Shown here: positions 1-64,000 of the stretch, piece by piece
Layout of the letters: each line of letters starts with the position of its first letter
How positions within the stretch are numbered: position 1 is the stretch's first letter
NCBI GenBank assembly: GCA_001972305.1
Contig: BDDD01000899.1
Coordinates: forward strand, 363,608-427,607
Reading direction: 5' to 3'
From: Cephalotus follicularis
Taxonomy: Eukaryota > Streptophyta > Magnoliopsida > Oxalidales > Cephalotaceae
Length of the DNA stretch: 64,000 nt
Notes under the pieces: model-generated
Databases searched by the model: none
Seen by the model: only the letters and a program-made list of their open reading frames with translations
What the model was told of the DNA's origin: nothing
Translations under genes and position numbers: made by a program

Positions 1-1769
1 CTAGAAACTTTATTCAAAATATGAAACTTAAACATAAACTGGAAGTTAAAACATAAACCAAAGCTTAAACATAATTCAAAGTCATAAACTAAAAGATATA
101 ATATTGTTTAAATAGGGGTCCTAACATGACCATAAAATAACTAAGCAAAAACGAGTCCATCTCCTAAGTAATCCTTATTATAGGTGACATCTCGCTCATC
201 ACACATTGCCCGGATGCTGTCCCATAGTACCTGCCGCATGAAAACAAAAACGCGGCTGAGCAAACCTTAGTACAGATATAGAATCATAAAATATAAAACG
301 ATAATTTATGAGATAGAAAAAATACCTTAATCTTTAAGTATCGTATACTTTATGCATAAAAATAAAGTAACATTATTTTCAAAATGAGTGAAGGTAAGAA
401 GTCATACAATCAATTCAAACGAGTATTAATTTTCAAGTGTTATTCAATTTTATAATCTAAGTTCAACATCCCAAAACATATTCAAAACGAAAACAACAAA
501 CAGAGACTTATCTGATTCCATAATCTCATTACCGAGATCCGAAGTGCATACACATATGCATAGGTGCAAGGGGTTCATGAGGCCCACATGCCAAACAGAA
601 GGACGTGTGCGTCACTACACAATCAATCCCCAAAATCCGTATCCTTAACATAACATATAACTAGAGTATACCCATACGCCTCTATCACAAAATCGGATCC
701 ATAAATCCACCTCATGGGATTTATTCAAAACAAAGAGAGACTCCGTAGCCGCATCACATTGCTACGGAAATGCCACGTCCCCGTGCCAGGCCCACGACGT
801 GCATATGGTACCTCCATAGGTAAGAAATATCTCTGTGTATATCTTTATTTCAAAAACATTACTTTATTATTTTTAAAATCAATTTAAAAATGTATACACG
901 TTTTCTAAACATTTTCTGGATATAGAAAAATTATCATCTAGCATCAACTTATTTATTTTCCACTATAAAGAGATGATGATTTCATAACCTATCGTAAAAC
1001 ATAACCAAGTTTATAAAACGAGATTATAGTATAAAACAAATTTTAGTTTGATAAATAGATAGCCAAACAAATAAAATCCGTACGTTATCCATAATGTAAA
1101 ACTACATTCTTTTTATCATAATAAAAACAGTAGGAGGGTATCAAGGAACGAAACATCCGTACAAAAACATATTTTAATTCATTTGAGTAAAACCGAAGGA
1201 ATAAGCCAAGAACGAAGAATCCGTACGATATTCATAAAATAAGACCAATATTTTTACTCTAGTAAAATCAATAGGAGTACCAATGAAAGAGTAATCCGTA
1301 CCTTAAGCGATTACAACAAAGATAGATGAATTGATCAACAATTTTAAAAGTCCCTCGAAGCACAAAAATCTAAAAGATGCAATATCATTCATATAAGCAT
1401 TCAAATATCACTTCCAAACATCAAACGTAACTTAATAGTGTTTAAAACAGACTCTAAATCATTTAGACGGACAGACGGATTAGAAAACTTAAAACCAGAA
1501 AGTTTTCTGGACAATTCCAGTCGACTGTAACAGGGTCCAGTAGACTACTCAAAGGTGGCAGTCGACTGTGTGACATAGGCAGCCGACTTCTCAACTGGGT
1601 ATGAATCCAGTCGACTGTGACAGGGGGTCCAGTTGACTGTACAAGGCAAGACAGTCGGCTGCTTCACAAGGTAGTCGACTGTTCTGGGCAACAGAACAGC
1701 AAAAACACAGCAATTCAATTCCAATTTTCTGTCAAACTTCCAATATTACTATACTAGATGATTTTAAAC
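1..1769 (-). mobile_element. Tekay-like LTR, family A, left piece (minus strand)
   Basis: The window opens inside this LTR. Orientation comes from the block around 228-270 (CCGCATG, then AAAACGCGGCTGAGCAAACC), which is the reverse complement of the block near 49678-49715 in the plus-strand 5' LTR of element C. Positions 781-1769 recur at 7044-8021 with only scattered differences. The piece stops at 1769, where Tekay pol begins. With 7044-9145 it rebuilds an LTR of about 3 kb, long like other Tekay LTRs. It has no coding sequence. The lineage is inferred from LTR architecture, because no family A pol lies in the window. Confidence 0.8.
1520..1679. repeat. 21-bp-phased GTCGAC array A1 (8 sites)
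   Basis: Eight copies of GTCGAC or a one-base variant start at 1520, 1540, 1561, 1582, 1610, 1632, 1654 and 1674. The steps are 20, 21, 21, 28, 22, 22 and 20 bp, so two quartets are separated by one longer step. Most sites sit in the decamer CAGTCGACTG or close to it, and the spacers are unrelated. It lies in LTR A. The function is unknown. Confidence 0.85.
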
Positions 1770-1770
1770 C

Positions 1771-4209
1771 AGATATGGGCACTACGAATTTCTGATATTG
1801 CCGTTTGGTTTGACCAATGCTCCTACAACATTTATGTGTCTGATGAACAGAGTGTTCCAACCTTATCTTAATCAGTTTGTTGTGATATTCTTAGATGACA
1901 TCCTGATCTACTCAGAGAGCGTTGAAGAACACATGCAGCACTTGCAGATTGTGTTGTAGATTCTACGGAAGGAACAGCTGTACACCAAATTCAGCAAGTG
2001 CAAATTTTTGCTGGATCATGTGACTTTCTTAGGTCACATAGTGTCGAGTGAAGGATTGTCAGTGGATCCTTCAAAGATTGAAAGCATTGTTGATTGGCCC
2101 CAACCGAGGAACGTTACAAAGGTGCGTAGTTTCTTGGGATTGGCTGGCTACTACCGAAGATTCATCAAGGAGTTCTCGAAACTTGCTACGCCACTGACAC
2201 AATTGACTCAGAAAAAGTCAAGTTTTGTGTGGGATGATTCTTGCGAGGCAAGTTTCCAGGAGTTGAATAGTCGGTTGATTTCAGCTCTAGTGCTGGAATT
2301 ACCTGAAGGTAATGAGGGGTTTACTGTCTATTCTGATGCTTCTGGGAAAGGATTGGGATGCGTTCTTATGCAACATGGAAGGGTGATTGCATACACATCG
2401 AGGAAGCTGAAGCCGTATGAGGAAAACTATCCCGTACACGATCTGGAACTGGCAGCCATAGTATTTGCTTTACAGAAATGGAGGCATTATCTCTATGGGG
2501 CTCAGTTTGAAATCTTTACTGACCACAAGAGCTTAAAATATTTGTTTTCCCAGAAGGAACTTAACATGAGACAGAGGCGATGGGTGGAATTCTTCAATGA
2601 CTACAATTGCAACATCCAATACCACCCGGGAAAGGCAAATGTAGTGGCTGATGCGCTGAGTCGCAAAGCGATGATTGCTAGAGCGGTGGTTTCACAGTGG
2701 AAGCTATTGGAGGAATTTCAGAGATGGAATCCGTTAATGGTTTCCCGTGGAGTTGTAGTGGCAAGTATGAGGGCACAGCCGGAACTTCTAGAGCGTATTC
2801 TGACTGCTCAGTATAGTGATGCTGAATTATGGAGCATCTGTGAGAACCTAGACGCTGATTCTGAGTTCTCCATACATACTGATGGCATGCTGACGTTCCG
2901 AGGGAGGATATGCGTCCCTGATGATGAGACTATCAAGAATGAGCTACTGCACATGGCTCACAAATCGAGATACAGTGTCCACCCAGGAAGTACCAAGATG
3001 TGGCACGACCTGAAGAAGAACTACTGGTGGAGTGGCATGAAGAGAGAGATTGCGAAGTATGTAGCCAGATGTTTGACCTATCAGAGAGTGAAGGCCGAAC
3101 ATCAGAAACCTGCGGGATTGCTACAGTCGCTACCAGTGGTGGAATGGAAATGGGAGCACGTGACCAAGGACTTTGTGTCAGGATTGCCGAGGTCACGGAA
3201 CCAGCATGAGGCGGTGTGGGTTGTTGTGGACAGACTTACTAAGTCCGCTCACTTTCTTCCGATGAACATGACATATTCTATCGAGAAGCTTGCTCGATTG
3301 TATATCCGGGAGATAGTGAGATTGCATGGGGTGCCGGTCAGTATTGTCTGCGACCGAGATGCTAGATTTACTTCAAGGTTCTGGAAGAAGTTCCAAGAAG
3401 CTATGGGAACAACCTTGAACTTCAGTACTGCATTCCACCCACAGACTGACGAACAGTCCGAGCGTACGATTCAGACTCTGGAGGATATGCTTCGGGCTTG
3501 CATGATTGACTTTGCTGGGAGTTGGGAGGATCATCTAGCATTGATTGAGTTCTCTTACAATAACAGTTTCCACACCAGCATCGGAATGGCTCCCTATGAA
3601 GCCTTATATGGGAGGAAATGCAGATCACCTATTTGCTGGGATGAGGTAGGTGAGAGACAAGTGCTGGGACCGGACTTGGTTCAAGAGACCACTGACAAAG
3701 TGGAGATGATCAAGAAGAGACTGCTAGCTGCACAGAGTCGGCAGAAGAGTTACACCGATAACAAGAGAAGAAAGCTAGAGTTTGAGAAGGGAGATCATGT
3801 GTTCTTGAAGATCTCGCCTTCGAAGGGGATATACCGTTTTGGCCTTAAAGGGAAGTTAGCTCCGAGGTACCTTGGACCTTACGAGATACTGGATAGAGTG
3901 GGGGAGGTAGCATACCAGATTGCACTACCACCTAGCTTGTCGGACGTGTACAACGTATTTCATGTTTCCATGTTACAGAAATACGTACCCGACCCATCTC
4001 ACATTTTGAGCTACGACCATGGGTTCATTAGTCCGAGATTGACTTATGAAGAAAGGCCAACGAGGATTATGGATGGTACGGAAAAGGTTCTGAGGAACAA
4101 AACCATCCCTATGGTCAAGGTATTGTGGCATTTTCATGGAGCAGAGGAGGCTACGTGGGAGCGTGAGGAAGAAATGAGGGAGACTTTTCCCCACCTTTTT
4201 GAGATGTGA
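1771..4209 (+). pseudogene. Tekay pol fragment: RT, RNase H, integrase, chromodomain-like tail
   Basis: Translation starts in the RT palm (PFGLTNAP, then the catalytic FLDDIL near 1890). A TAG at 1957-1959 interrupts it; the frame is then open from 2008 to the TGA at 4207-4209. Ty3-type RNase H follows, with acidic residues in SDAS, LELA, TDHKS and VADALSRK. Integrase keeps DRLTKS, CDRDARF and the glutamate of QSERTIQ. The N-terminal zinc finger has CLTYQ where the family has CxxC, so the second cysteine is lost. The C-terminus (about residues 680-733) resembles the divergent Tekay chromodomain and ends EEATWERE...FPHLF. The 5' truncation, the stop and the lost cysteine make this a dead copy. 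Confidence 0.9.
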
Positions 4210-4241
4210 TGTAAGAGCTAAATTTGAGGACGAATTTTCTT

Positions 4242-4255
4242 TAAGGAGGGAGGAA
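4242..4255 (+). other. Polypurine tract of element B
   Basis: AAGGAGGGAGGAA lies directly before the LTR start TGTAAGAACC, 33 bp after the pol stop codon. This is the expected place for plus-strand DNA priming. Confidence 0.85.
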
Positions 4256-4427
4256 TGTAAGAACCGCAAATTCAATTCGTGTACATTGTAATAATGATTA
4301 ATAAAATGTGCACTTATTTGAATTTAATGTCCAATTATGGCAATTTGTGTTTGATAATTTCTTGGGATGAATTGGGATGCAAGTTGGTGGAAATCCAACT
4401 TAAGAAACTCTAAAAATAGCCTTGACA

Positions 4428-4551
4428 GCCGACTGCCACAGGGGTGAAGTCGACTGCCTGGCTTATGAAGGAGCAGTCGACTGTCACAGGGGAACAGTCG
4501 ACTGGCTGATGCGTGTTGAGGACAGTCGACTGGCCCATGCATCCAGTCGAC
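4428..4551. repeat. Paired 21-bp GTCGAC array B1 (6 sites)
   Basis: Hexamers start at 4428 (GCCGAC), 4449, 4476, 4497, 4525 and 4546. The steps are 21, 27, 21, 28 and 21: three pairs 21 bp apart with 27-28 bp between pairs. Most are embedded in CAGTCGACTG. The array lies close to the LTR 5' end, in the presumed U3. Confidence 0.85.
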
Positions 4552-5593
4552 TGGAATTTCGACAGAACAGGTGTCTGTGCAGGTGTAAAATAGAACTTGA
4601 GCGTGGCACTTAATGAGACAGGTGTCGTGGGCATGCACCAGCTGCCATGACATGCAAGGAGATCCCTTGCATGTGCTCTGCATCTTGCAGACTTGCCACC
4701 TGCAAGAATCAAGAAAGAAAAGGTAAGAGACAAAGACATGTGAGGGAGAGAAGGAAGGTGAGAAATATGGAGTGAATGAACCTGAAGAATTCTAAAATCC
4801 TAAGACCTCTATATCATCTGAATGTGAGCTGAGAAAGAGTGTTAGAAACACTAGAGATTGAAAGAATTGCTGGAAATTGTGGAGAGCTTGCATTGGAAGG
4901 TTAAAGTAGAACTCAAGGAAGAAGGAACTTGGGATCTTTGGACTCCTTCCTGGTAAGTTCGAATTCGAACTCCCTATGTTGTTGAAATCTGACAGTAAGG
5001 TTAGGAGAATGCTTAATATTCTGATTAACATGATTGGTTAACATTCTTCTAGGATTATAGAAATTGATATGGAATGTAGCACTTGGTTCAAGTAAATGAA
5101 TATGCAATCTCTAAATTGGTTAGAAGGTTGTTGTTAGTTCCATAATAAGCTACTGAATTCCTTATGGATATACAAACACATCTACTGGCCACTTAAGAGA
5201 TAATGGATTGAAATAGTTGATAAGTAAATAAGATGTGGTAAAAAGGAAGTGGATATATGCTTAATGAACAAATGACTTAAGCTACTGATTATAATGGCTA
5301 TAAGTGTTTACTGAATCTACTGTTACTGTTGCATGTATCCATAAACATGCATAGATTGAATTGCTGAGATTAAGAAGGATTGTTGGTGAAAGCTTGGAAA
5401 AAAGGCTTTGGAAACCTTAAAGAGAAAAATCACTCAATTGATCTTGGGATAGCATCTGAGGTAGGGGTAGTGTTATGTTTTGGAAGATATGTTCATGCAT
5501 TTCATGTATGGTACTTTCTACTTGCATTGAACTGATTTGGCATTGGATTGCATTACACATCAACTGTTATGCCTGCAATTCTGGGCAAAAACA

Positions 5594-5702
5594 GTCGACT
5601 GCCATTGAAAGCGGTCGACTACACAATTGATACAGTCGACTGTCAAGGCCTGGCAGTCGACTACACATCCCAACAGCCGACTGGTTCTTGAAGGCAGTCG
5701 AC
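5594..5702. repeat. 21-bp-phased GTCGAC array B2 (6 sites)
   Basis: Hexamers start at 5594, 5614, 5635, 5656, 5676 (GCCGAC) and 5697, giving steps of 20, 21, 21, 20 and 21. This is the most even array in the window, about 1.34 kb into the LTR of element B. Confidence 0.85.
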
Positions 5703-7043
5703 TGTCTGGGCAGAAATTGCATAACAACTGATTGAATTGCTACTGTTTTGCATTGCTATTGATCTGTATATACTACCATCATATAGTATGCACTGTTTGA
5801 TGTTATTTAACATCATTATTACTGATATTTCACTGATCGAATGAAACTATGTGCTATGTGCACAATTTTATGGTTTAACCCCCATTTTCAAATGAAGAAT
5901 TATTATTCATAAGAATTACTGCTTTAATTAATGTTACTGAATATGCTACTTATGTTAGTATATACTGTTGGGTGCTATTAACACCACTGCTACTGAGTAT
6001 TTAAAGGTTGAAACCCTTTATGGGCCTTGAACCAAAAATTATGATAATTACTATCATTTTCAAAAGAACACTTATTGTTAAAGGAACCACTGATTTTCCT
6101 CCTACATGAGAGGTATCTACTGTTTTGTTTCCTCACCTGGAAACCACTACTGTATTGATATCGTTTCCTCACATGAGATGTACGATTACTGAAATGTTAT
6201 ATGTTTCTAAAGAAAACACCTTGATATTGTATATTGATTATATATGTAATATTATTACTGATTGTACAGATTGAATTGATTGCCTATGTTACTGCCGTAG
6301 TTAGTGATGGAGGATATCACTGATTATGGATGTGATCCTGGGTGCCAGGAATTGGCCAGAGTATCACCCCACTGTCTGCAATTGCAGAAATTACTGTTAA
6401 ACTACCCGCCAACGCCGGTAGTAAATGTTACCTGTTCTATCATCCTCGGTGCATAGGGTGATAGTTAGGTGGTACGCAATTGGTGCTAGGAGTTAGCGAT
6501 ATGCCACACCCAAACCACTGAATGAATTGATTGTACCCTTGTGCGGTATCTTTGCATATGTACTGTTTATGGCCACTTGGCATGATTGCTTACATATTGG
6601 CTCACTGAAATGTTATTTTATATAAACTGTCATACATGTTGCATTTATATATATTCCTCGGCATGCATTATCTTCCTACTTAGACAAGTGAGGACAACGG
6701 CTAACCCCTACAATTACAGATTGAGCAAGGACGTTGGAGCTTGCTGCTGAAGCTTGGAAAGCTTCTGCTTATCTTTTAAGGTTGTTATTACTTTTAATGT
6801 GTTGTAATGAATGAACGAATCATACCTCGTTTATGTTGTTTCCTTATGTTAAGGATGATGTTTGAATTATACCGCACGTAGTATGGGATGCGTGCGGATG
6901 GCTTGTAATTTTATATTCCGGCTTATTGACTGCTTCCGCATATTGTTTAATTACTGTTAAATGAAATGCTGGAATGTATGTTTAATACTGATATCACCAT
7001 ATATGTTGTCTAATGGTAAGTGAACGAAAAACGGGGCGTCACA

Positions 7044-9145
7044 CCGTGCCAGGCCCACGACGTGCCTATGGTACCTCCATAGGTAGGGAATATCTCTGTG
7101 TATATCTTTATTTCAAAAACATTACTTTATTATTTTTAAAATCAATTTAAAAATGTATACACATTTTCTGGATATAGCAAAATTATCATCTAGCATGAAT
7201 TCATTTATTTTCCACTATAAAGAGATGATCATTTCATAACCTATCGTAAAACATAACCAAGTCTATAAGACGAGATTATAGTATAAAACAAATTTTAGTT
7301 TGATAAATCGATAGCCAAAGAAAGAAAATTCGTACATTATCCATAATGTAAAACCACATTCTTTTTATCATAATAAAAACAGTGGGAGAGTATCAAGGAA
7401 CGAAACATCCGTACAAAAACATATTTTAATTCATTTCAGTAAAACTGAAGGAATAAGCCAAGAACGAAGAATCCGTACGAAATTCATAAAATAAGACTAA
7501 TATTTTTACTCTAGTAAAATCAATAGGAGTACCAATGAAAGAGTAATCCGTACCTTAAGCGATTACAACAAAGATAGATGAATTGATCAACAATTTTAAA
7601 AGTCCCTCGAAGCACAAAAATCTAAAAGATGCAATAATATTCATATAAGCATTCAAATTTCACTTCCAAACATCAAACGTAACTTAATAGTGTTTAAAAC
7701 AGACTCTAAATCATTTAGACGGACAGAGGGATTAGAAAACTTAAAACCAGAAAGTTTTCTGGACAATTCCAGTCGACTGTAACAGGGTCCAGTAGACTAC
7801 TCAAAGGTGGCAGTCGACTGTGTGACATAGGCAGCCGACTTCTCAACTGGGTATGAATCCAGTCGACTGTGACAGGGGGTCCAGTCGACTGTGCAAGGCA
7901 AGACAGTCGGCTGCTTCACAAGGCAGTCGACTGTTCTGGGCAACAGAACAGCAAAAACACAGCAATTCAATTCCAATTTTCTGTCAAACTTCCAATATTA
8001 CTATACTAGATGATTTTAAACATTTACATAGGACTTATGTGACTTATCAGTTGCATTTAAACATCCAGAAATCATGCAGTGGGTGATCTTTCTTTTAAGG
8101 GAAGCAAACTCTACTTCATAGCATGCTTAACTATTAATCAATTTCCTGTCAAACACTAACTATTAAGTTTAAAACCTGTTTACTGCCATTATTAGACTTT
8201 CCAGGACTTACTAACAATCTCATAACAGTAACAAAACATGCATGGCAGGAAATCAAACTAAAACTCACTAGCAACCATATGAACATGCATTGGATATCAT
8301 TAAACTATTTTTAATTGTTAAACCATAATAACAGAGGAAACCAACCTGATTCAGTGAAGCAAAAGAGACAATAACAGGTTCTAATCCTTGCAAATTCGGC
8401 TACCAAGAGAGAGGTACACAATGGAGGCACAACAATGCATAATAACATACATATATAATATGGGAAAGTTAATTTAGGTCATGGTAAGCCAAAAAGGAAA
8501 TCAAAACCTGTTATGATAAGGAAAAGGAGCAACATTTCGGGATTGACAGGGAGAAAAGAAGGCAAGAAATCTGTTTTGGGAGAGGAGGAAAGCAAGAGTA
8601 CGGGAGAGGGAGGGAAAGAAGGAATAAGGAAAAAAAAATAAGTCGTTAACAAATTTGCCATAATACTCTTATTTTGCCATATTTCTTTTCGAATTTAAAA
8701 CACTTTTGCCATATTAATAATTAATCTAATTTATAATACAACAATTGATTTTATTTTCCCCCTAATTCATCTTCCAATAATTTATCAAAATCCCAGAGAT
8801 GGTATTATTTAGCCAAGTCATAAAAGCCCAAAAATAAAAAGATTTGTTTTCCAATTAAAACAATTTCACCACGTTACTAATAAAAACCAATTTAATATTT
8901 ATACGAAACATAATTCAATTAATTTTTACCTATTCATAAACATAATCCAACCAATATTCACCAACCATATAATACAAGACAATAGATTTTTGTTTTTCCA
9001 ACAATCATATCCTAATAAAATAAAAGCCCTAAATTTAAAATCACATAACCCAAGGAACACATTATGCCACAACAAAATATGCTAACACAACCAATAAATC
9101 AAATTTAAAATCCGAAATATGCACGTGAACGAACGGGGTATTACA
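7044..9145 (-). mobile_element. Tekay-like LTR, family A, right piece (minus strand)
   Basis: Positions 7044-8021 repeat 781-1769. Unique LTR sequence continues to GGGGTATTACA at 9145, the reverse complement of an LTR start TGTAATACCCC, like the start of element C (TGTAATACCC at 48335). The purine-rich stretch around 8520-8630 is the reverse complement of a pyrimidine-rich leader like the one in the element C LTR (near 54970-55080). That supports minus orientation and a transcription start region there. There is no coding sequence. Confidence 0.8.
7772..7931. repeat. 21-bp-phased GTCGAC array A2 (8 sites)
   Basis: This is the duplicate of array A1. Sites start at 7772, 7792, 7813, 7834, 7862, 7884, 7906 and 7926, with the same spacing (20, 21, 21, 28, 22, 22, 20). 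The GTTGAC of A1 at 1632 is an intact GTCGAC here (7884). The array lies 1.2-1.4 kb inside the LTR 5' end. Confidence 0.85.
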
Positions 9146-10925
9146 AGTGGTATGAAAGATACTAATTGGCATTAATTGAACCTTAATTTTATTTTTGTTG
9201 GATTGTTTGGTATGTCTTTAACCTAGGGCAAAATTTTCAACTCCTAACCCTAAAGTGAAATTGACAAAATGAGATCATTGCGAATTTCTATTCATGCTGA
9301 TTTTTTGTCAATGGATTGAACTTGAGTAAATGTCTATTCACTTGGATTGTTTGATGATCCAAAGGCTAATACATTGGATGTTGATGATGCATGGGGCATT
9401 CTAACATCCTTCTGTATGGTTTAGGATTTTAAACGGACCTTCGAAAGTTCATTGTAATAGTGCAATTTTTATTCAAGGGGAATAGTCAAATATGAGTTTA
9501 TTCTAATATAAAATTGCATAGTTTTCACTTGATTAAACCCTTAAATGGGATTGATCTTTGAATGTATAGTTGAACTACATATAGCGTAGGTAGATATTTA
9601 TTTATTTAGTGGGAGTGAAATTCCCTTTTGGATGGTAGATAAATCAACAATCCATTGGATATTAAATTCTTACGTGTTTATTCATTAAATATATTGTGTT
9701 ATATTTTTTGAATTTCTTATGCATGCGCTTGGGACTAGGCTTAGATGTTGTGATTTCTTTTATGTATGTTATTTAAATGCTTTATTGTGATGGAATTCAT
9801 TTGGTTTGTAACAAGGCTGTCTACGTGCGCCAATAATTTTTCTTGTCCTTTAAATTCTTATAGTAGAATTTCTCTTCTCCCCTTTTATTGTATTCTTAGG
9901 TTTTAATGCATTTTTCAATGTAATTTTTTAATGGTGGTGCAATGAAGAATGAAGAGGGGATCAAGAAGAATGCAAGACCATCTGAAGGCCATGTATGCGT
10001 GGTACAATATTGTAATAAAGTAGATTTTTAAATGATATCACATAGGAGACCCGGTGGTCACGTTTGGCTCACGTGATCACCCTAATGGATAAGTTCCAAG
10101 TCAGGCCATTTTATATGTTGCATGAGATGGATGTCTTTTCTATTTATCCAAACACGTCTGAGCATGCTAAGCCATCCAAATGGGATTGGAAGATAATAAC
10201 TTATCTGATAACAACTTTGGTAAAAACTTAAAAATGTGAGACCTAAATCCCTCCAAAATATATGAAAATAATAAGTCCATAAGCGGTGGGGCACAGTCGG
10301 TGTCCTGTCGTTGGCCTTCCACATTCATCGTTGAATGGTGTTGATATATTAGGGGTAGCACAACACTCGGTTGAGGTCCTCCATATAACCATTTCTATTC
10401 CATTTCAGTGTGAAGTGCACTGGAATGAAATAGTCATGTTTTGGTACTCCGACAAGCACACTTATGGGTATCAAAACATGTTCATTTCTTTGAGGATCGT
10501 GGGTCTGACTTATACCAAGATCTTATGGTGATCATCAGCGAAAGCTGAGACCATAAAGGCCGGTAGGCCAAATATAGTATCGGATCTTACATTATGGGCA
10601 AGAGGTCCTTATGTAAATTGACACTCGTGTCTACCTATTTTTCTTATTGTGGTTATTGTCAGCCAAAGATGAGGCCATGATAAGCGAAATAGATTCCGAT
10701 CCCTACTAAGAAGCAAGGGGCTTTCTGAATCCCACATGGAGGTGTGGGATATGATTAGAATAGTGGGATGAGCCATAAATTCTAAAGACCAAGAATTATG
10801 GTAATAACTAATTATGGAACGTTTTGCTAATTTCTTTCTCATGTTTCCTCCTTGTAGGTTGCTAGATTCATATATATTCTGCAATTATATCTGTAAGCAC
10901 CGCAATAGCACGAATACATGAGACA
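9146..10925. other. Non-coding stretch before the copia fragment
   Basis: I see no gene here. It is AT-rich sequence with short stop-rich frames. The part nearest the copia gag (about 10250-10900) may be a decayed LTR or leader of that element, but I could not define LTR ends or a second copy. A weak Met-tRNA-like primer word (TGGTATGAAAGAT) just after 9145 is discussed under rejected items. Confidence 0.4.
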
Positions 10926-12822
10926 AATAAGCTAAAGGGTCCAAACTCTTTGGATTGGCAGCGCAATCTGCGCCTTGTACTCACGAGTGTGAAGCTAGCT
11001 CATGTGATGACTGATACAACCCTGGTTTTGGGAGCTAGCCCAACCAAAAAGCATAAGGCCAAAGTGGCCAAATTGTTAGACGAGGGTCAGCAGGCTCGAT
11101 GCTTAGCAATTACGGGTATGGTCCCGGAATTGCAATGACAACTCTTGGTGCCATACTTCTGAGACTACAGGAGTTATATGGTGTTGGATCTAGAACCCAA
11201 CGGTTCAACTTATCCCGTCAACTCTTCCGGTTGAAAATGCCCGAGTGAGCATCAATCCATGCTCCTGGGCTGAAGGTGATTGATCTATTTGAGCAGCTGG
11301 CTCGGTTAGATCTAATCATGGATGACGGTTATTATATTGATGTGATGTTTTCGTCCCTCCCTCGGACATTCTCCCATTTCATCACAAATTTCCACATGAA
11401 CAAGGTGGAGTGTTCTCTATCTGAACTTGTGGAAATGCTTTGTACGGCCGAAGCTGACATGGACCATGGGAAGTCCAAGCCACATGTGAAGATGCTTCCA
11501 TCTTCTTCTACTTGGACAGCCCCCAAAAGGGGTGAATCTGCCAGATCCAAGTCCAAGGGTAAGGGAAAGGGGCCCATGAAGAAGAAATGGAAGAAACAAC
11601 TGAGAGTAGTGGGCGGGGATGAGATCCAAAATAGGATCTGACAGCTTTGTGATGAGAAGGCCTGCTATTACTATGGAAAGCAAGGCCACTGGAGATCAAA
11701 GTGTCCTGAACTCTGAAAGTTCAATGTAGGAGGTGCCTCTGGTTTAGGTACTTTTATGATTGAATCATTTCTAGCTTGTAATGTTAGTTCAACTTGGGTA
11801 GTTGACTCTGGTTGTGGGACTAACATTTGCAACTCGTTGAAGGGACTAAGAGGAGCTAGATAGCTTGGAGCAGCTGAAGCATTGGACTTACGCCTAGGTG
11901 ATGGGTCGTGGATTCACACCAGCTATGTGGGTATTTTTGAGTTATGTTTTGTTAATGGGCATGTATTAAAACTCGATCCTTGTTATTTTGTAATGAATCT
12001 TGTAAGGAATGTTGTATCACTTTCCTATTTGTATAAGATTTGTTGGATGATGACCTTTACTGCATATGGTTATAGTCTTATACATGATCAGATTCTTGTA
12101 TGTGAATGGCACATACATAACGGGATATATGTTTTAAATACAAATGAACCAATGGCCTTAAAAATTCAATCAAGAAATAATAAAAGACAAAGAGAGATCA
12201 TTGATGTAAACCCTTCATACATATGGCATTATAGATTAGGTCATTCTAGCGAGGCTAGATTGACACTGTTGGTTAAGGATGGTCTTTTGGACATCCAGGA
12301 CGTGGAGTCCTTTCCAACTCGTGAGCCATGTTTGATTGACATGATGACCAAATATCCCTTCTCCGGGGTGGGAGAAAGGGCAGTGGAAATATTGGGACTT
12401 GTCCACACCGACATTTGCGGTCCAATGTCGGTTAATAGGTAAGGAGGTTTTCCCTACATCATCACCTTTGCCGATGATTTATCACAGTGTGGGTACATGT
12501 TTCTAATGAAACATAAGTTTGAATATTTTGAGAGATTTAAAGAATTCAGACTAGAAGTAGAGAAGCAGATGGGGAAGCCCATCAAAATACTTCAGAGTGA
12601 TCAAGGGGGCGATTACCTATCTACTGAATTCCAGGGTTATCTGGGATAAAAAAATTCTCTCAGTGGACCCCTCCCAGAACACCACAACATAATGGTGAAT
12701 CTGAACGGAGGAATAAGAACTTGATGAATATGGTCTGGTTCATGATGTCTTTTGCTGATCTTCTAATCTCATTATGGGGTTATGCACTGCAGTCGGTAGC
12801 GCACATCCTAAACCGGATTCAA
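10926..12822 (+). pseudogene. Decayed Ty1/copia gag-protease-integrase fragment
   Basis: Copia signatures occur in order but in several frames. Gag begins near 10950 (DWQRNLRLVL) and continues at 11276-11641 with the usual capsid-like segment (LPRTFSHFITNFHMNK) and a basic tail. A zinc knuckle (CYYYGKQGHWRSKC, first cysteine pair altered) sits near 11665-11707. Aspartic protease is seen as VVDSGC near 11800. The pre-integrase segment is WHYRLGHSS, near 12225-12250. The integrase core follows (HTDICGP, LQSDQGGDY) with further frame breaks up to about 12820. RT and RNase H are absent: the fragment is cut off at a join to an LTR of family F. It is inactive. Confidence 0.85.
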
Positions 12823-14021
12823 AAGGAGAAGGAGAAAAGGAAATCTAAATCAAAGTAAGGAAATTCAATACCCATTTTTACTAAAGTTTCCTCTGTTTTA
12901 CTTCCAAATTATGGAGCAGATTGTTTTTTTCATATCTTGCTCATTTCTTGATGAAATTACGAATGATTGAATTTTTGGAAACCTTAAGATGTCTTCTTTA
13001 AATTTTATGTTTCATGAATATCGAATTTCTGTCGAATTCCTGATGAAAATTTATGTTTAAGATTACTGCTCATATCTTGTTTTCATATGGAACATGCAAC
13101 TTTAAAAATTCATTGCAGCTTCATTTTTTAATGGAATTTAATGACTTTTATCATTCTAGAATCGTTGAAGTGTCTACTTTAACTTTGATGTTTTATGATT
13201 TCTCTGAAAATGGTTACTTCTATATGAAATGCAAATTTTAGAAATATTATGCAAAGCTGTTTTATGAATGCATTTGAGTTAATTACTCAAATGAAGAGAA
13301 AGGTTTTATGAATTATGAAAGAAAATGAAATGAACCAACTCTTGGATTGCGATCCAAGAGGGAATAATCCTATATGGATTAATGTCATGGAGCGAGATGC
13401 TCACGGGCATGCATGTGATGTAAGGATAGTAATCGGAGAGTGCACAATGCTCCAGTGAAGCGGTGTTAAAATGGTTCATTAAGTTTTTATAACTCCTAAG
13501 TTTATTAAATGTTCTGGTTATGTGTTATAATTAGAAAATGACATGTGATAAAGTATGTTTACTATGAAAACCTTACTGTGCTATTTAAAGCTATTCCTTG
13601 CAATGTTTTGTTTTCAAATAAAACATTTTCAGGAAATGATTGAATGAAGAATGCGAGTTTTAGAGGGAGCTCACAAGAAGAAGCTTTGAGAAAAAAAATG
13701 TGTCATGCAATAGTGTTTGCATAAATTGATTTTTTTTTAATGTAATAAGATCTTATTTTTCCGCTGTGTAATATTTTATGACAATGGATGTTAAAATGTA
13801 ATAGTATATGAACGTTATGGTTTATGAAATTTTTGAATAGCATGATAATGTTTGAAGTTTGAATTCAAAGTGAAATAATGCGTTGAAAAATATGTGGATT
13901 TAATGGCATTTGTTAGCATTAGACAAGAATGCTAAAAGATATAATGGTTCACCCCACGTAACACACCGACTCCTCGAGGTTCACTTTGAGTTTTTAGCAG
14001 ACTCGGGTCGGGGGCGTTACA
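12823..14021 (+). mobile_element. Truncated Ty3/gypsy LTR, family F (second copy)
   Basis: The sequence is collinear with the distal part of the solo LTR at 33143-35731, from the purine-rich leader (GGAGAAGGAGA) through the TAGTAATCGG...GAGTGCAC block to the end. It ends GGGGGCGTTACA at 14021, against GGGGCGCTACA in the solo copy. The first part of the LTR, including its GTCGAC array, is missing. The left edge joins copia integrase directly. Confidence 0.85.
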
Positions 14022-14158
14022 CAATGTATTAAAATAGATATGATAAACGGGTACCCTTTTGTATCCACTAGGTATATGGGTGCGCGTAAATTTGTACCTA
14101 TGTCTAACTAGTCAAAATTATCAATTCCTGCATCTTTATACCTACAGATAATACCCGT
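14022..14158. other. Left flank of TAT1
   Basis: This is pre-insertion DNA ending in the target duplication CCCGT (14154-14158). Together with 25162 to about 25500 it has words such as GGGTACCC, GGATATCCG and TACCCACAAATATGGGT. It may be an old non-autonomous DNA transposon split by TAT1. I could not define terminal inverted repeats. Confidence 0.35.
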
Positions 14159-15107
14159 TGTTGATACATAAATCCTTCTCTCAACAGTATCCTACGTGGA
14201 GGACTTTTATTTGTTAAGAGAAACGCTTGTCAATGATGCCTGGAGGAAGGTTTTGATCTCGGATCCCTGCACAAGGTAACAAAAATGGTGGAAAGTCCCG
14301 GAGGTTGTACTCCCGGGGACACTCCGACGCTCAAGTTAGAGAAAGTACAGAGGAAATAAGGTGCTTTGTAGTGCAAAAATGGCTGACCTTTGTTCAGTCT
14401 GTTGAACTTGTATTTATAGTGGTGTTTTGTAACTGATAGAGCATGAAATTCGGAGGTGATGGCTGTCCCCTAAGGAAATTCCGAGGATCTCGGGATATCC
14501 CTTATCTCCACCTGAATTATCTCTTCTTTCCTTTATCGTCTCCTTAATTATCTCCTTTCCTTGCTGATTGTCATCCCTATCTTATCTTCTATATTTGCTG
14601 ATAGTCATCCTTATCTTCTATATTTGGAAGATAAGGATCCCTGGAATTTAGGCTAACTGTCTGGCCTCATTCCATAAATGACGAGGAGATCTTCTGTCAG
14701 TGAGCTACCGAGAAGAGGAGCTGCTGTGAGGCTAATGAGATAGTCCTTGGCTTCAAAGTCTATAGACTTGCAGTTGAGGAGAGTGGTCTCCTGTTACGTG
14801 GCCGAGGAGGCCCTTGGTAATGTGCTTCAGTAGATGTCCTCGGACATGACGCCGAGGAGGATGAACTTTGCATTGCAATTAGTAGACTGGTCCTCGGCAC
14901 TTATGCCGAGGAGAATGACCTTTTTACTAGAACCACCGGGTGTGTCCTCGGCACTTATGCCGAGGAGGGGATCTCCTGTTATTGCTTTCTTGACTAATGG
15001 ACTTCCTCTGCTTCTGTTTCATCAATCGCTGAGTCACTTGGACACCTGGTAGTGCTTGGATGAGGACACGTGTTGTTTTTTATTTAACTCAATTTTTCCC
15101 CATATCA
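14159..15107 (-). repeat. 3' LTR of TAT1
   Basis: TGTTGATACATA...CCATATCA. A minus-strand TATA box (CTATAAATA) occupies 14411-14419. The LTR contains the 54-bp-period hairpin array. It is followed on the plus strand by the polypurine tract complement and the promoter of the antisense gene, so the antisense transcript starts just outside this LTR. Confidence 0.95.
14838..14965. repeat. Three CCTCGG...CCGAGG hairpins, 54 bp period (3' LTR)
   Basis: Inverted repeats CCTCGG-8 nt-CCGAGG start at 14838, 14892 and 14946, exactly 54 bp apart. The second and third share the loop CACTTATG; the first loop differs (ACATGACG). The element's coding and spacer regions are also rich in CCTCGG and CCGAGG. 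Confidence 0.85.
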
Positions 15108-15121
15108 TATGCCCCCCTGTT
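15108..15121 (-). other. Polypurine tract of TAT1
   Basis: Read on the minus strand, AAACAGGGGGGCATA precedes the 3' LTR start TGATATGG. The matching position in TAT2 (27060-27070) is more degenerate. Confidence 0.8.
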
Positions 15122-15509
15122 TCTTGTTCTCTGACCGTGGTCAGAGGAGAAGGAACAGAGTTGAGAGCCGTGGCCCAGGCAACACACCTTTGCAGAGCTT
15201 GCTACTAATTTTCTTCTCATGAACCAGCCGAGAACGAAGACATTGCCTTGTATTATTTTTTGCAGAATGTTGGGTGTGTTTTGGTAAAGGATCAAAGCCT
15301 TCCCCCTTGTCTTCTCCTGTCCCATCTATTGGACCTCGTGCCATGTACCCACATCATTGGACTTAAGTAACGTATTAAGCACACTTCACACATGGCACAA
15401 GCAGAGCGTTTCCCGCCTCTGCCTCTTCGTTTCCCGCGCCTGGTATGTCGGTTGGCTTCTCAACTGTTAGATCTTCGCTAGATGGATGGCCAGGATTCAA
15501 GCTTTAGCC

Positions 15510-15517
15510 TATAAATA
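15510..15517 (+). promoter_or_regulatory. TATA box of the TAT1 antisense gene
   Basis: TATAAATA in the context GCCTATAAATAGAACCC lies 225 bp upstream of the antisense start codon, outside the LTR. A pyrimidine-rich leader follows. This is a good plant core promoter by sequence. No transcript evidence is available. Confidence 0.65.
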
Positions 15518-15642
15518 GAACCCTAAATCACTAAGCCACTCTTTTACGCCTTCTTACTTCTTACCAGCACTTGAGAATCTTTGAGATCTCCAATTCTTCA
15601 ACCCCAAATCTTCGTGTTTTAATCATCTTCATCAAATTATGA

Positions 15643-15734
15643 GTAAGTTGACAATCTCTTTACTTTTCTGAACTGATTCTTGTTCTTCCTGCCTGCTTTT
15701 TTCTTCGTCTCCTTTATTTTTTATTTTGACCTAG
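15643..15734 (+). other. Predicted 5'UTR intron of the TAT1 antisense gene
   Basis: A donor (GTAAGTTG) at 15643 and a pyrimidine-rich acceptor ending CCTAG at 15734 place the splice junction directly before the ATG at 15735. TAT2 has the same arrangement (donor GTGAGT at 27488, acceptor TTCCAG ending 27610, then ATGGCC), although the intron sequence has diverged. Conservation of the layout in a diverged copy supports a real intron. Confidence 0.65.
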
Positions 15735-18061
15735 ATGGCCAGAACCAAACTCACTGCTAGGGTTTCTCCTCCATTGGAGGTTGAGCCCCTAGCTATGGCG
15801 ATCCCCACCGCCGAGAGTCCCCTTCCCTCCGAGGGTAGCCTGGGGGCTGCGGTGGGCGAGCCTGTCGTCCCTGACACTGAGGCTGACTCCTCTGCCCCCG
15901 ATGGCTTTGGTGTTAGTGCTCTTACTCGCCAAGATGTGGTTGAACTAACTAGCAAGTTCAACTTCCCTTCTGGGTTGAGATTTTGTCTCCCCAGGGATCC
16001 TCGGATGGTCACAGAGAGTAAAGAGGGCCTCTTCATTGTCTTTGAGGGGGCTCTCACTCATGGTCTGAGGATCCCCGTTCCTTCTTTTGCCTTATCCATC
16101 TTGGAGGCGTTTACCGTCCACCCTTCTCTTCTCCAACCACAATCGTGGAGCTTCATAATAGGTTTCCTCGTTAGATGTCAAGAGTCCGAGGTGACTGCCA
16201 CAGTGGGATTGTTCAAACAGTTCCACGTCATCTCGTCCTCGCCAGGGAAACGTGGCTACTTTTTCAAGTCACGTCCTGGCATAACAAAACTTCTCACCAA
16301 ACCAACTCAGTCCATTAAGAATTGGAGGAAGAGGTACTTCCTCATTAGGAATTTTGAAGGGTTCACCCCCCCTGTGTGGTGTGACTCCTTGGAGACTACA
16401 CGTCTTAACAGGAGGCCCACGTTGACCACGGCCGAGAACCTAGACTTCAATAAACTCATCCAATTGGAGCCCGAGGAGGTCAATTCTATCATTGTTGAGG
16501 AGCGTCTGCTCTGGGCTGGGCTAAGTATTGCTCCAAGCCAAGGGTCACCTTCGGCCGAGGTCGAGGAAGCCTCAGGGGATGAGGGGTCCCCAAACCAATC
16601 TACACCCCAAGAGATGGGGGAAAGCTGTATAAAGCTTTCATCTCCTCCGTCTTCTTTGCCTTCAAGTTTATAATTTTGTCGTTTAACTTCATGTTGCTAA
16701 CATCTTTGGTCTCTGCCTATGCAGCGATGTCTTTTCTGCGGGGGTTCGATGCTCTGTTCAATGCCACCAAGGGCTCTAAGTCCTCCTCTGCTGCTGCAGA
16801 GAAACAAAAGGCTACCGAGGTGGCAGCTAAACAAAAGGCTGCCGAGGAAGCAGCTAAACAGAAGGCTGCCGAGGGGGCCAAGCAAAGGGCCAAGGCTTCC
16901 GCGATTGGGGCCAAGCAAATGAAGTCAGTAGTTACTGCCAAGGGGAAAGGCTCCAAACGTCCTGTCTGTGGGCGTACCTCTGACGGTCCTCCTTGTCCTC
17001 CAAGTAAAAGGGGGAGACTCATCACTGAGCCCGAGATGGACTCCATCCTTGGACGAACTTCAGACGTCCCTATCATCTTGCCTCCCTATCGAGACGTGGA
17101 GAGGATGATCAATGAGCTAGAGGGAGTTGGGAAGGGCTCCTCTAGCCTCAATACTCAGGGGGTTCCATTTGCCCTCAGCTCTCTCTGTCTTTTCCCGGAT
17201 GAGCTGAAGGAAAGGGAGGACTGGTCGAGCAAGGACCTTGTCCATAATTCATTGCGAAGCCAATTTGAGGTAAAGGGAGATCCTCTGACTGTGTAGTTTC
17301 TACTTCTGTATTTTCTGTTCTAACTTCATTCTTTGCAGGCTTTGAATAACCACCACCTCTTGGTTGAGAACTACTCAATCATCTTGGAGAGGTGCGACAA
17401 GCTGAGGTTGGAGGTGATGGAGGAGAAGGAAACTTCTCGGCTTGCCAAGGCTCAACTTGAGGAAGTCCTCAAGGCTCAAGAGGCAACTGTAGAGGAGAGG
17501 AACAGAGTTGTCCTGGAGAAGGACCAATCAGAGAAAGATCTCTCTAAGGCTCGTTACCTGTTCCAGTCTTTGCAGAGGCAACATGAAGAGACCTTGAGGA
17601 AGTATGAGGATGCCATGAAGAGGCGTGAGGAGGAAAAAGCCAAAGCTGTGGATGATGCTCTTGATGAGTTTAGGTCCTCTGACGAATTCCTTAGCCTGAT
17701 GGAAGCCTTCGTGGAGGACTTCAAGGCTTCTGAGGCCTTTAGCGAGGAGGTCTTCAAGGAATCTGCCGAATACTATCGTCGGGGATTCTATACTTGCAAA
17801 AATTGGGTCAAGACTCTGCACCCAGAGGTTCCCCTGGAAGAGGTCGCCTACTGCTCAGCTGCCAAGGCCTTCGATTACTATCCAGACGGATACGAAGCTG
17901 AGGAGGCGAAAGCCGAGGAGGCCTTGGAAGGGAATACTGGACAAGGAGTTGGAGAAGAGGAACCAGAAGTCCAGCCTACCTCTGATGATCTTGCTGCAGA
18001 CCTCGCGACTCCTCAACCTCCTCAAGACGCCGCTTCCTCTGATCCTCCTGCCTTAGCTTAG
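15735..18061 (+). CDS. Tat antisense ORF, three coding exons (732 codons), fully open
   Basis: Predicted exons are 15735-16665, 16725-17269 and 17339-18061. The introns are 59 bp (GTTTAT...ATGCAG) and 69 bp (GTAAAG...TTGCAG). The exons join in frame and give 732 residues plus TAG. Residues about 70-240 match the family annotated as putative gypsy-type transposon protein (FCLPRDPR, GLFIVFEGALTHGLR, WSFIIGFLVRC, NWRKRYFLIRN). Exon 2 has a KQKAAEEAA-like lysine/alanine stretch and a basic segment that could be a nuclear signal. Exon 3 begins ALNNHHLLVENYS and is a long charged coiled coil with an acidic end. It is transcribed opposite to pol. The function is unknown; the coding frame is intact while pol on the other strand is not. 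Confidence 0.82.
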
Positions 18062-19494
18062 CTTTTTCCTTCTTTCTTTTTTGTAATAGCTTTTTCTTCT
18101 CTTCCCGTACATGTAATCTTTCATACATGAATGAAGAGAACTTCTTGCATCCTCTGCTGTCTTTACTTTTTGCATTGTGAGATTGTTGTGTTTGCACTTA
18201 GCATATATGTTTACAATCCCCTTAGGGATTTTACCCATTGGGACCTCTGACTTCTCGTAAAAGCAGACACTCCTCCAAAAGAAACTTAAACCAACTTAAA
18301 AAATATTAATAGCGAACCTCTTGTAATCTCTTCCAGGCATTACTGAAAGAACTTTCTTCATTCTCTGATCTTAAAATTTTCTTGTGTTCTGGTTAACCTC
18401 TGCACACTTGTACTTGTCAATAACTCCCTTCGGAATTGTCTTCAAGGTGACCTCTGACTTCTCGCACAAGTGAGCACTTGACTTCCCAAAGAGTTTAAAT
18501 ATGTTAACAAAAATATAAGTAAAAAGGGGCTCTGCCTTCTCGAACTTTGTCCTCAATTGGTTCCTCGTGTGTTTGAGCGTTGAGTGTATATGTATGCTGA
18601 TAGTTCCTTAGAACTTTTAACTTAGCTCAAATCACTAACCTTTGGTGGGCAAGGTCACTCAAGCTTTGACAGTCCTCGTAGGACTCTTCATTTGTAAACT
18701 GCTTAAGTAATTGTAAGAGAATTTTTGTACTCACAGGTTGAGTTCTTGGTCTGCTCGGACAAGTTCCCATGGGTTTGCTGAGGAGAGTATCGTCTGACCT
18801 AAGAGGTTTTAGGACAGGTCGTCTGAGCTTTCAGTCCACTTAGAGACACTTGTATTAAAGTGCTCAGTCCGACGAGCTTGATCGTTGCGAGTTCCCATGG
18901 ATTCGCCTTTCAAGTCACGACTTTAGGCCTGGTTGGACAAGTTCCCATGGTGTTGTCAACCAGTGTTTGGTCCCTTAGGAGTCTTAGTGCTTCCTTGGAA
19001 GTCTTTAGGCGTGCTCTTCGGGAGGAGTCTTTGTTGATAAATATAGGTGCTCCTCGGAAGGAGGATTTTTGTATGCTCCTCGGAAGGAGACTTTTGTATG
19101 CTCCTCGTAAGGAGGCTTTTGGTATGTGCATCCTTGGACGCTCTTGAACGCCTGTTTGGCTGGTCTGTCTAAGACCTCGGCTTGTGTTGATTTTCTTTTT
19201 TGAGAATTAGCCTCCGTAAGGCTTAGGAAGCTTTAGATCTAGGTGCCCCCTTGGGGGCATGGTCTGAGATGCTTAGCTTAAGACTGAGGGAGCTGATCGA
19301 CGGCTGTTCAGAGGTTTGAGGACATGAACATTGGACCTCCGGTCCCTTGCAAACTTGAAACTATATCTTAAAAATAAATCTTGGACAAATCTTGAAAAAA
19401 TTCAAATTTCATTGAAAATTTCTTACAATTATTGATAGTACTTCCTCAGATGCTCGGCATTCCAAGCTCTGGCAATCTCCCTACCCCCCAAAGT
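18062..19494. other. Spacer between antisense gene and pol 3' end, with hairpins
   Basis: This 1.4 kb interval separates the convergent 3' ends of the antisense gene and pol. I find no gene in it. It is built of repeated phrases: GACCTCTGACTTCTCG twice (near 18241 and 18449), GTTCCCATGG three times (near 18764, 18890 and 18940), and three hairpins CTCCTCGGAAGGAG or variants at 19050, 19076 and 19101. TAT2 has a matching set (CTCCT...GGGAG at 37542, 37566 and 37590), so this structured layout predates the split of the two copies. Confidence 0.6.
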
Positions 19495-21420
19495 TTAAAG
19501 TTTGAATGTTCTTGGGCGGAGGACCCTTTTGATCTTGTATGGCCCTTCCCAGGCAGTGACTAGCTTTCCTCTGGTACCATTGGGATCTGCAACGGCTGAG
19601 TTGCGTAGGACTAGATCTCCTTGCCTTAGTGGTCTTGGGCTTACTCTTTTATTGTAGTAACAGCTTACCCTCTCTTGGTAGGCTGCAACTCTGATCACGG
19701 CCTTATCTCTGAGTTCTTCAACTAGGTCGAGGAGGCTCCTCAGCCCTTCTTCATTGTTGTCCTCAGTGAAGTGCACAACTCTTGGTGATTGTACTCCAAC
19801 CTCCACTGGTATCACGGCCTCTGCTCCAAAACATAAACTGTATGGGGATTATCTGGTGGTAGTCCGAAGAGTGGTTCTATATGCCCATAGCACACTTGGT
19901 AGTTCCTCGGTCCACCTTCCCTTACTGTTTTCTAGGCGCTTTTTCAAGCCCGAGATGATTTCCCTGTTGATCACCTCGGCTTGGCCATTACTTTAGGGTA
20001 GGCTACTGAAGCAAGCCTATGTTTTATCCTCCATTCTCTGCAAAAGTCCCGGAAGGCTTGGCAATCGAACTGCTTACCATTATCAGTGATAATCATCCTC
20101 GGAACTCCGAATCTGCAGATGATTGACTTCCATACAAAACTTTATGTGTTCTTCTCGGTAATTGTGGCCAAGGGTTCGGCCTCCACCCACTTAGTGAAGT
20201 AATCAACCGCTACAATGAGAAACTTCCTCTGGCCTGTTGCCATTGGTAATGGTCTGAGGAAGTCCATTCCCCACTGTGCGAAGGGCCACGGGGCCGTAAT
20301 TGATGTCAGAGGTTGAGAAGGCCTCCTGCTTATGTTGGCGTTCCTCTGACATTTGTCACACTTCCTCACTAAGTTTATAGCATCTTGATGCATGGTCGCC
20401 CAGTAGTAACCTTGCCTTAGCAGCTTGTGAGACAAAGTCCTGCCCCCTGTGTGGTTACCACAAATTCCTTCATGGACCTCCGTTAGGGCGTAGTCGGCCT
20501 CCGAGGGGTTTAAACATCTCAGCCAAGGAAATAAGAAAGACCTTTTGTAGAGGATCCCATCTCGGAATTGGAACCTGTTTGCTCTATAAACTAGCTTCCT
20601 CGCCTCCACGGGGTCCTCGGGAAGGATCCCGTCCCTTAGCCAACTGATAAAGGGAGTCATCCAATTTGGCTCCTGAGGAACATCTATGTCCATTACCACT
20701 GCTTGAGAGATTGTCAGACGCTCCAGGTAGTCAACTAGCACTGTTTGATTTTTTCCAACTCCTCTGTTGTTGCTAGGTTTGACAATTGATCTGCTCCGAC
20801 GTTCTCTGCTCTGGGCACTTTCACAATTCTCAAAACTTCGAAGGCTGACTTCATGCCCTGAAAATGGGACAAGTATTTCATCATAAGGTCTTCTCTGGGT
20901 TGGCCTCTATTCCTCTGCTAGAGACCATGAATCCGAGGAACTTTCCCGAGGTGACCCCAAACGTGCACTTGGATGGATTGAGCTTCATATTATACTTTCT
21001 CAGCACTTCAAACGTCTCCTCCAAGTCTTTTACGTGAGGGCTCTTGGCTGGGGTTTTGACGAGCATGTCGTCTATGTACACCTCCATATTCTTCCCAATT
21101 TGAGGTTCAAAAAATTTGTTGACCAGGCGCTGGTAGGTGGCCCCTGCATTCTTCAAGCCAAAGGGCATAACTTTGTAGCAATACATTCTTCGGTCTGTTA
21201 TGAATGCTGTCTTGTCCTCATCAGGCCTATACATGGGGATTTGATTGTATCCCGACTAAGCATCCAAGAAGCTTAATATTCTATAACCCGAGGTTGCGTC
21301 TACCAGTTGATCAATCTTTGGGAGAGGGAAGTGATCCTTTGGGCAGGCTTTATTGAGGTCTGTGAAGTCTATGCACATCCTCCATTTTCCATTGGCTATT
21401 TTTGACTAACATCGGATTTG
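19495..21420 (-). pseudogene. TAT1 pol: RT and integrase, RNase H deleted
   Basis: RT continues from the gag-protease frame after a frameshift near 21405. A TAG at 21256-21258 interrupts the segment LDAYSGYNQ. The palm (PFGLKNAGATYQ, catalytic YIDDML) is intact at 20881-21234. Near 20880 the reading jumps from the RT region (EANPEKTL) to KYLSHFQGMKSAF, which in TAT2 lies just downstream of RNase H. The RT thumb and RNase H are therefore deleted. Integrase follows: HHCC finger (HEGICGNH...CDKCQ), first Asp (WGMDF), TAA at 20142-20144, second Asp (IITDNG), a frameshift near 19990, and the C-terminal domain ending at 19495. At least two stops, two frameshifts and one deletion disable pol. Confidence 0.88.
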
Positions 21421-24085
21421 CTAGCCAGTCTGAGTAGTGCACTTCTCTGACAAAACCTACATGCAATAGCTTGCTCACCTCCTCGGCTATTGCCTGTTGC
21501 CTTTCAGGGGCAAAGTTCCTCTTCTTTTGTCTGATCGGGGGCCTGGCTGGGTCCACACTTAGCTTGTGAACCATTACACTTGAACTGATGCCAGGGACCT
21601 CCTCGGCCGACCATGCAAAAACATCCTTATCATCTCGGAGGAATGTTATTAACTCCCCCTTCTCCACCTCTCCAAGTTGTGAGCCAACTTGGAGTACTCT
21701 CTCTGTGTTGCCCTCTTCTTTGGGCACTTGGAGGACATCCTCAACAGGCTGTGGACGCTCTGGTTCTACATCACCTCTCAGCTCCACGTTTTCTATGGGG
21801 AGGACCTTGGCCTTCCCCTTGTCCGAGATGGCAGTTTTATAACATCGCCTTGCCACCTCTTGGTCTCCTCTGACCTCCCCCACGCCAAACCTTGTGGGAA
21901 ACTTCATCAATAAGTGTCTGGTAGACACTATGGCCTCCAACAAGTTTAGTCCCGGTCGCCCCACTATAGCATTGTATGGGCTTGGGGTGTCCACCATCAG
22001 GAACGTCATCTCTACCTGAGTCTGACGTGGGGCCGTGCCTACAACCACGGACAGGTTGATAGATCCCAGAGGATGGATCGTCTCACCTGCGAAACAAACC
22101 AGTGGGGTTTTAACGGGCTTCAGCTGGTCGGCCTGTATCCTCAGCTGATCAAATGCATGTTTGTACAGGATATCGGCCGAGCTGCCACTGTCTATAATGA
22201 TCCTCTTCATGGTAAAGAGTTCCACCAGAAGAGTTACCACCACTGGATCATCGTGAGGAAGATGTACTCCCTCATAGTCCGCCTCCGAGAAGGTTATCAC
22301 CTCCTCCTCTCCACCAGTTCTGAGCCTTTTGCTGTGAGGGACTTGTTGCACAGCAAGGGACTGTCTCCCATAGGCCTTTCTTGCATTTGAGTGGTCAACC
22401 CCTGATGCGACCCCTCCAGAGATGGTGTGGATGACACCTCTGGGTTGCTGCTGTTGCTGCTCCTCTTGCTGCAGAGGAGCCTCTTCTCTTCTCTGCTCTC
22501 TTCTTCCTTGAGGAGCATCTCTGTCCATATACTTGCGTAGGTGTCCCTTTCTGATCAGGTCCTCAATCTGATTTTTTAGTTGCCTGCACTCCTCTATATC
22601 ATGGCCGTGGTCACGATGGTAACGGCAGTACTTCTCCACATTTCTGTTCTCTGCCGGGGTCCTCAGCTTCTCAGGCCATTTAAAAGGGACTTTATCTTCC
22701 TCCACTGCGAGTATTTTTGTATGTGTATCCAGGAGGGGGGCAAAGGTGTTGTACAATGGTATTGGTGCTCCGCCCCTGGATGTGCCCTCTCGTCTGGAGA
22801 GCTTATGTCTGAGGTCTTCCTTGGACAAGTCTGACCTCTCCTTCCTCTTCTCTCTTCTCTCAGGAGCATTTCGTGAATGCTCCCTTCTCTCCTCCTGTTG
22901 GCCAGTCCAGGGTGTCTTTTGTTTCCTGGCCACCATATCTTCCTCGGGATTGATATACCTCTCTGCCCTTTTTAGCAGGTCTGCCATGTCCTTGGCCGGT
23001 TTCTTCAGCAGAGAGAAAGTGAACTTCGAGTTGCTCCTCAGCCCGTTGTTTAAGGCTGCCAGAGCAAAGGATGACTCCAGGCCTTTCACTGTGAGAGATT
23101 CTTTGTTGAACCTGGTGAGGTAATCTCTCAATGTCTCATCTTTACCCTGCACCACGTTGATGAGGTGGGTAGAGTTCCTCCTCTGAGTGGTGCTGTTGAG
23201 GAACTTAGTCACAAACAGTTCCGTAAACTTATCAAAGCTCTTCACTGAATTCCTCGCCAAGGTGAAATAACATGACTGGGCAGCTCCAACAAAAGTCACA
23301 GGGAATCCTCGGCAAAGCATGGCGTCCGAGGCCTGATGCATCCACATGGCCTGAATATAGGTGCGCACATGCTGGATGGGGTCCGTGGACCCATCATACT
23401 TATCAAGACTTGGGTTTCGAAACCCACTAGGGACTTGCTCGGCCATGATCTCGGCCGTGAAGGGGTGTGCGTTGATATTTCGCACCTCGAATAGGTGTCC
23501 CCTGTGCTGTTCCACTCCTCCGAACCCCCTTTCTAGGTCAGCAAGTCTTCTATAAACTTCTTCCTCCACCTCTTCTATGTTTCTAACTCTACTAGAAACA
23601 TGTGACCTTCCAGCCACTGAGGCTGGGGGATTGGCTCTGCTTCCTCGGACCGTGCCAGCTCTGTGCGGAGCGTTGGAGCGTACTTGTGCCTCCTCTGCTC
23701 CCCTAGCGTCCTGCCGAGGATCCACATCCATAGCCTGGTGCTGAGGGTGTGCTCTCCTGGGATCGTTAGGGTGATCCCTTGCAGTGGAGGACTCAGCTCT
23801 CTGAGATGCATTGATCTCAGGCCTCCTTCCCAGGGGATTGTTGTCCCCTGACCGCCTAAGGGGAAGTTCGTCTCCCCTGGACGGGTTTCGCCTGGCACCA
23901 CGTGGGTGTCGTTCCTCCGCCTCTGGTCGTTGGGGACCAGAAACTCCTCGGACAACCGGCTGAGCAGGCCCGGCTTGTTGTTGGTTGGCCAAAGTTGTGA
24001 CAAACAGATCTGTGACACGCTCCAATCCCTGGAGGAATTGTTTGAGTTGATCCCCTGTGATAGGAGCTCGTTCTTGGGCCACCAC
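21350..24085 (-). CDS. TAT1 gag-protease polyprotein (911 codons open)
   Basis: The start chosen is the first ATG after the primer site (MVAQERAPITGDQLKQFL). An Arg/Pro/Gln-rich N-terminal third is followed by the gag capsid-like domain (about residues 215-390, including SCYFTLARNSVKSF and ETLRDYLTRFNKE). A linker with a zinc-binding-like motif CRYHRDHGHDIEEC lies at about 485-498. Retropepsin has the catalytic DSGSSADIL near residue 632. The last 70 residues enter RT (EVPGISSSVMVHKLSV) and then go out of frame before the palm. Gag packages element RNA and protease cleaves the polyprotein. This part is open, unlike downstream RT. Confidence 0.88.
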   Translation of the reverse strand: MVAQERAPITGDQLKQFLQGLERVTDLFVTTLANQQQAGPAQPVVRGVSGPQRPEAEERHPRGARRNPSRGDELPLRRSGDNNPLGRRPEINASQRAESSTARDHPNDPRRAHPQHQAMDVDPRQDARGAEEAQVRSNAPHRAGTVRGSRANPPASVAGRSHVSSRVRNIEEVEEEVYRRLADLERGFGGVEQHRGHLFEVRNINAHPFTAEIMAEQVPSGFRNPSLDKYDGSTDPIQHVRTYIQAMWMHQASDAMLCRGFPVTFVGAAQSCYFTLARNSVKSFDKFTELFVTKFLNSTTQRRNSTHLINVVQGKDETLRDYLTRFNKESLTVKGLESSFALAALNNGLRSNSKFTFSLLKKPAKDMADLLKRAERYINPEEDMVARKQKTPWTGQQEERREHSRNAPERREKRKERSDLSKEDLRHKLSRREGTSRGGAPIPLYNTFAPLLDTHTKILAVEEDKVPFKWPEKLRTPAENRNVEKYCRYHRDHGHDIEECRQLKNQIEDLIRKGHLRKYMDRDAPQGRREQRREEAPLQQEEQQQQQPRGVIHTISGGVASGVDHSNARKAYGRQSLAVQQVPHSKRLRTGGEEEVITFSEADYEGVHLPHDDPVVVTLLVELFTMKRIIIDSGSSADILYKHAFDQLRIQADQLKPVKTPLVCFAGETIHPLGSINLSVVVGTAPRQTQVEMTFLMVDTPSPYNAIVGRPGLNLLEAIVSTRHLLMKFPTRFGVGEVRGDQEVARRCYKTAISDKGKAKVLPIENVELRGDVEPERPQPVEDVLQVPKEEGNTERVLQVGSQLGEVEKGELITFLRDDKDVFAWSAEEVPGISSSVMVHKLSVDPARPPIRQKKRNFAPERQQAIAEEVSKLLHVGFVREVHYSDWLANPMLVKNSQWKMEDVHRLHRPQ

Positions 24086-24191
24086 CTAGGCGACTTCTGG
24101 GGGAGGAGCCCTGACCTCCTGTTGGCTGCCAGTGGCTCCAATTAGGGTGTTCTTCCTCGGAGGCATGGTTATTGATGACTTTTTGTTGCGT

Positions 24192-24209
24192 TTCCCACAG
24201 ACGGCGCCA
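24192..24209 (-). other. Primer binding site of TAT1 (tRNA-Arg type)
   Basis: Read on the minus strand, TGGCGCCGTCTGTGGGAA starts 2 nt after the 5' LTR end. TGGCGCC primer sites are typical of Tat elements and fit a tRNA-Arg 3' end. It fixes the element's orientation. Confidence 0.85.
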
Positions 24210-24211
24210 AC

Positions 24212-25161
24212 TGTTTATACAGAAATTCTTCTCTCAATAGTATCCTACGTGGAGGACTTTTATTTGTTAAGAGAAACGCTTGTCACTGATGCCTGGAGGA
24301 AGGTTTTGATCTCGGATCCCTGCACAAGGTAACAAAAATGGTGGAAAAGTCCAGGAGGTTGTACTCCCGGGGACACTCCGACGCTCAAGTTAGACAAAGT
24401 GCAGAGGAAATAAGGTGCTTTGTAGTGCAAAAATGGCTGGCCTTTGTTCAGTCTGTTGAACTTGTATTTATAGTGGTGTTTTGTAACTGACAGAGCATGA
24501 AATTCGGAGGTGATGGCTGTCCCCTAAGGAAATTCTGAGGATCTCAGGATTTCCCTTATCTCCACCTGAATTATCTCTTATTTCCTTTATCGTCTCCTTA
24601 ATTATCTCATTTCCTTGCTGATTGTCATCCCTATCTTATCTTCTATATTTGCTGATAGTTATCCTTATCTTCTATATTTGGAAGATAAGGATCCCTGGAA
24701 TTTAGGCTAACTCTCTGGCCTCATTCCATAAATGAGGAGGAGATCTTCTGTCAGTGAGCTGCCGAGAAGAGGAGCTGCTGTGAGGCTAATGAGACAGTCA
24801 TTGGCTTCAAAGTCTATAGACTTGCAGTTGAGGAGAGTGGTCTCCTGTTACGTGGCCGAGGAGGCCCTTGGTAATGTGCTTCAGTAGGTGTCCTCGGACA
24901 TGACGCCGAGGAGGATGAACTTTGCATGGCAATTACTAGACTGGTCCTCGGCACTTATGCCGAGGAGAATGACCTTTGTACTAGAACCAGCGGGTGTGTC
25001 CTCGGCACTTATGCCGAGGAGGAGATCTCCTGTTATTGCTTTCTTGACTAACGGACTTCCTCTGCTTCCGTTTCATCAATCGCTAAGTCACTTGGACATC
25101 TGGTAGTGCTTGGATGAGGACACGTGTTGTTTTTTATTTAACTCAAATTTTCTCCATATCA
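24212..25161 (-). repeat. 5' LTR of TAT1
   Basis: TGTTTATACAG...CCATATCA, matching 14159-15107. The minus-strand TATA box (CTATAAATA) lies at 24465-24473 and would drive the genomic RNA toward lower coordinates. CCCGT follows at 25162-25166. Confidence 0.95.
24892..25019. repeat. Three CCTCGG...CCGAGG hairpins, 54 bp period (5' LTR)
   Basis: Hairpins start at 24892, 24946 and 25000, again exactly 54 bp apart, as in the 3' LTR. The hairpin stems are conserved while single-base differences lie between them. Confidence 0.85.
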
Positions 25162-25166
25162 CCCGT

Positions 25167-26584
25167 AAAATACATTTAAAAAAATTTCAAATTTTATAAA
25201 TACTTTATAATACATATTACATAAATTTCTTTTTTATAATATAAATTTTAGATATATATTATATATTCTTATTATATAAATATTATTACAATAAATATTT
25301 TAGGTATATATTATTTATTTATATTATATAAATATTTTTTAATATGTAATAAATATCCACGGATATCCGTTGGTACAAGTTACTTTACCGTAGGTTCTGG
25401 ATAGGATACAAAAGTATCAATATCGACTCATATTAATCTTTAAATCGAGTACCTTACATTCATAGATACCCACAAATATGGGTTAAAATTATCACCTCTT
25501 TGTAAAAAACATTCATGCACAAGAAAGGTACCACATGGCTTTAAAGAAGGCGTACTTCATTAATGCGTTGAATAGTTTAGAGACTCGGTGGAGAAACATG
25601 GAAGGAATAGAAAAAGGAAATTTTGGAAAAGTAATAAAAGGCCGGTGGGTGTAGGTGACTGGCCAGCCATGAACAATAAATGGATTGGTGGAGCCAAAAC
25701 TCAGAAGTCGAACCGCTAACCTATCTAAAGCTAAAAGTCCAGTAAGAAACAAATATTATTAATTGTTATCTTGCAAACATCCATTAGTAAAAGAATGTTA
25801 ATTTTTGTCCTTTTTTTGGTGCGTCTATGACGTTTTAGGAAAAAAATACAATGAATTTTTTGAGGAAACTACTTTGGTGAAAAATTAACTACCAAAAAAC
25901 TAAACACGAACCGTTATGGCACACATTCAACATTATTTTCCTCTTTCAAACAATAGAATCTCTTAACTAAGAAAAATTCTTCCCTGCCCCGTTGCACTCC
26001 CTCCCTATTAAGTACCCCTCTCTCTTAACTAGTTGGGTCTCAGGTTGAGTAAGAATTGGATCCCATGGTTTCTTATATCCTTTAATATATTTGTCACTAT
26101 AGCAACTTATTAAACTTGACGTTGATATGGACACACACTTGGTAATAAAGGCTGATGCCTACACCCCACAAGCATGAGTCATGGGCTTATGGTTTAGTCA
26201 AGGTACTTGTATACGAACCAACCAGATTATTTATCAAGTGGCCAAAAATTTTATCTTTTTTTGTCTCATTCAAATTTTCCCATTTGAAGGCAAAAACGGA
26301 TATTCTCCTTTGGTCCAGACCTATATAAAGAGATTTGGGTTAAATAAGAGTATCAGTTTAAATGGATAAATTTTCATATCTAGTATATCTTAGACACAAC
26401 CCCGTTGGACCTGTTACCAATTTGATTTGAACTCGTTTAACCAATTGAAATTGTTTTTGATTATGTACTAATAATTTCATTAAATGTTGCTTTATTTTAT
26501 GAATTTAAATCATAAATTTATTCTTGATGCTATATATTTTATAAAATAAATTTGTGATTTTTAAGAAATATATTTATTTACTGG
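25167..26584. other. Non-coding flank between TAT1 and TAT2
   Basis: I see no gene. 25167-25350 is a very AT-rich tract with many ATAT and TATTA words. 25350-25500 continues the possible old DNA transposon interrupted by TAT1. 25500-26584 is unique-looking AT-rich sequence with short stop-bounded frames that match nothing I recognise. Confidence 0.4.
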
Positions 26585-27059
26585 TGTTGATGTCGAAATC
26601 AATAACACAACAATCCCTGCGTGTAGATGTTTGATTTGTTGAAGAAAACACGCTGAATGCTCCAAAGAAGGTGTTGGAAAGGTGTTTTACGGTCCTCCCT
26701 GCACACAAGAAGCAAACTGAACGAAGGTCGATGAGGTTTACTCCTGGGAACACTCCGATACTTAGTCAAATAGTGACAGAATATACAATAAGGTAGTTTA
26801 AGTCTCTAATTAACCGAACTATGTATAGTGTTTCTTTGTGGTATTTATAGGACTGCCTGGTTGTAACTATCTTTGCTTGTATAGCGGAGATCGTTATGAG
26901 TCCCTAGGAAACGACCAAGGATCTCGTCCATTTCCTTATTTGGCGCCGAGACGTTATCTCATGCGTTATCATTTTCGATTTTAAGTGGCCTGACCAAGTG
27001 GCTACAACTCCAGAGGACACTTGATAGTGTCTTATTTGAGTAGAAATTTCTCCATATCA
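26585..27059 (-). repeat. 3' LTR of TAT2 (475 bp)
   Basis: TGTTGATGTCG...CTCCATATCA shares its start, its end and internal words (ACTCCGA, TATTTATAG) with the TAT1 LTR but is half as long. It lacks the 54-bp-period hairpin block. ATATGCCCTC follows, the place of the polypurine tract. No partner LTR is present. Confidence 0.75.
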
Positions 27060-27487
27060 TATGCCCTCATTGGTCTTCATTTTCTAGGCTTGATAGAGGA
27101 GGAAGTTCAATTGTGAGGTAAACTTGCTTTGAGTGGGCCTGTAATACGTAATTATGACTTTTTTTTGCTATTGGGCATTGCTATTTAGCCCATCTCTGAC
27201 ATCAACTTTGGTGTGGCAGCGAAAGCGTAATTTCCTCTTATGTCTTTTCACTTGCCGCCCATAGTCTTCTCGTTTCCCGCATTTGATTTGATGGGCTGAT
27301 CTCAACCGTTTAATCTTGCAAAGATCGCATGGTCTAAAATCAGCATAGCCTCTTTAAATTACTCTTTCTTCTTGAAGAAGTTTCTTTACACTTGTTTGAA
27401 TTTCAAAACTCTTGCTTCTACCAAATTTTTCGATCTTCCAATCTCCCAATCGAAATCCCTTCGAATTTTCTTTTGCAGAAATCTTAG

Positions 27488-27557
27488 GTGAGTCATTCCC
27501 TGTCGTCTGTTTTATAAAATGACTAGGGCGTCACTTTGGGTTTTTCTTTGCTTCTCA

Positions 27558-27606
<49 letters not shown>

Positions 27607-27610
27607 CCAG
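27488..27610 (+). other. Predicted 5'UTR intron of the TAT2 antisense gene with (TC)21
   Basis: Donor GTGAGT at 27488, acceptor TTCCAG ending 27610, and ATGGCC immediately after, as in TAT1. The polypyrimidine tract before the acceptor has expanded into a perfect (TC)21 at 27561-27602. Confidence 0.6.
27561..27602. repeat. (TC)21 microsatellite
   Basis: 42 bp of perfect TC dinucleotides inside the predicted 5'UTR intron of the TAT2 antisense gene. The Glu-Arg-rich frame on the opposite strand is a by-product of this repeat. Confidence 0.98.
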
Positions 27611-27893
27611 ATGGCCAAAGTTAAATAAACGTCTAGACAAGCTACTACACCTGCGAGGTACGACATTTGGTCGAGGTGGTGATTGTTGCCGAGTGACCTC
27701 TTTGCACAGAGGAAGCCATGGGTGCCGCCACCGCAGGCAGTCTTGATGTCGCGTCCACCGAAGCCGGGATCCAGGTTTTTAGGACCCACTTCGACAAGAG
27801 TGTGCTCAATCGCGAAAAAGTGATAAGGTTGGTCAAAAAATACTGCTTCATTAGAAGCTTGGAGTTCTCTCTTCCACGAGATCCCAAGGAGAC

Positions 27894-28931
27894 TGAAAGG
27901 ACCTAAATGGCAACTTTTAATAAGTAAATTTGTTTGCGGAATTAACAAATTTAACTATGAACATAAACGAGCACACAAGAACAAATAATACAATTGTAAG
28001 TAAAGAGATAAGGGATAGAGAGTGTCCAAACGATTTATAGTGGTTCGGCAAAATCCGTGCATACGTCCACTTTCTCAAGAACCCCTTGAGATTCCACTAG
28101 AGACCACTAGCAACCTTTGATTTCGGCTTGCGGGTTCAAATCAAAGAAAACCACCTTACACTTGATCTACCCCCTTTGATAATCCTTCTAAGGGTTCACT
28201 CCCCTTGATTATCTCACGAAGGAATCACTTCTCTCTTTTTCAATGAAAGACTTAAAGGATTGACTTGTGTTTACAAATAACCTTTTAAAGGTTGGCTATG
28301 AAAGTCATAGCTGGTTACAAACTTTGGATGTGAAAATGTAAACTATAGCTTGATGTTCTTCTCCTTGTAAATGTGCAAGTTGAGCTTATGAGATTTGATG
28401 ATCAAAAGTCTTTTAATCTTGTTTCTTGGCCTCTATATATTGCTTTCTTCAGTTTATGGCTGTTGTAAAAGTAATATAGCCGTTGGAGAAGTCTTGAAAG
28501 TTGTTGCATAAAAATTGGCTCTTTAAAACGAATTCTGACATTGTTCCAGCCGTCCAAAGCGTCGACGGTGTTGCCTAAAGCGTCGGCGCTTAGGTTACCG
28601 TTATTAGTTGAATTTGAATTTTCTCGTTCAGTCCGTTTGCGCTTTAATCTGGGAGTCGACTATTTGTATAAAGCGCTGACGCTTTACTCCTAAGCGTCGC
28701 CGCTTTGAGTTCTTCAACTAATTCCACATATCTCTGTTTTAATCCGCTGATGCAAGCTTCTCAAGCGTTGACACCTGGGTCCAAACCGCTGACGCTTTGA
28801 TTCGAACCGTCGGTCCTTTGTCATGTTTCTGCACTTCTTTATTTTGTTTATCTTTTACTTGCACAGAAAGTAACAAAGTTAAATATAAATATATAATCAT
28901 TAAAACTCAGGATTGAGACTAAAAGTCAACA
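27894..28931 (-). repeat. 3' LTR of SIR1
   Basis: TGAAAGGACC...AAAGTCAACA, 1038 bp. It is 21 bp longer than the partner LTR because it keeps one extra unit of the GTCGAC array (sites at 28561 and 28582 against only 31913). ATCTCCCCAT follows at 28932, the complement of the polypurine tract. Confidence 0.93.
28561..28814. repeat. 21-bp-phased GTCGAC-like array E1 in SIR1 3' LTR
   Basis: Sites start at 28561 (GTCGAC), 28582 (GTCGGC), 28655 (GTCGAC), 28675 (GCTGAC), 28696 (GTCGCC), 28746 (GCTGAT), 28767 (GTTGAC), 28788 (GCTGAC) and 28809 (GTCGGT). Steps within groups are 20-21 bp, and the last four are exactly 21 bp apart. The fuller motif is AAAGCGTCGACGCTTT and variants. The array begins about 120 bp from the LTR 5' end. 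Confidence 0.8.
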
Positions 28932-29463
28932 ATCTCCCCATTTTTGATGATTACAAAAATTTGCTATATTAAGGAAAAGAGAAAAAAATACATGATAAGA
29001 TTTCCTTTAGATACCAACTTAAAAAAAAATTTATATGAACTCCCCCTTACTATAAAACACATTCTTCTTTATGAGACGTAAGAAGAAAAGATCACATTTT
29101 CTTATCTAACTCCCCCTTAGTATATGCTATCAAATTTTTCCTTAATCATAAAGCATTCTCCCCCTTTTTGTTAGCATCAAAAAGAGTATTTCAACAAATT
29201 TGATACTAATTTAAACAATTTTAAGGGGATACCAACTGAAAAAATAAAATTAGAAAGGTACCAATAGAATCCATTGAAGGTTAAAATACCAATATCATTT
29301 CACAAAGATTAATTGAAGATATGAGAGACACCAATTGAAAGTTAAAGATTATTTTATTGTCTAATTTAAAACGTTACCTCCCCCTCAACAAAAGCTTTCT
29401 TCCTCAAACTTATGTACTTGAACATTTTGAAATTAACTTCAAGTACACCTACAAAAACAAAGT

Positions 29464-31190
29464 TTAAACTTTTGGTACCCAATTGAACTTGGGTCCTTGC
29501 AAGTTAGTCACAAAACTTCCTTTCGGAACCCAAATTCTCCTAATTTTACCAAAACAAAGATTATTTCTATAAATGCAAGAATTAGATATATGTTCTAATC
29601 TACCACAATAATTGCAAACAATTTTAGGCTCATTTTTCTTAACAAAGAAAATTTTAAAATGTTTGACATTTTTCATTTCTTCGTAGCCAATACCGGCTTT
29701 GTCAAACACGCACCTTTGAAGTCCTAAAAGCTTATCCAATTTAGCACTACTATTTGAAAAAATAGAAAAAGACTTCTTCAAAGCATCAATCTCAATTTTT
29801 AGCTTGTCATTTTCTTCCATTGAATCGAGTGATAATTTTGAAGAAACATTTAAAATTTCAATCTCATTCATATAAAAGCTATTCTTACTTTTTAGAGATT
29901 CAATTTCATTCATGTATTTGCTATTTTCACTCTTTAGAATTTCTAATTCGTTAGACATAGAAATAGCATTTTTCTTTAGAGACTTATTTTTCAAGCAAAC
30001 GTTTTCATATTCATTAAACAAGTTCTCATATGCATTTTGCAATTCATCGAATGTAAAGTTTACCTCATGTTCATTTTCCTCCTCAATTGCCTCTTCTTCC
30101 ATAGAGTCACTTTCGGTTTCTTCATGTGTCATGAGAGCAAGATTTACTACTTCTTCATCACTTCCACTTTCTTCGGAGCTTGAGGGATCACTATCATCCC
30201 ATGTTGCTACCATTGCTTTCTTCTTCTTGGAATGATCATTCTTCTTCTTAAATTGCTCTTTGTTGAATTTTTCTTTCTTCTTAAGATTCGGGCACTCATT
30301 TTTGAAATGACCCGTCTTTTTGCATTCATAGCAAGTCGGTTCTTCCTTTTTGCTTGACTCTTCATCTTGAGGGAATTTCTTTTTGAAGGCCTTTTTGCAT
30401 TTTTGACTCTTGAGGAACTTTTTGAATTGTTTGGAAATTTGAACAATATCGTCATCCTCATCACTCTCACTTTCTTCCCTCGAGGCTTTAAGGCAATCGT
30501 CTTCTTCTTCTTGACTTCCACATTCTCATGATTTTTCGTTGTTGTCTCATGTGTCATCAAGGAGCCAAGGAGCTGCTCAAGAGGGAGAGTGGAAAGGTCC
30601 TTAGCCTCCTCTATCGCCGTCACCTTTGGAGTCCAACTCTTTGGCAAACACCTTAAGATTTTCCTTACAAGTTCTTGGTTAGAATAAGATTTGCCAAGAT
30701 TTTTAAGAGAGTTAATAATAGTAGTAAAGCGAGTAAACATATCACTGATACTTTCATTATCATGCATCAAAAATAATTCGTATTCATGAACAAGCATACT
30801 AATTTTTGATTCCTTTACTTGATTAGTTACTTCATAAGTAACTTCTAGCAAGTCCCACATTTCTTTAGCCGTATCGTAAGAAGAAATTCGATTAAACTCA
30901 TTAGGGCCAACGACACAAAATAAAACGTTTTTAGCTTTAGAATTTAATTGAAGCATTATAAAATCATTATCATTATACTCATTTTCAGGCTTAGGAGAGA
31001 CTACTCCTTCTATTGTTCTTGTGGGCATTCTAGGACCATTTACAACAATATGCCATAATTGATAGTCTAGGGATTGTAAAAATATTGTCATCCTAGTCTT
31101 CCAAAAACTATAGTTATTTCCATCAAAAAACGGGGGTCTAGTTATGGAGGAACCTTCTAATCCTACGTTTAGATTCATTTGGGTTGCCAT
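29464..31190 (-). pseudogene. SIR1 gag, one frameshift
   Basis: The start ATG at 31190 gives MATQMNLNVGLEGSSITR. The N-terminal half is the UBN2-type copia gag (NYSFWKTRMTIFLQSL, YDTAKEMWDLL, LVRKILRCLPKSW). Near 30485 one base is missing relative to the frame that follows, so the N-terminal frame runs into a lysine/arginine-rich shadow and stops at 30207. In the shifted frame come a CCHC knuckle (CYECKKTGHFKNEC, near 30300-30345), an acidic stretch, a heptad-rich coiled coil (EILKSENSKYMNEIESL), a second knuckle (CNYCGRLEHISNSC) and IRRIWVPKG. The frame ends at 29464. A single-base lesion separates the two halves. Confidence 0.88.
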
Positions 31191-31230
31191 GGATCTTTAT
31201 ATTTCTAACAATTAAGAATTATGAAATAAC

Positions 31231-31243
31231 CGCTCTGATACCA
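31231..31243 (-). other. Met-tRNA primer binding site of SIR1
   Basis: Read on the minus strand, TTGGTATCAGAGC follows the 5' LTR end (CTTTCA) with a 2 nt gap. It matches the usual initiator Met-tRNA primer site of plant copia elements. Confidence 0.9.
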
Positions 31244-31245
31244 AT

Positions 31246-32262
31246 TGAAAGGTCCTAAATGGCAACTTTTAATAAGTAAATTTGTTTGCCGAATTAACAA
31301 ATTTCACTATGAATATAAACGAGCACACAAGAACAAATAATACAATTGTAAGTAAAGAGATAAGGGATAGAGAGTGTGCAAACGATTTATAGTGGTTCGA
31401 CAAAATCCGTTCCTACGTCCACTTTCTCAAGAACCCCTTGAGATTCCACTAGAGACCACTAGCAACCTTTGATTTCGGCTTGCGGGTGCAAATCAAAGAA
31501 AACCACCTTACACTTGATCTACCCCCTTTGATAATCCTTCTACGGGTTCACTCCCCTTGATTATCTCACGAAGGAATCACTTCTCTCTTTTACAATGAAA
31601 GACTTAAAGGATTGGCTTGTGTTTACAAATAACCTTTTAAATGTTGGATATGAAAGTCATAGCTGGTTACAAGCTTTGGATGTGAAAATGTAAACTATAG
31701 CTTGATGTTCTTCTCCTTGTAAATGTGCAAGTTGAGCTTATGAGATTTGATGATCAAAAGTCTTTTAATCTTGTTTCTTGGCCTCTATATATAGCTTTCT
31801 TCAGTTTATGGCCGTTGTAAAAGTAATATAGCCGTTGGAGAAGTCTTGAAAGTTGTTGCATAAAAATCGGCTCTTTAAAACGAATTCTGACATTGTTCCA
31901 GCCATCCAAAGCGTCGGCGCTTAGATTACCATTGTGAGTTGAATTTGAATTTTCTCGTTCAGTCTGCTGGTGCTTTAATCTGGGAGTCGACTATTTGTAT
32001 AAAGCGCTGACGCTTTACTCCTAAGCGTCGCCGCTTTGAGTTCTTCAACTAATTCCACATGTCTCTGTTTTAATCCGCTGATGCAAGCTTCTCAAGCGTT
32101 GACGCCTGGGTCCAAACAGCTGACGCTTTGATTCGAACCATCGGCGCTTTGTCCTGTTTCTGCACTTCTTTATTTTGTTTATCTTTTACTTGCACAGAAA
32201 GTAACAAAGTTAAATGCAAATATGTAATAATTAAAACTCAGGATTGAGACTAAAAGTCAACA
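31246..32262 (-). repeat. 5' LTR of SIR1
   Basis: TGAAAGGTCC...AAAGTCAACA, 1017 bp, nearly identical to the partner except for scattered changes and the 21 bp loss in the array. Near-identity points to a recent insertion. Confidence 0.93.
31913..32146. repeat. GTCGAC-like array E2 in SIR1 5' LTR
   Basis: This is the counterpart of E1 with its first unit missing. It starts at 31913 (GTCGGC) and keeps the same order of GTCGAC, GCTGAC, GTCGCC, GCTGAT, GTTGAC, GCTGAC and TCGGC sites at 20-21 bp steps within groups. Confidence 0.8.
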
Positions 32263-33320
32263 GAGACCACATAGAGCAAACCTGGTCTCTTTGTGGTTTT
32301 TGAGGATGCTCTGTCGCATGGCTTGAGACTCCCCGTACTGCCCTTCGCTATTGCGATTTTGAGGAATTTCCAAATTCTTGCTTCTATGCTTCAAGCGCAA
32401 TCTTGGACCTTCATCATAGGTTTCTTGGTGAAGTGTTTGGAAACGGGAGTGACACCGATGGGGGGATATTCAAGGAATTTCACTCCCTCAATGCATCTCC
32501 TACCAGGCGTGGTTACCATTTCAAGTCGCGCATTAGTCTAACCAAGAAGCTATTGGTGGATCCTACAAAGTCCGTCAAAGGTTGGAGGGGAAGGTACTTC
32601 ATTGTTTGGAATCTCCCCGTCTTCACTCCTTGCCACTGGTGCAACTCGTTGGATATGCAACGCCTCAATCAGAGAGAAATTTTAACTAAGGCAGAGAAGG
32701 CAGACCTTGCTAAGCTCTCAGTGTTGGAGCCAGAGGAGGTGAATTCTACCATATTCGAGGATCGTTTGTGCGGTGTCGGGCTGAGCTTGTCCCCTGGTCT
32801 CCGAGATGCCTTGGATGATGAAGAGGAGATCTCAGTGCAAATAGAGAGAGAGGGAGTTCAAAATAGCATAGAAGAACCCATGGCTCAAACTGTTAACGAA
32901 CGAGAAAGCTGTAATAAGGCTTCCTCCCCTCCGCTGTTTCTAATGTCTTCACTCCTTTTTATTGTAAGTCATGCTCTTAACTCTGACTTCAGTGTTCTCT
33001 GCAACAATGGCTTCTAGGTGACCTTTGACTGACATCTTGTGCGGCCGAGGAGAGGCAGAGAGCCTTGAGGGAAATGGTTGCGGTGACAGAGTATAGAGCA
33101 GAGAAGGAGGTTGCTACTGCTAAAGTTGCCAGGGTAAGGTCTTGTGATGACCCGAATTTCCAGTAAATATATAAATTATGGAAAGATGATTGCTATTGTG
33201 TAGTTGGAAAATATTTCAAGGGACCCGTAGTATGACCCTACGCTCATGGGTTCGGGGGGGTAGCGCACCCAGAAGAAAATTTTATTTGGCTAAGTGATGA
33301 GAAGGAAAACTGTCTTAAGT

Positions 33321-33535
33321 GCCGACAGTCCCACTTAAAGCGTCGACGCTTTGGTAGTAACGATCGACCCTTTAAATGTGAAAGTCGACGCTTTGAAGAT
33401 AAGTTGTCAGTTGACCTGGACGAAGACTTAGAGCGTCGACGCTTTGTAAGAAAGCGTCAGTGCTTTAGTCGGGATAGAGGTGAAAAAGCTCTGTATAAGG
33501 CCTTAACCGTCGACGCTTAAAAGTAAAGAGTCGAC
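33321..33535. repeat. 21-bp-phased GTCGAC array F in the solo LTR
   Basis: Sites start at 33321 (GCCGAC), 33342, 33363 (ATCGAC), 33384, 33410 (GTTGAC), 33435, 33456 (GTCAGT), 33509 and 33530. Steps are 21, 21, 21, 26, 25, 21, 53 and 21. The best copy is AAAGCGTCGACGCTTT, the same long palindrome as in copia SIR1. It begins about 180 bp into the LTR. Confidence 0.85.
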
Positions 33536-33738
33536 GCTTTGCCCTGTGTCAGGTGAAGAATTCTAGCTTTTTACCCCATTTCGGAGGAATTAAATGATTT
33601 GTAGGACACGTGGCAGGCCAGGGGAAGATGCTATAAGGTATTATCTGGGGATGTAACAAGTGTACACACTTGGATTGGTTAAATTTTGTCACATGGGCTG
33701 CCAATAAAGAGAATTGAGTGTGTGAGAGGGGGGAAGAA

Positions 33739-33956
33739 ACTTACCTCATAATCCATGGAAACTTATTTCATAAGCCATGGAAACTTATTTCATAAGCCAT
33801 GGAAACTTACCTCATACGCCATGGAAACTTACCTCATAAGCCATGGAAACTTACTTCATAAGCCATGGAAACTTACCTCATAAGCCATGGAAACTTACTT
33901 CATAAGCCATGGAAACTTACCTCATAAGCCATGGAAACTTACCTCATAAGCCATCC
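33739..33956 (+). repeat. 22 bp tandem repeat, about 9.7 copies, before the TATA-like box
   Basis: CCATGG recurs at 33753, 33775, 33797, 33819, 33841, 33863, 33885, 33907 and 33929, and a partial tenth copy starts at 33951. The unit is CATAAGCCATGGAAACTTAC plus CT or TT. It ends right at the TATA-like box and follows the GTCGAC array, so it occupies the enhancer position of the LTR. Confidence 0.95.
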
Positions 33957-36872
33957 TTCTATTTAATGGCAAAGAAGCTTAAAGTCAGTCATTTTGAGCT
34001 GAGAAAGAGAGTCCTCCTGCTGAGAGTGAAGTGGAGAATTCGTGGGAGAGAAGGAGAGAAGGAGATCAAGTGAGGTAAGGAGATTCTATACCCATTTCAT
34101 CAAAGTTTTCCTCTGTTTTGATTCAAAATTATGTAGCAGATATGTTAATTCATATCTTGCTGAGTTCTTGATGAAATTTCGAATGGTTTAATGTTTTCAA
34201 AACCTCAAGATGTCTACTTTAACTGTTATGTTTTATGCATCTCGAAATTCTATCGAATTCTTGATGAAAAGCCATGTTTTCTTCTACTGCTCAGGTCCTG
34301 TTTTCAAAAGGAAACTGTAACTTTAAAAATTCATTGCAGCTTCGTTTCTCAATGTAATTTTATGATTTTTCTCTCTATAGATTCACTGAGATGTCTACTT
34401 TAACTTTTATGTTTTAAGTTTTCTGAGACAGTGATTAATTCTATACGAAATATCTATTTTACAAAAGGTATACAAAACTGTTTTCTAAAGGTTTTTGAGT
34501 TAATTACTCAAAATGATGAGAAATGTTTTGTGATTGTGAAATGAAATAAAATGAAGGTTTCTACATGAGAAACCAGTTTTAGAAAAGATTTACAATGATG
34601 ATTTATGAATTCTTTGGGCTGATCACTCAAAGTATATGATGAATGAACCGCCCTTGGATTGTGATCCAAGGGGAATGGAGCGAGATTGCTCAAAGTTAAT
34701 GGAGCCGAGCGTGCTCACGGACATGCATGTGATGTAAGGATAGTAATCGGGGAGTGCACAATGCCCCGGTAAAGCGGTGTAAAGGGGTTCATTAAGGGTT
34801 TTTAAACCACAAGTTTTATGAAAGGTTCTGGTTATGACCAGGCAATGGTTTTCAATGAAAGTATGTTTTCAAGTTTGGCTGAGATATATGCCACAAGAAT
34901 GTATCAATGGAAAACGTTTTGATTGTTTTCAAGTACGCTGGTTATATATACCAGAAAATGTATGATTTAAGAAATGTTCTGGTTTTTATAAAACTAGAAG
35001 ATGATTTTCAAAGATATTATGAAATGTATGATGTTGAAACGTTTTGATATAAATTATCAAAAACAACGGATTTCGATAACGTTTTATGACTATGATTCTT
35101 ACTGGGCTCTTAAAAGCTCACTCCTTTCAATGTCTTGTTTTTAAACAAATCTTGCAGGAAATGTTGAACGTGAAGTTGCGAGCTTTAGTGGAAGTTCGCG
35201 AAATAAGAGTAAGGAAAGGAGTATGATATGCTACGCAGTTATGTTTTAATGTCATGTGTTAATGTTTTCCGTTATGTAATGTTTTCTGATAGACGATGTA
35301 TAGATGTGAACCTATAGAATCCAATGCTATAGGTTATGATGTTTTTATGTAGGATGATGATATCAAAGGTTATTGAACATATTTGAGAGTATGAGAAGTT
35401 AATGATAAAGACGAGTATATGATTCTTTTATGAGGTGATAAGATTACGTTTTTCTGCTGTGTAAGGTTACATGATTAGTGATGTACAAATGTAAACATGA
35501 TAATGAAAATATGATATCTTTGAAATTTGGAGATCAAAGATGCAAGCATATGTGATCCTGTGAAGTTATTAAGTAATGATGTTAGATTTTAAATCTAAGT
35601 TGAGATTAAATGATATGAAATGGATCGTTTAATGATTAAACGATTTGATGATTAAGGTTTCACCCCACGTAACGCACCGATCTTCGGAGCTCGCTTTGAG
35701 CTTAAAGTGGACTCGGGTCAGGGGCGCTACAGGTCTGCTCGTGGCAAATGAATTGCAGAGGACCAACCACCTCTTCCATCCAAAATACAAAGGAAGAGAA
35801 AAGGTGTAGAGGGCTCTTCCCGGAAGCATGTTGATGTGCCACCTAAGGTGAATTCTCAGGACCCTGTTTATCTTGGTGAGCCTCATGACGCCGAGCAATT
35901 TGAGGAAGAGCTCGAGGGGCTGGGCTACTATGGCATGGACCTGAATACTCTAGGGGTGCCTTTTGAGCTTAGCAGGATGTGCTTCCTCCCTATAGAGATG
36001 AATGCAAGAAAGGGTTGGACCATTAACAAACTCTGAAACCATTGTCTTCAAAGAAACATTAGAGTATGTAACTTCCTCCTTTTTCCTTTTTAGGTATGCT
36101 CTCTGCTTTTCCTCTGACTTTGATCTTGCTTTTCCAGGCTCTGAATGACGTCCGTATAATGATGGGGAACTCTAGGGCCAACCACGAACTCATTAACTAG
36201 TTTCGGGAGAAGGTCACAGAGCTCAACGAAGCTGGTAAATTTGCCCGTGCCCACCTGGAGGCTATTCTTGGGGCCTAGGAGTCTGTCTTAGAGGATAAGA
36301 GGCAGGCTATGAAGCTTTGGATAAGGCGAAAGAGGAGGGAGAGAAACTCTTTCAGACTAATAAACATCTTCATGACACGCTGAAGGCCATGGAGGAGAGG
36401 TCCTCTAGGTCCAAGAGATGGAAGCTGCTTAGAATCAAGAGGCAGTTGACAAAGCCCTTGCGGAATTTAAAGCTTTAGCTGAGTTCCAAGGTGCTCGGGC
36501 TAAGGCCGTGGATGACTCTAAGGCTTCCTAGGATTTTGAAGAGGAAGTCCTTAAGGAGTCTGCGGTACTCTTTTGTAGGGGCTTCTATACCTATCACAAC
36601 TGGGTGCTCGCCATCCGGAGGTTCCTCTGGATCAAATTGTTTTTTGTCCAATAGCGGATGAGTTTGACTGTTTTCCTGAGGGGATTGAGGCAGCGGAAGA
36701 GAAAGCTTTTCATGCCCAAGAGAATGAGGAAAGGGGAGAGCACTCAGGTGAAATTGTTCCATACTCTGGACCTGATGCAGATACTGTCTTGACTCCCCAA
36801 CCTGAGAACTTCCAAGATCCATCTTCTTCTCCTCTTGTACATAATATCTTTTCAGGGGATGATGATGTTTAG

Positions 36873-37930
36873 GGTATAGGTTACAAAGTTTCTTTTTGCT
36901 TTGTACGACTTTGAAAATTGTACTCTTATAATGTAATTTTCTCTTTTTGAGCAATAAGACATAACTTTTCGCTCATTTGAGCTTTACATCTCCCTTAGGA
37001 AAATTTAACTTAAGTAACAAAACTTTAACTTTTACTTCATTCGAGCTTTTTCATTCTCTTAGGAATTTTTATAACTTTGTAGACATTTTTGCACTAGTTT
37101 GATATTTATCGGACCAAGTTGCCTAAGCTTTTTAGCCTACGTAGGGCACTTTCTATCAAAGTTCTTAGCCAAAGAGAATTGGTCTTTGCGAGTTCTTAAG
37201 TGTTTGCAGACCAAGACTTTAGGTATGGTCTGACAAGTTCTTATAGATTTGCAGACCAGGATCTCGTACTGGTTTGATATCTTTTAGAGTAGGTCATCTG
37301 AGCTTTCTAGCCCCCGTGGGGACACTTGTATCAAAGCGCTCAGTCAACAAACTTGATCGTTGCGAGTTCTTATTGGTTCGCCTCTCAAGTTACGATATTG
37401 GTCTAGTCTGTCAAGTTCTAATGGATTGGCAAACAAGCATTTGCTCCATAGGGAATCTTTTTTTCTTACTTCCTTAGAAGTCTTTTGTTGATTGCTCCCT
37501 TAGGAGTCTTATCTGATAAGCTTGTATTAAAGCTTTAGGTGCTCCTAGAACGGGAGTCTTAGGTGCTCCTTTGATAGGGGTCTTAGGTGCTCCTCTGATG
37601 GGAGTCTTCTTGGATTGGAGTATTTAGTTTGTTCGAGCCTTTAGTCTACTTAGGTGCTTGGTCTGCTCGAGACTAGGAGAGCTTTGGTCCTATATTAAGG
37701 CCTACTCCTATCACTCCTTTCGGAGTCTTCTCTAGCTACTCCCTTAGGAGTGTGGTCTGACAAACTTGTATTAAACCTTTTGTTGAGGGAACTGTTGGAG
37801 GCTGTTCAGAGGTTTAAGAACATGAACATTGCCCCTCCTATCCCTTGCAAACTTTGAACTACGTCTTGAGTCAAAAAATCATATTTTTTTACAGTCTACT
37901 TTCTCAAACATTTGTACATATTTGCAAACA
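36873..37930. other. TAT2 spacer between antisense gene and pol
   Basis: There is no gene. As in TAT1, short phrases recur: AGTTCTTA..., GAGCTTT, and three CTCCT...GGGAG-type inverted repeats at 37542, 37566 and 37590 (24 bp steps), continued by less regular CTCC...GGAG words to about 37750. Confidence 0.55.
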
Positions 37931-37934
37931 TCAT

Positions 37935-39650
37935 TGATAGTACTCCCTTAGGTGCTTGGCATTCGAAGTCCTAGGAATCTCCCTATCCCCCAGAGTTTCA
38001 AGTTTGAATGTTCCTCGTCGGAACATCTTCTTCACCTTGTAAGGTCCCTCCCAATTGGGATTTAAATTTCCTCTAGTGTTGGTGGGATCAGCTATTGCCG
38101 CATTTCTAAGGACTAAGTCTCCCTCCCTCAGTGGTCTAGGGTTTACCCTTTTGTTGTACTAGCGGCTCCCACTCTGTTGGTAGGCTGCTACTTTGATAGC
38201 TTCTTTATCTCTGAGCTCTTCCACTAATTCGAGGAGATTCCTCAAACCTATTTCATTATTAGTTTCATTGAAATGCACAACTCTGGGAGAATGCACTTCA
38301 ATCTCGACCGGTATCATAGCTTTTGATCCAAAACAAAGGCTAAATGGTGACTCACCAGTTGTGGTCCAAGGAGTGGTTCTATAAGCCCGCAATACAATGG
38401 GTAGTTCCTCTGTCCATCTTCCCTTGCTAGCTTCGAGGTGTTTTTTCAACCCTAAGATGATTTCTCTATTAATAACCACTCTTTGACCGTTGCTCTTAGG
38501 GTAGGCTACGGAGGCAAGCCTATGCTCAATTCTCCATTCCTCGCAAATGTTTCAAAAAGCTTCACAAACAAATTGCTTCTCATTATCAGAGACGATTACT
38601 CTGGGGACCCCAAATCTGTAAATGATTGATTTCTAGACAAAAATTTCCGTCATGTATTCCGTTATTGTGGCCATGGGTTATGCTTCCACCCATTTGGTGA
38701 AGTAGTCCATTGCCACGATGAGGTACTTTCTCTTCCCTTATTGCCACAGGTAATGGTCCAACAATGTCCATTCCCCATTGTGCAAAGGGTGAAGGGGCAG
38801 TGATAGATGTCCATTCCTCTGACACTTATCACTTTTCCTCACAAAGTTGATGACATCTTGGTGCATGGGAGGCCAGAAATAGCCCTTTCTCAACAATTTG
38901 TTGGACAAGGTTCTGCCCCCCCGTGTGATTACCACATACTCCTTCATGGACCTCCCTTAGAGCGTAGTCGGCCTCCAAAGGAGTTAGACATCTCAACAAA
39001 GGGGAAAACTGACCTTTTATAAAGAATCCCTTCATTGAGTTGGTACCGGTTGGATCTACATACCAGCCATCTAGCCTCCTCTAGGTCATTTGGAAAATTG
39101 CATCCCTTAGCAAACTAATGAATGGCGTCATCCAATTTGGCTCATGTTGGATGTCGATCTCCATCATATTTGCCTCAAAGATGGTGGGCCTGTCTAGATA
39201 GTTTACAAGCATGGCTTGATTTTTTTCTAATTCCCTCACTGTAGCTATTTTTGACAACTGGTTTGCTCTTGCATTTTCCGCTCTAGGAACTTTCAGAACC
39301 TGGAAAATATGGAAAGCGGACTTCAAACTTTGAACATGGGGTAAGTATTTAGCCGTTTGTCTTATCTGGCTTCATACTCTCCACTTACCAGACCAACCAG
39401 TAGCTGAGAATCACTAGAGGCTTCTAGTTTTTGAACCTCTAGGTGCTTCGTTACTGTCAATCCGGCAATCAGAGCTTCCCATTCTGCTTCATTGTTTGTT
39501 TCTTTGAACACAAATCTTAGAGCATACTCCAAGGTCAACCCATCTAGGCTAGTTAGCACCAATCCTGCTCCACTTTTGGAGACGCAGGATGACCCATCAA
39601 CTGATAGCTTCCAGATGTTGGAAAGGCTCAAAAATGCGGAAAAGAACATT
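37935..39650 (-). pseudogene. TAT2 pol remnant: RNase H and integrase
   Basis: Read on the minus strand: an archaeal-type RNase H as in Tat elements (VDGSS, ETNNEAEWEALIAGL, SDSQLL, near 39400-39610); the linker VPRAENARANQLSKIAT; integrase finger (HEGVCGNH...CDKCQ) in shifted frames; first Asp (WGMDIVG); second Asp region; and the C-terminal domain (WTEELPIVLRAYRTTPWTTTGESPF). Where TAT1 reads [10 protein letters not shown], this copy reads NGQRVVINRE, so the catalytic glutamate is replaced by valine. There are many frame breaks. Confidence 0.85.
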
Positions 39651-39656
39651 ATTGGA

Positions 39657-40786
39657 TGTTAGGTTTATGGTTTGTATAACAAAACTTTTTAGACCATTTT
39701 AAATGCCCAATCAATGGCATACCCTGAAACAAAATCCATTATTGTCCCGATAGGCCCTAGGATCACTAATTAGGGTATCAATTAAACCTACAAAGCCAGC
39801 CAAGCATTTAGGAAATTTGGGTTGGAGCAAAGGGTTACACAAACCCAAATTAGTCACTCCAAAATGCATTAGGGTAACACACTAAAAACCCTAACACAAT
39901 GGGCTCTAATCCGAACCCTCTCCTAGACAAACCCTAAGGGGTTTTCTAGGACACATAAACTACAAGTAATGGGCATGGCTGAGGTGGCAATCCCAGCCCT
40001 CAAACCCAACACAAAACTATGCTACACGGAGGAGGAATTAGATGCCTACCTAATTCATTGCCCACTTCCACTTTGAGTGCTCCTCCTATCATCTTTCCAA
40101 AGCTTCCATATTCACAAAAGATCATCCCCAAGTGATGGCCATCAACTTTTATGAAGCAAGAAGGCATGAGGATGAAGCTTAGTGTTTATGCCTAAAACTA
40201 TTTCTCAAAATAGATAAAGATTGAATGAGATGTTCAATCAATCTCTACCTATAATGAATTTGGGAGGGTGAAAGGAAGTTGTTTTGTGTTCTTCTCTCCA
40301 TGAAATTCAAGCTCTCTTGATGTTCATCCATGGAGGGAGACGTCTAGAGGAGAGGAGAAGAAGAGAGAGTTACGGGTGAGAGACCAAGAGAGTGAATGAA
40401 TATTTTTTCAAGTGTGTTAAATAAGCCAATACTTAAAAATATCCTTAAAGCTTGTTGAATAAGCCAACTTTAAAAAGTATCTTTTTGACTTTTGAAAGGC
40501 TTGTTAAACAAGCTAAAGGCTTATAAAAATATCTCATTCTTCACCCTTTGTCCGGCCATAAGTCTCAAAACTTGTCCCACACATGCATAGCAAGCTTGGG
40601 CCAAGATGGTGATGGACTGACAAATGGGCTTAAGTAAAATCAACATGGATTTCACTAACCATTAAGCCCATAAATTAAGCAACATTGGACTAGCCAATTT
40701 AAGGACAATTAAGCCCAAAATTTTGGCCATTAAGGGAAATAAATCCCAAGCCCTAAATTCTGCAAAATCCATAAGCTCTCTCTACA
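39657..40786 (-). mobile_element. Probable LTR X (1.13 kb, minus strand)
   Basis: Candidate ends are TGTTAGGTTTAT at 39657 and CTCTCTACA at 40786. Read on the minus strand it looks like a promoter: TATTTTTATAAG near 40510-40530, then a CT-rich leader with CTCTCTTCTTCTCC near 40330-40380. I found no second copy, target duplication, primer site or polypurine tract, so this rests on architecture alone. Confidence 0.4.
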
Positions 40787-41751
40787 AGTAAATGCCTTCT
40801 GCGCTTTCATATAGAGATAAACAACTCGTTGCACGTAATATTTCATTATGGCTATGTTTGAACTCATTTCCAAAGAAATTATTGTTCAACAAATGAAATA
40901 TTCTCCAATAAAGTAACATCTCCCTCAGATGATATCCTTTCACTAAATGACATGTCACCTGACATATCAACCTGTTCCAAAATCAGGCGGGACCCGAAAG
41001 TCATGTTGGTTCCCGGTATAATGATATATTTCTCAGAACATCTCAGAGTTCTAGTACGACCATCCCGATAGTCCAAGACTATCCATATGGGCCTAGTGTG
41101 ACCTCCAATCACCCCTGTATCCGTGTAAACCTCGTCTATCAGTGTTAGCCAGTTAAACATGTACTTTATCACTGTCATCGGCATATGTGTTGCATATCCC
41201 TCATCATCTAGGCTCCGACCGCGACTAGGGTTTGGATTAATGTCACCCTTAGTTAAAATGCGATAACTATAATTCTATGAATGCATTGAGACTATTGAGA
41301 TACATCTCAGGAAACCTCTCATTTCCATCTCTCAAGTGCTCGGCCGAGACTTCTAAGTGTTCAATGGTCACAGATGTTATAGAGCCTATAACCTTCAACA
41401 CAGGTGTGATGATCCCATATTGCGTACTCGCCTATACATCTTAATGCAGCTCCTACAAGGCCCAAAGATAACCCATTTACCAACACGTGGCTAGTGTTGG
41501 GGAAGGCAGAAATCAAATCCAAGCGGTTACCATACAATGCATGTCAGCCGCTCAGGTCTAAGGATACAACGTGAATCACATATGATCTACTAGTCCTTTA
41601 TAACTAAACACTACCGCGACAATAGGAACTCTATTGACAGAGGTGTTGACTTTCCAAATAGATAACCTATGGTGGGTCGGTTCAGTGTCATGCCTCATGC
41701 ACGCACCCCACATAAGCTTTAAGGTAAAACCCAAATGGCAATGAGATAATC
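40787..41751. other. Unassigned stretch with an unrecognised 101-codon ORF
   Basis: The clearest reading frame is minus, 41184-40879 (MPMTVIKYMFNWLTLIDE... ending SFVEQ), flanked by stop-rich sequence. I recognise no retroelement or host domain in it. The surrounding text reads like protein-derived but decayed sequence. It lies between LTR X and LTR G and may be an internal region of either. Confidence 0.35.
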
Positions 41752-43104
41752 TGTAACACCCCCGATGGTGGGAGCCCTTATAGGTCATAATACCAAACTT
41801 AAACATAATAGGATATCTAAACAATAAACTGATGCGAGACAGATGTGGTGGTCTGAAAACATATCTTATAACAAACTGATATAAAACAGAGTCTGAAAAC
41901 ATTAACAAATCATAATTAAAACAATCATAATCCGATATCCAAAAACTAGTCTGACATTGTCTCAAGATACGATCAAAACTACTGAATACACAATGGACCA
42001 ACTCCTAGATGATCCCCCGAAAAGTGAGTAACTCTCATCACACCTTTCCCCCATCCTTCTGAAAACTTGCCGCATGGAAACAAAAACGCGGCTGAGCAAA
42101 CCTCAGTACAGATAAGGAAGTAAAACAATAAACGGTAAACAGAATATCTTGAACTTTAAAATTTCAGTAAAGTAACATAGTAAATATTCTTTAAAATGTA
42201 AAGCAGAATATTTAAAAATGAGCAGTTATAAAATCATCATAACTTTACGAAAAACATCATAATTCAAAACATTATCTGATTTCATAATTCCATAACAGAT
42301 AATTATGACATACATACATATATAGGTGCAAGGGCTTCGCGAGGCCCACATGCTCTGACGGAAAAGTCATGTACGGCACTACACAAACAATCCCAATACT
42401 GAATTTCTGAATTCTGACAATAACTAGATTATACTCATACACCTCAAAAGGATCCATATCCTACACTCAGGACACATATTTAAAACAGATGCGGTAGACC
42501 GATCACACCGCCACGGTAGGTGTCATGTCCTCCGTGCCAAAGAACATGCCTATGATACCTCATAGGTAGGGTTTTTCTCTGTATGTTATTATGCTAAAAA
42601 TATTGTTTTAATCTAAAACAATTTTAATAAATTTCTAAACAATTTTTGATCTTATCTGAAAGTAAAATCTTATCTGTATCTGAAGTTAACATACTTCGAA
42701 ACTGGAAGCCATGTTTATATATTTTCGATAGTGAAAATCACGTATATCAAAATCAATATCTGATGTAACAACATTCAAATTCATTTCAATAAGATTATTA
42801 TCAAAATGAGAATATCCGTATCAAAATATGAATTTTATTCTGAATAAAACGAGAAGCATAATCATAAAAGCGTAAATCCGTTCAAGAACGATGTATCAGT
42901 AAAAATTGACTTTATTTAATTTAATCGAAGGAATATCCAAGAATCGAAGAATCTGTACCTTAGCCTTCAAAGTCTAAACAAATAAAAACAAATCAAAAGC
43001 ACACTTGGAACCTCCTAACATTCACCAGAGAAATTATTGAAACCTAGACAGATCAACCAAACCGAAAAATATAATCAAACAGAGGTTAAACAACTTGCCA
43101 GAAC

Positions 43105-43372
43105 GTCACAGTACGTGTCCAAAGTGTCGACGTTTTATTACTAAGCGTTGGCGCTTTAGGGCAAAGTGTTAACATAAAGCCAAACAAAGCGTCGACAAAA
43201 ACTTGACATGTAACAAAGGAAAGCGTCGACTCTTACATCTAACAAAGAACCAAAGCGTCGACAGTTTCTTGCAAAAAGGAACAAAGTGCAAAGCAAAGTG
43301 TTGACTAAACACAGCATAAAACAGTACAAAGCGGCGACGCTTAAAAGACAAGCGTCGACGGTTTGCGTCGAA
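43105..43372. repeat. GTCGAC array G in LTR G
   Basis: Sites start at 43105 (GTCACA), 43126, 43147 (GTTGGC), 43168 (GTTAAC), 43191, 43225, 43257, 43300 (GTTGAC), 43333 (GGCGAC), 43354 and 43367. The first four steps are 21, 21, 21 and 23; later gaps are 32-43 and one is again 21. The motif is of the AAGCGTCGACG type. Confidence 0.75.
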
Positions 43373-44127
43373 CACAGAATACCAGTTGCAGAAAATCAGT
43401 TGCAAAACATGAGTAAATCTGATTTTTCATAAACAATGAGCATAACTATTAACATGCAGGTTCTGTGACCTGTTATACCAGTTCAAAAACACCAGTATAT
43501 AACTATCTTAGTGCATGATCAAAAGTAAAACAAAAGTATGGAAGTTTGAAGTAAAAATTTTCTGGTTTAAAACAGTTTATAAAACATATGCTATAATCCA
43601 ATTTTCCTGTGCACAAACCTTAAGACGGTAATACATTTATATGTCTTCAACATGATTTCTTTGTTTTTAAGCATCAGTATTACAAACTATGCATAGAATC
43701 CATGGATGAACATATTAAGATAACAGCAGAAATTCTTTCTCAACAGGGTCCTAAAAACATGATCAAAACAAATTCTAGCATGTTTGTATATGAAACTAAC
43801 AGTTGATATATAAATTATGTAGTAAAAACTACAACTTTCGTTTAGAAAATACCTCCAAAAGACGTCAAGATGATGCAGAGAAAATGTGCTCAAGTTGCTG
43901 TGTTGGTTTGTAAGAAATGCAGAGATGGTTTATGTTTTAAAAACAATTTGTCTGGTTAAATGCGAAAATCCATGTGTTTAATGGAAAAATTCGGTATGTT
44001 AAAACATTTCCATATAGGCAAAAACGCGTTCAGCTATTTAGGAAATCAATTGGCCAATTTAAGGAAAGCATCCAACATTCCAAAAACACTGCCACCATCC
44101 AAAACAATTAAGGAAGACAACCAAAGC

Positions 44128-44253
44128 GCCGCCGGTTTCCCAAAAAGCGTCGATGGTTAAAAACTTAAATACAAACGCGTCGATGTCACACGTTTAGGCG
44201 TCAACGTGTGTCACAGCACCCAAAGCATCGGCGGTTCTAATAAGAGCGTCGAC
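44128..44253. repeat. Paired 21-bp GTCGAC array H near the LTR G 5' end
   Basis: Three pairs: 44128/44149, 44179/44200 and 44227/44248, each exactly 21 bp apart and separated by 30 and 27 bp. This is the layout of array B1 in element B (21-27-21-28-21), although the flanking bases differ. Confidence 0.8.
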
Positions 44254-44502
44254 GGTTTGTGCCCAGAAAATAATTTCAAAAAGAAATCAAAAGGTCCACA
44301 AACCATAGCACATAACAAAATATATATATATACACACCCAACGATAAACATATACGCATAGAAACGGCATATTACACTCCGCTCATAGCATTAATCTTTA
44401 CTAGATTAATCCTCCCTGGATCGCAATCCAGTAGTTGTTCATCTCAGTTCATTACATTTTCATATTTCATAAATCATTTTCTTAAATACCTTGAGCGATC
44501 AG

Positions 44503-45895
44503 TGTTTAGCATAAAAATGTATTGCTTTTAATGATTTATTGGTGATATTTTTATGCTTGGAATAGAATACTTTGGTTGTGTTATATTGATTTACAGGTAC
44601 AAGAGCAAAGGGACCAAAGTGCAAGAATACTACCCAAAGTTGTGCAAATTAGAGCTTGAAAGCGTAAGGATTGAAGAATTGACAAATTCGGTGGAAACAT
44701 AGTAAAAAGCGTCGATGACTTTCATAGGGATCGACGTCTTTTTTGGGTTTGTAGTGAACGCATTGATGCCTTTTGTTGCGGATCGATGTCCTTTTTGGGA
44801 TTGCAACCTACCTTCAAATGCTATGAGAAAGACATCGACGTCTGTCATCAGACGGATCGACGTCTTTGTGCAAATTCGACCTATAAATTTTTCATCAAAA
44901 CGCATCGACGTCTTTCATCATAGGGATCGATGTCCATTACGCTCATCTCAGCAAACAGCAATTTTTTACAAAACGCGTCAATGTCCAACTAAAGGCGTCG
45001 ACGTCTTCTTCTGCAGCAGAAATAGAAAGTTAGATTTTTTGCCAGATTTTGTAACTAGGATTGATTTATTTCCGTTTCTAATCAGTTTTGTATTATAAAA
45101 ACAATATAAGGCCGGCCAAATTCGTGTAGAGAAGCTGGTAGAAACCCTATTTTCTTCTTTGTCAATTTTAGTTTGTTTTACAATGTTTAGTAGCTAAACT
45201 CTTCAAGGTTTTGGGGAAGAACAAAGTCTACATTGTTATTGTTTCAATTCCATCAATAAGAATCCTTAAATATTTGATTTGTTCTTCAAATATTTCTGCC
45301 TTCACACACACTTTGTCGGTGAAGCTGAAAGTTGGTGAATAAATGGTGCTCAATTCAATCAACGGTGTCTACTCATACGATTTGTCACAACGAACACACT
45401 TCGTATAGACCTAGCATGTCTACTCATACGTCTTGCTGCAGTTGCCATACTTCGTATAGACCTAGCTTGTCTACTCATACGTCTTGTCATCACCGTCGCA
45501 CTCCGTATTGACCTAGCTGCCGTTGGTTATCAAGGTATGATCGTTCAATTAAATGGAATTGTTTAATACAATCTACGGTGAATTTCTATACCCTAAAACC
45601 GCTTCTTAATTATATATTTTCTTCACTTTTATTCGGTTTTGATTCGTTTTAAAATTGCATGCTTTATTTTTTGGTGTTTCGAATTCAATGTTTTTAACTC
45701 TCGAAGTCTTAATTTTCTGTTTTGATTATTTATTTTATTTTGCATAATTAGGAGTAGTTGTCATAATTAAACCTTGATTTCGTATACTTCGCCTAGGTTG
45801 GATAAATTACAACTAGTTTAACGTTTCCCTGCGTTCGACCCGTTACTGCATGATCCGTGCACTTGCGACGATAAATTTCAAAATATTCTTTTCAA
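44503..45895 (+). mobile_element. Probable solo LTR of another family (1.39 kb)
   Basis: The insertion starts TGTTTAGCATAAAA and is flanked by ATCAG at 44498-44502 and 45896-45900. The F' sequence is continuous around it (GAGCGATCAG, then GCTCAAAGC). Its right end reads TTCAA rather than the usual CA, so the end may be off by a base or mutated. A plus-strand TATA box (TATTATAAAAA) is near 45091. It carries its own array of ATCGAC/GTCGAC sites. There is no internal region. Confidence 0.6.
44711..45003. repeat. Paired ATCGAC/GTCGAC array I (5 pairs)
   Basis: Pairs start at 44711/44730, 44762/44782, 44834/44856, 44904/44926 and 44977/44998, with within-pair steps of 19, 20, 22, 22 and 21 bp. 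The core here is mostly ATCGACGTC or ATCGATGTC. An open plus-strand frame over this block is a by-product of the repeat. Confidence 0.75.
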
Positions 45896-46580
45896 ATCAG
45901 TGAACAATAAGCTCAAAGCATTCATAAAAATAAATTCGTACAACATTTGTAAAACTGAGTTTACATATAGCAACGTAAAATAGTGAAATGATAAAATCAT
46001 AACTTTCATAATGAAAAATAAACATAATTTTATCAAGAAATTGACAGAATTTTGGAATACATAAAACATGATAATCTGTCGTATAATTCTCAGAGAAAAT
46101 TTAAAACATTAACGTTAAGGTAAATATCTCAACGAATTTAGAAAGCTAAAATTCGTAAATAAAGTTAACGTAAATATTTCAACGAATTCGTAAATTTTAA
46201 CTAGTAAGTAAAGCCATAGCAAAATATAAGAAAGTACAACATTTAATAATTTTTTAAAAAATGGAATAAAATACATTGGCGAAAATAAGAATTTTCCTTA
46301 TATTGCTTTAATCCCCTTCTCTTCTTTTCTACACTGAAGTAATTTCAGCAGAACTTTCCCTCTCTTTTCTCCTCTTTCTCTACTCCTTTCTCTCTTTCTC
46401 TCCTCTTCCTCTCTCAGAATCTCAGACTCTCCTTCTCTCAGTAACTTAAGCTGAAATTACTACTGCACTAAGACGTTCTACTCACTTGTATTTATTGGAA
46501 GTAAAAGCCGCCTTAGATTTGTCGTTTTCTGCTTAAAATAATCAAAGTCGGGTAAAATATCTTCACTCCTTCATCCGTTT

Positions 46581-46932
46581 GTCGACACGCGTCCTTACTT
46601 AAATTTATTAACGTGCTAAACGACCAAAACGCCGGTATTTCCAAGTTTTTCCATTTAGCATCGGAGATTATGAGCAAAGAGTCGCTGCTTAAGCCTCAAA
46701 GCGCTGCAACTTATATCACGAAGCGTCGCCGATTAAACGCATTAACAAAGAAAATGGGCTTTAACTATCGACAAAAATGCTTAAAAGCGTCAACACTTTT
46801 AGGCTAAAACGTTTGTCTTGAAGTTAGTAGACACTTAAGGCATTTCACCGCATAACCATGGCAAACTGTCGACCTTTTAAAATAGGCAGACAATGCTTTA
46901 TAAACTGTCGACGCTTATTCTTGGCAGTCGAC
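46581..46932. repeat. GTCGAC-like array J in LTR F'
   Basis: Sites include 46581, 46681 (GTCGCT), 46703 (GCTGCA), 46725 (GTCGCC), 46767 (ATCGAC), 46789 (GTCAAC), 46868, 46907 and 46927. Steps within groups are 20-22 bp. This is more decayed than the others and lies 80-430 bp from the LTR 5' end. Confidence 0.6.
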
Positions 46933-47008
46933 GCTGGAAATATTTGCCAACCTCAACAATGGAAACCATATTTCCATATAACTTTAACAGAATTTCCCGG
47001 TCATTACA

Positions 47009-47870
47009 TCACTACTCCCAAAACTCCTCCCTGATTGCCCACATGAAGAAGATGGTCTCTTGTTACCAGCCTAAATCCTCAAATTACGTAACTCATCAGT
47101 CACAGATTCAATTAAGGAACTTCTTAGCTTTGTTGGTCTCTATTTTCACCATGTGAGGAGAAATTCTTGTCAACTCAATGAACTTGGCTTCATACTAGGG
47201 CACCGTCATACCGCCCTACACTAAACCAAGGAACTCAACTTCCATCTTATCAGTCTCTGTCTCAAAAAAATATTTTTCATTAAATTCTTTAACAAACATG
47301 TACTAAGACTTCTGCACCCTTGATTCTTCCCATGAGGATTTAACCATCCTCCACCAATGTTCCGCCTCACCCTGCAGCATATAAGTGGCGAAGGTAATTT
47401 TTTCTGTATCTGAACATCCCAAGACTTCAATGATTTTCTCCATTTGCATCACCCATCTCTCAGAGGCCATTGCATCAGCATCTCCCATAAAAACTTCAGA
47501 TTTTAACTTCAAAAATTTATTAAGGGATCCTCCCTTCGTGAAGGCATATCAATTGATCTCCTTGCTCTTTCTGCACGCCCAACTAGTCTTTCTGCTTGGG
47601 TTTGCTCTGGTACTTCTATTGGATGCCTAACTAGTCTTTCAGCCGGGGCTTGCTCTCCTGCAGTCCCATGACATTGCATGAATTCATTCATTTTGGCCAT
47701 CTTAGCATGCACCTCCCTTATAAAACCCTTGGGCCTTTCTTGGGTAGGAGCACCATTTTATGCTTCCTAGGCTGCACTTTCTTCTTCCGTGGCTCTATTA
47801 GCTCGGGTCCGTCTAGTCATTGGCCTTGCTCTACCTCCTCTTGAGGTATTTCAACGCTGGCCTTCCGTAT
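47009..47870 (-). pseudogene. Chromovirus gag remnant, family H (minus strand)
   Basis: Frames on the minus strand read KMAKMNEFMQ, then WVMQMEKIIEVLGCSDTEKITFATYMLQGEAEHWW, the core of Ty3/gypsy retrotransposon gag, in at least two shifted frames. The N-terminal part (RRTRANRA near 47810) and leader match the plus-strand gag at 59135-59482. The gag C-terminus and all of pol are missing where LTR F' begins at 47008. Confidence 0.8.
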
Positions 47871-48040
47871 TCCAACCTTGTATAAGAGACAAAAATCAGC
47901 TATCAATTTTCATAACCATAATTCAAAGAAGCTCAATATAACACTTAATAATTCTACAACTGCAAATAGCACTTTATTATATCAATCACTTTCAAGTTCC
48001 AACAACCAAGGACCCTATCTTGGCATATCCAGCATAGATT

Positions 48041-48053
48041 GTCTCTGATACCA
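48041..48053 (-). other. Met-tRNA primer site of the minus-strand H copy
   Basis: Read on the minus strand, TGGTATCAGAGAC heads a leader similar to the one after 59011 (a shared GTCCTTGG block). It lies 2-5 bp from the start of an LTR that runs the other way. Confidence 0.8.
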
Positions 48054-48334
48054 AGTAGTAACACCCAAAATTTCATAATGAAAGAATGATATTGGGTGCT
48101 TGGAAATGGGTTCTATGGCATTGGGCCGAACCTGGTCAAGGAGAGAGAGGAATGCTGGGCCGATTATCACAAATTATTAGCCCAAATTTTGAAGTAAACG
48201 ATGATAAGTGTCAAGGGAATATCCAGAGCCTTCCATTTCAGCTATAAAAGAGAAAGTGGTGAGTTTGGGGATGGTTGTTGCTGATTTGGAGAGAAAGAGA
48301 CAAGGGAAAGAGGCAAGCGAATGCCATTGTCTAG

Positions 48335-50011
48335 TGTAATACCCTGCATACCTGTACGTATTTTCTTACGGGTTCTATTTGTTTCGTTTATGTTTTGGGT
48401 ATGTTTTATGTTTCGTTAGTGTTTTGTGCTGCCTGATACCAGCCTTAAAGTTTGGGCTTGATAGTATGGATTTTGTGTTGGGAAAATTAGTTATATTATA
48501 TTTATTTATTATTAAAAACTATTTTAATTTATAAATACATAATCATTTTCAGAAATTACTTCCAGGTTGTGTAGTCGACTGGCTCTGTTGTGTAGTCGAC
48601 TGCCACCCATTGTTAGTCGACTGGATTCTTCAAACAGTCGGCTGGAATGTCCTGTAGTTTTCTGTTTTCATCCGTTATTCTACCGATGATCTGGGTTTAT
48701 CTCTAAACATCGTTATAATTTTGTTTTATGCTCAAAATGAATTTTTGACCCTTATATGAATGTTTTCGTATTGTATAGATTGTTGTGCTACGAGGAACTT
48801 TTTTTAATTTATCGGTTATTCATAAGCTTATCTGTGATCGCACAAGGTACAGGTTTCTCGTTCCTTGGCACACTCTTGATGTTTTAATTCTATTTTGAGA
48901 TTAAATACAGATTCTGGTTTTGTTATCATTCGATTTTATGAATATGCTGTCCTTTGATTTATGAACTCCGTATATTTAGATTTTGAAAATAAAGTCATTT
49001 GATATTCTGACTTTATGAAATCAGTATAATGTGTTTACGAAATGTTATCCAATCATCTCTTTATTGTGAAATTAAATGAGTTGATTTTCCGATTATGAAA
49101 GTATGTGTTTATATCGTTTGGGGACGATCTATGATTGTGTTTTGGGAAACCTTTTATGTGTTTTTAAATGATTTGATGAAATCATAATTTTTAAAGTGGT
49201 GATATACTGAGCTTTTTAACCACCTATGGGGGTACCATAGGCATGTTGTGAGCCTGGCACGGGGGTATGACACTTTCCGTAACGGTGTGATTTGTTTACG
49301 GCGTCTCTCTGTGATGTCCTTGGATAGGATTTGTGATAGAGGTGTATGGATAGATCCTAGTTGTATGTTTATGAGATATGTTTATGAGAATTGTTTGTGT
49401 AGTGCTGTATACTACAATTCCATTTGGCAATGTGGGTATCGTGAGCCCCTTGCTACTATATGATATGTTTTGTGCTCAGTCATGGATCCTATGTTTTAAA
49501 AAGGTACACATTATGGTTTTCAAGTCATGAACTGGTCTATATGTTTTGCCGTGGGCATTTACAAAGTATGTTTAAATTATTTTTATCGCTTAAGATTTCT
49601 GCTTAAAGTATGTTTTGAAATCTTCTTGGTTTAAAATATTGTTTACTGCTTTATATTTTGTATCAGTATGGAGGTTTGCTTAGTCGCGTTTTTGTTTCCA
49701 TGCGGCAGGTTATCAGGAGCAAAGGGGCAATGTGTGATGAGAGTGACTTCCATATGTCTGAGGATCACCTAGGAGCTGATTCTTCTGTGTTTATGTGGTC
49801 GTAGTAGGACCCGTTTATTAAACAATTATGTTAATTTGATTTATGACCTTTGGATTATGCATTAGTTTCAGTTTTGATCAGATTTTATATGTTTGGGTTA
49901 TGCTTTAAACCATCACATTTTTTAATAAAGAAGGACGTTTTAATACGATATGTTATGTTTAGTTTCCATTATATGCACTTGTGGCGACTCCCACAGATCG
50001 GGGGTGTTACA
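48335..50011 (+). repeat. 5' LTR of element C (1677 bp, internally deleted)
   Basis: TGTAATACCC...GGGTGTTACA. Compared with the 3' LTR, 982 bp (54916-55897 there) are missing at the join 48560/48561, just after the AT-rich promoter region (TTTATAAATACAT near 48530). The deletion also removes the first four of eight GTCGAC sites. Confidence 0.9.
48574..48642. repeat. 21-bp GTCGAC quartet C (remnant)
   Basis: Sites start at 48574, 48595, 48616 and 48637 (GTCGGC), exactly 21 bp apart each time. They equal the second quartet of array D in the 3' LTR. Confidence 0.85.
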
Positions 50012-50016
50012 GTTTA

Positions 50017-50028
50017 TGGTATCAGAGA
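50017..50028 (+). other. Met-tRNA primer site of element C
   Basis: TGGTATCAGAGA lies 5 nt after the 5' LTR end, the usual place and sequence for chromoviruses using initiator Met-tRNA. Confidence 0.85.
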
Positions 50029-50183
50029 ATAGGTTTTGTTTCCTTAGAAGACCTAACTCGGTTTGACCTGTGAGCTTGGGTAGACTTGGGTTAGGACTGC
50101 TATGTTTTCGGTCTTTCTAATATGTTTTCTATTTTGATCTTCATGTTTTGATTTGATATCACGTGTTTCGGTTTCCTTCGTAG

Positions 50184-51328
50184 ATGGTACGTACAAGAAA
50201 TACTTCTCAGAGAACTGCACCAGCTGGGGCTCGAAGGGAATTCAGAAATGAGCCTTCTGTGGAAGAATTGGTTCGTCAGGCAGTTGCTCAGGAAGTGAAT
50301 CGTGTTATGCAACGACAGAATCGGGAACAAGTGGTTGAGGAGAATGCTCCGGCAGAGGTTCAGGCGGGTGTGGAAGCTGGGGATAGGCATGGCACACCTA
50401 CTCATGTTTGTCTTGAGCGGTTTCAGAAACAGAGGCCGCAGTCTTTCAGTTCGGCTGTGACACCAGTGGAAGCTGAACATTGGATAACACACATGGAGAA
50501 GATCTTTAATGTTTTGAGGTGTGATGATCAGCAGAAAGTAAGGTTGGCAGCTTACAAACTCTAAGGGGATGCACAGAAATGGTGGAATACTCTGAATTCC
50601 GCTAAGGGTGGAGGTTATGCAGAAGCCCTGTCATGGTTTGAGTTTCGGGATGTCTTTTATCAGCAGTATTTCCCCACTGCTGATAAGGAGGCCTATGCTA
50701 GAGAGTTCGTAAACACCAGGCAGAAAGATGGAGAGACAGTTTCAGAATTCTTGGCCCGTTTCACTAGATTGGCTGGGTTTGCTGGATCCGCGGCTGGGTC
50801 AGCATCTAAGCAAGCTGAAAAATTCAAGTGGAAGCTCATTACCAGCTTAGGGGAAAGCTGATAAACTCAAGGTTTGCGGATGTAGCTGAGGTTGCTAATG
50901 CCGCGAAAAATATTGAATTAGAGAGATTGGATTTTCAGGCACCCCGTCTGGAAGGAGATAAGAAGCGAAATAGGAATGACCAAGGTTATGGACAGCAAAA
51001 CAAGGGTCAAGGCAGATCATGGAACAGGGGCAGAGGAGGTAAACAACATAACAAAGATCACAAGCAGAATAAAGATGGTAATCAACAGCGTCAGCAAGGA
51101 AATGATCAGAAGAACGCACAGGGAGCTTATTGGGGTAACCCCGACGTACAGATTGCTAAATGTGATGCTTGTGGTAGGTATCATCCGGTCGGTACGTATT
51201 ATAAAGTCAGTGGGGCTTGTTTTTTGTGTGGACAGATGGGACACTTTGCGAAGGATTGTCAGGATCCTCGTGCTAAGGAAAAGAAGGGTAATGGTGTGAA
51301 TGCTGGGCAGCGCAACATAGGAGGCTGA
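50184..51328 (+). pseudogene. Element C gag
   Basis: The start MVRTRNTSQRTAPAGARREF is followed by the gag core (HWITHMEKIFNVLRC, then QKWWNTLNSAKG and WFEFRDVFYQQYFP). A TAA at 50562-50564 interrupts the core in frame, and a frameshift near 50830 follows. The rest (50828-51325) has a basic Gln/Lys/Asn-rich stretch and the CCHC knuckle CFLCGQMGHFAKDC near 51218-51260. The TGA at 51326-51328 separates it from protease, which continues in the same frame. Gag would form the capsid; this copy cannot make a full protein. Confidence 0.9.
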
Positions 51329-54300
51329 GTCTTTGCGATTACGACTCATCAGGTAGCTAATGCTCCAGGTACGGTTTTAGGCTTTATTTCTGTTGGTAAC
51401 CGTAGAGCTTATGTGTTATATGATACTGGATCGACACACTCGGTTGTGGCGAGGTCTTTTGTTCGGCATCTTGGTATGCCTTCATAGTTGTTTGATCCTA
51501 CTTTGGTTCTTTTTACCCCTATGGGGACATCTGTTGTGATATCTGAGTGTTTTTATGATTGCCCTATTATTTTTGATGATCGGGTCCGAGATGCGGATCT
51601 TCTTCGTCTTGATATGTATGATTTCGATATTATTCTGGGGATGGATTGGTTGGAGCGCCATCGGGCTACGATTGATTGTCATGCTCGGAGGGTTCTGTTT
51701 GGAGATGTAGACCGACCTGATTTTATTTATCAAGGTTCACGGCCTATGAAGGATGTTAGGATCATATCGGTTATGAAGGCCCAGAAGTTAGTAGCTAAGG
51801 GTGCCGAAGGGTTTCTGGCAGTTGTGAAGGATGTCTCAATGGTCGGGCCTCGCCTTGAGGACTATCCTGTGGTTAGAGAATTTTCTGATGTGTTTCTGGA
51901 GGAGTTACCGGGTTTGCCACCGCAACGGGAAGTGGAGTTTTCCATCGAACTCATTCCTGGGGCAGCACCTATATCTAAAGCACCTTATAGGATGGAACCG
52001 CTTGAATTGCAAGAGCTGAAAGAGCAGTTGCAGGAGTTGCTAGAACGGGGTTTTGTCCGGCCAAGTGTTTCGCCATGGGGAGCTTCGGTCTTGTTTGTGA
52101 AAAAGAAAGACGGATCTATGAGACAGTGTATTGACTACAGAGAACTGAATCGAATCACTGTTCGTAATAAATACCCTTTGCCTAGGATTGATGACCTGTT
52201 TGATCAACTCCAAGGTGCACGGTATTTTTCTAAGATCGATTTGAGGTCTGGATATCATCAGTTGTGAATAAAAGATGAAGATGTGCCTAAGACCGCTTTC
52301 CGTACACGGTATGGGCATTATGAATTTCTGGTGATGCCATTTGGGCTTACGAATGCACCGACAGTTTTCATGGACCTAATGAATCGGGTTTTTCATGAGT
52401 GTTTGGATCGGTTTGTGATTGTGTTCATCGATGATATCCTTGTGTATTCGAAATCGAAGGAGGAACATGAAGAGCAACTTCGTATAGTGCTTTGCATTCT
52501 GAGGAAGAATCAGCTATACGCAAAGTTTTCTAAATGTGAGTTCTGGTTGCAACAGGTGGCGTTTTTCGGCCATGTGATTACAGCGGAGGGGATTTCTGTG
52601 GATCCTGCTAAGGTTGAAGCTATTACTAAATGGCTGAGACCTACTACAGTATCGGATGTGAGGAGCTTTTTGGGTTTGGCTGGTTACTATAGGCGGTTCG
52701 TGGAAGGCTTCTCCTCTATAGCCTTGCCACTGAATCAGCTTATGAGGAAGGGAGCAAAATTTGTGTGGAATGATGAACGGGAAGCATGTATTGAGAAGCT
52801 GAAGAACGGTCTTGTGTCTGCACCGATTCTCCGTTTACCATCTGGGTCGGGAGGATACCAGATTTATAGTGTTACTTCTAAAAAGGGTTAGGGTTGTGTT
52901 CTGATGCAGCATGGTCATGTGATAGCATATGCTTCGAAACAGTTGAAGCCTTATGAATTGAATTACCCTACGCATGATCTCGCGTTGGTGGAAGTTGTGT
53001 TTGCATTAAAAATTTGGAGGCACTACTTGTATGGAGAAACTTGTGTCGTCTTTACCGATCATAAGAGTCTCAAGTACATCTTCACGCAAAAGGAATTGAA
53101 TATGCGTCAGAGACGTTGGTTGGAGCTTCTGAAAGATTACGATTTGAATATTCAGTACCACCCTGGTAAAGCAAACGTGGTAGCTGATGCTCTGAGTAGG
53201 AAGAATTCTGGGAGTGTGGCAGCTTTGGTCATGCAGTCGCATTTGATAGCAGATATGGAGAGATTGGATTTGAATTTGTTTGTTTGGGGTTCAGATGGAT
53301 ATATGGTTGGCATGAGTATGGAACCTACCCTTATATCTCGAATTAAGGCAGCTCAGAATGATGACGGTGAACTTTGGGCCTTGATTCAGAATGTTGAAAA
53401 GGGTAAACAGTCAGAGTTCCGTGTGGATGAGCATGGAATGATCTGGTTGGGTAGTCGGTTGTGTGTTCCGGTAGATGCTTCTATCAGGGATGCTGTCTTA
53501 TCCGAAGCGCATAGCTCTCCGTTCTCTATACATCCAGGTTCTACAAAAATATATAGAGACTTGTAGGAAAATTTCTGGTGGAGCGGAATAAAGAGGGATG
53601 TAGCAGAGTTTGTCAGAAGTGTTTGGTCTGTCAGCAGGTTAAGATCGAACACCAGCGTGCTAGTGGTTTGTTACAACCCTTGGAAGTTCTGGTGTGGAAA
53701 TGGGAGAGTATTGCAATGGATTTTGTTACAGGCTTGCCGAGAACATATAGAAGAAACGATGTTATTTGGGTTGTTGTGGATTGGTTGACCAAATCAGCTC
53801 ATTTCTTGGCAATCCGAGAAGACTTTTCTGTGGACCGCTTGGCGGAGGTTTTCCAGCGGGAGATTGTGAGACTGCATGGGACTCCTGTATCTATTGTTTC
53901 GGATAGGGATCCTCGTTTCACCTCACAGTTTTGGCAGGGATTTCAGAAAGCTTGGGGTACTAGGCTAAATTTCAGTACAGCTTTCCATCCACAGACAGAT
54001 GGGCAGACAAAGAGGACTATTCAGACCTTAGAAGTTATGTTGAGGTCTTGTGCTTTGGACTGGACTGGAAGCTGGGATGAGTATTTGAGTCTAGTGGAGT
54101 TTGCCTACAATAATAGTTGGCATGCTAGTATTCGTATAGCTCCGTTTGAAGCTCTTTATGGGAGGAAATGCCGAGCTCCGATATGCTGGGATGAAGTCGG
54201 GGAAAGGGTTATTGAAGCCCCTGAGCTAGTACGAATCACTACTGAGAAAGTGGCCATAGCAAGGGAGAGATTGAAGACAGCTCAATCTCGACAGAAGAGT

Positions 54301-54706
54301 TATGCAGACAAACATCGAAAGGATTTGGAGTTCAAGGTAGGTGAACATATGTTCTTAAAAGTTTCACCTTGGAAAGACGTCCGGCGGTTTGGACTGAAGG
54401 GAAAGTTGAGTCCTCGGTATATAGGACCATTTGAGATTCTGGAGAGGGTTGGCGCAGTTGCGTATCGGTTAGCTTTGCTTCCACAGCTATCTCATGTTCA
54501 TGATGTGTTCCATGTGTCCTTGTTGAGGGGTTATCAGTATCATCCGCTACACGTGGTCCACTACCCTTTGGACAATGTTAGGGAGGATCTATCTTATGAG
54601 GAGGAGGCGGAAGCTATTTTGGATCGACAGGAGCGGGTTATGCGTAGCAAGACCGTTCCGTTTGTGAAGGTGTTATGGAGGAACCATCCCGAACGTGAGG
54701 CTACTT
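51329..54706 (+). pseudogene. Element C pol: protease, RT, RNase H, integrase
   Basis: Protease has YDTGSTHSVV near 51420, with a TAG at 51485-51487. RT runs from about 51870 ([13 protein letters not shown]) through PFGLTNAP and the catalytic FIDDIL near 52430, with a TGA at 52265-52267. RNase H has a changed first motif (SVTSKKG where SDASKKG is usual), then a TAG at 52889-52891; its other motifs remain. A TAG at 53564-53566 and a frameshift near 53613 break the integrase finger. Integrase keeps DWLTKSAHF and SDRDPRF, but QTKRTIQ replaces QSERTIQ, so the catalytic glutamate is lysine. The chromodomain-like tail is cut at REAT, where 3' LTR sequence starts. Confidence 0.92.
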
Positions 54707-57340
54707 CTGTACGTATTTTCTTACGGGTTCTATTTGTTTCGTTTATGTTTCAGGTATGTTTTATGTTTCGTTTATGTTTTGGGCTGACTGATACCAGCCT
54801 TAAAGTTTGGGCTTGATAGTATGGATTTTGTGTTGGGAAAATTAGTTATATTATATTTATTTATTATTAAAAACTATTTTAATTTATAAATACATAATCA
54901 TTTTCAGAAATTACTTTTTAAAACAAAAATCCTTAATATTTATTTTATTTCCTTTTATTTCTATTTTCTTTCCGATTTCTCTTCCAACTCTCCCTCTCTC
55001 TCTCGTAGTCCACTCTTCCCCAATCTCCTTCTCCCTCACAACTCTATCTTTTCCTCCTCATCTCCCCAGAAATCAGTCCACATTCCTTATCCTAGCAGAT
55101 TTGATTTCCTTTCTTTGTATCCTTTCCCATTTGGACTCCTTGCTATATATGTGAGGCTATGCGAAATCCTTTCTGCCGTGTCTTTCTTGGTGTGCTGCTA
55201 CTGCTGAATTGCTGTGCATTAAGGGTTGTAATTTTCGTGTCTCTTGCTCCATCAAAAAGGTTAGTTTCATCAAAGGATCAATACATAATTTATTTTATGG
55301 TTTATTGCATAGCATTATCAAAAGTTTGAATGGGTATTCCTTCCTCTTTGATTCTGTCGGGCAGCTTGTTCTTCTTCAATCAGTGTCGCCATTACAGGTT
55401 AGTGGTTGCTCTACTGTGATGGTTAGGTGTTAATGCGATCCATGAATTGTTTTGTCATGTTTAAGTTGTTATTGAAGGCGTAGTTTTGGTTTCTGTCCTT
55501 CTTGATTTTCTGTCGAATGATCATGTGTTTATAGCAATCTGTAGACATCTAAGAATTGATATATAATCTGTTGTTGATGCATATGATCATCATAAGTGGA
55601 TAGAATGAAATTATGAATTGGTATATTATGGTTTAGAGTCCCTGTCACCTTAAACAATTTTCTATCAACATGCCTTTGTCGAATTCTGTGTTGTAACAAT
55701 GTTTTCATGTCATATCGAGTTGTTTTACATGTTGGTAACCTTCTGGTATCGAAAAATCCGAGTCTTGTTTGCCAAGATTGCACAAACTGCACTGAACTGC
55801 TGTTTTGATACCCAGAACAGTTGACTGTCAGTATGAACAAGTCGACTGTCTAGTTGAGGAGTCGACTTGACCCCTGATCCAGTCGACTGTCTGCAAATCC
55901 AGGTTGTGTAGTCGACTGGCTCTGTTGTGTAGTCGACTGCCACCCATTGTTAGTCGACTGGATTCTTCAAACAGTCGGCTGGAATGTCCTGTAGTTTTCT
56001 GTTTTCGTTCGTTATTCTCCCGATGATCCGGGTTTATCTCTAAACATCGTTATAATTTTGTTTTATGCTCAAAATGAATTTTAGACCCTTATATGAATGT
56101 TTTCGTATTGTATAGATTGTTGTGCTACGAGGAACTTTTTTTGATTAACCGGTTATTCATAAGCTTATCTGTGATCGCACAAGGTACGGGTTTCTCGTTC
56201 CTTGACACACTCTTGATGTTTTAATTCTATTTTGAGATTAAATACAGATTCTGGTTTTGTTATCATTCGATTTTACGAATATGCTTTCCTTTGATTTATG
56301 AACTCCGTATATTTAGATTTTGAAAATAAAGTCATTTGATATTCTGACTTTATGAAATCAGTATAATGTGTTTACGATATGCAATCATCTCTTTATTGTG
56401 AAATTAAATGAGTTGATTTTCCGATTATGAAAGTATGTGTTTATATCGTTTGGGGATGATCTATGATTGTGTTTTGGGAATCCTTCTATGTGTTTTTAAA
56501 TGATTTGATGAAATAATAATTTTTAAAGTGGTGATATACTGAGCTTTTAACCACCTATGGGGGTAGCATAGGCATGCTGTGAGCCTGGCACGGGGGTATG
56601 ACACTTTCCGTAACGGTGTGATTTGTTTACAGCGTCTATCTGTGATGTCCTTGGATAGGATTTGTGATAGAGGCGTATGGATCGATCCTAGTTGTATATT
56701 TATGAGATATGTTTATGGGAATTGTTCGTGTAGTGCTGTATACTACAATTCCATTTGGCAATGTGGGTATCGCGAGCCCCTTGCTACTATATGATATGTT
56801 TTGTGCTCAGTCATGGATCCTATGTTTTAAAAAGGTACACTTTATGGTTTTCAAGTCATGAACTAGTCTATATGTTTTGCCGTGAGCATTTACAAAGTAT
56901 GTTTAAATTATTTTTATTGCTTAAGATTTCTGCTTAAAGTATCTTTTGAAATCTTCTTGCTTTAAAATATTGTTTACAGCTTTATATTCTATATCCGTAC
57001 TAAGGTTTGCTCAGCCGCGTCTTTGTTTCCATGCGGTAGGTTATCAGGAGCAAAGGGGCAATGTGTGATGAGAGTGACTTCCATATGTCTGAGGATCACC
57101 TAGGAGCTGATTCTTCTGTGTTTATGTGGTCGTAGTAGGACCCATTTATTAAACAATTATGTTAATTTGATTTATGGCCTTTGGATTATGCATTAGTTTC
57201 AGTTTTGATCAGATTTTATATGTTTTGGTTATGCTTTAAACCATCACGTTTTTAATAAAGAAGGACGTTTTAATACGATATGTTATGTTTAGTTTCCGTT
57301 ATATGCACATGTGGCGACCCCACAGATCGGGGGTGTTACA
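54707..57340 (+). repeat. 3' LTR of element C (2634 bp, first 17 bp missing)
   Basis: It matches the 5' LTR from CTGTACGTATTTTC onward and preserves the full internal region lost from the 5' copy. That region includes the pyrimidine-rich leader near 54970-55080 and the complete eight-site GTCGAC array. The first 17 bp, the polypurine tract and the pol end are gone; the join shares CTGTACG with the intact LTR start. Confidence 0.9.
55820..55979. repeat. 21-bp-phased GTCGAC array D (8 sites)
   Basis: Sites start at 55820 (GTTGAC), 55841, 55861, 55882, 55911, 55932, 55953 and 55974 (GTCGGC). Steps are 21, 20, 21, 29, 21, 21 and 21: two quartets with one longer step, the same plan as array A in a different LTR family. 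Confidence 0.87.
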
Positions 57341-57756
57341 GTCTAGAGACTCGTCTCTCCTTTCCGCTCTCGTTTTAATCCCCTCATTTCCAATCATGAA
57401 ATAGACATGGAGAGAGGAAGTGCCAAGGGAAACAGCGAAGGAAGAAGCTTAGCTTGAGGACATGAATGCGATTGTCTAAACGAGGAAAGGAAAGCGTAAA
57501 TCGAGACTCGACAAATTTAAGGTAGGATCTGCTACCTACTCAGTACTTGTATTTTATTTAAATGTTACAAATGTTATGCAATGCTTATGTATTTGGCTAG
57601 ATTTAGTCTACTGAATGAATGATAAGGCTGAGTATATATAATTGTCCTTTGGAACTAGTAGTAAGCTTTTACATACTGTGTTATAGACTGTAAAGAGTGT
57701 ATTAGTGTTTCGACACATGTTGGTTGAAGGTTCAAAGAAGGACTAGCGTACCTGGA

Positions 57757-57915
57757 CATGCTAAAGCTCGTGCCCGAGCATACCCGAGCTTGCATCCGAG
57801 CATGCCAAGGCATGTATTTGAGAATGCCAAAGCACATGCCCGAGCATACCCGAGAATACCAACGCATGTGTCTGCGCATGACAAATCACGTGCCCGAGCA
57901 TACCTGAGCATGCGT
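57757..57915. repeat. Degenerate CCGAGCATAC tandem repeat in LTR H
   Basis: Repeated phrases CGTGCCCGAGCATACC, CCGAGCATGCC and AATGCCAAAGCACATG recur with irregular spacing. They produce an Ala/Arg-rich open frame that is a by-product. A second degenerate repeat (GGTCACCAATTGAGATGAACC-like) lies near 58080-58230. Confidence 0.65.
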
Positions 57916-59010
57916 CAGAGCTAGTCTAATTCACACCTGCCGAGCTGACCTTCCTATAGGATCAGAGGACGAATTAGCTAATATACCGTAAGGCAAATTA
58001 AGTGTAAAGGCAGACTAAATGTTAAGGAGACAGACCTCTTAAAAGGAAATAGAGTTCTAATGTTAGTTCGATTAATGTGTAAGGTAGTGGATCACCAACT
58101 GAGACGAACACTATGGGGGTAACCTGCTGAGATGAAGCAATGGGTCACCAATTAAGATGAACCAGGTGGGTCATCGAGATAGATAGCCTAAGGGGATCGA
58201 GATGATCCTGAAGGATCACCAGTCGAGATGAGCCACAAATGTTAAATGAATGTTACTGTATAGTTTTAAGGTTAAGGTATAAATGGTATGACTTTGATGA
58301 GGTCTAATCAAATGTGTACATAAGTGCTTGATCCCTTTCCTCTACCTACAACGTCCAGAGCGTGTATATTTCTCTTCCTTAAGCTGAGGAGACCAAGGAA
58401 CCTCATCTGCCTAAAAGTGTAATGAATTGCCCATCTCGGTTCCTCTGACTGTAACGTCTGGAGTGCGTGCCTTGCTCCTCCTAAAAGAGAGGAAGCCGAT
58501 GAGAATTGTTAATGACCTATAAATGGTTTTGGAATGATATGGATGCCTGTATTGTATGGTTGAGCTTTCAATTGCATCTTTCATGACATACATGCTTATA
58601 CTTACTGCACTTTCACTTCACACATGCATGGGTGGTAGTTCCTACACAACTAGTTGTTGCTGACCCATTATCGGTAATGAGTCAGATGCATGTGGAGTTT
58701 CACAGGAAGCAGAGGATTAAGGTAGCCGAGTAAGTCTTCTCCTCCAATGTAGTCCGATGACCCAATAGTATAACAATGAAATTGTATATTATTTTATGAC
58801 CAGCCGGGTTGTGGCAGAGCTTATTTTGAACAGTATTGCATATGTTGAGTTTTATCCATATTAGTTATGGTTTAAATTGGTTTTTCAGCATGGATTGTTA
58901 TATGTTAAATGTTTTAATTACGCTGCTAGTTTATTGGTGAACTTGAATGGTACGACTTTTAACGTGTCAAGCCTTGGGGAAAAATCCTCGGGGTTTGGGC
59001 CGTTACAATT

Positions 59011-59024
59011 TGGTATCAGAGCCC
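59011..59024 (+). other. Met-tRNA primer site of the plus-strand H copy
   Basis: TGGTATCAGAGCCC lies 3 nt after the LTR end GTTACA at 59007. Confidence 0.88.
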
Positions 59025-59134
59025 CATGTTCTTGTATATTGTGTATACCAATATGGAGTCCTTGGCTTGAAAGGTTAATTTCATGCGGATTCTATAAATG
59101 TATATTAACCCTTTGTTTTTATCAAAAGGTAAAC

Positions 59135-59482
59135 ATGGGCGGTTATCAAAGTAGAATTGCACGAGGAGCAAGAGCTGAGCCGTCGATTAGACGTACTCGA
59201 GCAAATAGAGATGTAGAAGAAGTGAATGTGGCCCAAGAGGTAGAAGTTACAACTCTGGATCGAGTGGAGCCCAGGGGCCTTATAAGAAGAATGTGAGCAA
59301 TGATGGCCAAGATGAATGAATTTATGCAGCATCATGCGACTATACTAGAACAAACTTCAGACGCTAGACCTGATAGACAGACATGCCTCGTTTCCCCCAC
59401 ACCACACCGGGAGACGATCCGTGCCAGGAGGAAGGATACACCTCAAGATCCTCTACCTCGGACATCTATCCTCAACGCATAA
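59135..59482 (+). pseudogene. Chromovirus gag N-terminus, family H (plus strand)
   Basis: It starts MGGYQSRIARGARAEPS, followed by RRTRANRDVEEVN. A TGA at 59294-59296 interrupts it and the same frame continues as MMAKMNEFMQHHAT. It ends near 59482 where similarity stops; the gag core, protease and pol are absent. It pairs with the minus-strand gag at 47009-47870, which shares KMAKMNEFMQ. Confidence 0.8.
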
Positions 59483-59812
59483 GCCTAAGATTTTTAAGCT
59501 ATGAGATCCGACGTAAAAACACGTCACAAGGTACCGACTAGCCAAGCTCCCCTAAATGACCTCGTATGCTAAGGCGTTAAAGCTACGCTACACCCGAGCT
59601 CTCAAAACATCGGCGGCTTACTATGAAATATCAAAACATGGCTAGTTGGGAGGTCTGACAAAACTGAACTGAGGGGTCAAACCTTACCACACAATGCTAC
59701 ACCCTACGTCCGAGGACTAGGTTCCCGCGCCCTAGAGGTCGGGTCTAAGAAACTATCGAGGAGGCCTACCACACCACCGGAAAGAGTACAAGAGGGGGGG
59801 GAGGGAGGGGGG
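59483..59812. other. Unassigned stretch with a G-rich tract
   Basis: I see no gene. The last 25 bp before the SIR2 LTR are almost all G and A (about 59792-59812). They may belong to the variable end of SIRE-type LTRs rather than to the flank. Confidence 0.4.
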
Positions 59813-60810
59813 TGAATTGTAGACTTTAAAAAAATTATGAACTTTTTCGAAAAATTAGCCAAAATAAAAATTAAACTAACAATTCAAAAACAACAATTAT
59901 ATTAAAACAATTATACTAACAAAATAAAGAGATAGAGAAGAAGAATGCAAACACAGTTTTATAGTGGTTCGGCTTAATCTCTTGCCTACATCCACTTTTC
60001 TCAAGGATCTCCTTGAGTTTCCACTAGTATCCGACCTCCAATACAATAGTTGTGATTGACCTCAATCACACACACAAAGGTTCACTTCCCTCAAATATTT
60101 GAACAAATGCAAGAATGAATATCTTTTTGTATCACCTCTCAAAGGCTTGATATAGAGTAAATTTGCTCACAATAATAGCTTGAAATAAGACAAGAACAAC
60201 TCAGAGTAATGCAATGATTGCTGTATGACTTGATTGATGTTTCTTGGTTGTTCTTGAGCCCTATTTATACTGTTTTTGGTGAAAGAGCCGTTGTGTAATG
60301 TCTTGTAGCCGTTGAAATAAATTTGGAAACTTTGGCCTTAATTTTTGCGTTGATAAGATATTATCTGGCTGTAATTCCAGATCAAAGTGTCGTCGGTTTG
60401 AATATAAGCGTCGATGCTTCAAGTGCTGCCAGTTTGAGATTAACTGTCGCCTCTTAGTAATGCTGATGTTTTATGTCATTCGTTATTCTCAGACTTTGAA
60501 TTTTAACCGTTGGTGCTTTGAATACTCTGTACACTAAAACCGCTGACACTTTGTGCTGAAACTGTCTCCACTTTCAATTTGAGAGCTGGCGCTTTGTGCA
60601 ATTTTTGTCTTCGACACTTTCGTATTAATTCTCGACGCCTTCAACCTCACAAGCCCAGAAGCGCTGACGCTTTCAATTTGACAGTCGACGCTTTGTCTGA
60701 TTGAACTGATTTGTATCTGGTATGTCTTCTTGCTTATCTTGCACAAATCAAACTCATTAATTGCAAATGTGTAATCATCAAAATTAGGAATTGAGATATA
60801 AATGTCAACA
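59813..60810 (-). repeat. 3' LTR of SIR2 (about 998 bp)
   Basis: It runs from TGAATTGTAG, after the G-rich tract, to AATGTCAACA. The right end is firm because the polypurine tract follows. The left end is chosen by analogy with SIR1 (TGAAAGG) and could lie up to 25 bp further left. Confidence 0.75.
60389..60689. repeat. 21-bp-phased GTCGAC-like array K in SIR2 LTR
   Basis: Pairs and triplets start at 60389/60410, 60425/60446, 60542/60564/60585, 60610/60631 and 60663/60684, each 21 or 22 bp apart. The cores are degenerate (GTCGTC, GTCGAT, GCTGCC, GTCGCC, GCTGAC, CTCGAC, GTCGAC). The array begins about 120 bp from the LTR 5' end, as in SIR1. Confidence 0.7.
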
Positions 60811-61796
60811 ATCTCCCCCTTTTTGATGATGACAAAAATTTTCCATAAAATTGAGTAGAAAATAAAAGTAATCATTAGAGCAATGTAATGCATAAGTGAA
60901 TGTAATGCATAAGTGAAAATGGTAAAGCTACGTATGCTAACTTTGCTCCCCCTCAACTTATGCTCATCCTGTTTCTTTGCCATAAGCATTACTTAACATT
61001 TTACTTCCCTTGTGCAGCATAAGCATACCAGAAATTAATAAACATTCAGCATAAGCATACCAATATTTTACTTCCCTTGTGCAGCATAAGTGCATAAGCA
61101 TACCAATATTACAGCAATTATAAACACTCAAGTAACAGCTGCATTCTAATAGCAATTTAAACATAGCAGCCCTGTGTAAAATCGACAATGCCTGCTATAA
61201 ATTCAAACTCAATGCATTATGAGCTGCATTGTTGACACAGAGCTGCAAATGCATTATGAGATATAAATTCAACTGTGTCAACAAACTCAATGCATTATGA
61301 ACTGCAAATGCCAGCTCAAGCATCAACAAATGCCTGCAAATGACAGTAAATCAAACATTTCAATGCTGCAAAATGCTAGCAGCCCAGCCCCTGTCACTGC
61401 AATAGCTAACAACCTGCATAATTAGCTAGCATAGAACACAACAGCCTGCATACAGAGCACAACCCTGCATAATCAGCTACATAATTAGCCTGCATGAGTA
61501 ACTGCTATAACAGCAGCCCCGCATAATTAGCTAACAGCCTGCATAATTAACTAGCATTATGACAGCTAATCAGTAACTATAACAACCCCAATATGAAACA
61601 GCCCCAACATGAAGATTTGAGAAATTCTCCCCCTTTTTTGTTAACATCAAAAAGAGAGCAATAACATAATTATAAAGTGAGCAATATCAAATTATAACAT
61701 AATTAAATATTATCATCCAACATTTACACACAAGTGGTTTAAAAACTAATATTACTATACATAATAACTACTAACATAAGAAGACAAATATATGTG
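60811..61796 (-). repeat. SIR2 3' untranslated region with interspersed short repeats
   Basis: There is no reading frame of note. Phrases recur out of strict register: CATAAGCATACCAATATT near 61020-61110, ACTTCCCTTGTGCAGCATAAG twice, CAATGCATTATGAGCTGC near 61190-61300, and CCTGCATAATTAGCTA near 61410-61560. It looks like a degenerate minisatellite grown between the extra ORF and the polypurine tract. Confidence 0.7.
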
Positions 61797-63092
61797 TCAG
61801 TCTTCCATTCGATCATCATCGTCATCTCCTAGATCTTCAATGTCGGTGTTGTGATTTTTGACTTCATCTTCTGGACTCGAAGAATGTGTTATTCCTTCAT
61901 TTCCAATAAGTACTTTCTCAAACAACTTTCTTTCAAGTCTAGTTTGTTTACTTTTAATACTCTTGAGTTCTTTTGCGATATTTCGTTGGTTGCTTTCAAT
62001 ACCATGGATAGCTTGCATAAGCTGCTCAAACTGAGTAGTATTAAACAAATGAGCAGGACTACTCTCAACTGCAGGAGCCATTCCTTCTTGGCCTTGCGCT
62101 TCTTCACCTTCTTCATCTCCTTCATTTTCTTCATCAATTCTGTCAGAATCGTCATTTCTTGGAATCCAAGTTCCAAGTATTTTATGCTTTTTGAAACCCA
62201 TCCTACCAAGTGTTCCTTTTCCTAGTTTGTCACACCTTTGAAGTGCATGATGCACTTCCTCATCAAGCTCAATACCGAAATGCATAAGAATTTTGGTAAC
62301 TATATTACCATACGCCAATCTTGCATTTTCACGAGAATGTATTGCCTTCATCTGAGTCAAAATCAACAAAGGGATATTGATTCTTCTACCGGTGATAATG
62401 TGAAACATAGTATAGGCTTCCATATGTGTTACTTCATCAAAACCACCAGACTTGGGTAAAATATGCATGGCGACAACTCTATGTAGAAACCCATAATCCA
62501 AAGTTAGATTTCTAAAATACATTTTATCTATAAGTTATGCATGTTCTCCAAACAGTGAATGGACACATTCCTCTTTACTAAAATTATCTTCTTCAATCCA
62601 GTTTCTGTTTGACCAAGATTTTGTACCATCACAAGGAATGTCCAATATAGCAGCTAGTGTTGCATAATTAATCATGATAGGTTTCCCATTTACACTAGTT
62701 GATAAAGTAACAGAAGTACTAAAACCGAAATTAGCATAAAATTCCTTCATCAAATATGGGTAATATGGCTGATTAATCATAAACAATGACCTTAAACCCA
62801 AATTATCAAGCCAACCAACAATAGGGAAATTTTCTGTAGTACAAAAATCAAAATCCAATATTTTGCCAGCAAGAATTTTCCTATCATAATATGCTTGAGG
62901 ATACCTGATACCATGATGTGAAAATAGCTGTTGTGGCTCAACTGATTGAACATTCTTTCTAGCGCCCCTTTTTCTTCCCATTGAGCTTCCTTCACTTTGT
63001 GTGTAGTTAGGGTTTTTAGTTCTAGGCATGATTTTGAAGAGAAGAAAGAACTTGTGATTGTAGAAGAGATTAGTAGGAAATTTTTGCCTCAA
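61797..63092 (-). pseudogene. Extra ORF after copia pol (putative plant transposon protein), one nonsense codon
   Basis: The start ATG at 63092 gives MPRTKNPNYTQSEGSS. A single TAA at 62535-62537 splits a frame that is otherwise open to 61797 (431 codons). The first part (LFSHHGIRYPQAYYD, IVGWLDNLGL, YATLAAILDIPCDG) and the second part (YFRNLTLDYGFLHRVV, MFHIITGRRINIPLLILTQM) fit the plant-specific family called putative plant transposon protein. A Glu-rich segment, a predicted coiled coil (GIESNQRNIAKELKSIKSKQ) and an acidic tail follow. I see no signal peptide or membrane segment, so it is unlike the env-like ORF that SIRE elements carry here. The role is unknown. The stop looks recent. Confidence 0.8.
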
Positions 63093-63182
63093 AGTGACAT
63101 AAAAAACTGCAGTATATGTGAAATAGGGTTTGTAAAATAAATATGGCAGACGGCGCTATATATATTTGTCTACGCAGAAACT

Positions 63183-63229
63183 GGCGACTTAAAGCCTTAA
63201 CTGCTGACGCTTATTGTATAAGCGTCGAC
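63183..63229. repeat. Three 21-bp-phased GTCGAC-like sites L
   Basis: GGCGAC at 63183, GCTGAC at 63203 and GTCGAC at 63224 (steps 20 and 21) lie between pol and the extra ORF. This is the only array outside an LTR. It sits roughly where a promoter for the extra ORF would lie. Confidence 0.65.
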
Positions 63230-63291
63230 GCTTAACAAAAAAATAAAAAAATAAAAAAAATTATACACATATATTAAACATAAAATATTAC

Positions 63292-64000
63292 TCAATCAAT
63301 TTCAGATAACCCTAAATCCATTATAAATCTTGAAAAATATTGTTCATCTAAAGGTTTTGTAAATATATCTGCAATTTGATCTTTTGTTGGCACAAAAACA
63401 AGTTCGATGTCGTTTCGTTCGATGTGATCCTTAATAAAATGATATCGAATATCTATACGTTTGGTTCTAGAATGATAGACAGGATTTTTTCCTAAACATA
63501 TAGCACTAATATTGTCACATTTTATAGGAACTTTTTCAAAATTAATACCATAGTCTAATAGTTGTTGTTTTATCCACATGACTTGTGCACAACATCTTCC
63601 AGCTGCTATATACTCAGCTTCGGTAGTGGAAAGTGCTACTGAATTTTGCTTTTTACTAAACCAAGAAATAAGCATATTTCCCAAAAATTGATAAGTACCA
63701 CTAGTACTTTTTCTGTCAACTTTATACCCTCCAAAATCAGCATCCGAATATGTATGCAAATCAAAAGTAGAATTTCTAGGATACCATAAACCTAAAGATG
63801 GTGTATATGCTAAATATTTAAAAATTCATTTTACAGCATGAAGATGTGATTCTTTGGGACATGCTTGAAAACGAGCACATAAACATACACTAAACAAGAT
63901 ATCTGGTCTACTAGCAGTTAAATAAAGCAAAGAGCCAATCATACTTCTATATAGTTTTTGATCAATTGATTTACCTTGCTCATCTTTATCTAACCTTGTT
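63292..64000 (-). pseudogene. SIR2 RT end and RNase H (partial)
   Basis: The frame enters from the right edge with LYRSMIGSLLYLTASRPD and continues through FQACPKESHLHAVK. A TGA at 63826-63828 stands where this family has arginine, fitting a CGA to TGA change. Copia RNase H follows: YSDADFGG, STTEAEYIA, KCDNISAICLGKNP, HSRTKRIDIRYHFIKDHI, TKDQIADIFTKPL, ending at 63292. The start lies outside the window. Confidence 0.9.

Follow-up and report, generated by a model that had tools for sequence, protein, structure and literature searches.

Palindromic TCGA-centred dyads phased at about 21 bp in LTRs of gypsy and Sirevirus-type copia retrotransposons

Introduction

A long terminal repeat (LTR) in the Cephalotus follicularis genome carries a row of short GTCGAC-type palindromes that follow one another at steps of about 21 bp. 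This locus raises the question of what maintains such a spacing, and whether the layout is read as DNA, acts as RNA, or is the remnant of a tandem repeat. We addressed this question in the window (the whole stretch of DNA analysed, 64,000 nucleotides), in a sample of the genome and by genome-wide pattern searches, starting from an initial annotation made from the sequence alone.

Results

Eight phased dyads in the LTR of a gypsy element

The initial annotation reported eight sites in an LTR at steps of 21, 20, 21, 29, 21, 21 and 21 bp. All eight are present, beginning with GTTGAC at 55820, continuing with GTCGAC at 55841, 55861, 55882, 55911, 55932 and 55953, and ending with GTCGGC at 55974 (six exact copies and two with one mismatch). 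We refer to them as array A (Table 1). The 64-kb window contains 49 GTCGAC hexamers versus 4.85 expected, arranged in several groups, with a few standing alone, and none of 100 shuffles reached this number. With both end sites of array A held fixed, finding six of the seven steps in the range 20-22 bp has a P value of 5e-6 (1 of 200,000 simulations). The spacers of array A, described by the annotation as unrelated, have a mean pairwise identity of 0.27 (versus 0.25 in shuffles, P = 0.15) and its site decamers have a mean identity of 0.85. Array A is better described as a layout than as a repeat. We considered and rejected a local tandem repeat (minisatellite) as its description, since the spacers are at shuffle level and are not copies of each other; Tandem Repeats Finder reports 2.8 copies of a 21-bp unit at 55903-55961. 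All seven CpGs of array A are inside sites. The array is not CpG-richer than other parts of the LTR, with a CpG observed/expected ratio of 0.68 over its 164 bp, 0.54 for the LTR before the array, 0.97 after it and 0.76 for the whole LTR.

The array lies within the 3' LTR of a Ty3/gypsy element (element A), in line with the placement of the sites inside LTRs by the annotation. The 5' LTR has lost 982 bp (about 54917-55898 of the 3' LTR) and with them the first four array sites, and keeps the last four. Element A is flanked on both sides by a GTCTAG repeat (48329-48334 and 57341-57346), and its PBS (50017-50027) is of the tRNA-Met type. The pol domains are in gypsy gene order, with the integrase core scoring below the Pfam cut-off and the Tf2-1-like SH3 domain above it. 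A chromodomain search gave a Chromo match in a second element of the window, element B, that was under the cut-off (E 0.023, 15.1 bits versus 25.1), and none in element A, the pol end of which is missing; we therefore label both elements Ty3/gypsy and nothing narrower. PF00385 is present in some relatives of element B, and the 120 best protein relatives on the list belong to many plant families, with identities of 46-64%. In element A, the 3' LTR has TATA-like matches at 54885 (TATAAATA), 55144 and 55560, all three of them upstream of the array. The same LTR has a pyrimidine-rich tract at about 54940-55110 (by eye) and AATAAA at 56325 and 57254. Donor-like GTTAGT/GTAAGT sequences precede the array and acceptor-like sites follow it in the LTRs of element A (55258-57045) and element B (4950-6720), as judged by eye. 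A leader intron could thus be present in both LTRs, placing these arrays inside the intron.

Table 1. Coordinates of retrotransposon features and dyad arrays in the window.
Feature	Position	Strand	Details
LTR D left copy, homologous 8-site array	1518..1681	LTR minus strand	steps 20,21,21,28,22,22,20
Element B (gypsy) 3' LTR	4256-7043		bounds by eye
Element B 3' LTR, first array	4426..4553	.	offset ~172; steps 21,27,21,28,21
Element B 3' LTR, second array	5592..5704	.	offset ~1338; steps 20,21,21,20,21
LTR D right copy, homologous 8-site array	7770..7933	LTR minus strand	likely LTR start 9145
Element C	27894-32262	minus	Sirevirus-type copia
Element C 3' LTR array	28557..28818	element minus strand	AAGCG-TCGA-CGCTT-type dyads; steps 21,93,21,71,21,21
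Element C 5' LTR array	31909..32149	element minus strand	shorter than 3' copy by one 21-bp unit
AAGCG-dialect array	33338..33539	.	steps 21,21,51,21,53,21
AAGCG-dialect group in LTR E	43122..43363	LTR E minus	mostly irregular; steps 21,44,34,32,76,21
Second group in LTR E	44124-44257		steps 21,51,27,21
Element A	48335-57340		Ty3/gypsy
Element A 5' LTR	48335..50011	+	begins TGTAATACCC, ends GTGTTACA; 982-bp internal deletion
Four last array sites in 5' LTR of element A	48572..48644	.	steps 21,21,21; sites 48574-48642
Element A pol	51488..54816	+	four ORFs: protease RVP_2, RT RVT_1, RNase H, integrase core, Tf2-1-like SH3
Element A 3' LTR	54709..57340	+	missing: first ~20 bp + end of pol
Array A, 8 CAG-TCGA-CTG dyads	55818..55981	.	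3' LTR of gypsy element A; steps 21,20,21,29,21,21,21

Further arrays in the window

Two copies of another LTR, LTR D, carry homologous eight-site arrays. LTR D is about 60% identical to the LTR of element A, and the two have the same layout of four sites, a longer step (29 bp in A, 28 bp in D) and four more sites. Compared in register, the site decamers of A and D are 85% identical and the spacers 49%, which bears out the proposal of the annotation that the palindrome and its spacing are what is kept. The accompanying claim of unrelated spacers holds for array A and only weakly for both LTR D copies and the first array of element B, in which the spacers are weakly related (identity 0.35, P = 0.0015 or less). 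Spacers of the second array of element B and of the 5' LTR array of element A are at shuffle level. A small inverted repeat (CTGTTyTG...CCCAGAACAG) adjoins the first array site and is conserved in the LTRs of A (55800-55820) and D (7931-7953, minus strand). Element B (2008-7043, apparently 5' truncated) is located between two partial minus-strand copies of LTR D (781-1769 and 7044-8021; 989 and 978 bp, 96% identical), which overlap in a way that simple insertion does not explain.

Element C is a Sirevirus-type copia element. The polypurine tract (PPT) AGGGGGAG followed by AT and the TG of the LTR is matched at 11 of 12 bases at 28941 on the minus strand, at the LTR edge. Chance 11/12 matches occur elsewhere in the window (53855 and 54262), so it is the position of this match that carries weight. 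The Sirevirus PBS TATCAGAGC is found at 31240 on the minus strand. Both this PBS and the PPT/attachment signature are given as Sirevirus features in the available text of PMC2829016. Element C has two ORFs of at least 150 aa, one a copia-type gag and the other unassigned, and no RT was seen among them. Dyads in its 3' LTR were scored at 10 or more of 14 bases, and the 5' LTR array is upstream of a CTATATATAG TATA box (~31795, minus strand, by eye). Between the two LTRs (near 28556 versus 31246-32262) there is a gap in the array whose length is exactly one 21-bp unit, which indicates that arrays are able to gain or lose one whole step. A perfect 12/12 match to the Sirevirus PPT/attachment signature at 60820 (minus strand) marks another Sirevirus-type element, accompanied by AAGCG-dialect sites scattered over 60413-60687. 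Near the AAGCG array at 33338-33539 there is also a true tandem repeat (33736-33954), consisting of ten copies of a 22-bp unit (GAAACTTACCTCATAAGCCATG, 94% matches).

Mostly irregular groups are at 43129-43357 (two of six steps at 21 bp) and 60413-60687 (one of six). The former is in LTR E, an inferred gypsy LTR on the minus strand (~44376-41752), at an offset that about matches those of the arrays of A, B and D. Homology between LTR E and element A was shown only for 41751-42630 and begins ~510 bp downstream of the array of A, so that a homologous position of the two arrays is suggestive only.

Phasing across the genome

The annotation staked its proposal on a genome-wide peak of site spacing at 20-22 bp, and a strong peak was found. 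In the 1.577-Gb genome, GTCGACN{4,34}GTCGAC (pairs 10-40 bp apart) matched 224,538 times and its backwards control, in which GTCGAC becomes CAGCTG and lacks the CpG, matched 3,925 times. Similarly, AGTCGACTN{11,15}AGTCGAC matched 110,861 times versus 364 for the pattern reversed. Among the first 100 listed pair places, which come from contig 1 alone and count some families more than once, the steps were 21 bp (48 places), 20 bp (20), 22 bp (8), 19 bp (5), 27-28 bp (10) and other (9). This amounts to 76 at 20-22 bp, with none at 24-26 bp.

The contig-1 and family bias of these places is reduced by a sample of 20 ten-kb stretches, chosen unread by contig number and round position, in which 13,747 of the 200,000 bases are N. 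The contig-1 stretch was chosen after the matches on contig 1 had been listed, and none of those matches is inside it. Site thresholds were fixed after the motifs had been seen; spacing was not used in scanning. The sample contains 272 TCGA-centred dyads, and 91 of the 157 steps of up to 60 bp are in the range 19-22 bp. Twenty dinucleotide shuffles of the 200-kb sample gave a mean of 65 sites and a mean of 0.10 steps in this range (maximum 1). Autocorrelation of CG dinucleotides in the sample (distances 8-130) had its top three values at 20, 21 and 22 bp (247, 243 and 207; median 163). When a single array was taken per family from sample and window (~18 families, an approximate number based on single linkage of flanks), 44 of 79 steps were in the range 19-22 bp versus 5.9 if uniform, and 17 of the 18 families had at least one such step. 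Further groups of steps in this set are at 39-43 bp (10) and 48-54 bp (15). The control cores AGCT, CTAG, GATC and GTAC gave no steps in 19-22 bp and CATG gave one. Cores that have letters in common with TCGA (ACGT, TGCA, GCGC, CCGG and TTAA) were also phased, because the same sites are caught with a mismatched core. Three of the 41 sample clusters are inside a detectable LTR pair of their own 10-kb stretch. No array copies were found in viral contigs, either by pattern or by protein search.

Three arm dialects with one core and spacing

The sites have a common TCGA core and spacing and fall into three arm dialects: CAG-TCGA-CTG, AAGCG-TCGA-CGCTT and AGAC(A/G)-TCGA-(C/T)GTCT (AGACR). The AAGCG dialect is carried by element C, and many of its neighbouring centres are separated by exactly 21 bp (28564/28585, 28678/28699, 28770/28791/28812, 33345/33366/33387 and others). 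The AGACR dialect, first met in the genome sample, occurs at sample locus L020 in a gypsy element whose ends form a 728-bp direct repeat, and it intergrades with the AAGCG dialect. Dyads of 10 bp and of 14 bp do not differ in their step, which indicates that the centre-to-centre distance is what is kept. Loci L012, L020 and L024 are mutually homologous (60-70%), with mostly AAGCG-type sites in L012 and AGACR-type sites in the other two; the array of L018 is inside a 1.6-kb direct repeat. An exchange of dialects at one homologous LTR position was considered for element B and L020 and found no support, as there is no significant similarity between them despite an earlier linkage of their flanks.

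Folding and covariation

RNA folds of three array strands are far better than those of shuffles (z = -5.9, -5.1 and -5.5), and these strong scores are due to the palindromes alone. With the sites fixed and the spacers shuffled, the native fold was not better in any of four arrays (P = 0.13-0.88). Random site spacing folds about equally well (P = 0.08-0.77), so folding fails to explain the 21-bp step. Inside dialects (32, 39 and 76 sites), complementary change within sites was detected in 2 of 30 position tests (P = 0.011 or less), namely position 3 of the CAG dialect (symmetric covariation, P = 0.003) and position 9 of the AGACR dialect. Complementarity between neighbouring sites inside dialects was significant in none of six tests, each with 12-23 pairs and therefore weak power (lowest P = 0.07). 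Left and right arms vary nearly independently inside dialects. When dialects are pooled, both arms change together at six of seven positions (positions 3-9, P below 0.03) and neighbours are complementary (z = 4.2 and 3.8), as dialect mixing alone would give. This pattern is better predicted by a protein that reads two equal half-sites than by base-paired RNA. A row of RNA hairpins, which the annotation had envisaged as an effect at the RNA level, was rejected as the cause of the phasing because covariation is mostly flat and shuffling the spacers leaves the folds as good as the native ones. The other proposal of the annotation, a dimeric protein on DNA, fared better, and dimeric recognition at the DNA level would fit these data best.

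Between LTR copy pairs, 7 of 180 site bases differ, compared with 110 of 3,258 bases elsewhere. The sites are thus unprotected after insertion, which suggests that selection would act on transposing copies.

Discussion

A candidate DNA-level platform

Phased TCGA dyads are spread genome-wide, are carried by LTRs of both gypsy and Sirevirus-type copia elements and are conserved between LTRs that are about 60% identical. We favour the reading that the array is probably a DNA-level platform for a putative dimeric factor, with neighbouring sites about two helical turns apart, and that its role is most likely cis-regulatory. Each TCGA-centred dyad would consist of two inverted half-sites read by a putative homodimeric (or two-domain) DNA-binding protein, and the spacing would set successive dimers side by side, where they could cooperate. 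We infer the protein, its dimeric state, the cooperation and the direction of any effect. Selection on transposing copies would keep core and spacing, spacers would drift and arms would change by family (CAG-, AAGCG- and AGACR-). Cis-regulation of retrotransposon transcription, by enhancer-like action or by recruitment of chromatin factors, is the most likely role because the arrays lie in LTRs wherever the carrier is known. In A and D, the array follows a TATA-like box and a pyrimidine tract at a distance of ~650-930 bp (by eye for D), which is not the usual position of an enhancer. The array is upstream of TATA in element C, behind the TATA-like matches in element A and at two offsets in element B, so position-tolerant, enhancer-like action would fit better than a promoter-proximal role. 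The annotation further held that every site would be on the same face of the DNA. This does not hold strictly: steps of 27-31 and 48-54 bp, which are not whole turns, recur, and the groups at 43129-43357 and 60413-60687 are irregular.

More tentatively, the genome may have one shared, helically phased operator code, in which TCGA dyads two turns apart, with family-specific arms, are used by many LTR families of both superfamilies. Such a code could be read by a single host factor family, or the arms could evolve to follow or escape a diversifying reader. A 21-bp phase this sharp, common to gypsy and copia carriers and to all three arm types, speaks for a DNA-binding assembly and not for RNA hairpins. 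If true, this would illustrate how unrelated retrotransposons come to share one regulatory grammar, by convergence or by exchange.

Alternative explanations

The phase could instead be the memory of a unit length, with no function, if the arrays are old, decayed 21-bp units that grew by slippage. The one-unit difference between the LTR copies of element C, the weakly related spacers of D and the first array of B, and the 21-bp unit reported by Tandem Repeats Finder all agree with such an origin. So do a slight likeness of neighbouring arms (3 of 6 comparisons at P below 0.03) and the existence in beet of BvMSat05, a 21-bp minisatellite with monomers 38-100% identical (PMC2820488, available text). 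However, decay would blur core and spacer equally, whereas array A and the second array of B combine sites that are 85-88% alike with spacers no more alike than shuffles, and the same step is found in 17 of 18 families with different arms. We consider slippage an unlikely source of the phase. It is slightly less likely still that LTR transcripts fold into hairpin rows which give rise to small RNAs or regulate the element, as has been proposed for maize Sirevirus palindromes. The fold scores relative to shuffles are in favour of this, the array of element A is probably transcribed, and maize Sirevirus palindrome regions are small-RNA hotspots according to the available text of PMC5311732 and PMC10760457. 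Against it are the near absence of complementary change inside dialects, with weak power in the neighbour tests, and the native folds that neither spacer shuffling nor random spacing makes worse.

Two further explanations also have the arrays recognised by proteins. By analogy with VANC proteins, TE-encoded factors that remove DNA methylation from their targets, the arrays might be recognised by a sequence-specific factor that silences the elements or counters their silencing, and not be promoter elements. VANC proteins bind densely arrayed short motifs and their targets differ between related TEs, as the dialects do, but these motifs have one orientation and are often true tandem repeats (PMC5735166, available text). 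The confinement of the CpGs of array A to its sites is compatible with such targets; the presence of arrays in both gypsy and copia families is not what they would predict, and we rate this reading as improbable as the hairpin rows. DREB/CBF-type factors bind the consensus RYCGAC as monomers. If the sites were stress elements of this kind, the carriers would be cold- or drought-inducible retrotransposons. GTCGAC and the frequent variants GCCGAC and GTCGGC fit the consensus, unlike the ATCGAT-centred sites that occur in the AGACA dialect, and binding by monomers leaves the dyad and the phase unexplained. Sirevirus repeated motifs matched mainly stress-factor sites in PLACE (PMC2829016, available text). 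In one paper with GTCGAC alongside DREB, the hexamer occurred only as SalI primer sites. We regard this last explanation as very unlikely. The DNA-level platform for a dimeric factor remains the reading that we prefer.

Relation to known systems

The annotation knew of no described LTR feature with this layout. It overlooked the repeated motifs (RM) of Sirevirus LTRs, short palindromic dyads that occur in LTR clusters at 8-32 per element and vary in sequence between families (Bousios et al. 2010, PMC2829016). In the available text of PMC2829016, though, RM are not described as 21-bp phased or in Ty3/gypsy elements; the arrays described here are ~21-bp phased and have gypsy carriers among them. 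Likewise, neither 21-bp LTR phasing nor gypsy carriers of such palindromes were found in the accessible portions of the openly licensed papers searched. RM are the nearest described precedent, with a different core and carrier. In the available text of PMC2829016 their defining core is CGG-CCG, and they are said to be specific to Sireviruses among the Ty1/copia elements that were compared; regulatory and small-RNA roles were proposed for these palindrome clusters, and the authors did not find a common binding factor. The Vitis RM CGGTCGACCG and the Tnd-1 RM ACAATCGATTGT have the TCGA centre of our sites, and of the published RMs Tnd-1 likewise has no CGG-CCG (PMC2829016, available text). Element C resembles Sireviruses with RM in its PPT signature (one mismatch), its PBS and an array upstream of TATA. 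The 3' LTR of element A has eight dyads, the minimum copy number of RM (at least eight). However, its core is TCGA, its gene order and domains are those of gypsy and not of a Sirevirus (Ty1/copia), and its array is downstream of all three TATA-like matches, whereas RM are just upstream of TATA. RM also form a CpG island; for array A and its LTR the CpG observed/expected ratios are 0.68 and 0.76. Because of carrier, core and TATA position, the array of element A is not an RM by that definition; by analogy it may well work like one.

Other systems resemble the arrays in part. The maize palindrome CACCGGAC...GTCCGGTG (Bousios et al. 2016) is likewise clustered in LTR cis-regions (via PMC5311732 and PMC10760457). 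Its motif is different, it is read there as secondary structure or a small-RNA source, and neither gypsy carriers nor phasing were met in the available text of those papers. It is the top motif in structured regions of both Copia and Helitron (PMC10760457, available text), so sharing across TE kinds is not new in itself. VANC targets of Arabidopsis VANDAL transposons are also many short copies in non-coding TE parts that change between families; unlike the arrays, the motif YAGTATTAY is not a dyad, has one orientation and is often tandem, and the DNA transposon encodes its reader (PMC5735166, available text). Beet BvMSat05 is a tandem satellite with head-to-head junctions, for which its authors found no retrotransposon homology, and in these respects it is unlike the arrays; it is like them in its 21-bp period, in monomer identity as low as 38% and in the adjoining palindromic motifs GTCGGAC/GTCCGAC (PMC2820488, available text).
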